Assembly (NCBI GenBank): GCA_021157525.1
Contig: JAGGWK010000084.1
Location: 1 to 33,612 of the forward strand
Length of the DNA: 33,612 nucleotides
Direction: 5' to 3'
From: Candidatus Cloacimonadota bacterium
Lineage (GTDB): Bacteria; Cloacimonadota; Cloacimonadia; Cloacimonadales; TCS61
This document shows, one piece after another, positions 1 through 33,612 of this stretch (position 1 is the first letter of the stretch; each line of letters begins with the position of its first letter). Both the position numbers and the translations under genes were made by a program. The notes under the pieces are model-generated. The model was not told the origin of the DNA, made no database searches, and worked only from the letters and a program-made list of their open reading frames with translations.

Positions 1-310
1 GAGGTAAACCGTTGAAACGGTCGGGTTGTTTTTTCATGTGAGGGTGCCGCAATTTGCAGTCATTCGGCCTGTCGCTGGATATCCGGGAATTGCTGGAGAA
101 AGCGGATGGATTCAGCGGTTTCAGCGGCTAAAGAGAAATGGCACTTTGTGGCATTTGGAACCAGACAAGCCCGAAGCCTGTCCTGTGCGGCGAAGCCGTT
201 ATGGGATAAGCTGAGACACATAGCCCCCTTTTATTATTTCCCTTTGTGGTGAAAGAAAGGGAAACAGATGGGTATTTTCTTCCCAATTCACCATCCCACA
301 AATACCGTCC
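1..310. other. Non-coding upstream region
   Basis: I see no convincing gene here; the short open frames lack a ribosome binding site and recognisable composition. The segment contains a perfect 9-bp inverted repeat (TTTCCCTTT at 237-245 and AAAGGGAAA at 256-264, 10-nt loop) that has no following T-run on either strand, so I do not call it a terminator. A small hairpin at about 9-22 precedes a T-run at 29-34 and might be the tail of a gene lying before the window, but the spacing is poor. A 21-nt direct repeat described separately lies at 195-215. Confidence 0.5.
195..215 (+). repeat. 21-nt direct repeat, copy 1
   Basis: This 21-nt sequence (GCCGTT, then A, TGG, G, ATAAGCTGAG) matches 33569-33589 at 19 of 21 positions in the same orientation, with weaker similarity continuing for about 10 nt upstream. 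Both copies lie in non-coding DNA at the two ends of the window. They may be the edges of a longer intergenic repeat family. The function is unknown. Confidence 0.5.
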
Positions 311-338
311 TTGACACCGAATCCCATTTGAGAAAAAT
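311..338 (+). promoter_or_regulatory. Candidate promoter of the btuF-btuC riboswitch transcript
   Basis: TTGACA at 311-316 is a perfect -35 hexamer. A 16-nt spacer leads to AAAAAT at 333-338, a 4 of 6 match to TATAAT. It sits immediately before the conserved part of the cobalamin riboswitch, where a promoter is needed. The -10 element is weak, so the call rests mainly on position. Confidence 0.4.
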
Positions 339-339
339 A

Positions 340-500
340 CATCCGGTGAATGCTTGATGGTGCGAGAGTAAAAGGGAATCCCGTGAAATTCGGGAGCGGT
401 CTCCGCCACTGTAAGCAGTAAAAAAGGCTATTTTGTCACTGTTATCCAATAATGGGAAGGCAAAATATCGAAGCCTCTGCGAGTCAGGAAACCTGCCATT
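340..500 (+). promoter_or_regulatory. Cobalamin (B12) riboswitch
   Basis: The segment carries the hallmark cobalamin-aptamer elements in the right order: a GGTG block near 344, AAAGGGAATCCCGTGAAATT near 370-390, GAGCGGTCTCCGCCACTGTAA near 392-413, and the B12 box AGTCAGGAAACCTGCC at 482-497. It lies directly upstream of btuF. In this family, adenosyl- or other cobalamin binding folds the aptamer so that translation or transcription of downstream uptake genes is reduced when B12 is plentiful. The variable region between the core and the B12 box is about 70 nt, within the normal range. Confidence 0.95.
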
Positions 501-512
501 AAGCCAACAACC

Positions 513-533
513 CTCTGCGGAGAACAGAGTTTT
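513..533 (+). promoter_or_regulatory. Possible riboswitch expression-platform hairpin
   Basis: CTCTG at 513-517 can pair with CAGAG at 525-529, followed by TTTT at 530-533. It is short for an intrinsic terminator but lies between the B12 box and the ribosome binding site of btuF (GGGGAGG near 563-569), where an expression platform is expected. A CCTC in the same stretch could alternatively mask the GAGG of the ribosome binding site. The mechanism cannot be settled by eye. Confidence 0.35.
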
Positions 534-575
534 GTGATGGCTATCGCCCAAGTGTTCACCACAGGGGAGGTAGCG

Positions 576-1409
576 ATGAAGTTTTTTCCGATCATCATTT
601 TGCTGTTTATTTTGGCATCTTGTATGCCCCAAACCACCGATACGTCGTGCCCACGCTATATTGTCACATCCCCGGAATTGGCTGAAATCCTCTATGAACT
701 GGGTGCATCGGATGGCATCGTTGGCGTGACCGCCGAATGCTCTTGGCCTGCCCGTTTCGATTCCCTCACCAAGGTTGGTACTTTCGGCAGTATTGACATC
801 GAAACCCTGATGTCTCTGCATCCTACCCACGTATTTACCAGCAAACTGGAGCAGCAGGCTCTGGGTGCTGAGTTGCAGAAACTCGGCATTCCGGTGTATG
901 CCTTCTATCCTTCCACACTTCGTGGTCTTTACGAAGTTATCGATTCTCTGGCCATTCTCACTCAGCATCAGCAGCAGGGGCATCAGCTGGTAGGCAGGAT
1001 GCAGTCAGCCATCGATTCGTTGCAGCATTTAAATGATCTGCGCAGTTCACCAAAGCCCCGGGTGTATGTGGAGATTTATGGAAATCCGGTGATGAGCGTC
1101 TCCGATGAATCCTTTGTAGGACAGCTCATCGATTTGGCCGGAGGTGAAAATATTTTTGAAACCTTGCCACGGGATTACAGTCGGGTGAATCCGGAAAAGG
1201 TGGTGGCGGCGGCACCTGATGTGATGATAATTACCTACCCCGGTGTCACGGTGGCATCCATCTTGGAGCGCAAAGGCTGGGGAAACATTCCGGCGGTAAA
1301 GCAAAAGCGCATTTTTACCATCGATGATATAAATCCCGATTTGATTTTACGGGCCACACCCCGTTGCATATCCGGCATCAAAATGCTGCAGAGGGCTTTT
1401 TATGAATAG
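576..1409 (+). CDS. btuF: Cobalamin ABC transporter substrate-binding lipoprotein
   Basis: This is a 277-residue periplasmic-binding protein of the BtuF/FhuD fold. In the family it captures corrinoid released from the outer-membrane receptor and delivers it to the BtuC permease. The start at 576 is chosen because GGGGAGGTAG lies just before it and it gives a clean lipoprotein signal peptide ending in LASC. An earlier in-frame ATG at 534 would destroy the signal peptide. The mature protein has the family's opening block, with conserved stretches such as SPELAEILYELG and a C-terminal lobe containing SRVNPEKVVAAAPDVMI. The gene overlaps btuC by 8 nt and follows a cobalamin riboswitch, which fixes the substrate better than the protein sequence alone. 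Without the riboswitch, heme or siderophore binding would be equally plausible. Confidence 0.9.
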   Translation: MKFFPIIILLFILASCMPQTTDTSCPRYIVTSPELAEILYELGASDGIVGVTAECSWPARFDSLTKVGTFGSIDIETLMSLHPTHVFTSKLEQQALGAELQKLGIPVYAFYPSTLRGLYEVIDSLAILTQHQQQGHQLVGRMQSAIDSLQHLNDLRSSPKPRVYVEIYGNPVMSVSDESFVGQLIDLAGGENIFETLPRDYSRVNPEKVVAAAPDVMIITYPGVTVASILERKGWGNIPAVKQKRIFTIDDINPDLILRATPRCISGIKMLQRAFYE

Positions 1410-2325
1410 CCAATCCTGGAAAATTTGCGGACTTTGTGCCGGCTTTTTGGCCATTTCCGCACTGTATTTGTTCTATGATGTGGCGGATTTCTCCATCCTT
1501 ATGTCATTGCGCTTTCCCCGCTTTTTGCTGGCATTGCTGGCTGGGGGTGTGTTGGCCGGTGTGGGTTACGTGTTTCAGATTATGCTCAATAATCCCTTGG
1601 CAGAGCCCTACATCCTGGGAGTTTCTTCCGGTGCGGCCTTCGGCGGTATTTTGGCATCGGTAAGCGGTATGTTACTTTTGATGCCGGTATTTGGCTTCGC
1701 CGGTGCTCTGCTCACCATGACCGCTGTGTGGCTGCTGGCCCATGTGGGAGGGGAGTTTTCTACCACCCGACTGTTGCTGGCTGGCATCATCATCGGCTTC
1801 TTTTTCTCGGCACTCATATCACTGATGATGTACTTTAATCAACAGGATATTTCGGCCATCCTCACCATATTAATGGGAAATCTGGGACGCATTTTCACCC
1901 GCAACGAGTGGAGCATTTTCCTGGGAGTTTTTGCAATATCAATCGGATTGCTGGTCTATCTTTACTTCATCACTCGCCAACTGCTGGTACTCACCACCGG
2001 CGAACTGGTGGCTGGCAGTATGGGGATAAATGTCAAAACCCTGCGATTGCAGATTTTTATTATTTGCTCCATTCTCACCGGGATGACGGTGGCCTATGCG
2101 GGGATTATCGGTTTTGTAGGATTGGTGGTCCCACACATCCTGCGCATGCTGATAAAAAGTAACAGCGCAAAACTGGTACCTCTCAGTGTGATTGGCGGGG
2201 CGATGTTTTTGCTGGTGTGTGACTTTATCGCCATGCATATAGCCAGTGTGGAAATTCCTGTAGGCATCATCACATCTTTTATAGGATGTCCCTTTTTCAT
2301 CTTCGTCATGGCCCGGGCAAAATGA
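1402..2325 (+). CDS. btuC: Cobalamin ABC transporter permease, FecCD family
   Basis: This is a 307-residue, very hydrophobic protein of the BtuC/FecCD permease family, which forms the inner-membrane channel as a homodimer. Diagnostic stretches are RFPRFLLALLAGGVLAGVGY near the N terminus, NPLAEPYILGVSSGAAFGG, and GIIGFVGLVVPHILRML in the C-terminal half, the loop that contacts the ATPase. It is somewhat shorter than the usual 320-350 residues, mainly at the N terminus. Its start overlaps the end of btuF by 8 nt, implying translational coupling. The matching ATPase is not the next gene but lies 2.4 kb away, beyond the opposite-strand isc genes. Confidence 0.92.
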   Translation: MNSQSWKICGLCAGFLAISALYLFYDVADFSILMSLRFPRFLLALLAGGVLAGVGYVFQIMLNNPLAEPYILGVSSGAAFGGILASVSGMLLLMPVFGFAGALLTMTAVWLLAHVGGEFSTTRLLLAGIIIGFFFSALISLMMYFNQQDISAILTILMGNLGRIFTRNEWSIFLGVFAISIGLLVYLYFITRQLLVLTTGELVAGSMGINVKTLRLQIFIICSILTGMTVAYAGIIGFVGLVVPHILRMLIKSNSAKLVPLSVIGGAMFLLVCDFIAMHIASVEIPVGIITSFIGCPFFIFVMARAK

Positions 2326-2370
2326 CGATTATCAGGGATGCATCTGCGTAAAAGTAAAATGTGATTTTCC

Positions 2371-2399
2371 CGGAAGCGGTTGCTTCCGCAGATCTTTTT
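2371..2399 (+). terminator. Possible terminator after btuC
   Basis: A perfect 7-bp stem (CGGAAGC at 2371-2377, GCTTCCG at 2382-2388) with loop GGTT is followed 6 nt later by TTTTT at 2395-2399. The T-run is slightly distant, so efficiency is uncertain. It lies between the convergent btuC and iscU genes, as expected for the end of the riboswitch transcript. Confidence 0.5.
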
Positions 2400-2440
2400 A
2401 GCTGTATAGACGGGACGAAATCAAGTTTAATTGTCTGTCT

Positions 2441-2477
2441 TAAAAACCGAGGCTTCCCATTTCTGAGAAGCCTCGGA
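2441..2477 (-). terminator. Intrinsic terminator after iscU
   Basis: A perfect 10-bp stem (CCGAGGCTTC at 2447-2456 with GAAGCCTCGG at 2467-2476) and a 10-nt loop is followed on the minus strand by five Ts (2446-2442). It begins 10 nt past the iscU stop codon and should end the rrf2-iscS-iscU transcript. Confidence 0.9.
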
Positions 2478-2486
2478 AACGGGAGA

Positions 2487-3107
2487 CTACAGGGTTACGA
2501 TCACTTTGGTGATTTCGGGGAATTGCTTCAGATGTTCACGAATCTCTTCGGCGATATTTTCCCGATATTGATCAAAGGAAGGAACATCCACATCTACTGT
2601 GGCAACGCCTTCTTTAAATCCCACATACTTTACCATCTTCAGGCTCACGATATCTTCTCCCACTTTGGGATAGATCACCTGTTTCAGTTCTTTGACGATG
2701 GTGAGTTTACTGAAGGCTTCGGCTTTTGCCAATCCATGGCTGATCTCATACTCTTTTATGGCTTTGCGCAGCGTATCCACGGCAAGAACCGAACAGTGCA
2801 TCTTGGCTGGTGGCAATCCATCCAGCTCTTCAGCTGCTTCTTTCCAAGTTACCTGCTTCGCATCTTCCAGGGTTTTTCCCTTGGCCATATCGGTGATGAT
2901 GGATGCTGTTGCGATATTGGATGCGCAACCGTAAGACTGGAATCCAATGTCTTCGATGACAAGGGTTTTTGGGTTTATCTTGAGGTCGATAGAAACCTGA
3001 TCGCCGCAGGCTGGCGAGCCTTCAGTAGCGGAGATATCAGGGTTTTCCAACTTCCCGATGTTGTGTGGGTTCATAAAATGGTCTAAGACCTTCTGTGAAT
3101 ATTTCAT
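2487..3107 (-). CDS. iscU: IscU-type Fe-S scaffold fused to a DUF59/MIP18-like domain
   Basis: This 206-residue protein has two parts. Residues 1-125 are an IscU/NifU-N scaffold, on which [2Fe-2S] clusters are built. The three cluster cysteines C34 (ACGD), C61 (YGCASNIATAS) and C105 (HCSVLA) and the conserved D36 are present. Residues about 138-206 match the DUF59/FeS_assembly_P pattern (PKVGEDIVSLKMV, then VATVDVDVPS and a terminal EITKVIVTL). That domain occurs in SufT, PaaD, MIP18 and at the N terminus of some Mrp/ApbC carriers and helps deliver Fe-S clusters. Standard IscU is about 128 residues, so the extra 70 residues are a real fusion. The gene follows iscS by 3 nt with its ribosome binding site inside the iscS end. 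The DUF59 domain lacks the cysteine sometimes seen in SufT-like proteins. Confidence 0.9.
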   Translation of the reverse strand: MKYSQKVLDHFMNPHNIGKLENPDISATEGSPACGDQVSIDLKINPKTLVIEDIGFQSYGCASNIATASIITDMAKGKTLEDAKQVTWKEAAEELDGLPPAKMHCSVLAVDTLRKAIKEYEISHGLAKAEAFSKLTIVKELKQVIYPKVGEDIVSLKMVKYVGFKEGVATVDVDVPSFDQYRENIAEEIREHLKQFPEITKVIVTL

Positions 3108-3110
3108 CTC

Positions 3111-4286
3111 TTACTCCTCATTATATAATGGACTTCTTTTGCGTAATTCTATCACGACTTCGGCCAGTTTCTCTACCAGAAAGTCGATCTCTTCACGGGT
3201 ATTGAATTTGCTCAGGGTAAACTTCAATGAGCCGTGGGATTGCACGTGGGTGCGGCCGATGGCCATGAGTACATAATTGGGGTTGAGCCCTTCGGAAAAG
3301 CAGGCGCTACCGGTGGCAATGGTAATGCCATGGTAATCCATCATCATCATGATGGCCTCTCCTTCGATGTAATCCATGGAGATATTTATGTTGTGTGGCG
3401 CACGTCTGGATGGATCAGCAGGACTGTTGAGCATGGTGTGGGGTATGGTGGTCTGGATGCGTTCCAGCAGATAGCCGGTAAGCTCCCGCAGATAGGCGTT
3501 GTTTTTTTCAAAATCGGCGAATATGAGTTCTACCGCTTTGGCAAAGCCGGCAATGGCAGCTGTGCTGGTGGCGCCGGTTTCCAGCTTGTCCATGCGATTG
3601 ATGCCGTGTTTAACCGGCCCCAAAATGATGCCTTTACGCACATACAGCGCGCCAACTCCTTTTGGCCCATGAATCTTGTGTCCGCTTACCGACATCATGT
3701 CGATGCCGTTGGCATGCACATCGATGGGTAATTTACCGTATGCCTGGCCAGCATCTACGTGCAGAGCAATAGCATGATCTGCCTGGTTGAGGATCTCACG
3801 TATCCTGGCCAGAGGCTGGATAGTTCCGATGGTATGGTTTACCAGAGTGGTCATCATCAATATGGTTTCTGGCCGGATGGCAGCTTCCAATTCTTGCAGA
3901 TTAATCACTCCCTCGGCATCGGCTGAGAGATAGGTAACGTCAAAGCCGCTATCCTCAAAAAATGCTGCATTAGTGAGGATATCCGGGTAATCCACCACCG
4001 AACAAATAATATGTGTACCCTTGGCGGCGTTAGCCGAAAGATAGCCCTTGATGGCCAGATTGTTTGCCGATGTGCCACCGCTGGTGAAGTGAATTTCTTC
4101 ATCTTCGGCTCCCATAGATGCGGCAACAATATGCTTAAATGCGGCTATATCTTCTTCCAATTGGGTGCCGGTGGAAATGAAATGTTCCGGCAGATAGTAC
4201 TTTTCGGTAAGATACGGCATCATGGCTTCTATCACCGCCGGGTCTGGCTTGGTGGTTAGACAGTTGTTCATGTAAATCCGTTTCAT
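3111..4286 (-). CDS. iscS: Cysteine desulfurase-like protein (IscS/NifS family), divergent active site
   Basis: This is a 391-residue fold-type I PLP enzyme that by family removes sulfur from cysteine and passes it to the IscU scaffold encoded next to it. It keeps the PLP lysine K204 (SGHK), D178 and Q181 (DAGQA), and the persulfide cysteine C329 (TGSACFSEGLNPNYVL). By-eye alignment to E. coli IscS shows several changes. The ring-stacking histidine of TEHKAVL is tyrosine here (Y100 in VDYPDIL), the arginine of RSGT is glutamate in LETGA, and the C-terminal SSIRF arginine is lysine in GSLKF. The N terminus reads NNCLTTKPDP, with a cysteine where many family members have alanine. It overlaps rrf2 by 4 nt. 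It is either a distinct desulfurase subfamily or an enzyme with altered substrate use. Confidence 0.85.
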   Translation of the reverse strand: MKRIYMNNCLTTKPDPAVIEAMMPYLTEKYYLPEHFISTGTQLEEDIAAFKHIVAASMGAEDEEIHFTSGGTSANNLAIKGYLSANAAKGTHIICSVVDYPDILTNAAFFEDSGFDVTYLSADAEGVINLQELEAAIRPETILMMTTLVNHTIGTIQPLARIREILNQADHAIALHVDAGQAYGKLPIDVHANGIDMMSVSGHKIHGPKGVGALYVRKGIILGPVKHGINRMDKLETGATSTAAIAGFAKAVELIFADFEKNNAYLRELTGYLLERIQTTIPHTMLNSPADPSRRAPHNINISMDYIEGEAIMMMMDYHGITIATGSACFSEGLNPNYVLMAIGRTHVQSHGSLKFTLSKFNTREEIDFLVEKLAEVVIELRKRSPLYNEE

Positions 4287-4705
4287 GCATTCTCCTCTAT
4301 TTTTTCTAAGATTGTATCTAAGGTTATCGAGCTGAAATAGTTATCCAGGTGTTCTTTGATTTCGACCCACATTATGCTGAATCCGCAGGGATCGCCGCAA
4401 CAGTACTCCAGGGTCTCCTTTTCGGTATCGCAGTAGGTATAATTGAAATTCTCATCCACCGCTGCCATGATATCTTTAAGGGAAATATCCTTGTTAGGCC
4501 GTTCCAGCTTATAGCCCCCATGGGCGCCATGGACGCTGCTGATAATCCCCTTTTTTTTCAGCTTGCGGAACAGCTGTTCGATATATTTTGGTGGTAGGGT
4601 TTGCCGTTCACAAATCTGAGCCACCGAGATCGGACTATCCTGGCCATGGGCAGCCAATTCTGCCAGTGCCCGTACAGCGTATCCGGTCTTTGTAGATATA
4701 TGCAT
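4283..4705 (-). CDS. Rrf2/IscR-family transcriptional regulator
   Basis: This 140-residue winged-helix repressor has the Rrf2 signature: an N-terminal STKTGYAVRALAELA helix, a recognition helix region LPPKYIEQLFRKLKKKGI, and the wing motif HGAHGGYKL. The C-terminal half holds C92, C102, C103 and C107, the region where IscR binds a [2Fe-2S] cluster through three cysteines and a histidine. The order CX9CCX3C differs from E. coli IscR, and the fourth ligand is unclear. It is first in an rrf2-iscS-iscU operon with a strong GGAGGTGAT site before the start, and is likely to autoregulate it in response to Fe-S status. The 54-nt divergent gap to btuD may also place btuD under its influence. Confidence 0.88.
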   Translation of the reverse strand: MHISTKTGYAVRALAELAAHGQDSPISVAQICERQTLPPKYIEQLFRKLKKKGIISSVHGAHGGYKLERPNKDISLKDIMAAVDENFNYTYCDTEKETLEYCCGDPCGFSIMWVEIKEHLDNYFSSITLDTILEKIEENA

Positions 4706-4759
4706 ATCACCTCCATTGGGGATAACATAGTATTTTAGTAGGAATTGACAAGGGAAAAT

Positions 4760-5563
4760 ATGAATAATGATTTAAAACCGCTCCTGGAGAGCGTTGACGT
4801 GGTATCTGGTTACCATCAAAAACCGGTGCTGAAGGGAGTTTCTCTGCCCTTTTACCCGGGAGAGTTTGTAGCCATCCTGGGGCCAAACGGAGCGGGGAAA
4901 TCGACCTTGCTCAAGGTGCTGTTGGGCTCTCTTTCACCCCAGCAGGGAGAAGTTCGCCTGGATGGAAAAGCCCTTGCATCCTGGGATGCAAAAGCCAGAG
5001 CCCGGCGCATGGCCTATATCCCCCAGGATTTTACTCTGCAATTTGACTATACGGTGCGGGATTTTGTGCTGATGGGCCGCATCACGTACCTGAAGTGGTG
5101 GGCGGCATATTCTGCTCAAGATGCAGAAATCTGTGAAGCGGTGATGGATGAGCTGGATCTTCACCAATACGCCGATACCCTGATTTCCCAGCTTTCCGGG
5201 GGAGAGCGTCAGCGGGTTTCTATAGCCCGTGCCCTGGCCCAGCAAACCGATATTATCCTGATGGATGAAGCCTTTGCCAACTTGGATATCAACCACCAGA
5301 TTGAGCTGATGCAAATACTCTACCGCATCCATAAATCCCGAAGAAAATGCATCGTGATGATCTCTCATAACATCAATCTGGCGGCGGAATATTGTCAGCG
5401 CATCATTATGTTGCGGGATGGCTCGGTGCTGGCAGATGGCACGCCAGATGATGTGATACAGACCCGGAATCTGCGTGCTCTGTACGACACGCCTCTCACC
5501 ATTTTACCCCATCCCACATCGGGGCGGCCGGTGGTGATTTATCCCGAGATGCCCCATGAATAA
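4760..5563 (+). CDS. btuD: Cobalamin ABC transporter ATP-binding protein
   Basis: This 267-residue ABC ATPase energises the BtuC permease. Visible motifs are Walker A GPNGAGKST (41-49), Q-loop PQD (88-90), signature LSGGERQR (145-152), Walker B IILMDE (165-170) and H-loop H203. The ATG at 4760 is chosen; AAGGGA lies 4 nt before it. An in-frame TTG at 4745 would only add five residues and has no spaced ribosome binding site. It overlaps the receptor gene by 8 nt. Unlike btuF-btuC it has no visible riboswitch in front, only a short divergent gap shared with rrf2, so the two halves of the transporter may be controlled differently. Confidence 0.9.
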   Translation: MNNDLKPLLESVDVVSGYHQKPVLKGVSLPFYPGEFVAILGPNGAGKSTLLKVLLGSLSPQQGEVRLDGKALASWDAKARARRMAYIPQDFTLQFDYTVRDFVLMGRITYLKWWAAYSAQDAEICEAVMDELDLHQYADTLISQLSGGERQRVSIARALAQQTDIILMDEAFANLDINHQIELMQILYRIHKSRRKCIVMISHNINLAAEYCQRIIMLRDGSVLADGTPDDVIQTRNLRALYDTPLTILPHPTSGRPVVIYPEMPHE

Positions 5564-7706
5564 TCTGTGGTCACTGGCAATTCTATTGCTGCTGGCATCC
5601 AACCTCTGTGGACTTGATATTGCCGGTAAGGTAATTTCTCCCACCGGGGAAGGAATTGCCGGTGTGGTGGTGGCAGGTGAAAAAACTGCCGTTATGACCA
5701 ACGCTCAGGGATTTTTCCGCTTGAAGCGTCTCTCTCCGGCAGATACGTTGTTGTTTTATAAATACGGATATCAACGGCAACGGATTGGAGCGGCGGTATG
5801 TCCATCCAGAGTAACATTACGGCAGGAAGCCATTCCCATCGATGGCATCTCGGTGGACGCCGCCACCGAGGAAGCGGTGCGGCTGGATGTACCGGGGAAA
5901 ACCACGATCCGGGTGAATGATGATGCCGGCTCTCTGGCTGCTGTGCTGAAAAGCAATGCGCAAATTTCCCTCAAGGGCCAATCCTTACCTGGACGCAGTA
6001 ACACCATTTCTCTCAGCGGCCACGATGCTCGGCACACGCTGGTTTTGCTGGATGGCATTCCACTGAACATGAATGGCAAGGCCTATGACATCTCTGCCAT
6101 CCCGGCTGAAATGATCGCCGAAGTAGAGGTGGTTCCTGCCGGCAGCTCGGCCTATCTGGGGGCTGGCGCAATTGGCGGAGCGATAAATCTTATCACAAAA
6201 AAAACGGTTCCCAATACCGTTCTCCAGTTCACATCAAAGACCACTGCCGGCTCCTTCGGTGCGGTTGGCCAAAGTTTTCTGGCATCCAGACAAAGCCCAA
6301 TCTGGGGTGCGCAAGCCTCCATCGGTTTGAAAAAAGCAAAAAACGATTTTACCTACACCGATCCGCTGGATGCAGCAGCCGATGAAAAACGGCGCACCAA
6401 TAACGATGCAGAAAATCTGGATGCCCTGTGGAAGCTCAATTTTCCCCGGGTGTTGGCCGCGGAGTATCAGGGCAGTTATCGGCATTACGAAAAAGGAGTT
6501 CCCGGTTATATCGGCCAAATCGGGCTGTTCCAGGATGCACGACTGAAGGGCGGGGTGCGGCGGCATCAGTTGCGAATGAGCACGCAAAAACAGTGGTTCG
6601 GTACACAGATCTCCGGATTTTGCTCTGATGAAGAGAGCACGTATCGCAATGGCCAGAATGACAGCGGGGACAAAACGTCCTTTTCCCGAGATGGCGCCAA
6701 AGCAACGATTTACGCTGATGTGAATGGTTGGGGACGTGTGACCCTGGGTGGTGAATATGGCGTGCAGCGATTTGCCTGCAAAAAGCCATCATCGCCACTG
6801 TTGTCCATCGATAAAGTGTGGTTACAGACGGTGGCACCCTTTGGTAAGATGCAGCTTCGGCATGGATTCGGACCCTTTTGGCTTTCCCTGAAAACAGCTC
6901 TGCGTCGAGATGCTATCAGCCGATCTGATACGTTGCAATTTGCCGATGCACCATCGTGGTTTGCCCAGGTGGCTCTGGAGTACGAAGGATTGTTTCGTCA
7001 TCGCATCGGCGGCAGTATGAGCCGTTCTTACAGCATTCCCTCCTTTTACGATTTATATTGGCAGGGGGGGAATGTGGCCATGGGAAATCCGTATCTATTA
7101 CCGGAAACCGCACATTCCCATACTCTTTTTTATCAGGCAACTTGGGGAGAACAACAGATTTCAGCAACCTGGCGGGATGATGAGATTGATGATCTCATTT
7201 ACTGGTATCGCTCTATCAGTGGCTGGAAACCCGGCAATATCGCCGCCTGCGATCTCAGCTCATTCAACATGTCTATCACCTTGCATCCCTGTTTGTGGAG
7301 CAGTATTGGCATGAACTGGATGCGGGCAAAATCAGCCGATCGATCCCGCCTTCCGGACGGTTCTCCGGCAAATACCTACGGTCTGGAACTGCCCTACCAT
7401 CCATCATCGCAAACCGTGGTATGGGCCGAATTGCATCCAGGCAAAATGACGCTGAAATGCACCTATCGCCGCACCGGTTCTCAATGGCCGCTTAGGTGGC
7501 ACAGCTGGGGGAAAATGCCAGCCTACGAGCTCTTTGATATTCAGGGTTCATACAGATTTCAGGTTTCGTCTGAATGGAGAATATTGCTGGTTGCAGCGGT
7601 CAATAATGTGCTGGATGCAGAATATCAGAGCTACCCGTTGGATCCGGCCCCGGGGCGAAATTTCACCCTGGGATGTACGATAGAATTCGATAAAATGGGA
7701 GGATAA
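5556..7706 (+). CDS. btuB: TonB-dependent outer-membrane receptor, probable cobalamin receptor
   Basis: This 716-residue outer-membrane protein starts with a signal peptide (residues 1-20). A carboxypeptidase-regulatory-like beta-sandwich follows (about 20-90, IAGKVISPTGEGIAGVVVAG), as is common in Bacteroidetes-type receptors. Next come a plug domain (about 120-220, with VLLDGIPLN and GAIGGAINLITKK) and a 22-strand-type barrel. In the family the plug contacts TonB and the barrel admits a large ligand. Its place between btuD, which it overlaps by 8 nt, and a secreted propeller argues for corrinoid rather than siderophore. The C terminus (EFDKMGG) does not end in the usual aromatic residue, though an F lies close. 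No TonB, ExbB or ExbD is encoded in the window. Confidence 0.88.
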   Translation: MNNLWSLAILLLLASNLCGLDIAGKVISPTGEGIAGVVVAGEKTAVMTNAQGFFRLKRLSPADTLLFYKYGYQRQRIGAAVCPSRVTLRQEAIPIDGISVDAATEEAVRLDVPGKTTIRVNDDAGSLAAVLKSNAQISLKGQSLPGRSNTISLSGHDARHTLVLLDGIPLNMNGKAYDISAIPAEMIAEVEVVPAGSSAYLGAGAIGGAINLITKKTVPNTVLQFTSKTTAGSFGAVGQSFLASRQSPIWGAQASIGLKKAKNDFTYTDPLDAAADEKRRTNNDAENLDALWKLNFPRVLAAEYQGSYRHYEKGVPGYIGQIGLFQDARLKGGVRRHQLRMSTQKQWFGTQISGFCSDEESTYRNGQNDSGDKTSFSRDGAKATIYADVNGWGRVTLGGEYGVQRFACKKPSSPLLSIDKVWLQTVAPFGKMQLRHGFGPFWLSLKTALRRDAISRSDTLQFADAPSWFAQVALEYEGLFRHRIGGSMSRSYSIPSFYDLYWQGGNVAMGNPYLLPETAHSHTLFYQATWGEQQISATWRDDEIDDLIYWYRSISGWKPGNIAACDLSSFNMSITLHPCLWSSIGMNWMRAKSADRSRLPDGSPANTYGLELPYHPSSQTVVWAELHPGKMTLKCTYRRTGSQWPLRWHSWGKMPAYELFDIQGSYRFQVSSEWRILLVAAVNNVLDAEYQSYPLDPAPGRNFTLGCTIEFDKMGG

Positions 7707-9098
7707 ATGAAAAAAGTAGAAGTGTTATTGTTTATGATGTCGGCGGTTTTGCTGTTGCATGGAGCCAGCGCCTTTGTGGTAAATTCCAATAGCCAGACCC
7801 TGAGTAAAATCGATCTGGACAGCGGAATGGTGGATAATGACTTTGCCCTTTTGGGTCAGGTACCGGGAACTGCGCCAAACAAGATGGCCATTACCGAAGC
7901 CTTTGCCTATGTGGTAGTTACTTACGAAAACGTTGTGCAAAAGATTGCCCTGGATGGCAGTGGCAGCAGCTTTATCTCTTTGGAAGACAGTGCATTGCCC
8001 AACGATATCGCCTATGCCGACGGCTTTTTGTATGTAACCGGTAACGGCAGTAACCGCTGTTATAAAGTTGATTGTGCCACCGACCAGGTGATCGGGCAGG
8101 TGGCTGTGGGAACGGCGCCCCAAGGATTGGTGGTTTATGATGACCATCTGCTGGTGGCAAATACGGGTTTTGATGTAGCCACTTACACTTACGAGCCAGG
8201 AACCGTCTCGGTGATTTCTCTTGCCGATCTTATGGTGGAATCAGTTCAAAGCACGGCCACGAATCCTGCCGATTTTGCCCTGGTTGGCGATGCTATTCAC
8301 GTTATCTGTACAGGGGATTATGTCACCGAATTCGGTGCCGTCACCGTGATAAACGGCCAAACCCTGCAGACGGAAGAAACTTTTGATCTGGGTGGTTCGC
8401 CAAACAGCATCTCCTATGATGGCGCAAACACCGTGTATTGCGGCAACGCCTGGCCTGCTGGTGTATACACCTATGATGCATTCAGCCATGACGTGATCTC
8501 CACACCCGACGACGGGATATTTGTGGGGGGCAACGATGTGCAAGTGAACGATGGTACTTTGGCGGTGATCGATGCTATGGACTATATCCAAAATTCTCAC
8601 GCCCGGATTTATTCCTTGGCCGATCAGCAGCTTTTGGCAGATTACGAGGTTGGGGTTGGCGCCACAGATATTGTTTTTAGTCTGGATGGCAGTGGTGTTC
8701 ATAACTTGCCGCCGGCTATTACTGCGCAGTTGAATAATTTTCCCAATCCATTCAAGCCATCCGGCACTGGCCGCAGTGCAGCAACCACTATCTATTTCGA
8801 AACCACGAATCAGCACGAAACAGCACAAATAGAGATCTATAATATTCGTGGGCAAAAGGTGAAACAACTTGAAATTATCAATGACAAATTATCAGGAGAT
8901 TTGTCATCTCGACCGCAGTGGACTTGTGCGGCTCCATTCCGGTCTAATGAAGGAATGGAGAGTAGAAAGCTCTCTTACTCCATCACCTGGGATGGCACCG
9001 ACAGCAGTCATCAGCTGGTGGCATCGGGACTCTATTTTTATCAGCTTAAACTGGATGGCAGGGCAGTGGCCCAAAGCAGAATGATGATTATCAAATAA
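7707..9098 (+). CDS. Secreted beta-propeller (BtuG-like candidate) with C-terminal sorting domain
   Basis: This 463-residue protein has a signal peptide (1-22, ending GASA) and YncE/surface-layer-type propeller blades over about 23-335 (repeats such as DGFLYVTGNGSNRCYKVD and GAVTVINGQTL). Residues 341-463 form an FPNPF...TTIYF...IYNIRGQKVK...WDGTDS...ASGLYFYQL domain. That domain is the FlgD-like/type IX secretion-style C-terminal domain common in the FCB group. It starts immediately after the TonB receptor stop. In Bacteroides the B12-capturing BtuG lipoproteins are propellers encoded beside btuB; this protein would be an analogue held at the surface by a sorting domain rather than a lipid, since there is no cysteine at the cleavage site. 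Residues about 393-423 are encoded by an inserted repeat. Family is confident; B12 binding is an inference. Confidence 0.8.
   Translation: MKKVEVLLFMMSAVLLLHGASAFVVNSNSQTLSKIDLDSGMVDNDFALLGQVPGTAPNKMAITEAFAYVVVTYENVVQKIALDGSGSSFISLEDSALPNDIAYADGFLYVTGNGSNRCYKVDCATDQVIGQVAVGTAPQGLVVYDDHLLVANTGFDVATYTYEPGTVSVISLADLMVESVQSTATNPADFALVGDAIHVICTGDYVTEFGAVTVINGQTLQTEETFDLGGSPNSISYDGANTVYCGNAWPAGVYTYDAFSHDVISTPDDGIFVGGNDVQVNDGTLAVIDAMDYIQNSHARIYSLADQQLLADYEVGVGATDIVFSLDGSGVHNLPPAITAQLNNFPNPFKPSGTGRSAATTIYFETTNQHETAQIEIYNIRGQKVKQLEIINDKLSGDLSSRPQWTCAAPFRSNEGMESRKLSYSITWDGTDSSHQLVASGLYFYQLKLDGRAVAQSRMMIIK
8881..8980 (+). repeat. Small hairpin-rich repeat inserted in frame in the propeller gene
   Basis: Three hairpins follow one another: ATGACAAAT/ATTTGTCAT (8881-8889 and 8899-8907), CTCCATTCC/GGAATGGAG (8932-8940 and 8952-8960), and GAGAG/CTCTC (8958-8962 and 8970-8974). 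The segment shares the core GTGGACTTGTGC followed by a hairpin and GAGTAG-like end with copies near 13846-13912 and 33418-33520. It stays in frame and adds roughly 25-30 residues to a loop that is normally short in this sorting domain. Confidence 0.7.
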
Positions 9099-9114
9099 CC
9101 ATCATCAGATTCAT

Positions 9115-9150
9115 AAAACGGCGCAGATTTTCTGCGCCGTTTTATTATTT
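9115..9150 (+). terminator. Intrinsic terminator after the B12 operon
   Basis: A perfect 12-bp stem (AAAACGGCGCAG at 9115-9126 and CTGCGCCGTTTT at 9132-9143) with loop ATTTT is followed by ATTATTT. It lies 17 nt after the propeller stop codon. The AAAA on the other side means it may also act on the minus strand. Confidence 0.93.
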
Positions 9151-9197
9151 GAAAAAGAGAATTACCTTGCTATCAGGGTATCCAGCTTGCATCCTGC

Positions 9198-9235
9198 AAA
9201 AAAAAGCGGGATACTAAAAAAAATCAGCGTCCCGC
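9198..9235 (-). terminator. Intrinsic terminator after the FadL-like gene
   Basis: A stem pairing 9206-9212 (GCGGGAT) with 9229-9235 (GTCCCGC) is followed on the minus strand by eight Ts (9205-9198). It lies 17 nt past the stop codon of the minus-strand FadL-like gene. Confidence 0.85.
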
Positions 9236-9251
9236 ATATCTTCAAAATAAA

Positions 9252-10505
9252 TTAGAATTTGTATCCGATGCCAGCGCTAAAAGCAAAGACATCAAGATGA
9301 TGGCTCCCTGGGTTATTATCGGCAGATATCGTTACATTGCGTTCTTCGCCGTAGATGTATTCCAGCCCACCATCGACAAGGAATTTGCCCCTGTTCCAAG
9401 TAAATCCACCGGTGAGAGCGGAATTGGTGGATGATGAGAAGAGAACAGTGAGGGTTTCGTCTGGAGCTGGAGCTGGGTCGTAGTACCATCCTGTACGTAA
9501 GGTAAGGCAGGGCATTGCTTTGTATTCCATACCGATGCGCCACTGAATAGCGTCATTCCAGTCCAGGATGAATTCGTTGTCGCCGGTTGGTTCGGTGGCA
9601 GCCACCCAGGCAGCTTCGTCAAATTCTGTTACCAGTTTGTCCATGGTGTTCCATTGGCTCCACTGGGCATCCATAGTGAGTACGGTTTTGGGATTGAGGT
9701 TAAAGGCAAAGCCACCGGCAATCCACATGGGCCAGGTTACATCGCGGTCAAAATCACTTTTTGGTGCGCCATAGGCTGCGAAGGCTGGATTTTTTGCTTC
9801 GCCACTCATGACTACTTTTACCGGTGTACGCACCGTAAAGCCAAAGTTAACCACTTTGCTTAGCTTCCATTTGGAGCCGATGGTTGCGCCGTAGCCCAAA
9901 CCGGTGGATTCTTCGGAATATTGAAACACACCAACATTGGGAACGATAGCCGGGCGTTTCAGCTCAAATGTGCCATAATAGACATTTGCAGCCACGCCCA
10001 GGGACCAAGATTCGGTGATCTGATAAGCAAAGGCGGGGGCGATGTTTATGGCACCAATCTTAGACATCCATTTGGTTTCCGTTCCGCCGGTAAGGGCCAG
10101 GAAGTCTGCACCGTCATATTCTATGCCGAGGGCAGCTGGAACGAAAATACCGAGGCCAAAAGCCATTCTGTCTTTGGTATAGTTTACGAAGATGTTTGGA
10201 CTGAGATAGAGATTGTCTTTGCTCTCTGCATCTACGGCCATGGCAGCAGCAGGATACCCGTAGTCACTTCCATCTGCTTCATAGGAGGCTATTGGCATGA
10301 GGCCGGTCACCATTACTTTAACGGCATTATCCTGGCCTGTAAGACCAGCTGGGTTCCAGTAGATGGCGGTTCCGTCATTTGCATACCCTACAAAGGCTCC
10401 ACCCATTCCCAGGGCAACAGGTCCCGGGCTGTTTAAGCTGAGTCCGTTGGCAAAAATGGTTGCCGTGATTGCTAATATCACAACTAATCCAATACTTTTT
10501 TTCAT
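9252..10505 (-). CDS. FadL/OmpP1/TodX-family outer-membrane transport protein
   Basis: This 417-residue barrel protein has a signal peptide of about 20 residues (ending FA or FANG). The mature N terminus NGLSLNSPGPVALGMGGA, followed by YANDGTAIYWNPAGL, is diagnostic of the FadL/OmpP1 family, where the N terminus threads into a 14-strand barrel that admits hydrophobic compounds such as long-chain fatty acids or aromatics. It ends in GIGYKF, with the terminal aromatic needed for barrel assembly. The start has a strong AAGGAG site. It is monocistronic, flanked by a terminator and by a 126-nt leader that carries an inverted repeat. The substrate cannot be told from the sequence. Confidence 0.88.
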   Translation of the reverse strand: MKKSIGLVVILAITATIFANGLSLNSPGPVALGMGGAFVGYANDGTAIYWNPAGLTGQDNAVKVMVTGLMPIASYEADGSDYGYPAAAMAVDAESKDNLYLSPNIFVNYTKDRMAFGLGIFVPAALGIEYDGADFLALTGGTETKWMSKIGAINIAPAFAYQITESWSLGVAANVYYGTFELKRPAIVPNVGVFQYSEESTGLGYGATIGSKWKLSKVVNFGFTVRTPVKVVMSGEAKNPAFAAYGAPKSDFDRDVTWPMWIAGGFAFNLNPKTVLTMDAQWSQWNTMDKLVTEFDEAAWVAATEPTGDNEFILDWNDAIQWRIGMEYKAMPCLTLRTGWYYDPAPAPDETLTVLFSSSTNSALTGGFTWNRGKFLVDGGLEYIYGEERNVTISADNNPGSHHLDVFAFSAGIGYKF

Positions 10506-10533
10506 CCTTACTCCTTCGTTTTCTTTTTTCTGC

Positions 10534-10552
10534 CACTGAATGCAATTCAGTG
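10534..10552 (-). promoter_or_regulatory. Perfect inverted repeat upstream of the FadL-like gene
   Basis: CACTGAAT-GCA-ATTCAGTG is a perfect 8+3+8 palindrome 28 nt before the start codon. A TTGACA at 10594-10589 (minus strand) could be the -35 of the promoter, but the matching -10 (CTCACT) is poor. The palindrome may be an operator or, in RNA, a leader hairpin just before the ribosome binding site. There is no T-run, so it is not a terminator. Confidence 0.55.
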
Positions 10553-10631
10553 AACGGATGAGAGAAGTGAGCCGGATTCATTTTTATGTGTCAAGGAAAA
10601 ATAGCGAGAGGAAAGGGATGGAGGGGAACTC

Positions 10632-11918
10632 TCAGCGGGATAAGGGTATAAACAGAGTGGTGACAGCGTCCTTAATCCGATTGCCCATGCTATCCTTCAC
10701 CCACAGAGTGAGGCGGTAGGATGTGTAATTTTTGAGGGGTTTGGCTGGCTGCAACTTCACTGCATCCCATGGTGAATCGAGGATATTCACCGCCACTGCT
10801 TTCCCGGTTTCTGTCTCGGCCAAAATAACTTGAAGGGAGTCACGAGGGATGATTTCATCAAATTCTGCCACGATCTCAGGAAGCAGGGTGCTGATGGTTG
10901 CTCCTTCCCGTGGCTGGATGCTGATGAGTTTTGGCCCCACCGTATCTGGCAGCGCAATACCTTTTACCGGAAGCTTGTTGTAGATGCGCAGATTTTCTTT
11001 TAAATCTTTGGAGCCATGCACATGAACAATGTAATTCAAGGTATCCAGGGGAGTGGATGTAATCAGTCGCACCTGATTCTCATGCAAAACAAAACATTGT
11101 ACTATCACCGAGTCTGGAACCGAATCCCGGGTGGAGAGACCAATACTATCCAAGGATGCAAGAGCTTCACTGAAGGTGAGTTGTAACTCTCTGTTTGATA
11201 TGGTTTTTACCTCTGTACAGGTGGGTGCCAGTGTGTCTATGTAGGTAAGCTCCATAGGAAGAGTAGAAAATTCCCGTGCTTCGGTGATTCCCCGAAAATA
11301 GGGTTCGGATTCGGGATTATACCGCTGGTTTTGATTTTTGTCGATAAAAGCTTCGATAATGTGGTCTTGGAAATTGAGATTTTCAAAGCGATATGCCGTC
11401 CCAACCAGCGTGGATGTATAGATCAGGGTCGAGTCTGCGGTCATTAACTTGCAGGTAATTTTCTTTCCCATATCTTCAGCATCTTCATAGGCTATGCTAC
11501 CGGAAATCACATTTTCCTGCAATCGACCGCTGCGAAAAACGTAAGTGTAGTTGGCATCCAGATTGTTATCGTGCTCACCCTTGATTTCCGGCGTTAAGGA
11601 GAGATAATAATTGGTCTGACGCTCCAGCTCTTCATAGATGCCGATGGTAAGCTGGGAGCCATCCCACTTGAATTTTTTCCGCAAAATTGGGGGCTGAATA
11701 TAGAGTCCGGTGAGAATTGTGTTTCGCTGAATTGGTTTGGAAAAGGTGATCACGATTTTTCCATCATAGATGTCACCAAATTCATCTGGTTGGATAGCCA
11801 ATATCGCAGGAGGAATGGTATCCTTTTTACCGCCTGTGGGAGCTTTGCGATTTCCGCAGGATGCAATAAGCAGCATCCCTGCAAGTACCAGTCCGATGCG
11901 CAGCAGTTTATTCGTCAT
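10632..11918 (-). CDS. Ig-like domain lipoprotein (SbsA Ig-like/Big_5 type)
   Basis: This 428-residue lipoprotein has a lipobox LIASC (C21). The mature start is CGNRKAPTGGKKDTIPP, a hallmark of a widespread Bacteroidetes/FCB lipoprotein family, followed by a Big_5-like domain (about 35-135, with DGKIVITFSKPIQ and YTYVFRSG). A second beta-rich region (about 140-230) contains FIDKNQNQRYNPESEPYF, as in the family, and another Ig-like domain follows toward the C terminus. It probably sits in the outer membrane facing the periplasm or surface. No enzymatic motif is visible and the role is unknown. The start codon overlaps the recR stop by 4 nt (ATGA). Confidence 0.82.
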   Translation of the reverse strand: MTNKLLRIGLVLAGMLLIASCGNRKAPTGGKKDTIPPAILAIQPDEFGDIYDGKIVITFSKPIQRNTILTGLYIQPPILRKKFKWDGSQLTIGIYEELERQTNYYLSLTPEIKGEHDNNLDANYTYVFRSGRLQENVISGSIAYEDAEDMGKKITCKLMTADSTLIYTSTLVGTAYRFENLNFQDHIIEAFIDKNQNQRYNPESEPYFRGITEAREFSTLPMELTYIDTLAPTCTEVKTISNRELQLTFSEALASLDSIGLSTRDSVPDSVIVQCFVLHENQVRLITSTPLDTLNYIVHVHGSKDLKENLRIYNKLPVKGIALPDTVGPKLISIQPREGATISTLLPEIVAEFDEIIPRDSLQVILAETETGKAVAVNILDSPWDAVKLQPAKPLKNYTSYRLTLWVKDSMGNRIKDAVTTLFIPLSR

Positions 11919-12508
11919 ACGTGATAACGGCGTTTGAAGGCGTTTACCAGGGTCATGCTGCTGGTGTATTCAATATCACCGCCGAAGGGAATTCCCGTGG
12001 AAAGCCGTGTGATGGAGCCCACGGAAGCTGCCAATTGATCAGCCAGAAAGTTCATGGTGCTTTCCCCTTCGGTAGAGGGATTCAATGCCAGAATTAATTC
12101 GTCTATTGTGCGGGAGGCTACCAATTGCTGCAGTGCGCCGAAATGAATCTCTTCCAAACCCATGCCGTCCAGAGGACTGAGAAGATGCTCCAGCACAAAA
12201 TAATAACCCCGATATTCGTGCATGTTTTCCAGAAGGTAGACGTCTTGGGTACTTTGAACGATGCAGAGCTGACTTTCGTCCCGAGTGGTGTCTGCACAAT
12301 AGCTGCATACATCATACTCGGTAAGCATATTACAAACAGTGCATTTACGGTAGTTTTCCGCAGCTTCCTTCAGCACCGAGGCCAGATCCAGCGCATACTG
12401 CTTGTCTCCGCTAACTATGTGCATCGCCAGACGCTGTGCGGTTTTTGTGCCAATGCCGGGTAGTTTGCGCAATTGCTCTACAAGAGTACCCAGCAAGCCG
12501 GAGAACAT
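11915..12508 (-). CDS. recR: Recombination mediator RecR
   Basis: This 197-residue protein matches RecR in length and domain order. It has an N-terminal helix-hairpin-helix (LRKLPGIGTKTAQRLAMHI, about 13-31), a four-cysteine zinc motif (C56, C59, C68, C71), and a Toprim domain from about 79 containing LCIVQSTQDVYLLE and LNPSTEGE. A C-terminal segment near IPFGGDIEY follows. RecR works with RecO (and RecF) to load RecA on SSB-coated gaps. It lies 2 nt after ybaB, the classical ybaB-recR pairing, and overlaps the next lipoprotein gene by 4 nt. No dnaX is present upstream in this window. Confidence 0.97.
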   Translation of the reverse strand: MFSGLLGTLVEQLRKLPGIGTKTAQRLAMHIVSGDKQYALDLASVLKEAAENYRKCTVCNMLTEYDVCSYCADTTRDESQLCIVQSTQDVYLLENMHEYRGYYFVLEHLLSPLDGMGLEEIHFGALQQLVASRTIDELILALNPSTEGESTMNFLADQLAASVGSITRLSTGIPFGGDIEYTSSMTLVNAFKRRYHV

Positions 12509-12510
12509 AA

Positions 12511-12849
12511 CTAGAATAATCCGGGGATGTTGAGGCCACCGGTGAGTTTGCTCAGTTCGTCAGAGCTGGTTTTTGATATCTTTCCCAGCGCTTCGTTAAC
12601 TGCCGCCATAATAAGGTCTTCCAACATTTCTACGTCGTCCGGATCAACCACTTCAGGGTCGATTTTCACCGCCAGAATCTCGTTTTTTCCGTTCACTCTC
12701 ACCGTTACCATACCGCCGCCAGCAGAACCTTCTTCTTCTTTATTAGCCAGTTCTTCTTGTGCTTTTACCATGTCTTGCTGCATTTTCTGAGCCTGTTTCA
12801 TCAGGTCTTTCATGCCTTGCCCGCCACCGGGAAATCCTCCACGTGCCAT
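12511..12849 (-). CDS. ybaB: YbaB/EbfC-family nucleoid-associated protein
   Basis: This 112-residue small DNA-binding protein has the YbaB/EbfC pattern: an N-terminal [22 protein letters not shown] helix, followed by a beta-sheet ([25 protein letters not shown]) and a C-terminal helix ending GLNIPGLF. The family forms dimers that bind DNA broadly and is almost always next to recR, as here (2-nt gap). The glycine-rich opening [12 protein letters not shown] is typical. Confidence 0.96.
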
Positions 12850-12930
12850 ACTATCTCCTTTATTCTGAATTTTATTTTTCCACTTTTTTTACGGTAAACT
12901 CACCGTCAACGGTTTTTCCGTGCCTCTGTG

Positions 12931-13758
12931 TCACAATTCCAGTGAGAGGTCGTAGATTCTGTTTTTGCGGGCACCGGTTTTTTCCTGGATATATCGGACT
13001 GCATCTTTTTGGCGCATTCCTTTCCGGATGCAATCCTGCAACAGTTTTCGCAGTTCATCATCGGTTACGCTGTTCTTGCCAGCGCCGGCTACAACCAACA
13101 CAAACTCACCCTTCAGGGTGATCTGTTCAGGATCCGCCAACAGTTTATCCAGAGTGAGACGATAGTAAGTTTGATGCATCTTGCTCAATTCCCGCCCGAT
13201 GGCGATAGGGCGATTGCCCAGGGCATCCCGTAGCAACTGAGCTGTTTTTATGATGCGATGGGGTGATTCATAAAAAATGAGCGTTATGGGTTGGTTGGCG
13301 ATTTGCTGCAAAAGCTGATCCCGTGATTGTTGTTTGTCGGGTAAAAACCCCAAAAAACAAAAACTGCCGCCATCCAGCCCGGAAGCGACAAAGGCCGGTA
13401 CGAAGGCTGTGGCTCCCGGGAGCACATCCACTTCGATACCCTGAGCGATGGCTTCTTTTACCACCACCGCCGCCGGGTCGCTGATTCCCGGGGTGCCAGC
13501 ATCAGAGATTACCGCCACATCCTCGCCCTGTTGCATCCTGGCCAAAAGCTCCTTGACCCGAGACCGTTCGTTAAATTTATGGTAGCTCACCATGGGGGTG
13601 GTGATGTGGAAATGTTTGAGCAATTTGCCACTCACCCGGGTATCTTCCGCAGCGATAACGGCTGCATGTTGCAAAACTTCCACCCCCCGATAGGTCATGT
13701 CTTTTAAATTCCCGATGGGCGTGGGCACGATCGAGAGTATTCCTCTTTTCTTTTCCAT
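12931..13758 (-). CDS. rsmI: 16S rRNA (cytidine(1402)-2'-O)-methyltransferase
   Basis: This 275-residue RsmI-type SAM methyltransferase of the tetrapyrrole-methylase fold is expected to methylate C1402 of 16S rRNA. Diagnostic stretches are LSIVPTPIGNLKDMTYR at the N terminus, AAEDTRVSGKLL, VAVISDAGTPGISDPA and YESPHRI. The ATG at 13758 is chosen, giving MEKKRG and the usual family length. The reading frame stays open to 13887, but the extra 43 residues are encoded largely by the small repeat at 13846-13912 and do not resemble RsmI. The ribosome binding site at 13758 is weak, so the start is less certain than the function. It is the first gene of the rsmI-ybaB-recR run. Confidence 0.95.
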   Translation of the reverse strand: MEKKRGILSIVPTPIGNLKDMTYRGVEVLQHAAVIAAEDTRVSGKLLKHFHITTPMVSYHKFNERSRVKELLARMQQGEDVAVISDAGTPGISDPAAVVVKEAIAQGIEVDVLPGATAFVPAFVASGLDGGSFCFLGFLPDKQQSRDQLLQQIANQPITLIFYESPHRIIKTAQLLRDALGNRPIAIGRELSKMHQTYYRLTLDKLLADPEQITLKGEFVLVVAGAGKNSVTDDELRKLLQDCIRKGMRQKDAVRYIQEKTGARKNRIYDLSLEL

Positions 13759-13845
13759 GATGTCATCTGGCTCGGATGTGTCATCTGGCACAAGAGAAAA
13801 ATGATCAGTGGACTTTGGAAGGGGGTAAACAGTGGAGCTAGATCC

Positions 13846-13912
13846 TTTCATTTCGACTAAGCGAAGCGCCTGGAGACTTGTGCGCACGTTGAGTGTGGCT
13901 CAATGGGAGTAG
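13846..13912 (+). repeat. Dispersed small repeat, copy upstream of rsmI
   Basis: The segment reads TTTCATTTCGACTAAGCGAAG, then CTGGAGACTTGTGCGCACG, a TTGAG/CTCAA hairpin (13889-13893 and 13899-13903) and TGGGAGTAG. Its second half matches the reverse complement of 33419-33456 at 30 of 38 positions, most differences lying in the loop. It separates the divergent rsmI and histidine-kinase genes and creates the artificial N-terminal extension of the rsmI frame. Confidence 0.7.
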
Positions 13913-13943
13913 CCTTGTGACCGAGAAACCACCTCATCTTCTT

Positions 13944-13973
13944 CCCGCTCACCATAGAAATATGCCCATTCAG
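13944..13973 (+). promoter_or_regulatory. Candidate LytTR binding site before the kinase-regulator operon
   Basis: CCCGCTCAC at 13944-13952 and CCCATTCAG at 13965-13973 are direct repeats with start-to-start spacing of exactly 21 nt (9-N12-9). The same geometry and nearly the same sequence occur before the tolC-like gene at 16558-16587. LytTR-domain regulators bind 9-bp direct repeats separated by 12-13 bp. The site ends 9 nt before a candidate -35 element. Confidence 0.6.
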
Positions 13974-13982
13974 GAAAAACCA

Positions 13983-14012
13983 TTGCCCAAAAAGTCACTT
14001 TCTGATTATAGG
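13983..14012 (+). promoter_or_regulatory. Candidate promoter of the kinase-regulator operon
   Basis: TTGCCC at 13983-13988 and TATAGG at 14007-14012 are 18 nt apart and lie just downstream of the paired repeat, as for an activator-dependent promoter. Each hexamer matches consensus at 4 of 6 positions. Confidence 0.45.
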
Positions 14013-14028
14013 AAATACAGGAGAAGCG

Positions 14029-15792
14029 ATGAAAAAAATACTGTTGTTTCTGTGTGTTGCCGGCCTTCTGCAATTTTTGCCCGCTATGGAATCGGAGCTG
14101 TTCAGCCCCGATACCCTCTTTTATACATTGGATGCCATCGCTGTAAATGATTCCGGTGAGGTGATTACACCGTCGGTAGAGCAGGCCTCCTGGTTGCCTT
14201 TGGAAAATCCTTTCAAGCGGATTTTCAGCGGGAAAGAGCAACTGTGGATTCGGGTGCCACTCCCAGCCGAAATGCCCCGGAATCCCTATATTCTTCTGGA
14301 AATGGATAATAGCTTTGTTACTTTGAGTTCCTACAAAAGCCAGTACCATGAAACCTCTGCAGCACAGGCAGTCAGTCAATATCAGCTGCCATCCCCGGCT
14401 TCAGTATTTCCCCTTTCAGAAGCTGATTTTCAGCGGGGCTACAAGGTTTTTTTGCTCAACAATATTCGTCCTCACGACTTGATGCGGCTGAAAAATACCC
14501 GGATTGGTAGCGAAACTGCTGTAGTGAAAAAAGCCCAATCCATGCTTCGAAGTATGCAAATTTCCGATGAAATCGTCTTTTTTATGGGCAATGCATTATT
14601 GTTGGCCGGTGTGCTTTCCCTGCTCATCTTCTTTGGTCGCTACAAATATCGGGATTATCCCTTTTTGATTTTTGGCGTTATGACCTTGCTCAGTGGCATT
14701 ATTTCATGGATGACTTCTCCTTACTCCGGCTATTTGTTTTCTCTGTTTCACGGACAGCGTATGCTCTTTGGTTTGGGCTACATGCTTCTCTTTGTCCTGC
14801 TTATCGTCTTCATCCGTTTTTTATTTATAAACAAGCGTTTCTGGATCATTGTCGTTACCCTTATCCTGTGGCTTTCATCCATTATCCTCACGGTTTATGG
14901 TCACTTTTCTCCAAGTACCTTGCGCATTGTTTCGATATTTCTGGTGCTGGTAGTGTATGGGTATGTGGTGTGGTGCATTGTTATCGATCGTCGCTTTGAC
15001 TTGAGGAAAAAAATCATTCTGGGGTTTGGATTTACCACATTCTTTGCCTTTATTTTTCTGCACACATCCCGCATTATCAGGATGCATAATAATATCTACT
15101 CACCCTTCGGCGCAGGCTTCTTTATTCTGGCAGCGATTTTCACCTATTTTCTCTTTGATCACCTTATAAAAGCTGAACGAGAATTGGAAGAAAAGCGGAT
15201 TCGCCTTATGGAAATTGAACAGCAGAATCTGGTTTCTCAACTTTCTGTCCTCAAGAACCAGATTGATCCTCATTTCCTTTTCAACAATTTCAATACCCTG
15301 CTTTCTCTCATCGAATCTGATCCGGCTGTGGCGGCACAATTTGTGGAAGAACTGGCTCAGGTCTATCGTTACATCCTTCAAATAAAGGACAAAGACACCA
15401 TCACACTGGAGGAGGAACTGGCTTTTACCCGCTCCTATGTTTATCTGTTGCGCACGCGGTTCCGGGAGAATTTTTCTCTGGATGTACAAATCCCCCAGTC
15501 GTTGCTCACTTCCCCGGTATTGCCTTTCTGCATCCAGACTTTGGTGGAAAACGCAGTGAAACACAACCGGATAACCGCCGACACACCCTTGGTGGTAACA
15601 GTGGAGCAAGAGGGGGACTACCTGAAAGTAACCAATCCGCTGCAACGAAAACGCATCCTGAATAATAGCAGTGGTATAGGACTGGACAATCTGCGAAAGC
15701 GATATCGCTTTTTCACCCGGAAGCCGTTTATAATCCAGGAAACCCGGAAGGTTTTTGTTGTGAAATTACCCCTTCTTCAAGGAGATGTGTGA
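14029..15792 (+). CDS. LytS-type sensor histidine kinase with 7TM region
   Basis: This 587-residue membrane kinase has a signal peptide (1-20) and a periplasmic 7TMR-DISM-like sensor domain (about 25-175, with EQLWIRVPLP and YILLEMDNSF). About seven membrane segments follow (about 183-380), then a short coiled coil (380-408), a His_kinase/LytS domain with phospho-acceptor H415 in NQIDPHFLFNNFNTL, and an ATPase domain with N-box TLVENAVKHN (N508) and G-box GIGLDNLRKRY. It would sense an envelope signal and phosphorylate the response regulator encoded immediately downstream, with which it shares one nucleotide. No extracellular ligand can be assigned. It lies upstream of an efflux operon that it probably controls. 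Confidence 0.9.
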   Translation: MKKILLFLCVAGLLQFLPAMESELFSPDTLFYTLDAIAVNDSGEVITPSVEQASWLPLENPFKRIFSGKEQLWIRVPLPAEMPRNPYILLEMDNSFVTLSSYKSQYHETSAAQAVSQYQLPSPASVFPLSEADFQRGYKVFLLNNIRPHDLMRLKNTRIGSETAVVKKAQSMLRSMQISDEIVFFMGNALLLAGVLSLLIFFGRYKYRDYPFLIFGVMTLLSGIISWMTSPYSGYLFSLFHGQRMLFGLGYMLLFVLLIVFIRFLFINKRFWIIVVTLILWLSSIILTVYGHFSPSTLRIVSIFLVLVVYGYVVWCIVIDRRFDLRKKIILGFGFTTFFAFIFLHTSRIIRMHNNIYSPFGAGFFILAAIFTYFLFDHLIKAERELEEKRIRLMEIEQQNLVSQLSVLKNQIDPHFLFNNFNTLLSLIESDPAVAAQFVEELAQVYRYILQIKDKDTITLEEELAFTRSYVYLLRTRFRENFSLDVQIPQSLLTSPVLPFCIQTLVENAVKHNRITADTPLVVTVEQEGDYLKVTNPLQRKRILNNSSGIGLDNLRKRYRFFTRKPFIIQETRKVFVVKLPLLQGDV

Positions 15793-16556
15793 TGAAAATT
15801 GTGATTGTGGAAGATGAATTTTATGCTGCTGAGCGACTGCAAAAAATGCTGAATAATTTCGAAGAATCGTTGCAATGCATCGCCCTGCTGGAATCCGTGC
15901 AGCAGGCGGTGGCATGGTTTCAGGAAAACAGTGATTACGATCTGGTGTTTATGGATATCCAGCTGGCGGATGGCATCAGTCTGGAGATATTTTCACAAGT
16001 GGATATCGTTGCGCCCATCATTTTTACCACCGCCTACGATGACTACGCACTTAAGGCCTTTGAAGTGAACAGCGTCGATTATCTGCTCAAGCCTATCTCG
16101 GCAGAAAAACTGGCACGGAGTCTGCGCAAACTCAAAGAATTGTCGGGATTCTCTCGTCGCTCTCAGCAGGACCAGATTGAGCGGTTGGCAGGCTTTCTGC
16201 AAAAAATCCCGGTGCAATACAAATCTCGATTTCTGGTGAAAACCGGGGCGGTGCTTCTGCCCATTGCCATAGAAAATGTGGCCTATTTTACCATTAGAAA
16301 CCAATTGACCAACCTGGTGACCAAAGGCGGGAAACGATATGTGCTGGAGTTTACATTAGACGAGATCGAAGAAGCCATAGATCCACGACTCTTTTACCGC
16401 ATCAATCGGCAAATGCTGCTGAGCTTTGGCGCTGTCATCAAGATTCATCCCTATTTTAGCAACCGCCTTTTGCTGGATGTACAACCTCCGGTTGATGACG
16501 ACATCATCGTGAGCAAACGCAAAGTCCCCGCCTTTAAGGAGTGGTTGCAGCAGTAA
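15792..16556 (+). CDS. LytTR-family response regulator
   Basis: This 254-residue regulator has a CheY-like receiver (1-120), with acidic pair E7/D8, phospho-acceptor D55 in VFMDIQL, T79/T80 and K100 in YLLKPIS. A LytTR DNA-binding domain spans about 150-252 (FLVKTGAVLLPIAIENVAYF and RLFYRINRQMLLSFGAVIKIHPYFSNRLLLDV). The ATG at 15792 overlaps the kinase stop; a GTG at 15789 would add one residue. Its cognate kinase is the upstream gene. Paired direct repeats of LytTR geometry lie before the kinase gene and directly after this gene before the efflux operon, giving an explicit prediction for both targets. Confidence 0.94.
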   Translation: MKIVIVEDEFYAAERLQKMLNNFEESLQCIALLESVQQAVAWFQENSDYDLVFMDIQLADGISLEIFSQVDIVAPIIFTTAYDDYALKAFEVNSVDYLLKPISAEKLARSLRKLKELSGFSRRSQQDQIERLAGFLQKIPVQYKSRFLVKTGAVLLPIAIENVAYFTIRNQLTNLVTKGGKRYVLEFTLDEIEEAIDPRLFYRINRQMLLSFGAVIKIHPYFSNRLLLDVQPPVDDDIIVSKRKVPAFKEWLQQ

Positions 16557-16557
16557 T

Positions 16558-16587
16558 CCCGCTCAGGTGCTTTCTTTTCCCGCTCAG
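16558..16587 (+). promoter_or_regulatory. Candidate LytTR binding site before the efflux operon
   Basis: CCCGCTCAG occurs twice as a perfect direct repeat, at 16558-16566 and 16579-16587, with N12 between (21-nt period, two helical turns). This is the layout of LytTR-protein sites; five of nine positions also agree with the AgrA-type ACAGTTAAG half-site as I recall it. It starts in the 3' end region of the regulator gene and ends 10 nt before a good -35. Confidence 0.7.
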
Positions 16588-16597
16588 CACCAAGCTG

Positions 16598-16626
16598 TTG
16601 ATATCCTGAACATCTTTCTCTATGCT
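16598..16626 (+). promoter_or_regulatory. Promoter of the tolC-MFP-RND operon
   Basis: TTGATA at 16598-16603, a 17-nt spacer and TATGCT at 16621-16626 form a good sigma70-type promoter directly downstream of the paired repeat and 26 nt before the tolC-like start codon. The leader would be short, with ribosome binding site AAGGAG. Confidence 0.65.
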
Positions 16627-16652
16627 TCTCCCATAATAAATAAGGAGAAGAA

Positions 16653-17942
16653 ATGAAAAAGATTCTAACATACCTGTTTCTGGTTGCGACGGCAATCCTC
16701 AGCGCTGGGGATCTCACCCTTGAAAACGCCAGAATCCTGGCATTGCAAAATAATCTGGAACTCAAAGCGCAGCGCCAGAATGCTTCATCTTCTACATTGG
16801 ATTATTATAAATCCTTTGCCGCATACCTGCCTCAGGGCTCTGCTTCAGCCGGGATGTCTATGCCCAGGGATGGTGTGGATAGCGAAACCAGATCCATTGA
16901 TATTAGTCAGCCAATAGTAAACACCAGAGCGCTTCTGGGCATATTAAACAGTAAACAATCGAAAAAAATCTCGGACTACTCCCTGCAATCCAGCATTTTG
17001 TCCACTCTCTACCAGGTGGATTTGCGCTATTACGCCGTTCTGAAAAATACCGATTTGTTGAAAATCGCCATGGATAACAGCAAATACGCCCGTAACCAAT
17101 TGGAGATCGCCCAGACAAAATACCAATTGGGCGTGATTTCTCAAACCGATGTGATAAATCTCCAAGCCACCATGGCTCAACGGGAAGTGGAACAGATTCA
17201 GGCGGCCACATCCCTGGATATCAGCCGGGAAGCTTTGGCTCATTTTTTACAGATTGATAGCTCCTTCAGTCTGCCAGACATCGATCCCGAGACACTGGAA
17301 GCCCAAACCGAAAGTTTCCGCACCATCACCAGCGAAGATGCAGATAAGATAATCACCACTCTCACAACGTATGCCCAAAAACACAATCCCCGGTGCAAAA
17401 TAGCCGAAACCAATACAAAAATCAAAAACAACAACTATCTCGGCAGCTACGGTTCTTTTATTCCTACCGTAAATTTACGCTACGGAACCAATTGGCAAAA
17501 AACCGAACTTCAGGATAACTTTAGCGACTCTTCCACCCTTTCCATCTCAGCGTCGGTGCCCATATTCCCGCTGGCGGATAGCGCCGTGGATATCGCTTCC
17601 CATCGCCATAGCCTCAGGGCCGCTCAATACAGCGAAAAATCTACCGATAGCGATATTGATCTGCAAATCAGGCAAAGTGTGATGAATCTCATAGCAGCTG
17701 CACGAGCTACCCAGTCAGCCAAGTTATCGCTGGTGTACTCCGCCTCTCTGTATCAACAAAAGGTGGTAACGTTTGAAAACAACGCCATATCTACCACGGA
17801 GTTGCTGGACGCTTCCATCCTGCTTGCCAACGCAAACCAGCTCTACACTGCCAGCCTCTACAGCTTTCTCACCAGTCGCGCCGCCCTTTTACAGCAGCTG
17901 GGAACAACCGATGAAATGGTCATCACAAACAGTTTAAAATAA
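16653..17942 (+). CDS. TolC-family outer-membrane efflux protein
   Basis: This 429-residue protein has a signal peptide (1-18). The OEP-family pattern of two similar halves with long helices is visible: LTLENARILALQNNLELKAQRQ at the start, YAVLKNTDLLKIAMDNSKYARNQLEIAQTKYQLGVISQTDVINLQ in the first half, and the matching VVTFENNAISTTELLDASILLANANQLYTASLY in the second. It forms the trimeric outer-membrane tunnel of a tripartite pump with the following two genes. It is first in the operon, with AAGGAG before the start and a promoter plus regulator site upstream. No lipobox is seen. Confidence 0.92.
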   Translation: MKKILTYLFLVATAILSAGDLTLENARILALQNNLELKAQRQNASSSTLDYYKSFAAYLPQGSASAGMSMPRDGVDSETRSIDISQPIVNTRALLGILNSKQSKKISDYSLQSSILSTLYQVDLRYYAVLKNTDLLKIAMDNSKYARNQLEIAQTKYQLGVISQTDVINLQATMAQREVEQIQAATSLDISREALAHFLQIDSSFSLPDIDPETLEAQTESFRTITSEDADKIITTLTTYAQKHNPRCKIAETNTKIKNNNYLGSYGSFIPTVNLRYGTNWQKTELQDNFSDSSTLSISASVPIFPLADSAVDIASHRHSLRAAQYSEKSTDSDIDLQIRQSVMNLIAAARATQSAKLSLVYSASLYQQKVVTFENNAISTTELLDASILLANANQLYTASLYSFLTSRAALLQQLGTTDEMVITNSLK

Positions 17943-17955
17943 TAATGGAGAAATT

Positions 17956-19050
17956 ATGAAAATACGCACAATCGCACTCGCTTTTTTGGTCGTTCTTTTT
18001 GCAGGATGCAGTAAGCCGGGACGTCCTGGCAGGTCTTCCGGCAAAGTGACAAAACCCATTTCTGTAATGACGGAAGTGTTAACACCACAATCAATTGAAG
18101 ATTTTGTAACCATCACAGGGACGCTGGAAGGCAAAACTGAAGTGGTGATGATGAGTGAAGTAAGCGGCCGCGTGAAACAGGTAAATGTTTCACTGGGCCA
18201 ATGGATAGATGAAGGCCAGAGCGTGGCAGAATTGGATGCTCCTCAGTATCAGATTCAGTTGGATCAGGCACGGGCGTCATTTCTGGCAGCAAAAGCTGCG
18301 TTGGAAGCGGCGGAATTGAACAATCAATCGGCTCAAACTCTCTACGAAAAACAAGCCATTTCCCAAGGGGAATACAAACAGACTCTCAGCAACTATACGT
18401 CGGCACAAGCGGCATATCAGGGGTCTCAGGCAAATCTGGAGATGGCGCGGAACACCCTGGAATCCAGTCGGTTTTGTGCACCGGTGAGCGGCTGGATAAG
18501 CTACCTGCCCATCCAGAAAGGAGAATATCTCAAAATGAACACCGCCATGTGCAAGATTGTCGATGACCGCCAGATGATTATTCGCACCAGGGTAGGGGAA
18601 AACGAAGTGACCAGCTTGCAGCCGGGGATGTCGGCGATTATCATAACCAAGGCATCGAAGGGGATGCATCCTGCCAAAATAGCGGCTATAGGAAAGAGCC
18701 CGGCTCCTGGCAGTGTGCTGTATCCTTTGGATATCCTTGTGCAAAATCCTCAGCGTGAGCTGTTGAGTGGGATGATGGTGAGTGTGCAAATTTTGCGTGA
18801 TACCTTTGATAACGTGTTGGCGACGTCCGTGGAAAATCTGCGTCAGAGCTATGACGATCACTATCTGTATGTGGCCACCCCAGCCAATACTGCAGAGAAA
18901 CGGGTTGTTACCATCGGTGAGCAGATTGATGGTAAGGTGATTATCACCAGCGGCGTGAAGGCCGGTGAGCAGGTGATTTCCGAAGGATTGGACAGCATCA
19001 GTGATGGCGCCGCCATCGAGATACGTGCTGGCGAAACCGGGAGAGAATGA
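17956..19050 (+). CDS. RND efflux periplasmic adaptor (MFP/HlyD family) lipoprotein
   Basis: This 364-residue adaptor has a lipobox LFAGC (C18). Family features in order are a barrel-sandwich/lipoyl half-motif (VVMMSEVSGRVKQVNVSLGQWIDEGQ, about 56-81), a helical hairpin (about 90-155, IQLDQARASFLAAKAALEAAELNNQ), the second lipoyl half (FCAPVSGWISYLPIQKGEYL), a beta-barrel domain and a membrane-proximal domain ending VKAGEQVISEGLDSISDGAAIEI. It joins the inner-membrane RND pump to the TolC-like tunnel. The stop overlaps the start of the RND gene, so the two are translationally coupled. Confidence 0.94.
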   Translation: MKIRTIALAFLVVLFAGCSKPGRPGRSSGKVTKPISVMTEVLTPQSIEDFVTITGTLEGKTEVVMMSEVSGRVKQVNVSLGQWIDEGQSVAELDAPQYQIQLDQARASFLAAKAALEAAELNNQSAQTLYEKQAISQGEYKQTLSNYTSAQAAYQGSQANLEMARNTLESSRFCAPVSGWISYLPIQKGEYLKMNTAMCKIVDDRQMIIRTRVGENEVTSLQPGMSAIIITKASKGMHPAKIAAIGKSPAPGSVLYPLDILVQNPQRELLSGMMVSVQILRDTFDNVLATSVENLRQSYDDHYLYVATPANTAEKRVVTIGEQIDGKVIITSGVKAGEQVISEGLDSISDGAAIEIRAGETGRE

Positions 19051-22000
19051 TGAGTCTGGCGCAATTTTCCGTAAAAAATCCCACGCTGATCAACATGATC
19101 ATGATCATCACCTTTGTGGCTGGAATCTTTGCCATGGTGATGATGCCCAAGGAAGAGATGCCCGCCATTGAGATGGGACGTTTTATCATTACGGTGAGTT
19201 ACCGTGGGGTTTCTCCCACAGAAATGGAAACTCTGGTAGTGAAAAACATCGAAGACGAAATCTCTGATGTGGATGATATCGACTATATCGAATCTACCAG
19301 CAAAGAGGGTTTTGCCACCATTATGGTGGTGATGGAGGCGGACGCAGATCTTGATCAGAGCTGGAACGACTTAAACACCGAGCTGGATAAGGTAAATAAT
19401 TTACCCGCCGATGCCGATGACCCCCAGATGATTCGCATAAACATGCGGGAAATGAACGAAATCTGTAACATTGTGCTTTCGGGGGATTTTTCAGACAACG
19501 CGTTGCGGGATATGTCTGAAGATTTTCGGGATCAGCTATTGGAAGTAGATCACGTATCAAAAGTAAAGCTTGCCGGAACTCGTGAACGGGAAATCTGGGT
19601 AGAAGCAATCCCTGAAAAGCTGGAGCAGACCGGCATCACCCTCAACGAGATTTCCTCAGCCATCAGAACCCGTAACAACAATATCCCCGGCGGTACAATT
19701 ACTTATGGCAAGCAGGATTTTATCATGCGCTGCATCGGGCAATATTCCTCGGTGGAGGCCATCGGTAACACGGTTTTGCGGGGCTCGGCTCAAGGGGGAC
19801 GCATCCTGCTGAAGGATGTTGCAACCATTACCGATACCTTGGAAGAACGGAAGACCTTGGGAAAACTCAACGGCACCGCCGGAGTAACCATGAGAGTGTA
19901 CAAAAAGGCCGAAGGCAACATCATCACCGTGATGGAAGATATTCGTGAACAAGCCGCCGCCTTTGAAAAAAACATCACCGGTCTGCACATCGAAGTGCGC
20001 AATGACGGTTCTCTGGACGTGAAGAAAAGCATCTATTCACTGGGCAACAACATGCTTCTGGGCATCATTTTTGTCTTTGTTTTGCTTCTGATATTTTTAG
20101 GATGGAAAAACGCCCTTTTTGCAGCGTGGGGCATTCCCTTCAGTTTCTTGCTTACGCTGTTTATCATGAATCAATTTGATATTACCATCAATAATCTCAG
20201 TCTTTTTGGGATGATTCTGGTACTGGGGATGATCGTGGATGATGCGATAATTGTGCTGGAGAATGTGCATCGTCACCGGGAAGCGGGCTTACCCCTGAAA
20301 GAAGCCGTGATACAGGGCTCGCAGGAAATCACCTTGCCGGTGATAGCTGCGGTGCTCACCACAATCTCCGCTTTTTTACCGCTGATGTTCCTCAGTGGCG
20401 GCATGGGCAAATTCCTGGGAATCTTCCCCAAAGTTGTGGCCATTGCTCTGGCCGCATCCCTGATAGAAAGTTTACTCATTCTCCCGAGCCACATCGCAGA
20501 GCTGGGAGGACAAAGTAAAAAGAAGAGAGGAAAAAAGGCGGAATCCCGCATCACTGTGTGGTTGCAGGGGCACTATGAAAATGCAGCACAATGGGCTTTG
20601 GGTCATCGAAAAACGATCATGCTTGGATTGTCAGTCCTGTTCATTATCAGCATCGGTATTTTGGGCATGGGACTGGTAAAATTCGAATTTTTCCCCAGCC
20701 GTGCATCCAGTACCATTGTCTTGAATATCAAGGCTCCCAGCGGGTATCGGCTGGAAAACACCAATGCACTGGTGGAGAAAATCGAAGACCACATTGCATC
20801 CATGCCGGAAAGTGTAGATGTGGAAGCGGTGGTTACCAACGTTGGTCAATTGAAAGAAAGGCATCAAAACCAGGTGGAGAGCAACTATGCCGAGATCAAC
20901 ATCGACCTTTTGGATAAAGATGATATGCACTATACCCACAACGATATTCGCAACAGCATCCGGCAGTTTATCGATCAGCTTCCGGGCGTGAGCTCCTATG
21001 CCTTTAAAGAGGGAAGTCACGGTGGCGCGCCGAGGGCAGAGGATATCGAGTTGCGGGTGAAGGGCGAAGATTTCAATACTCTGGCGGCTATCGATGTCTA
21101 TCTCAACGAGAAGCTGTCAGCCATTCCCGGCATCACCGATATTGAAAGCGATCTGCAGGCGGGAAAGAACGAAATCCAGATTTTACCCCACTACGATCTT
21201 TTAAAAAACTATGGCATCTCCCAAAGCCAGATTGCTTCCATGGTTTCCACAGCGGCATACGGACAAACCGTCTCAACCTATCGGGGCAGCGGGATGGATG
21301 AATTTGATATCATCCTGAAAGTGAAAGAAGACCGCGTAGAAACCCTGCAAGACATCCAGAACCTCAAAATCACTGCCATCAACGGCGACAATATTCCCCT
21401 CAAGGAATTGGCCGATTTCGTTATCACCAAAGGATATTCACAGATAAACCACTACAACCAGAAACGGGTGATGAAGGTAACGGCCAGCACTACCACCTAC
21501 AATAACAACGGCAGGATGGAAACCCTTACACCCAGTGAAGCAACCAGCCTCCTGAAGGGAAGCGGGATCACCAATCAAGATGGCGCTTTGTCAGATTTTT
21601 CCACCCGATATCCCGGCTATACTCTGGAATTTGGCGGTTCTGCCGAGCAACAAGCTGAAACCTACAATTCCCTCTATCTGGCGTTGCTCATTGCTCTGCT
21701 GCTCATCTTCACCATATTGGCTACCCAGTTTAAAAGCTATGTGCAGCCCCTTATCGTGATGATCACCATTCCCTTCTCCCTTATCGGTGTGATTCTGGGA
21801 CTGCTCATCACGGGCCTGCCATTTTCGGTGATGACTCTCATTGCGGTGGTTGCCCTGGCTGGCATTGTGGTAAACGATTCATTGGTACTGGTGGATTTTG
21901 TTAATAAAGAACGTGATCGCGGTACAGACCGCTGGAATTCCCTCATCAATGCCGGTTCTACGCGGTTGCGTCCCATCTTGATGACCACCGTAACAACCAT

Positions 22001-22256
22001 CGGTGGCTTTTTACCGATGATTCTCTCATCATCCAGCGCAACAGAGGACTACAAGCCTCTGGCAGTGGCCATCGCTTTTGGATTGGCCTTTGCCACGACC
22101 CTCACGCTTTTCGTGATTCCGGTGCTTTATTCCTATGTCGATTCCTTCTTTGGGCGTCTAAAACTCACGCGTTTCCGTACGCATCTGAGTTTTAACGATG
22201 CCATGATCATCAGAGAAAAGCAGCGGATAAAAGAGAGCAACGAACCCACAACGTAG
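19047..22256 (+). CDS. RND-family efflux pump permease (AcrB/HAE1-like)
   Basis: This 1069-residue inner-membrane pump belongs to the resistance-nodulation-division family. The N terminus SVKNPTLINMIMIITFVAGI is the usual first membrane helix, followed by a large porter domain. Then comes a block of helices containing GMIVDDAIIVLENVHRHREAG with the paired acidic residues of the proton relay, a second porter domain and a second helix block (VNDSLVLVDFVNKERDRG, ILMTTVTTIGGFLPMI). The substrate is not readable; regulation by an envelope-sensing two-component system suggests export of toxic compounds or an envelope component. Two tandem ATGs (19047 and 19050) are possible starts. A strong terminator follows, ending the operon. 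Confidence 0.95.
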   Translation: MMSLAQFSVKNPTLINMIMIITFVAGIFAMVMMPKEEMPAIEMGRFIITVSYRGVSPTEMETLVVKNIEDEISDVDDIDYIESTSKEGFATIMVVMEADADLDQSWNDLNTELDKVNNLPADADDPQMIRINMREMNEICNIVLSGDFSDNALRDMSEDFRDQLLEVDHVSKVKLAGTREREIWVEAIPEKLEQTGITLNEISSAIRTRNNNIPGGTITYGKQDFIMRCIGQYSSVEAIGNTVLRGSAQGGRILLKDVATITDTLEERKTLGKLNGTAGVTMRVYKKAEGNIITVMEDIREQAAAFEKNITGLHIEVRNDGSLDVKKSIYSLGNNMLLGIIFVFVLLLIFLGWKNALFAAWGIPFSFLLTLFIMNQFDITINNLSLFGMILVLGMIVDDAIIVLENVHRHREAGLPLKEAVIQGSQEITLPVIAAVLTTISAFLPLMFLSGGMGKFLGIFPKVVAIALAASLIESLLILPSHIAELGGQSKKKRGKKAESRITVWLQGHYENAAQWALGHRKTIMLGLSVLFIISIGILGMGLVKFEFFPSRASSTIVLNIKAPSGYRLENTNALVEKIEDHIASMPESVDVEAVVTNVGQLKERHQNQVESNYAEINIDLLDKDDMHYTHNDIRNSIRQFIDQLPGVSSYAFKEGSHGGAPRAEDIELRVKGEDFNTLAAIDVYLNEKLSAIPGITDIESDLQAGKNEIQILPHYDLLKNYGISQSQIASMVSTAAYGQTVSTYRGSGMDEFDIILKVKEDRVETLQDIQNLKITAINGDNIPLKELADFVITKGYSQINHYNQKRVMKVTASTTTYNNNGRMETLTPSEATSLLKGSGITNQDGALSDFSTRYPGYTLEFGGSAEQQAETYNSLYLALLIALLLIFTILATQFKSYVQPLIVMITIPFSLIGVILGLLITGLPFSVMTLIAVVALAGIVVNDSLVLVDFVNKERDRGTDRWNSLINAGSTRLRPILMTTVTTIGGFLPMILSSSSATEDYKPLAVAIAFGLAFATTLTLFVIPVLYSYVDSFFGRLKLTRFRTHLSFNDAMIIREKQRIKESNEPTT

Positions 22257-22287
22257 GGGAGAGTAGCTCACCATCTTACTCCTCTCG

Positions 22288-22321
22288 GGTGGCGCACTTT
22301 TTGCTGTGCCACCTTTTTTTC
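22288..22321 (+). terminator. Intrinsic terminator after the efflux operon
   Basis: GGTGGC at 22288-22293 pairs with GCCACC at 22308-22313, extendable by G-T and C-G pairs to about 9 bp, followed by eight Ts or TC (22314-22321). It lies 32 nt after the RND stop codon. Confidence 0.92.
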
Positions 22322-22410
22322 GGTAGCTTGTAAGTACAACGTTGACGAACATCGGACAATAGTTGAAATGCCCTTGATGAGATAATAGGCAAATGAGAGC
22401 TTTTGCAAAA

Positions 22411-22473
22411 AGGAGAAGTAATGTAATGGGCTGCTCAAATCTATGGTATGGAAACTGCTTTAATCACTGGTAA
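22411..22473 (+). other. Start-stop codon pair and 15-codon leader frame before the polysaccharide operon
   Basis: AGGAG at 22411-22415 sits 5 nt before ATG TAA (22421-22426), a start codon followed directly by a stop. A second ATG (22426-22428), reusing the last A of that stop, opens a 15-residue frame (MGCSNLWYGNCFNHW) ending at 22473, 18 nt before the synthase GTG start. The arrangement could be a regulatory leader, but the peptide resembles nothing I know and the frame could be chance. The surrounding 22322-22491 holds no other gene; TTGACG at 22342 is only a weak promoter candidate. Confidence 0.3.
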
Positions 22474-22491
22474 AAAGGACGGAGGAGCTTT

Positions 22492-23964
22492 GTGGGAATA
22501 CGCATTATTGAAAACCTGTTGATCATCTATTATCTCTGTTATTTTCTCATCGACTGGCTTTTCTTTCTTATCTTCCTCGCGAAAGTAAAACGGGAAAAAT
22601 GTGCCCTGTCTGCCGATGACGCCTTTGCCGAATATCCCGTTTCGGTGCTGGTTCCCGCCTATAATGAGGAAGTTACTATCGTTGCCAGTGTGCAGATGCT
22701 TCTGGCGCTGGATTATCCGGATTACGAAGTGATTGTGATAAATGATGGTTCTGGAGATGGGACATTATCCACTCTAATGGCAGCATTTGAGCCGCGAAAA
22801 ATTGCAGAAACCCGTTGGCAGGGGATGATCACTGACTCCATCGTTACGCAGCCTGTGAAAGATGTTTACACAGCCATGGATGGTAAACTTATTATCATCG
22901 ATAAAGTAAATGGCGGTAAAGCTGATGCCATCAATGTGGGTATAAACCTCTCACAAAAACCTCTGGTATGCACCATCGATGCCGATTCTGTGTTGGATAA
23001 TCAGGCCCTGAAGCAAACAGTGCAGCCCATGGTGGATGACGCTACTGTGTTCGTGAGTGGGGGACAGCTGGCCGTGGCAAACGGCGTGAGCCTGAAAAAC
23101 AATCGGGTAGTCAATTCTGTTTTACCCAAAAATCCCTGGGTTCAGTGGCAAATCATCGAATACATGAAATCCTTTATGATTGCCCGTTACAGCATGAGCA
23201 AACTCAACAGCATCATGATCATGTCCGGTGCTTTTTCGGTGTATAAGCGCACCGATTTATCTACTGTGGGGGGCTTTTTGACCCAGCGCAACACCAGCCC
23301 GTATATCCGGGAAATTGGTGCAGCCGGACGCCAAACCGTGTGTGAAGATATGGAGATTGTCGTGCGATTGTGGCGCTATTTTTATTCCCAGGGGAAAAAG
23401 GCCAGAGCGGTATTTTTACCCCATCCTGTATGCTGGACGGAAGTGCCGGATAATCCGGGTTTTTTGCTGCGACAACGAAATCGCTGGCACCGCGGCCTGG
23501 CGGAAACCCTCAAGATTCACCGATCCCTGCTTTTTGATCCCGCCTACCGCGCTATCGGACTTTTTGCCTACCCCTACTATCTCTTTTTTGAATTATTGGC
23601 TCCCATCATAAAGATTGGAACCGTGGGCTTCTTGTTATACGCCGGTATAAATGGTTATTTTAACAAATCCTGGATGCTGCTGGCCACGCTGTTTGCTAGC
23701 GCTGCATCGGCCCTCATTACCTGCCTGGCCACCATATTTGTGGAACAATGGACCAGCAAAAAACAGTTGGCATCCTATGATGCGCTGCGCTACAAAACCG
23801 GCTGGGACTGGCTACGCCTGGTATTGATGAGCATCTGGGGAGGTGTGGTTTACGCTCCCTTCCGCATTTATGCACAGATCCAGGGACTCAAAGATTTTCT
23901 TATAAAAAAAAACGAATGGTATAAATTCGCCAGAACAGGTTTTGGCGATAAGGAGGAAAATTGA
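22492..23964 (+). CDS. Processive GT2 glycosyltransferase, probable exopolysaccharide synthase
   Basis: This 490-residue membrane glycosyltransferase has one N-terminal membrane helix (about 5-30), a cytosolic GT-A domain (about 48-345) and three to four C-terminal membrane segments (about 350-450). The processive beta-glycan synthase motifs are present: D85 in VINDGSGDG, DAD at 163-165, ED at 285-286 and Q328xxR331W332 in RQRNRW. This is the arrangement of PgaC/IcaA, NodC and hyaluronan synthases, which polymerise UDP-sugars and push the chain across the inner membrane. The start is GTG at 22492, with GGAGGAG before it. It is first in a five-gene operon with an outer-membrane exporter and two deacetylases, which points to an N-acetylated polymer such as poly-N-acetylglucosamine. 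The sugar itself is inferred. Confidence 0.88.
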   Translation: MGIRIIENLLIIYYLCYFLIDWLFFLIFLAKVKREKCALSADDAFAEYPVSVLVPAYNEEVTIVASVQMLLALDYPDYEVIVINDGSGDGTLSTLMAAFEPRKIAETRWQGMITDSIVTQPVKDVYTAMDGKLIIIDKVNGGKADAINVGINLSQKPLVCTIDADSVLDNQALKQTVQPMVDDATVFVSGGQLAVANGVSLKNNRVVNSVLPKNPWVQWQIIEYMKSFMIARYSMSKLNSIMIMSGAFSVYKRTDLSTVGGFLTQRNTSPYIREIGAAGRQTVCEDMEIVVRLWRYFYSQGKKARAVFLPHPVCWTEVPDNPGFLLRQRNRWHRGLAETLKIHRSLLFDPAYRAIGLFAYPYYLFFELLAPIIKIGTVGFLLYAGINGYFNKSWMLLATLFASAASALITCLATIFVEQWTSKKQLASYDALRYKTGWDWLRLVLMSIWGGVVYAPFRIYAQIQGLKDFLIKKNEWYKFARTGFGDKEEN

Positions 23965-24893
23965 ACAAGATGCTATTCAGCATTCTCGCACTGGTTTTGC
24001 TTATGGGCCTGACAGGATGTGATGTGGAAAATGAAACCGCGCCGGATCTTCAGGCTCCGGAAATTACGATTACTTATCCAGGGGAGTGGGCCACGATCTG
24101 TTCTCAACAGTTAGAAGTGCATCTGGATGTGTTGGATGCACACCCGATAGATTCGGTGATAGTGTATGTGGATGGCCAGCCGATACAGACTTTCACCACC
24201 ACTCCCTATCAGCTGATGCTGCAGAAAGCCGACTACGACGACGGACAGCATACCATCTATGCCCAGGCTACTGACAGTCATGGCAATACCGGCAACTCTA
24301 CTTTGCTCAATTTTTTCTGGATGCAGGAAGAGCAGCAGTCACAGATTTCCGTGGAGATTGTGCGCCCCGTATTGTGGGAAAAGTTCACTTCCGATCAGAT
24401 TCCTGTACAGATCATCAGCGAAAGCCTTCAACCTCTCAGCAGTATTGAAGTCTATGTAGATGGTCTGTTGGCCCACACTTTCAGCGAAGCTCCATACGAA
24501 ACCACCCTCACCATTGATACGCAGGGGGTGCACAATATCTATGCCCGGGCCACCGATGACCTGGATTTCTCCCAAAGCTCTACCCTCAAGCACTTTGAGG
24601 TGGTAACCATCGACCTGCAAGATCCCACCGGATTCATTGCTTCCCCGGCCGATTGGAGCGACGTGACCGGTATCGTAAATGTGCAGATAACCGCCACAGA
24701 CAATGTGGACATAGATCGAGTAGAACTCTTTGTAGATGGCGATTTTTACAGCCAATCCGCCGCCGCTCCCTACCAGTTTTCCCTGGATTCCAGCAACCTC
24801 ACAAACGAAAATCATACACTCTATGGCATGATTTATGATACATCGGAAAATTCCTGCGTTACTCAATTAATCACTGTTCGGGTTAACAACTGA
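23961..24893 (+). CDS. Lipoprotein with three Ig-like repeats in the polysaccharide operon
   Basis: This 310-residue lipoprotein has signal peptide and lipobox LTGC (C20). It carries three tandem Ig-like repeats of about 90 residues: one each near 31-115, 128-212 and 220-308. Each has the pattern ...P..W....S...V.....D...I.SV.VYVDG.........PY.......D...H.IYA.A.D, seen for example in SVIVYVDGQPIQTF, SIEVYVDGLLAHTF and RVELFVDGDFYSQS. I prefer the TTG start at 23961 because AAGGAGG lies 5 nt before it and it overlaps the synthase stop by 4 nt; the ATG at 23970 is an alternative. Such modules often bind glycans or proteins. The role in assembly or attachment of the polymer is an inference from position only. 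Confidence 0.8.
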   Translation: MNKMLFSILALVLLMGLTGCDVENETAPDLQAPEITITYPGEWATICSQQLEVHLDVLDAHPIDSVIVYVDGQPIQTFTTTPYQLMLQKADYDDGQHTIYAQATDSHGNTGNSTLLNFFWMQEEQQSQISVEIVRPVLWEKFTSDQIPVQIISESLQPLSSIEVYVDGLLAHTFSEAPYETTLTIDTQGVHNIYARATDDLDFSQSSTLKHFEVVTIDLQDPTGFIASPADWSDVTGIVNVQITATDNVDIDRVELFVDGDFYSQSAAAPYQFSLDSSNLTNENHTLYGMIYDTSENSCVTQLITVRVNN

Positions 24894-26452
24894 TGCACAA
24901 AATCATTCTTATTCTGGCCCTTTGCTCTGTGGCTTTTGCCCTGAATGCCGTTGCACCAGCCGTTCATTCAGCTCTGGATGCAGCAGATTATCCCACCGCC
25001 ATCGCTCTTCTGCAGGCAGAGACAGCGCAGGATGGCGACATCGAATCCTGGCGATTGCTGGGCTATGCCTATCGGATGCAGGGAAACCTCAGTGAAGCCG
25101 TTTCTGCCTATGCCAAGGTGCTGGAACAGAATTCCACCGATTACGATGCCCGGCTTGCTTTGGCGCGGCTCAATCTGCAAAAAGGCGATTTCAAAACAGC
25201 CAAAGCACTGTTCAATGGCATCCTGGATGAAGATAAAACCGATGTAGAAGCATGGCGTGGATTGGCAAGCATCGCCCAGACAACCGAAGACTACCCTGCG
25301 GCAGTTGAAGCTTGCACCATGGCGCTGAGCTATCTGCCGAATGACATCCCCACCATGCTGCAATTGGCCCGCATGCAGAGCTTTTGTGATATGATCGATG
25401 ACGCGATAGAAACCTACCTCGCTATAAACGATCTGGATGCCACATGGGCAGAAGCATGGGCAGGACTTGGACGCATGATGTGGTGGCAAGACAATCCCCA
25501 CAGCGCGATGGGGTATTATCAAAAAGCACTGCGCCTTGATCCGGAAAATGCCGATATCCAAAAGGAATACCAAAACGCAAAAAACGCAGTAAAATGGTCT
25601 GCCGTCAGTGGCTTTTCCCGGGTGCAAGAGCGGGAAGAAACCGTAACCACAGATGGTTACAATCAGCAGTATAAACTGCAAAAACGGCTGACGGACAATC
25701 TGAATGTGGCGCTGAACAGTTTCTGGCAATACAGTCAAAAAAAGTGGAAACAGAGCAACTCCGTTGAGGAAAAGTGGTTTGATACCAACTTTGCGCAGGT
25801 CACCTGCCGCTTGCATCCCGGACTGCAAGTAAGTACTACCTGCGGCGGATCCATAAGTGATTCCGTGCTAACCATCTGGGATGCCGGAGTGGCGTACGAT
25901 GTGCAGTGGAAAGGACTGAAACTGAAGAACAATTTCCGAGGGGGCACCGAATATTTTTTCCATTGGGAACATCTGAGCCGTTGGTATATGACGAATAATT
26001 TTTCAGCTCAGTGGCAAAAACTCACCTTTTCCAGCGATTATACCAGCGGGAAAGTGAAAGAAACCCTTATCTGGGAAGACACGACCCTATCTGAAATTCC
26101 CTTCCTCAACTATGCTTTGACCCTGAGTTATTTGCTCTATCAGCCGGCAAAACTGAATCTGGGAGCCAGTTATCGGTTTATGGATTTCGCCTACGAATCA
26201 TCGCAATTTTACACACCGCAAAACCGCAGTCTGGTGGGCGCAAATATATCTTTTTATTATCCCTGCCACCAGTGGTATCTCTATGGTGCTTCCTCTGTGG
26301 AGGAAGATAACAACGACGAATTTGGCTACAGCAACAATCTGGAAGTGGGGGTGAATATCGCAGGGCTCTCCATTTCTGCCGGGTACAGCAATTTCAAAAA
26401 TCCTTATTATGAAAGCGATTCAGTATCACTTACGTTAAGTGGAAGGTTTTAG
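24893..26452 (+). CDS. TPR-barrel outer-membrane protein, probable polysaccharide exporter
   Basis: This 519-residue protein has a signal peptide (1-16). About six TPR repeats follow (about 20-235, clear in WRLLGYAYRMQGNLSEAVSAY and AGLGRMMWWQDNPHSAMGYYQKALRLDPE). The C-terminal region (about 240-519) has alternating beta strands ending in LTLSGRF, with a terminal phenylalanine as in outer-membrane barrels. A periplasmic TPR scaffold joined to a barrel is the design of PgaA and, as split proteins, PelB, AlgK/AlgE and BcsC, which export glycans made by an inner-membrane synthase. The barrel (about 280 residues, roughly 16-18 strands) also resembles YaiO. The gene overlaps the Ig-lipoprotein stop by 1 nt. 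Confidence 0.85.
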   Translation: MHKIILILALCSVAFALNAVAPAVHSALDAADYPTAIALLQAETAQDGDIESWRLLGYAYRMQGNLSEAVSAYAKVLEQNSTDYDARLALARLNLQKGDFKTAKALFNGILDEDKTDVEAWRGLASIAQTTEDYPAAVEACTMALSYLPNDIPTMLQLARMQSFCDMIDDAIETYLAINDLDATWAEAWAGLGRMMWWQDNPHSAMGYYQKALRLDPENADIQKEYQNAKNAVKWSAVSGFSRVQEREETVTTDGYNQQYKLQKRLTDNLNVALNSFWQYSQKKWKQSNSVEEKWFDTNFAQVTCRLHPGLQVSTTCGGSISDSVLTIWDAGVAYDVQWKGLKLKNNFRGGTEYFFHWEHLSRWYMTNNFSAQWQKLTFSSDYTSGKVKETLIWEDTTLSEIPFLNYALTLSYLLYQPAKLNLGASYRFMDFAYESSQFYTPQNRSLVGANISFYYPCHQWYLYGASSVEEDNNDEFGYSNNLEVGVNIAGLSISAGYSNFKNPYYESDSVSLTLSGRF

Positions 26453-26457
26453 AAATC

Positions 26458-29400
26458 ATGAAAAAGAAGTACTTTGTTACCGCCCTCTTTTTTCTTCTGC
26501 TGGTGGTCATCGTTTCCCTGATGATACGGGTAGAAGACAAATTGCGGGAAGAGAAGATCATCGTGATAGACAGCACTCGGGTGCGCACTCCTTTGTTACC
26601 ACCTCACACTTCTGCTGTTGTACAGGATGCAGCAGCGGGCGTGAGCATCGATTTTATGGTGGCTGGCGATTATTTTCAGTATCGGAAGATAGACAAGAGT
26701 CTGGATGCCGGTGAGAAGTGGGAATCGCTGTTTTTAAAAGGGGTGAACCTGGGTGTGGCGATGCCGGGAAAATTCCCCTCGGAATTCCCTGTGGACTACG
26801 ATTTGTATGCCGGATGGTTTGAAGAGATAGGCGCTATGAACGCTAATGTGGTGCGGGTTTATACCATCCTGCCACCAGAGTTTTACCAGGCTCTGGCTCA
26901 GTACAATCTTATCTACTCCGACAAACCTCTTTACCTCATGCAGGGAGTGTGGGCAACTGTTCCCGATGATCACAACTATTTTAATGACGACTACACCTAC
27001 CTCTTTCAGAAAGAGATAAAAGACGTGATCAATGTCATTCACGGTAACGCTGTGCTTTCTCCACATCCGGGGAAAGCTGACGGCACCTACGTATCCGATG
27101 TTTCCCGCTACACGGTGGCCTATCTTCTGGGTCGTGAGTGGGAGCCCCAGGGGATGACTTTTACCAACCTCAATAACGATGCTACAGCCTATCTGGGTGA
27201 TTTTATCTCGGTGCCGTCCGGGAGCCCGATGGAAATCTGGCTGGGACAAATGATGGATTTTACCCTGAAATATGAGACTCTCCAATACAAAAACCAGCAC
27301 CCCGTTTCCTTTGTGAACTGGCTTCCGCTGGACCCGATGTTTCACAACAGCGAATTTATCGAGCACGAAAAAGTGCGGGAATATGACAACGATCTGGAGT
27401 GGATTGATTTCCAGAATTTCCACTCAACAGCAAAGACACACACCGGCATTTACGCCGCCTATCATGCCTATCCATACTATCCCGATTTTATCTATATGGA
27501 CGAAAAATATGCGCAAAATGGCGATGATAATTATCTGCCCTATTTGCAGGAACTCAAAGAATATTGTCCCGATATGCCTTTGATTATCGCCGAGTACGGC
27601 GTGCCATCCAGTCGCGGGAATAGCCATTTTTCTCCCTACGGATTTCATCAGGGGGGACATAATGAACAGCAGCAGGCGGCCATCAATCGGCTTCTCACCC
27701 AAGACATCCACGATGCCGGGTGCGGCGGAGCTATTATATTTGAGTGGTTGGATGAGTGGTTTAAATTTAACTGGATGGTGATGGATTTTGAACAGCCGCC
27801 GCATCGTCGTAAATACTGGCACAATATGGAAAATCCAGAGCAGAATTTTGGTATTGTAGCGCTGGAGAACCGTAGCCGCATCATTGATGGCTCTGACGAT
27901 GATTGGCCAAAAACAGCAAAATATGCTGATCAGATAGAAGCCGCCGCAGATCCTGGTTACTTCTATTTGCGCTACCATTTGTCAAATTTTGATTTTGCCG
28001 GAAATAACCTCATTGTGGCCATAGACACCTATGACAAATCCAGAGGGGATCACACCATTCCTCTGGTGAACCTGCCTTCCAGGCGGGGTGTGGAATTTGT
28101 CCTCTATTTTCAATCACCCGATTCTGCCCGGATTATGGTGGATGACTACTATTCGGTATTTTCCGACATCTATAATGATTACATCCCGGTGTATGCCTCC
28201 AAGGAAAACAACAATGGCCGGTTTGTTGATGAGGAGCTGTTGTCAAATCGCGAGCGGCAAACTCTCACAGGCAAAACCTGGCGGCGCATTATCTTCAATC
28301 GCAGCCCGCTGATTCATGGCACTTTAGAGGAAAATTCCAATACCGATTGGTGTTACGACGCCGAAACCGGAATCTTGGAAGTGCGTCTGGATTGGCATCT
28401 GCTCAACGTATCGGATCCATCCTCCCGCCAAGTGCTGAATGATGCGGAGGGCACGTCGGAGATCGAAACCACAACCACCGAGGGTTTCCACATCCAGAGT
28501 TTTGTAACAAATCAGGCAAACGCCGTAGAGGCATCCATCCCGGCAGGCAGAAAAGAGTTTTTTTTCACTTGGGATGGTTGGGATTCTCCTCAATATGAAA
28601 CCCGATTGAAAGAGCAGTATTATGTGTTGCAAGAGCAATTTGCCGGCCTTGAGCCCAAAGAAGATACCCGGGTAAAACCGCAGCAAAACACCTTTTCTAT
28701 TGCATCCTGGCACATGAACAAACCAGGAGCAATATCCATTACCTTTGATGATTGCAGCTATGGCCAATACCAGTACGGATTTCCGACATTGCAAAAATAT
28801 AAGGTAAAAGCCGATTTTGGCGTAGTAGGCGAGTGGATGGCCGAAGAACCCCGCTCCACAGCAGAAGAGGGGGTGTTCAGCATCCGGCGTATGGGATGGC
28901 AGCAACTGCGGGAACTGGCAGCGGCTGGAAACGAAATCAGCTCCCATGGCTACCTGCATCAAGCCATAGATGAGACGGAGCCCGAGGAAAAACTGGTAGC
29001 AGACTTGGCAAAGAATCGTAATCTCATCCGGCAAAATGTCGGGGTAGAGGCCGTTACGATTCACTATCCCTACTCCTACAGTCGGGATGCAATTGCTGTG
29101 GCCGCTCGGAAAGCTGGCTTTTTGTTTGGCAGAGTAGGGGATGGCGGCAAGCAAAACAGTTCGACAAAATCCCGGTACAATCTCAATAGCAAAGTGGTGT
29201 TGAATAATCAGGATCCAGATCCCGGCACATTCAACCGATGGATCGAAGAAGCTGCTGGAAACTGGCTGGTGATGATGTATCATCACATTTTTCCCGAGGA
29301 CAGCAAGGAGATGAAGCTGTACCGTTATCATAACGTGTATAACCAATATGCGCTGACGCCGCGGAACTTTGACAAACAGGTGCGTATGCTGCGCAACAGC

Positions 29401-29682
29401 GGCTACTGGATAGCCCCGACGGCGCAGGTGGGAAAGTATCTGGCAGAGCGGGAAACCGTGGCCATCAGAACCAGCCTGACATTCAATTCCTATGTGCTCA
29501 CGCTGGAATCACCGCTGAATGCCGAAGTGTATGATCAGCCACTGACGGTGATTTTCCAGACAAATTGGCAAACGGTGAAGATCAGTCACAGCCAGCGAGA
29601 CGGCGTTTACACCGTTCGCAATGGCCGGATTATGTTTCCGGCGCTGATCAACAGAAAAATTATTATCGAGAAGGTGAAATAA
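26458..29682 (+). CDS. Membrane-anchored glycoside hydrolase / CBM9-like / CE4 deacetylase fusion
   Basis: This 1074-residue periplasmic protein has one N-terminal membrane anchor (4-23). Residues about 88-470 look like a clan GH-A TIM barrel, with FLKGVNLGVAMPGKFP as the first strand and candidate catalytic glutamates E227 (GREWEP) and E379 (LIIAEYGVPS). Residues about 475-690 resemble a CBM9/DOMON-like beta-sandwich (IIDGSDDDWP, then YFYLRYHLSN). Residues about 745-995 form a CE4 polysaccharide deacetylase with D764 and D765 (TFDD), H830 and H834 (SHGYLH), HYPYS, and H942/H943 (MMYHHI). A small beta-rich tail follows. PgaB pairs the same two activities in the opposite order (CE4 first). The likely job is to de-N-acetylate and trim the nascent polymer in the periplasm. 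Assignments are by motif only. Confidence 0.8.
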   Translation: MKKKYFVTALFFLLLVVIVSLMIRVEDKLREEKIIVIDSTRVRTPLLPPHTSAVVQDAAAGVSIDFMVAGDYFQYRKIDKSLDAGEKWESLFLKGVNLGVAMPGKFPSEFPVDYDLYAGWFEEIGAMNANVVRVYTILPPEFYQALAQYNLIYSDKPLYLMQGVWATVPDDHNYFNDDYTYLFQKEIKDVINVIHGNAVLSPHPGKADGTYVSDVSRYTVAYLLGREWEPQGMTFTNLNNDATAYLGDFISVPSGSPMEIWLGQMMDFTLKYETLQYKNQHPVSFVNWLPLDPMFHNSEFIEHEKVREYDNDLEWIDFQNFHSTAKTHTGIYAAYHAYPYYPDFIYMDEKYAQNGDDNYLPYLQELKEYCPDMPLIIAEYGVPSSRGNSHFSPYGFHQGGHNEQQQAAINRLLTQDIHDAGCGGAIIFEWLDEWFKFNWMVMDFEQPPHRRKYWHNMENPEQNFGIVALENRSRIIDGSDDDWPKTAKYADQIEAAADPGYFYLRYHLSNFDFAGNNLIVAIDTYDKSRGDHTIPLVNLPSRRGVEFVLYFQSPDSARIMVDDYYSVFSDIYNDYIPVYASKENNNGRFVDEELLSNRERQTLTGKTWRRIIFNRSPLIHGTLEENSNTDWCYDAETGILEVRLDWHLLNVSDPSSRQVLNDAEGTSEIETTTTEGFHIQSFVTNQANAVEASIPAGRKEFFFTWDGWDSPQYETRLKEQYYVLQEQFAGLEPKEDTRVKPQQNTFSIASWHMNKPGAISITFDDCSYGQYQYGFPTLQKYKVKADFGVVGEWMAEEPRSTAEEGVFSIRRMGWQQLRELAAAGNEISSHGYLHQAIDETEPEEKLVADLAKNRNLIRQNVGVEAVTIHYPYSYSRDAIAVAARKAGFLFGRVGDGGKQNSSTKSRYNLNSKVVLNNQDPDPGTFNRWIEEAAGNWLVMMYHHIFPEDSKEMKLYRYHNVYNQYALTPRNFDKQVRMLRNSGYWIAPTAQVGKYLAERETVAIRTSLTFNSYVLTLESPLNAEVYDQPLTVIFQTNWQTVKISHSQRDGVYTVRNGRIMFPALINRKIIIEKVK

Positions 29683-31454
29683 TGAAAAAGAGATTTTTAC
29701 TCCTCATCCTCACGTTGTGCGCATTGGCTTTGCACAGTGTAGAATACCAATTACCCAAGGCGTTGTTTATCACCAGTGGTGATGGCGAAGGCTACGGAAC
29801 CGTGTCGGACGGCGTGATTCTGTCGCTGCAGGAGCTCAATAAATCCGGTGCTTTCGTACGGTTGGAAAATCGACAGATTCTCCATTTTCCCAAGAAACTT
29901 GCCCAATTTACCATTTTGATTATCCCCACCACCTTTGGGTATCATGATGCAGATAGGCGCTATTCTCTCTCCTTTTTATCAGATGTCGAGATGCAGAACA
30001 TCAGCGCATGGGTAAAGCAGGGAGGCACCCTGGTGAGCGATGTGTACTTGGGACGCAACAGATTAAACGGTGAAGACCGGATCTCTGCATCCAACGAAAT
30101 GACTCAGGAAAATTGGCCAATGGCACAGTGTTTTGGCGTGAATCTGATAGAGAAAAACATGCAGAATCAGCGCATTGTGAGCAGTGGAGAAGGGCCATGG
30201 CAGGGAGACATCACGCCGGTGTACGATACACCCGAGTGGACCCTGATTCCATCCAAACTGATGGATCGCTCCACCCGCATTTTGGCCAGATGGTTTCAGG
30301 AAAAGCCCGGCGAACCAGCCATCACGGTGCATCCCTATGGCGCAGGAACAGCGATTTTGCTGGCAACCTTTAATCTTATCCATCCGGCAGGAGATGGAGG
30401 CTTTTCAAACGGCAAAGAAATTCAGGCCTTTTATCATCTGGTCTATCACACCGCTGTGTCGCAGCGTAAGTACGAGATAAACCTTAATCCCTGGAAAAAC
30501 GGTGCACAGAGCGCTTTTTGTCTCACCTTGGATGATGGCGGATCCCCGGAACAATACCGGCGCATCCTGAGCTACATCCAGAGGGAAAAAATCCCCACTA
30601 CCATTTTTTCCAGTGACGATGTATCCCCCGAAGTCGTTGCATTATTGCATCAAAATCCTTACATCACCTTGCAAAGTCGTTCTCATTCCAAACCGGATTT
30701 CCGCACTCTCAGCTATGGCGAGACGGTTGAAGAATTGCTGGGAAACAGCTCGCATTTCCAGACCAGGTTCACCGGCTTTCGCTATCCCTTTACCAACAAC
30801 AGCTTTTGGGGCATGAAGGCCCTGGATGAGTTGGGCTTTTTGTATGACTCTTCCATTGCCCTCAATCATCTGGAATTTTACCGTGGATCCCTGTTTCCCT
30901 ACAACATCCCGATTTTTCAGGATGGCTATTACCAGAGCCTCGATCTCTTGGAAATTTCACAGATTTTTCATGATGACTGGTACTATTTTCAGGACGTTCT
31001 CACCAATGCAGATTACAACTCCGAAGACCAGAAGCGAGATGCCTCCCGTTTTGACGCCTATCTGCAAACCCTTTGGATGCGGGGTGTGCGCCCGAACAAT
31101 GGCTTGATGGTCTTTATGGGACATCCCCTTTACTCAGGCATGAGCAGCATTGCCATGCAGCCCCTTAAGCACATGGTTGAAACCGCCCGCGAAGATGGCG
31201 CCTGGATAACCAGTCCCGACGAAGTGGCGCAGTATTGGAACCAGTTGCGTGACCAGAAGATTGACGTGAAAGAGGTTGGCCCGCGGGTTTCTTTGCGCAT
31301 GAGTGAGGTTATCGATGGCCAGAGTTTTCGGTTGCCGTCGCGGCCCCGCTCGGTGACCTTTGATGGTGAATATGAAATTATTGAACAGGGTGGCGCATTT
31401 TTCCTGATTCTGAAAAAGGGTGCTCCACAACGTACTGTTACTCTGGAGTTTTAG
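29682..31454 (+). CDS. Secreted amidotransferase-like / divergent CE4 deacetylase-like protein
   Basis: This 590-residue protein has a signal peptide (1-20). The start at 29682 shares one base with the preceding stop; longer in-frame starts upstream lie within the previous gene. Residues about 24-260 resemble a class I glutamine-amidotransferase-like alpha/beta domain (ALFITSGDGEGYGTVSDGV, ISAWVKQGGTLVSDVYLG, HPYGAGTAILLATFNLI), without an obvious catalytic cysteine. Residues about 275-515 follow the CE4 plan: LTLDDGG (D284, D285), SRSHSKPD (H335, with D339 where the second metal histidine is expected), FRYPF (366-370) and FMGHPL (H481). The last 70 residues are beta-rich. It may be a second deacetylase, a modified-specificity enzyme or a non-catalytic polymer-binding protein. 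PelA also combines several such modules. Confidence 0.72.
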   Translation: MKKRFLLLILTLCALALHSVEYQLPKALFITSGDGEGYGTVSDGVILSLQELNKSGAFVRLENRQILHFPKKLAQFTILIIPTTFGYHDADRRYSLSFLSDVEMQNISAWVKQGGTLVSDVYLGRNRLNGEDRISASNEMTQENWPMAQCFGVNLIEKNMQNQRIVSSGEGPWQGDITPVYDTPEWTLIPSKLMDRSTRILARWFQEKPGEPAITVHPYGAGTAILLATFNLIHPAGDGGFSNGKEIQAFYHLVYHTAVSQRKYEINLNPWKNGAQSAFCLTLDDGGSPEQYRRILSYIQREKIPTTIFSSDDVSPEVVALLHQNPYITLQSRSHSKPDFRTLSYGETVEELLGNSSHFQTRFTGFRYPFTNNSFWGMKALDELGFLYDSSIALNHLEFYRGSLFPYNIPIFQDGYYQSLDLLEISQIFHDDWYYFQDVLTNADYNSEDQKRDASRFDAYLQTLWMRGVRPNNGLMVFMGHPLYSGMSSIAMQPLKHMVETAREDGAWITSPDEVAQYWNQLRDQKIDVKEVGPRVSLRMSEVIDGQSFRLPSRPRSVTFDGEYEIIEQGGAFFLILKKGAPQRTVTLEF

Positions 31455-31461
31455 TGATTTT

Positions 31462-31499
31462 GGGGCAGGATGCGGGTGCATCCTGCCCCTGATTTTTTT
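31462..31499 (+). terminator. Intrinsic terminator after the polysaccharide operon
   Basis: A perfect 12-bp stem (GGGGCAGGATGC at 31462-31473 and GCATCCTGCCCC at 31478-31489) with loop GGGT is followed by TGA and seven Ts. It lies 8 nt after the last gene of the operon and overlaps the stop codon of the convergent gene. Confidence 0.95.
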
Positions 31500-32616
31500 A
31501 AACAGCGTTTGTCGCTAATGTTTGCTTTTGCGCTGCTTCCTCAAATTCCCTTACCAATGAATCCATCAATTCCTTTACCGAGACAATCTTATTTACCCGC
31601 CATGCGTTGACCCCGGCGAAGCTGAAGCCTTCCTGCATTTTACCCACTTTGGCATTGGTCAGCGCCTGAGATATGCAATAGGGCGCAACTCGGTAATCAC
31701 AGGTCTTCAGGCATTTCCACGGACAGGTAAAGGGGTGTTTTATCCCCGACTCCACATCTCGCAAAAAGTCACTTTTAATGGCGCGTCCCGGCATGCCAAC
31801 AGGACTCTGGATAATGACGATGTCCTCTTTTTTGCAGGCCAGGTATTGGGCCTTGAATGCGTCAGCGGCATCGCACTCGTGGGTTGCTACAAAACGGGTG
31901 CCCATCTGTACGCCGCTGGCACCAAGCTTCATCATTGTCAGGATGTCTTCACCAGTGAATACGCCTCCGCCGGCGATCACCGGAATCTTTTTGTCGTACT
32001 TTTTTTCAAAGGGTACAATTGCTTCACACACTGAGGGAATCAGTTTTTCAAGGGCAAAATCCGGGTCGTCAATCTGATTGCGTTTAAAGCCCAGATGGCC
32101 ACCGGCTTTTGGTCCTTCTACTACCACTGCATCGGGAACATGCTGATAATACTTGTCCCAACTCTTGAAGATAATCTTTGCTGCCCGGCCTGATGAGACA
32201 ATGGGGGCAATCTTCGTTTTTATCGAGCGCAGAAAATCCATAGATATTCCCTTGGGAAGCCGGAGGGGTAATCCTGCACCAAGGAAGAGAATATCGATGG
32301 CTTCTTCCAGCGCGATGCGCACCATATCGTCAAAATCAGAGATGGCTACCATAATATTGAGCCCGAGAATACCCGAAGTGAGGTCTCGCGCTTTCCGGAT
32401 TTCTTGCCTCAGAGCTATTTTATTTCCTTCACGGTAACTACTGTTTGATGAAACATCAAGCAAACCCAGCCCCACCGATGATATCACACCGATGCCGCCG
32501 GCATTTGCCACGGCAGATGCCAGGCCAGACATCGAAATTCCTACGCCCATCCCGCCTTGGATGATGGGGATCTTTGCAACCAAATTGCCTATTTTTAATT
32601 GGGGAATCGTAACCAT
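31498..32616 (-). CDS. Nitronate monooxygenase-like FMN protein with C-terminal cysteine cluster
   Basis: This 372-residue TIM-barrel flavoprotein belongs to the NMO/2-nitropropane dioxygenase and FabK superfamily. It shows the opening PIIQGGMGVGISMSGLASAVANAGGIG, a candidate catalytic histidine in GPKAGGHLGF, and phosphate-binding loops IPVIAGGGVFTGEDI and GVQMGTRFVAT. Near the C terminus lies CPWKCLKTC followed by YC (CX3CX3CX7C), then FSFAGVNAWR. Members act on nitronates, quinones or enoyl-ACP; the cysteine cluster is seen in a subgroup of anaerobes, by recollection, and could bind Fe-S. It lies 58 nt downstream of the TetR gene on the same strand with a GGGAGG site before the start, so co-transcription and TetR control are likely. 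The substrate is not assignable. Confidence 0.85.
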   Translation of the reverse strand: MVTIPQLKIGNLVAKIPIIQGGMGVGISMSGLASAVANAGGIGVISSVGLGLLDVSSNSSYREGNKIALRQEIRKARDLTSGILGLNIMVAISDFDDMVRIALEEAIDILFLGAGLPLRLPKGISMDFLRSIKTKIAPIVSSGRAAKIIFKSWDKYYQHVPDAVVVEGPKAGGHLGFKRNQIDDPDFALEKLIPSVCEAIVPFEKKYDKKIPVIAGGGVFTGEDILTMMKLGASGVQMGTRFVATHECDAADAFKAQYLACKKEDIVIIQSPVGMPGRAIKSDFLRDVESGIKHPFTCPWKCLKTCDYRVAPYCISQALTNAKVGKMQEGFSFAGVNAWRVNKIVSVKELMDSLVREFEEAAQKQTLATNAV

Positions 32617-32633
32617 TTTTCCTCCCGGATGAC

Positions 32634-32658
32634 TCGACCAGATACGTATTCAGGTCGA
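32634..32658 (-). promoter_or_regulatory. Inverted repeat between tetR and the flavoprotein gene
   Basis: TCGACC at 32634-32639 and GGTCGA at 32653-32658 form a perfect 6-bp inverted repeat with a 13-nt spacer. The half-site matches the CGACC/GGTCG core of the palindrome before the TetR gene. It may be a second operator controlling the flavoprotein gene directly. Confidence 0.4.
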
Positions 32659-32674
32659 AATATATAAGAAATAC

Positions 32675-33244
32675 TCATCGAACCTCGATACCTTTGAAGA
32701 TGATTTCCATCATTTGTTTGCTGTCTCGCTCCAAGTCTTTAGACTTCTGCACAAAGAGCGGATACTCCAGTCCTTTGATGCTAATAGCGATCATTCGCGC
32801 AACGACATTTACATCGCAGGGAGTAAAAACCCCTTGAGCGATTCCTTCATTTATTATGCTGCAAAGGATAGTATTTTCGAAGGTGTGAAAATCTTCCCGT
32901 ACCTGCTCAATGAAGAAATAGTGATCAAGATATTCGTTGGTAAGGGTTTTGTAATAATTGCTCAACTCTTTGAGATGGAGCATTCGCGAGCTCACGTACC
33001 CAAGGATTTTATCCTGTGGACTGTAGGCTGCCTGCACTGCTTCATCAAGTTTTTGCCGAAACAGGTCAGAATCGATGCGCACGATTTCAGCGAAAATATC
33101 CTCTTTTTTTTTGAAGTAATAATACATGGTAGATTTTCCCATGTGGGCTTTGGCGGCGATCTCATCCATGGTGGTCTTTTTAAAACCATAGGTGGCGATC
33201 AACTCCTTGGCGGCGGAGACGATTATCTTCTTTTTTTCATCCAT
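32675..33244 (-). CDS. TetR/AcrR-family transcriptional regulator
   Basis: This 189-residue protein has the TetR DNA-binding domain at residues 1-60 (IIVSAAKELIATYGFKKTTMDEIAAKAHMGKSTMYYYFKKKEDIF, quoted in part: the turn and recognition helix are MDEIAAKAHMGKSTMYYYF). It is followed by an all-helical ligand-binding and dimerisation domain. Family members are mostly repressors released by small hydrophobic ligands. GGAGGTACT lies before the start, and a perfect inverted repeat lies 17 nt upstream of it, so autoregulation is likely. The downstream flavoprotein gene is the probable target. Confidence 0.93.
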   Translation of the reverse strand: MDEKKKIIVSAAKELIATYGFKKTTMDEIAAKAHMGKSTMYYYFKKKEDIFAEIVRIDSDLFRQKLDEAVQAAYSPQDKILGYVSSRMLHLKELSNYYKTLTNEYLDHYFFIEQVREDFHTFENTILCSIINEGIAQGVFTPCDVNVVARMIAISIKGLEYPLFVQKSKDLERDSKQMMEIIFKGIEVR

Positions 33245-33260
33245 AGTACCTCCGATAACT

Positions 33261-33281
33261 GTTCGACCAAAAGCGTCGAAC
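33261..33281 (-). promoter_or_regulatory. Candidate TetR operator and promoter region
   Basis: GTTCGAC-N7-GTCGAAC is a perfect inverted repeat (33261-33267 and 33275-33281) 17 nt before the tetR start codon. A smaller ACCG-N6-CGGT palindrome overlaps its distal side. TTGACC at 33296-33291 on the minus strand may be the -35 element, but the -10 at the right distance is poor. Confidence 0.6.
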
Positions 33282-33417
33282 CGTCTAATCGGTCAAGCTA
33301 TATTCTCGATGATGAGTAAATAGTTACGGATTAACACTGCAAACAATCCGGTGGCACATCAGTTTTCTCTTGTGGAAAATCTCTCCAACAGAGGGCTTAC
33401 ATCTGGTTACAAAGATA

Positions 33418-33520
33418 TTCCCATTGAGTTGCGCTCAACATGCGTACAAATCTGCATGTGACCATGAAAGCATCCCTCCGTGGACTTGTGCAGCGACCTC
33501 CCGATGAGGGATGAAGAGTA
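33418..33520. repeat. Inverted pair of the dispersed small repeat
   Basis: 33419-33456 is the reverse complement of the 13868-13910 copy (30 of 38 positions) and contains the ATTGAG/CTCAAC hairpin. 33480-33520 is a plus-oriented copy with GTGGACTTGTGC, a small hairpin and GAAGAGTAG, as in the copy inside the propeller gene. CATCCCTC (33471-33478) and GAGGGATG (33506-33513) add an 8-bp stem around the second copy. The pair lies in non-coding DNA. Confidence 0.65.
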
Positions 33521-33568
33521 GCGCTGTGACGAGGTATGAATCAAAAACGTCTCCCTGCATGCAGCAGA

Positions 33569-33589
33569 GCCGTTGTGGAATAAGCTGAG
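33569..33589 (+). repeat. 21-nt direct repeat, copy 2
   Basis: This stretch (GCCGTT, G, TGG, A, ATAAGCTGAG) matches 195-215 at 19 of 21 positions in the same orientation. It lies about 50 nt beyond the inverted repeat pair. Confidence 0.5.
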
Positions 33590-33612
33590 TTGCCCGGGAA
33601 ATACCGCCTTGA

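Follow-up and report, generated by a model that had tools for sequence, protein, structure and literature searches.

A BtuG-like propeller with a type IX secretion sorting domain in a B12 uptake locus of Cloacimonadota

The window, by which we mean the whole stretch of 33,612 nucleotides of Candidatus Cloacimonadota DNA that was analysed, contains a vitamin B12 uptake locus in which a gene for a secreted beta-propeller directly follows one for a TonB-dependent receptor, raising the question of whether these bacteria capture corrinoids at their surface with a relative of BtuG and, if so, how such a protein is held there. BtuG has been described as a lipoprotein exclusive to Bacteroidetes, a distribution based on BlastP at 1e-10 in 313 gut genomes (Wexler 2018, PMC6143338). 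The evidence assembled below argues that the window protein is probably a BtuG-type corrinoid-capture propeller exported through the type IX secretion system (T9SS) rather than as a surface lipoprotein.

The features of the locus are collected in Table 1. The propeller reading frame is intact and begins one base past the stop of the btuB-like frame, with a Shine-Dalgarno-like GGGAGG just 5' of its ATG. The original prediction had placed a secreted propeller straight after a TonB receptor inside a B12 uptake locus, and the reading frame, the riboswitch and the neighbouring genes agree with this placement. The top NCBIfam model for the receptor is TIGR01779 (TonB-B12), at 88 bits far under its cut-off of 600, while the top models for the ABC ATPase are those of heme and corrinoid ATPases, both below cut-off. 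The locus is split, with nifU, nifS and rrf2 on the opposite strand separating btuF-btuC from btuD-btuB-propeller; the whole set (btuF, btuC, nifU, nifS, rrf2, btuD, btuB, propeller) was counted by eye in 28 of 103 Cloacimonadota stretches. Such a cassette stands between btuFC and btuD-btuB-propeller across much of Cloacimonadota, and the presence of Fe-S genes within a B12 locus is puzzling.

Table 1. Features of the B12 uptake locus and of the propeller gene in the window
Feature	Coordinates	Strand	Remarks
Cobalamin riboswitch RF00174	341..514	+	Heads the locus; 96.3 bits against a gathering score of 31.5
btuF-type periplasmic binding protein	534..1409	+	PF01497, 126.6 bits; BtuF and IsdE models below cut-off
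btuC-type permease	1402..2325	+	PF01032, 254 bits; top NCBIfam model BtuC, below cut-off
nifU-nifS-Rrf2-regulator cassette	2487..4705	-	Inside the split B12 locus; same order in relatives
btuD-type ABC ATPase	4745..5563	+	PF00005, 130.5 bits
btuB-like TonB-dependent receptor	5556..7706	+	PF00593 and PF07715
BtuG-like propeller gene, T9SS-tailed, 463 aa	7707..9098	+	ATG start
Signal peptide, residues 1-22	7707..7772	+	Ends GASA; read by eye from the translation
Seven-bladed beta-propeller, residues 23-335	7773..8711	+	AlphaFold2 pLDDT 95.5, pTM 0.92
Tyr293 codon	8583..8585	+	Aligns by eye with BtuG2 Tyr335, which touches the adenosyl group
T9SS type A C-terminal sorting domain, residues ~341-463	8727..9095	+	TIGR04183; fold nearest PorU
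In-frame sorting-domain insert	8878..8969	+	Inverted-repeat-rich DNA; loop predicted at low confidence

The genome from which the window comes encodes a methylmalonyl-CoA mutase (1202 bits), a corrinoid protein and a B12 radical-SAM-type protein, and a search of it for corrin-ring methylases found none, the only two TP-methylases both scoring as RsmI; the cell must therefore scavenge B12. The occurrence of two RsmI-like rRNA methylases in a single genome (window 12931-13887, minus strand, and G000:C79:18104-18700) is a separate observation.

To what family does the propeller belong? AlphaFold2, given an alignment (A3) of 83 relatives from named genomes, predicted residues 20-335 as a 28-strand, seven-bladed propeller, with the confidence values of Table 1. 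When this model was compared with the PDB by Foldseek, ranks 1-15 were all BtuG1, BtuG2 or BtuG3 chains (TM to the model 0.77-0.83), followed by the archaeal S-layer propeller 1l0q in 16th place, YncE in 39th and XusB in 40th (TM 0.66). VIA-align gave Z scores of 36.5 for 1l0q, 35.0 for BtuG1, 33.6 for BtuG2 and 33.2 for gluconolactonase, with identities of 20-22% for BtuG and 1l0q and 12-13% for gluconolactonase. Since 1l0q and gluconolactonase score like BtuG by this method, the fold alone does not prove kinship to BtuG.

Sequence profiles were therefore weighed alongside the fold. The two patterns used in the scan behind A3 demand particular stretches, which are for that reason partly bound to look invariant in A3; free of this bias is A1, a profile of 100 Cloacimonadota propellers (three fragments among the 103, L103, L110 and L120, were left out of A1 and A5). 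Against the PDB, A1 matches 20 sequences, headed by 1l0q with 119.7 bits, a sum over repeats, below which stand twelve BtuG-type chains at 78-88 bits and then hydrazine synthase, Lp49 and YncE (37.6 bits). PDB codes were assigned to BtuG1, 2 and 3 from the data section of PMC10404256 and the record titles. A second profile, A4, was made from 14 Bacteroidota lipoproteins picked from the A3-profile matches, 13 of which have a btuB-like frame within 1.5 kb (the exception is L262); its 12 top PDB matches are all BtuG, at 210-229 bits, and to judge by these scores the A4 lipoproteins are BtuG. Across the 124 Cloacimonadota genomes A4 finds matches in 104, and in 101 of these the propeller is the top match; in the other three the propeller is cut by a contig end (G063, G071) or the contig ends just past btuB (G112). 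The propeller gene is the sole A4 match in the window's genome, at 109.7 bits, and a profile-profile alignment with A4 spans 293 columns with E = 2e-52 and 20% identity. The curated models for YncE (an equivalog; 15 bits of 400) and PQQ (36.9 of 287.3) stay far under their cut-offs, which rules out a generic YncE protein.

The original prediction of a BtuG-like propeller, together with the structural comparison and the test of its grouping that it proposed, is thus borne out: BtuG chains fill the first fifteen Foldseek ranks, the BtuG profile finds this gene and no other in the genome, YncE trails far behind, and the profiles and the predicted fold together mark a true relative of BtuG. By its domain, as far as profiles can assign it, the protein is a member of the BtuG family; it is not a BtuG lipoprotein as defined, because a lipobox was looked for and not found. 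With BtuG1, BtuG2 and BtuG3 of Bacteroides thetaiotaomicron (8BLW, 8BMX, 8OKV; PMC6143338, PMC10404256) it shares a seven-bladed acidic propeller, a gene next to btuB, a cobalamin riboswitch and full-length profile homology. Unlike BtuG, a lipoprotein with a lipobox and an export signal, the window protein carries a Sec signal peptide and a T9SS sorting domain, its identity to BtuG is ~20%, and most of the named pocket aromatics differ.

Acidity is among the shared traits. The net charge of residues 23-335 is -34; that of the A1 propellers is negative in 100 of 100 with a median of -23.5, and the median is -25 in 27 others outside A1. For BtuG2 a charge of -18e has been reported and electrostatic capture proposed (PMC10404256), and the strong acidity found here is in line with capture of that type. 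BtuG2 also has 13 hydrogen-bonding residues; the pocket comparison covered the five aromatics named in PMC10404256. In the alignments, read by eye, adding 46 to a 3DSM_A residue number gives that of BtuG2, which puts the five on the right letters. At the BtuG2 Tyr335 position, Tyr293 in the window, W, Y or F occurs in 100 of 100 relatives. Of these five aromatics, the positions of Trp194, Tyr239, Trp272 and Tyr316 are without conservation in the Cloacimonadota propellers, and Trp272 is by eye also unconserved in the BtuG-like lipoproteins of A4. The best-conserved loops (LG..N, SNP, VG..PEG, NPQ and GG.PG) may be the counterparts of the BtuG2 Trp272 loop. By analogy with BtuG, the propeller would bind corrinoids.

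Conservation of the gene and of its surroundings bears on the same question. The propeller is present in 103 of 124 Cloacimonadota genomes and in 66 of the 70 good ones, nearly always as a single copy; cobalamin riboswitches occur in 101 and btuB-like genes in 105 of the 124. For 49 of the 103 propellers a btuB-like gene lies no more than 400 bp upstream, and 29 of these 49 also have a riboswitch ahead of them within 12 kb; a cobalamin riboswitch immediately precedes 38, one of which is in the btuB-linked group too; and for two others a riboswitch lies ahead within 12 kb, leaving 15 without any such linkage. A script accordingly counted linkage to btuB or to a riboswitch in 88 of the 103 genomes, and seven of the 15 others are explained by btuB at 403-515 bp (G069, G070, G071), by a btuB fragment directly upstream (G075, G097, G108) or by a riboswitch cut by the contig start (G007). 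Co-occurrence with btuB, proposed as a check in the original prediction, speaks in its favour. For three more propellers (G055, G063, G072) the gene start is no more than 111 bases away from the end of the contig, and the real exceptions are five: G001, G003, G005, G008 and G050. Counted from the other side, 38 of the 117 riboswitch matches in the phylum sit directly before a propeller gene. A chance neighbour is ruled out, because the propeller is conserved in 103 of the 124 genomes, with its btuB or riboswitch linkage across the phylum. Own riboswitches not accompanied by btuB within 400 bp are found for 37 of the 103 propellers, and 33 of the 103 have their own riboswitch and no btuB-like match upstream on the same strand of the contig, so that gene order does not call for a lid paired one-to-one with BtuB. 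Among the exceptions, G001, G003, G005 and G008, of one genus, keep the propeller and show no cobalamin riboswitch, either near the gene or genome-wide in a filtered search.

How, then, does the protein leave the cell? Residues 1-30 contain no cysteine at all, as the original prediction had held for the lipobox cysteine, and a lipoprotein reading of the window's propeller is ruled out on this ground; among the 103 relatives a lipobox-like motif is absent from 98, the other five having a loosely fitting cysteine inside the hydrophobic stretch. The first propeller strand follows the signal peptide directly. At the other end, the tail scores 23.1 bits with TIGR04183 (T9SS type A; cut-off 23), and its predicted fold has seven strands and PorU as first Foldseek match, both of which agree with the FCB-type C-terminal sorting domain that had been proposed. 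TIGR04183 is found in 98 of 100 full-length Cloacimonadota relatives and Pfam Por_Secre_tail in 94 of 100 (E <= 0.01), and the window tail has 58 matches in its own genome, one of them the gene itself. The T9SS translocon protein SprA is found in 107 of the 124 Cloacimonadota genomes and in 70 of the 70 good ones, a search of 14 control genomes giving no match; PorU-like proteins are present in the window's genome, below the curated cut-off. That a T9SS may be present in Cloacimonadota has been noted before, and T9SS cargoes are cleaved by PorU and then either released or coupled to anionic LPS (PMC11285876), so that a T9SS tail could mean release as well as surface attachment. The window protein shares with type A cargo (TIGR04183; CTDs of the PorU/PorZ/RgpB type) a seven-strand C-terminal domain with a Lys-containing last strand, a Sec/SPI signal peptide, and SprA and PorU-like genes in the same genome. 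Export by the T9SS is predicted from the tail and these genes, and the protein may be retained on the cell.

In contrast to ordinary type A cargo, the window's sorting domain bears a palindromic-repeat insert of ~25-30 residues, in frame, whose DNA holds two perfect 9-nt inverted repeats (8881-8889/8899-8907 and 8932-8940/8952-8960). In an alignment of the window tail with 34 of 65 tails (A6), four of the 34 others (L171, L178, L182, L228) have a different palindromic-repeat-like insert at the same loop, which seems to be a hot spot tolerating repeat insertion. A 12-base motif of the window's insert, searched among the collected loci, was found only at its own place, and a 19-base pattern occurs once in the window; these searches show no repeat family for the genome.

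Is such a propeller confined to Cloacimonadota? A scan of 84,980 named species gave 117 relatives, 80 of which were analysed, and 24 of these 80 loci lie, to go by record titles, outside the phylum, in Zixiibacteriota, WOR-3, GN15, LCP-89, Calditrichota, Melioribacteraceae, Neomarinimicrobiota and other FCB or other bacteria. A btuB-like gene stands next to the propeller or about one gene away in 23 of the 24, the exception (L235) starting at a contig end, and 15 of the 24 have a cobalamin riboswitch. One locus, L166 (JABMPU010000105.1), is titled Armatimonadetes, lies on the same contig as G070:C85, is counted as Cloacimonadota and is probably mislabelled. Melioribacteraceae are placed here in Bacteroidota as GTDB broadly defines that phylum. 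Among 395 of its genomes that were sampled, 117 have a match at E <= 1e-20, and a btuB-like frame lies within the 1.5 kb flank at 25 of the 30 best loci. Besides Bacteroidota, at least seven more FCB-type lineages thus have the propeller, and both T9SS-tailed and lipid-anchored forms are found in other FCB lineages and in Bacteroidota in the wide sense. Of the original expectation, a B12-capture propeller outside Bacteroidetes with another mode of attachment, one part stands, in that the relative exists and is T9SS-tailed, but it is not limited to Cloacimonadota. Neither a T9SS-borne BtuG nor a BtuG from beyond Bacteroidetes is described in the papers searched; DUF4465 proteins that bind B12 have already been published from outside that group (PMC13398666). 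These DUF4465 (BtuJ) proteins, B12 binders from several bacterial clades often encoded beside B12 transport genes, have a jelly-roll fold (PMC12751083) unrelated to the propeller.

Attachment varies among these lineages. Lipoprotein propellers occur in Calditrichia, in Neomarinimicrobiota and as the first of a tandem pair in WOR-3-type loci; T9SS-tailed ones outside Cloacimonadota occur in Zixiibacteriota, Calditrichaceae, Melioribacteraceae and some Bacteroidota; and dockerin-like tails are found in Zixiibacteriota and GN15, Pfam Dockerin_1 matching three of the five such proteins scanned, one above cut-off. A tree of 80 propellers was built by a quick method with SH-aLRT from the window, 17 Cloacimonadota, 27 other propellers and 35 Bacteroidota frames, ten rows carrying no anchor label, most of them visibly lipoproteins or cut off. 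On it the three attachment labels need 5 changes, against 28.8 in shuffles, the dockerin-like-tailed propellers are one clade, and a T9SS-tailed group of four lies inside a lipoprotein clade, on a tree with no outgroup and hence no direction. As read from the sequences, the same propeller comes with one of three exchanged attachment modules: a lipid anchor, a T9SS tail or a dockerin-like tail. The dockerin-like-tailed propellers (L203, L209, L214, L215, L216, L220, L223, L234, L235, L241) are mostly from Zixiibacteriota. Two propellers in tandem, the one anchored by lipid and the other ending in a T9SS-type tail, stand in the WOR-3-type loci L195 4711-7233, L197 4672-7236 and L218 4768-7236; the Bacteroidota loci L249, L250, L256, L264, L270 and L272 likewise pair a lipid-anchored propeller with one whose tail is T9SS-type or cut off, and the tandems of both kinds of loci are mostly behind btuB or a riboswitch.

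These features suggest a model in which a shortage of corrinoids would permit expression of the locus through the cobalamin riboswitch. The propeller would be exported by Sec and then moved over the outer membrane by virtue of its C-terminal sorting domain, to be held at the surface, probably after attachment by a PorU-type sortase. There, the acidic propeller would capture B12-type cofactors and, presumably docking on BtuB, pass them on to the BtuB-like TonB receptor of the preceding gene, BtuF-BtuC-BtuD completing import for a cell unable to make corrin rings. Very likely, by analogy, the propeller works like BtuG.

The strongest competitor, though an unlikely one, accepts corrinoid binding and disputes retention: the sorting domain would be cut off after export and the propeller freed as a corrinophore that returns corrinoid to BtuB or denies it to neighbours. 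The release of T9SS cargoes that are not coupled to anionic LPS (PMC11285876) would allow this, as would the 37 propellers with their own riboswitch away from btuB; the tandem pairs of L195, L197 and L218 look as if one propeller stays and one leaves, and BtuG added from outside quenches corrinoid sharing (PMC13374852). Against it, 49 of the 103 propellers stand directly behind btuB, like a BtuG lid, and PorU-like sortases are present in the genome. We entertain, just as tentatively, a wider scheme in which BtuG would be an ancient FCB-wide corrinoid-capture module whose attachment (lipid anchor, T9SS or dockerin-like) was freely swapped; its T9SS forms, often with their own riboswitch, would act as bacterial equivalents of intrinsic factor or HasA, corrinophores that are secreted and set free, in some loci handing their load to a second, lipid-anchored propeller on BtuB.

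Two further readings deny corrinoid binding and are less probable still. It is improbable that the protein is a generic surface propeller of the YVTN or S-layer type, B12-regulated or structural for BtuB: the leading place of 1l0q as single profile match and in VIA-align, the mostly unconserved binding aromatics and the precedent of BtuK2, which belongs to a B12 locus and is known not to bind (PMC12751083), fit such a protein, but BtuG models outscore YncE models by far, the acidity is strong, and the Tyr335 position, like the loops that probably line the pocket, belongs to the best-conserved parts. Most remote is a capture protein for siderophore or heme serving an iron TonB receptor, on the pattern of XusB (PMC13142918), which likewise is a surface propeller of seven blades next to a TonB receptor and comes 40th in the Foldseek ranking. 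Neighbouring Rrf2 and nifS genes would fit iron control, and the highest-scoring model for the ABC ATPase is a heme one. XusB is nevertheless a siderophore-binding DUF4374 lipoprotein structurally more distant from the window propeller than BtuG (TM ~0.8 for the latter), DUF4374 is absent among the Pfam matches listed for the propeller, and a cobalamin riboswitch immediately precedes the gene in 38 of the 103 genomes, while in a further 31 one is found on the same strand no more than 12 kb upstream; on this riboswitch linkage we rejected a XusB-type siderophore binder.

The reading we prefer, a BtuG-type capture propeller exported by the T9SS, suggests that BtuG-style B12 capture is older and more widespread than had been thought. 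If the propellers bind corrinoids, uncultured anaerobes living in digesters, sediments and seeps would also compete for B12 by means of dedicated binders, at the surface or secreted, and vitamin piracy would be added to the roles of the type IX secretion system. For corrinoid quenching the family is a source of natural BtuG variants, and it makes it possible to test directly whether a B12 carrier that has been released can serve a bacterium.

Follow-up and report, generated by a model that had tools for sequence, protein, structure and literature searches.

The PgaABCD system for PNAG in Proteobacteria contains a processive GT2 synthase, an exporter composed of TPRs and a 16-strand barrel, and a periplasmic protein, PgaB, in which a CE4 domain is followed by a hydrolase. 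The Bcs system for cellulose (BcsABCZ) has a GT2 synthase, a hydrolase and a TPR-barrel exporter. In the Pel system, PelF is a GT4 enzyme. Domains 2 and 3 of PelA are an amidotransferase/ThuA-like α/β domain and a CE4-like domain (PMC12022489). The NfrA/NfrB pair of E. coli, which serves the NGR glycan, consists of a stand-alone GT2, with a c-di-GMP (MshEN) domain on NfrB, and a TPR protein with a 16-strand barrel, and NfrA has been described as similar to the polysaccharide pores PgaA and BcsC (PMC8669472). Neither a hydrolase gene nor a CE4 gene was found near the NfrA/NfrB genes of E. coli. Synthase-dependent biofilm systems have been surveyed with profiles of known operons as the starting point, mostly in proteobacterial and firmicute genomes (PMC7112194), so that a system like the one described here could have been missed. 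In the literature on Cloacimonadota polysaccharides, Pga-like operons and GH157, we found no description of it.

We analyzed a window of 33,612 nucleotides from a 2.2-Mb genome of the Cloacimonadota group. An ORF check of the window confirmed five open reading frames on the + strand between positions 22492 and 31454. They encode a GT2 synthase of 490 amino acids (22492..23964; GTG start, with GGAGG upstream), an Ig lipoprotein (23961..24893; TTG start), an exporter with TPRs and a barrel (24893..26452), a hydrolase/CE4 fusion (26458..29682) and a second CE4-like protein (29682..31454). Successive genes are separated by a 4-nt overlap, a 1-nt overlap, a 5-nt gap and a 1-nt overlap, and the operon ends at an intrinsic terminator with a 12-bp stem and a T tail (31462..31489, + strand), so that the tight coupling and the terminator are as the initial annotation had described them. 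Upstream, the five genes are bordered by an intrinsic terminator that closes an RND efflux operon (22287..22314, + strand; 10-bp stem, T tail). Given the two flanking terminators, the five genes constitute one well-bounded block of the size of a transcription unit.

The motifs D, DxD, ED and QxxRW of processive GT2-type synthases, on which the initial annotation had relied, are present in the synthase as NDGS (22741), DADS (22978), EDME (23344) and QRNRW (23473) and were invariant or almost so across 25 aligned sequences. Hydropathy analysis revealed hydrophobic segments at the NH2- and COOH-terminal ends. A Pfam search assigned the protein to GT2 families, and its best NCBIfam match was PgaC/IcaA, with 100.3 bits against an equivalog cut-off of 422.3. 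The hhalign probability was 99.7% for E. coli PgaC and 96.3% for BcsA, and profile similarity extended to PgaC as well as to hyaluronan, cellulose and chitin synthases. By sequence comparison, the protein is thus nearest to processive synthases, and assignment to the O-antigen or lipid glycosyltransferases, a grouping that the initial annotation had said would refute its reading, was rejected because its nearest kin lie elsewhere. The absence of a PgaD or PilZ partner was also borne out: no PgaD gene was found in the operon or beside the synthase in relatives, and PilZ had no match on the GT2 protein or anywhere in the source genome. No c-di-GMP receptor was recognized among the operon proteins; the genome encodes four GGDEF proteins.

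The exporter has a signal peptide, approximately six TPR pairs and a 16-strand β barrel. A Pfam search returned TPR families together with a weak match to TPR_Slam. In the AlphaFold2 model (pLDDT of 93), a check that had been suggested at the outset, 12 TPR helices follow the NH2-terminal ones and are succeeded by exactly 16 strands. The protein is therefore predicted to combine an outer-membrane barrel with periplasmic TPRs. Foldseek returned BcsC (9b8h) as the best whole-length match, and no other polysaccharide exporter was among the 50 top-ranking folds. The score against the NCBIfam PgaA equivalog was 32.2 bits, compared with a cut-off of 366.7. Given that a profile comparison with PgaA aligned the TPRs alone, with a probability of 11.7%, homology of the barrel rests on the model.

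The fusion was modeled with a pLDDT of 91. According to the model and hydropathy, it is anchored in the membrane by an NH2-terminal transmembrane helix, which is followed by a TIM barrel (residues ~70–470), a β-rich region (~490–735), the CE4 domain (~740–1000) and a COOH-terminal β domain. Only the CE4 domain was recognized by Pfam. The hydrolase domain, in the window protein as in the relatives tested, matched neither a model in Pfam or NCBIfam nor a sequence in the PDB. Given that sequence searches yielded no credible solved relative outside the CE4 part, we relied on a fold search. Foldseek with the fusion model returned GH157, GH2 and CE4 structures as well as an endo-laminarinase from Formosa, the listed TM-scores being low on account of the multidomain query. 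The nearest solved family by fold was GH157 (laminarinase), at 11–12% identity. E227 (27136..27138, + strand), the proposed acid/base, lies at the end of barrel strand 4 in the model and is conserved in ≥90% of 46 relatives, and E379 (27592..27594, + strand), the proposed nucleophile, lies on barrel strand 7 and is likewise conserved in ≥90% of relatives. The modeled domain thus shows the hallmark that GH157 shares with other clan GH-A enzymes, a TIM barrel with catalytic glutamates on strands 4 and 7, whereas it differs from them in its low identity, its fusion to CE4 and its place in a synthase operon. The clan GH-A match is to a predicted fold and not to a specificity, because the clan covers many substrates.

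In the CE4 domain of the fusion, alignment columns showed that D764, D765, H830 and H834 (28747..28959, + strand) are all present, preserving the Asp-Asp of motif 1 and the HxxxH of motif 2. The second CE4-like protein comprises a class I amidotransferase/ThuA-like domain, a CE4-like domain and a COOH-terminal region; PF08532 was found in 26 and PF01522 in 19 of its 32 relatives. Alignment with relatives showed that R333 and K337 (30678..30692, + strand) replace the two metal-binding histidines in its motif 2, so that it lacks the HxxxH metal site while its reading frame is intact. The locus had been thought to encode two deacetylases; the fusion retains the motifs of one, but the second protein has lost them.

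We scanned one genome per species for fusions, a procedure that gives a lower bound because two short peptide patterns were used. Full-length fusions were detected in Cloacimonadota, Ignavibacteriota, Bacteroidota and WOR-3, nearly all members being known from metagenome-assembled genomes (MAGs), and the order synthase-barrel-fusion was kept in all four. Among loci with the relevant flank present, the barrel gene lies directly upstream of the fusion gene in 31 of 32, the synthase gene upstream of the barrel gene in 25 of 25, and a second CE4-like gene accompanies them in 30 of 30 (28 downstream and 2, both in WOR-3, upstream). The genes are therefore not scattered in relatives, the outcome that the initial annotation had named as a refutation. 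The only break in synteny was at locus L047 (Chlorobiota), where the fusion gene is truncated by the contig and has no synthase or barrel gene upstream. Recurrence of the gene order across phyla goes far beyond chance. Between the four core proteins, pairwise distances correlated with r values of 0.80 to 0.94 (23 loci), as is expected for proteins inherited together, and this covariation partly reflects shared descent.

Of the five-gene unit first proposed, four genes thus stay together, but the Ig lipoprotein does not belong to this core. The lipoprotein carries three Big_7 Ig-like domains (PF17957, E = 2e-34) and the lipobox LTGC with an acidic +2 residue; homologues were found in five Cloacimonadota loci only, with C-[DE]-[VI]-[EK]-N in each. 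As judged from sequence, the conserved core is four genes, to which the lipoprotein is a Cloacimonadota-only addition. The presence of the fusion system in four phyla also shows that it is not specific to Cloacimonadota. The idea of an unrecognized family in that lineage therefore holds insofar as we found no description of it, but the system is patchy there (full fusion in 7 of 125 genomes) and shows greater variety in Bacteroidota, Ignavibacteriota and WOR-3. Among 396 evenly sampled Bacteroidota genomes, the full fusion was present in the L025 genome alone and the hydrolase-only form in eight. In a GT2 tree, the synthases of full systems from Cloacimonadota, Ignavibacteriota and Bacteroidota formed one group (SH-aLRT of 98), with the WOR-3 pair outside it and PgaC/IcaA placed apart; given the very long reference branches, the tree shows this grouping but not the exact sister.

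The state of the CE4 domains varies among these loci, according to our reading of alignment columns. The fusion has both CE4 motifs (1 and 2) intact in 7 of 7 members from Cloacimonadota, 2 of 3 from Ignavibacteriota, 1 of 2 from WOR-3 and 3 of 19 rows from Bacteroidota. Downstream copies of the second CE4-like protein have intact motifs in two of five cases in Cloacimonadota, none of two in Ignavibacteriota and none of 19 in Bacteroidota, and both upstream copies in WOR-3 are intact. In most Bacteroidota, the downstream copies start with lipoprotein-like signal sequences. At seven Bacteroidota loci, an extra stand-alone CE4 gene lies upstream of the synthase gene; it is intact in all seven, and the adjoining fusions are all degenerate (7/7). 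At four of these seven loci, the second protein has an upstream copy as well, intact in each case (4/4). No stand-alone CE4 is visible at loci L025 and L035, but one is present elsewhere in each genome. Five genomes whose copies are degenerate (L031, L033, L034, L039 and L044) yielded no stand-alone CE4 of this kind, with MAG incompleteness being a possible reason. We read this pattern as a history in which CE4 genes may have been duplicated, activity transferred to the duplicate and the dead domains kept. Retention of dead domains suggests that they have a structural or binding role, and, given that several members appear to have no intact deacetylase of this kind at the locus or in the genome, deacetylation does not appear to be a fixed step.

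The locus thus shares its processive GT2, TPR-barrel exporter and single protein with both hydrolase and CE4 domains with PgaABCD; its GT2, hydrolase and exporter with Bcs; its stand-alone GT2 and exporter with NfrA/NfrB; and the domain layout of its second CE4-like protein with PelA. It differs from PgaABCD in that its hydrolase is of another family, in that the fusion has the GH domain before CE4 and aligns with PgaB in the CE4 part alone, in its extra CE4-like protein, and in NCBIfam scores far below all Pga family cut-offs (100/422, 51/322 and 32/367 bits). It differs from Pel in having a GT2 synthase; none of the PelF, PelG, PelD or PelE families was found among the operon proteins with Pfam or NCBIfam, and the second CE4-like protein had no sequence match to solved PelA. 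Unlike Bcs, it has CE4 domains but no PilZ domain or BcsB, and unlike NfrB its synthase has no MshEN domain. Membership in Pga, Pel or Bcs was therefore rejected on scores, layout, partner genes and PilZ. The system is predicted to work like the Pga, Bcs and Nfr systems, but its family features place it in none of those tested.

The GT2, the modeled 16-strand TPR-barrel, the fusion and the conserved gene order support the proposal of a complete synthase-dependent secretion line. We consider it likely that the locus encodes a system for synthase-dependent exopolysaccharide secretion, of a kind for which the literature holds no description that we could find, a statement that concerns the kind of system and not the identity of its polymer. 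The covariation of the core proteins and the adjacency of these GT2 and hydrolase lineages in other phyla also favor this reading. The joint occurrence of the four core genes in several distantly related phyla makes it probable that the system is an as yet undescribed relative of known biofilm polymer systems, for which we infer both the polymer and a role in biofilms. In such a system, the inner-membrane GT2, as its motifs suggest, would polymerize a β-linked amino-sugar or glucose polymer into the periplasm. The fusion would be anchored in the inner membrane and trim or clear chains as a retaining clan GH-A endo-hydrolase (E227/E379), and its CE4 domain, with metal and base residues intact, would remove acetyl groups from some sugars, as indicated by fold and residues from the model together with conservation. 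The second CE4-like protein, which has lost its metal site here, would probably act as a polymer-binding or docking partner. The periplasmic TPRs are predicted to guide the polymer to its exit, the 16-strand barrel, and the Ig lipoprotein would be an accessory specific to Cloacimonadota that may bind the polymer or act as a bridge. The product might then be a partly de-N-acetylated glycan, as had been suggested initially.

The similarity of the synthase to PgaC and of the CE4 domain to PgaB, each the best NCBIfam match, together with the match of the CE4 model to PgaB/BpsB structures among others, could instead indicate a divergent Pga system that produces partly deacetylated poly-β-1,6-GlcNAc (PNAG) with the fusion as a rearranged PgaB. 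We regard this as quite unlikely, however, in view of the low family scores, the lack of PgaD, the reversed domain order and the separate position of the GT2 in the tree; in addition, the hydrolase domain matches GH157 and GH2 and not the hydrolase of PgaB among the best 50 structures, and CE4 residues are lost in most Bacteroidota members. Such losses, which show the deacetylase motifs to be dispensable in many members, would fit a system for a polymer of mainly glucose (β-1,3 or β-1,4), in which the hydrolase would be a β-glucanase and the CE4 parts mainly binding modules or enzymes acting on O-acetyl groups. The laminarinase and GH2 folds nearest to the hydrolase and the resemblance of the exporter barrel to BcsC also point this way. 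This alternative is nonetheless unlikely, given that the clan GH-A fold is no guide to substrate, that the GT2 is closer to PgaC than to BcsA and that Cloacimonadota keep the CE4 residues of the fusion throughout.

A further possibility concerns Slam (type XI), whose barrels have 14 strands. The weak TPR_Slam match and the adjacency of the lipoprotein and barrel genes could mean that the TPR-barrel exports the Ig lipoprotein and that the sugar enzymes serve turnover of envelope glycans, not export. The modeled barrel has 16 strands, as does NfrA (PMC8669472), its best whole-length match is BcsC, and homologues outside Cloacimonadota keep the barrel without the lipoprotein, all of which make this reading highly improbable. 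An exopolysaccharide secretion system of the kind proposed above would offer candidate matrix polymers for the FCB group and for WOR-3. Its hydrolase family, nameless in the libraries searched, could serve as a matrix-cutting tool, and a comparison of the deacetylase domains, naturally active in some members and dead in others, could reveal what such domains do besides catalysis.

Relatives of the hydrolase without CE4 were found in Spirochaetota, Acidobacteriota, Myxococcales, Bacillota, Deinococcota, Gemmatimonadota and Actinomycetota, often with an adjoining GT2 gene. In the GT2 tree, the synthases adjoining hydrolase-only genes formed one group (SH-aLRT of 95), which included one haloarchaeal GT2 without a hydrolase. 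Given this adjacency and grouping, the hydrolase and its GT2 lineage appear to be long-standing partners, and we infer that the exporter and deacetylase-like parts were added to this pair in Cloacimonadota, Ignavibacteriota, Bacteroidota and WOR-3. We tentatively suggest, as a possibility that falls short of a likely one, that the system forms a distinct secretion class in at least four phyla whose polymer is neither PNAG, Pel nor cellulose, that its hydrolase represents a new family of clan GH-A, one whose pairing with a matching GT2 lineage extends well outside these phyla, and that CE4-like domains have repeatedly become dead polymer-handling scaffolds, with the active center moving to a duplicate gene. 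Deinococcus and Planococcus share a set of genes for the hydrolase, a HEAT-repeat protein and a GT2. In Planococcus, this set comes after genes for CotH, a polyphosphate polymerase and DUF4956, which are accessory genes flanking Gram-positive pel operons (PMC7112168).

In four Bacteroidota loci, the synthase gene is preceded by a pair of genes encoding an intact protein of the second-CE4 type and an intact CE4-only protein (L041, 1410-4259; L045, 1003-3854; L046, 579-3511; L032, 4100-6954). The downstream paralogues and the CE4 domain of the fusion are degenerate in all four loci, whereas the upstream pair is intact. Judged from sequence, these sets would constitute a natural division-of-labour series.

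Hydrolase-only relatives with a COOH-terminal putative type IX secretion sorting domain were found in Bacteroidota genomes at L131 (8221-10746), L132 (7422-9986), L133 (8154-10724), and L134 (7537-10095), and most of these relatives have no GT2 neighbour. The unnamed GH family of the operon's fusion appears to serve also as a secreted enzyme in Bacteroidota.

A Planococcus plasmid carries consecutive genes for a polyphosphate polymerase, DUF4956, CotH, hydrolase, HEAT, and GT2 proteins (L117, 2940-10375), with the hydrolase gene being annotated as "hypothetical". This set is an exopolysaccharide-like locus in a Gram-positive bacterium, although it is not annotated as such. A HEAT-repeat protein also adjoins a GT2 on a haloarchaeal plasmid (L119, 2733-5230); no hydrolase was found near this pair, and its GT2, with 34.5% identity, falls within the same broader lineage.

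Downstream of the lipobox, the motif C-[DE]-[VI]-[EK]-N is common to the Ig lipoproteins (window region 23961-24050). In E. coli, an acidic +2 residue (Asp) causes lipoproteins to be retained in the inner membrane. Ig lipoproteins with Asp at +2 would be retained likewise if this rule, which may not be that of Cloacimonadota, applies.

Translations of the window revealed a complete RND-type efflux set (TolC-like protein, membrane fusion protein, and RND pump; 16653-22256) directly upstream of the polysaccharide operon; it has its own terminator and appears unrelated to the operon. Translations also indicated a periplasmic binding protein, FecCD-type permease, ABC ATPase, and TonB-dependent receptor (534-7706), which look like one uptake locus for a metal-chelate or cobalamin, split by a minus-strand Rrf2/IscS/NifU-like set (2487-4705).
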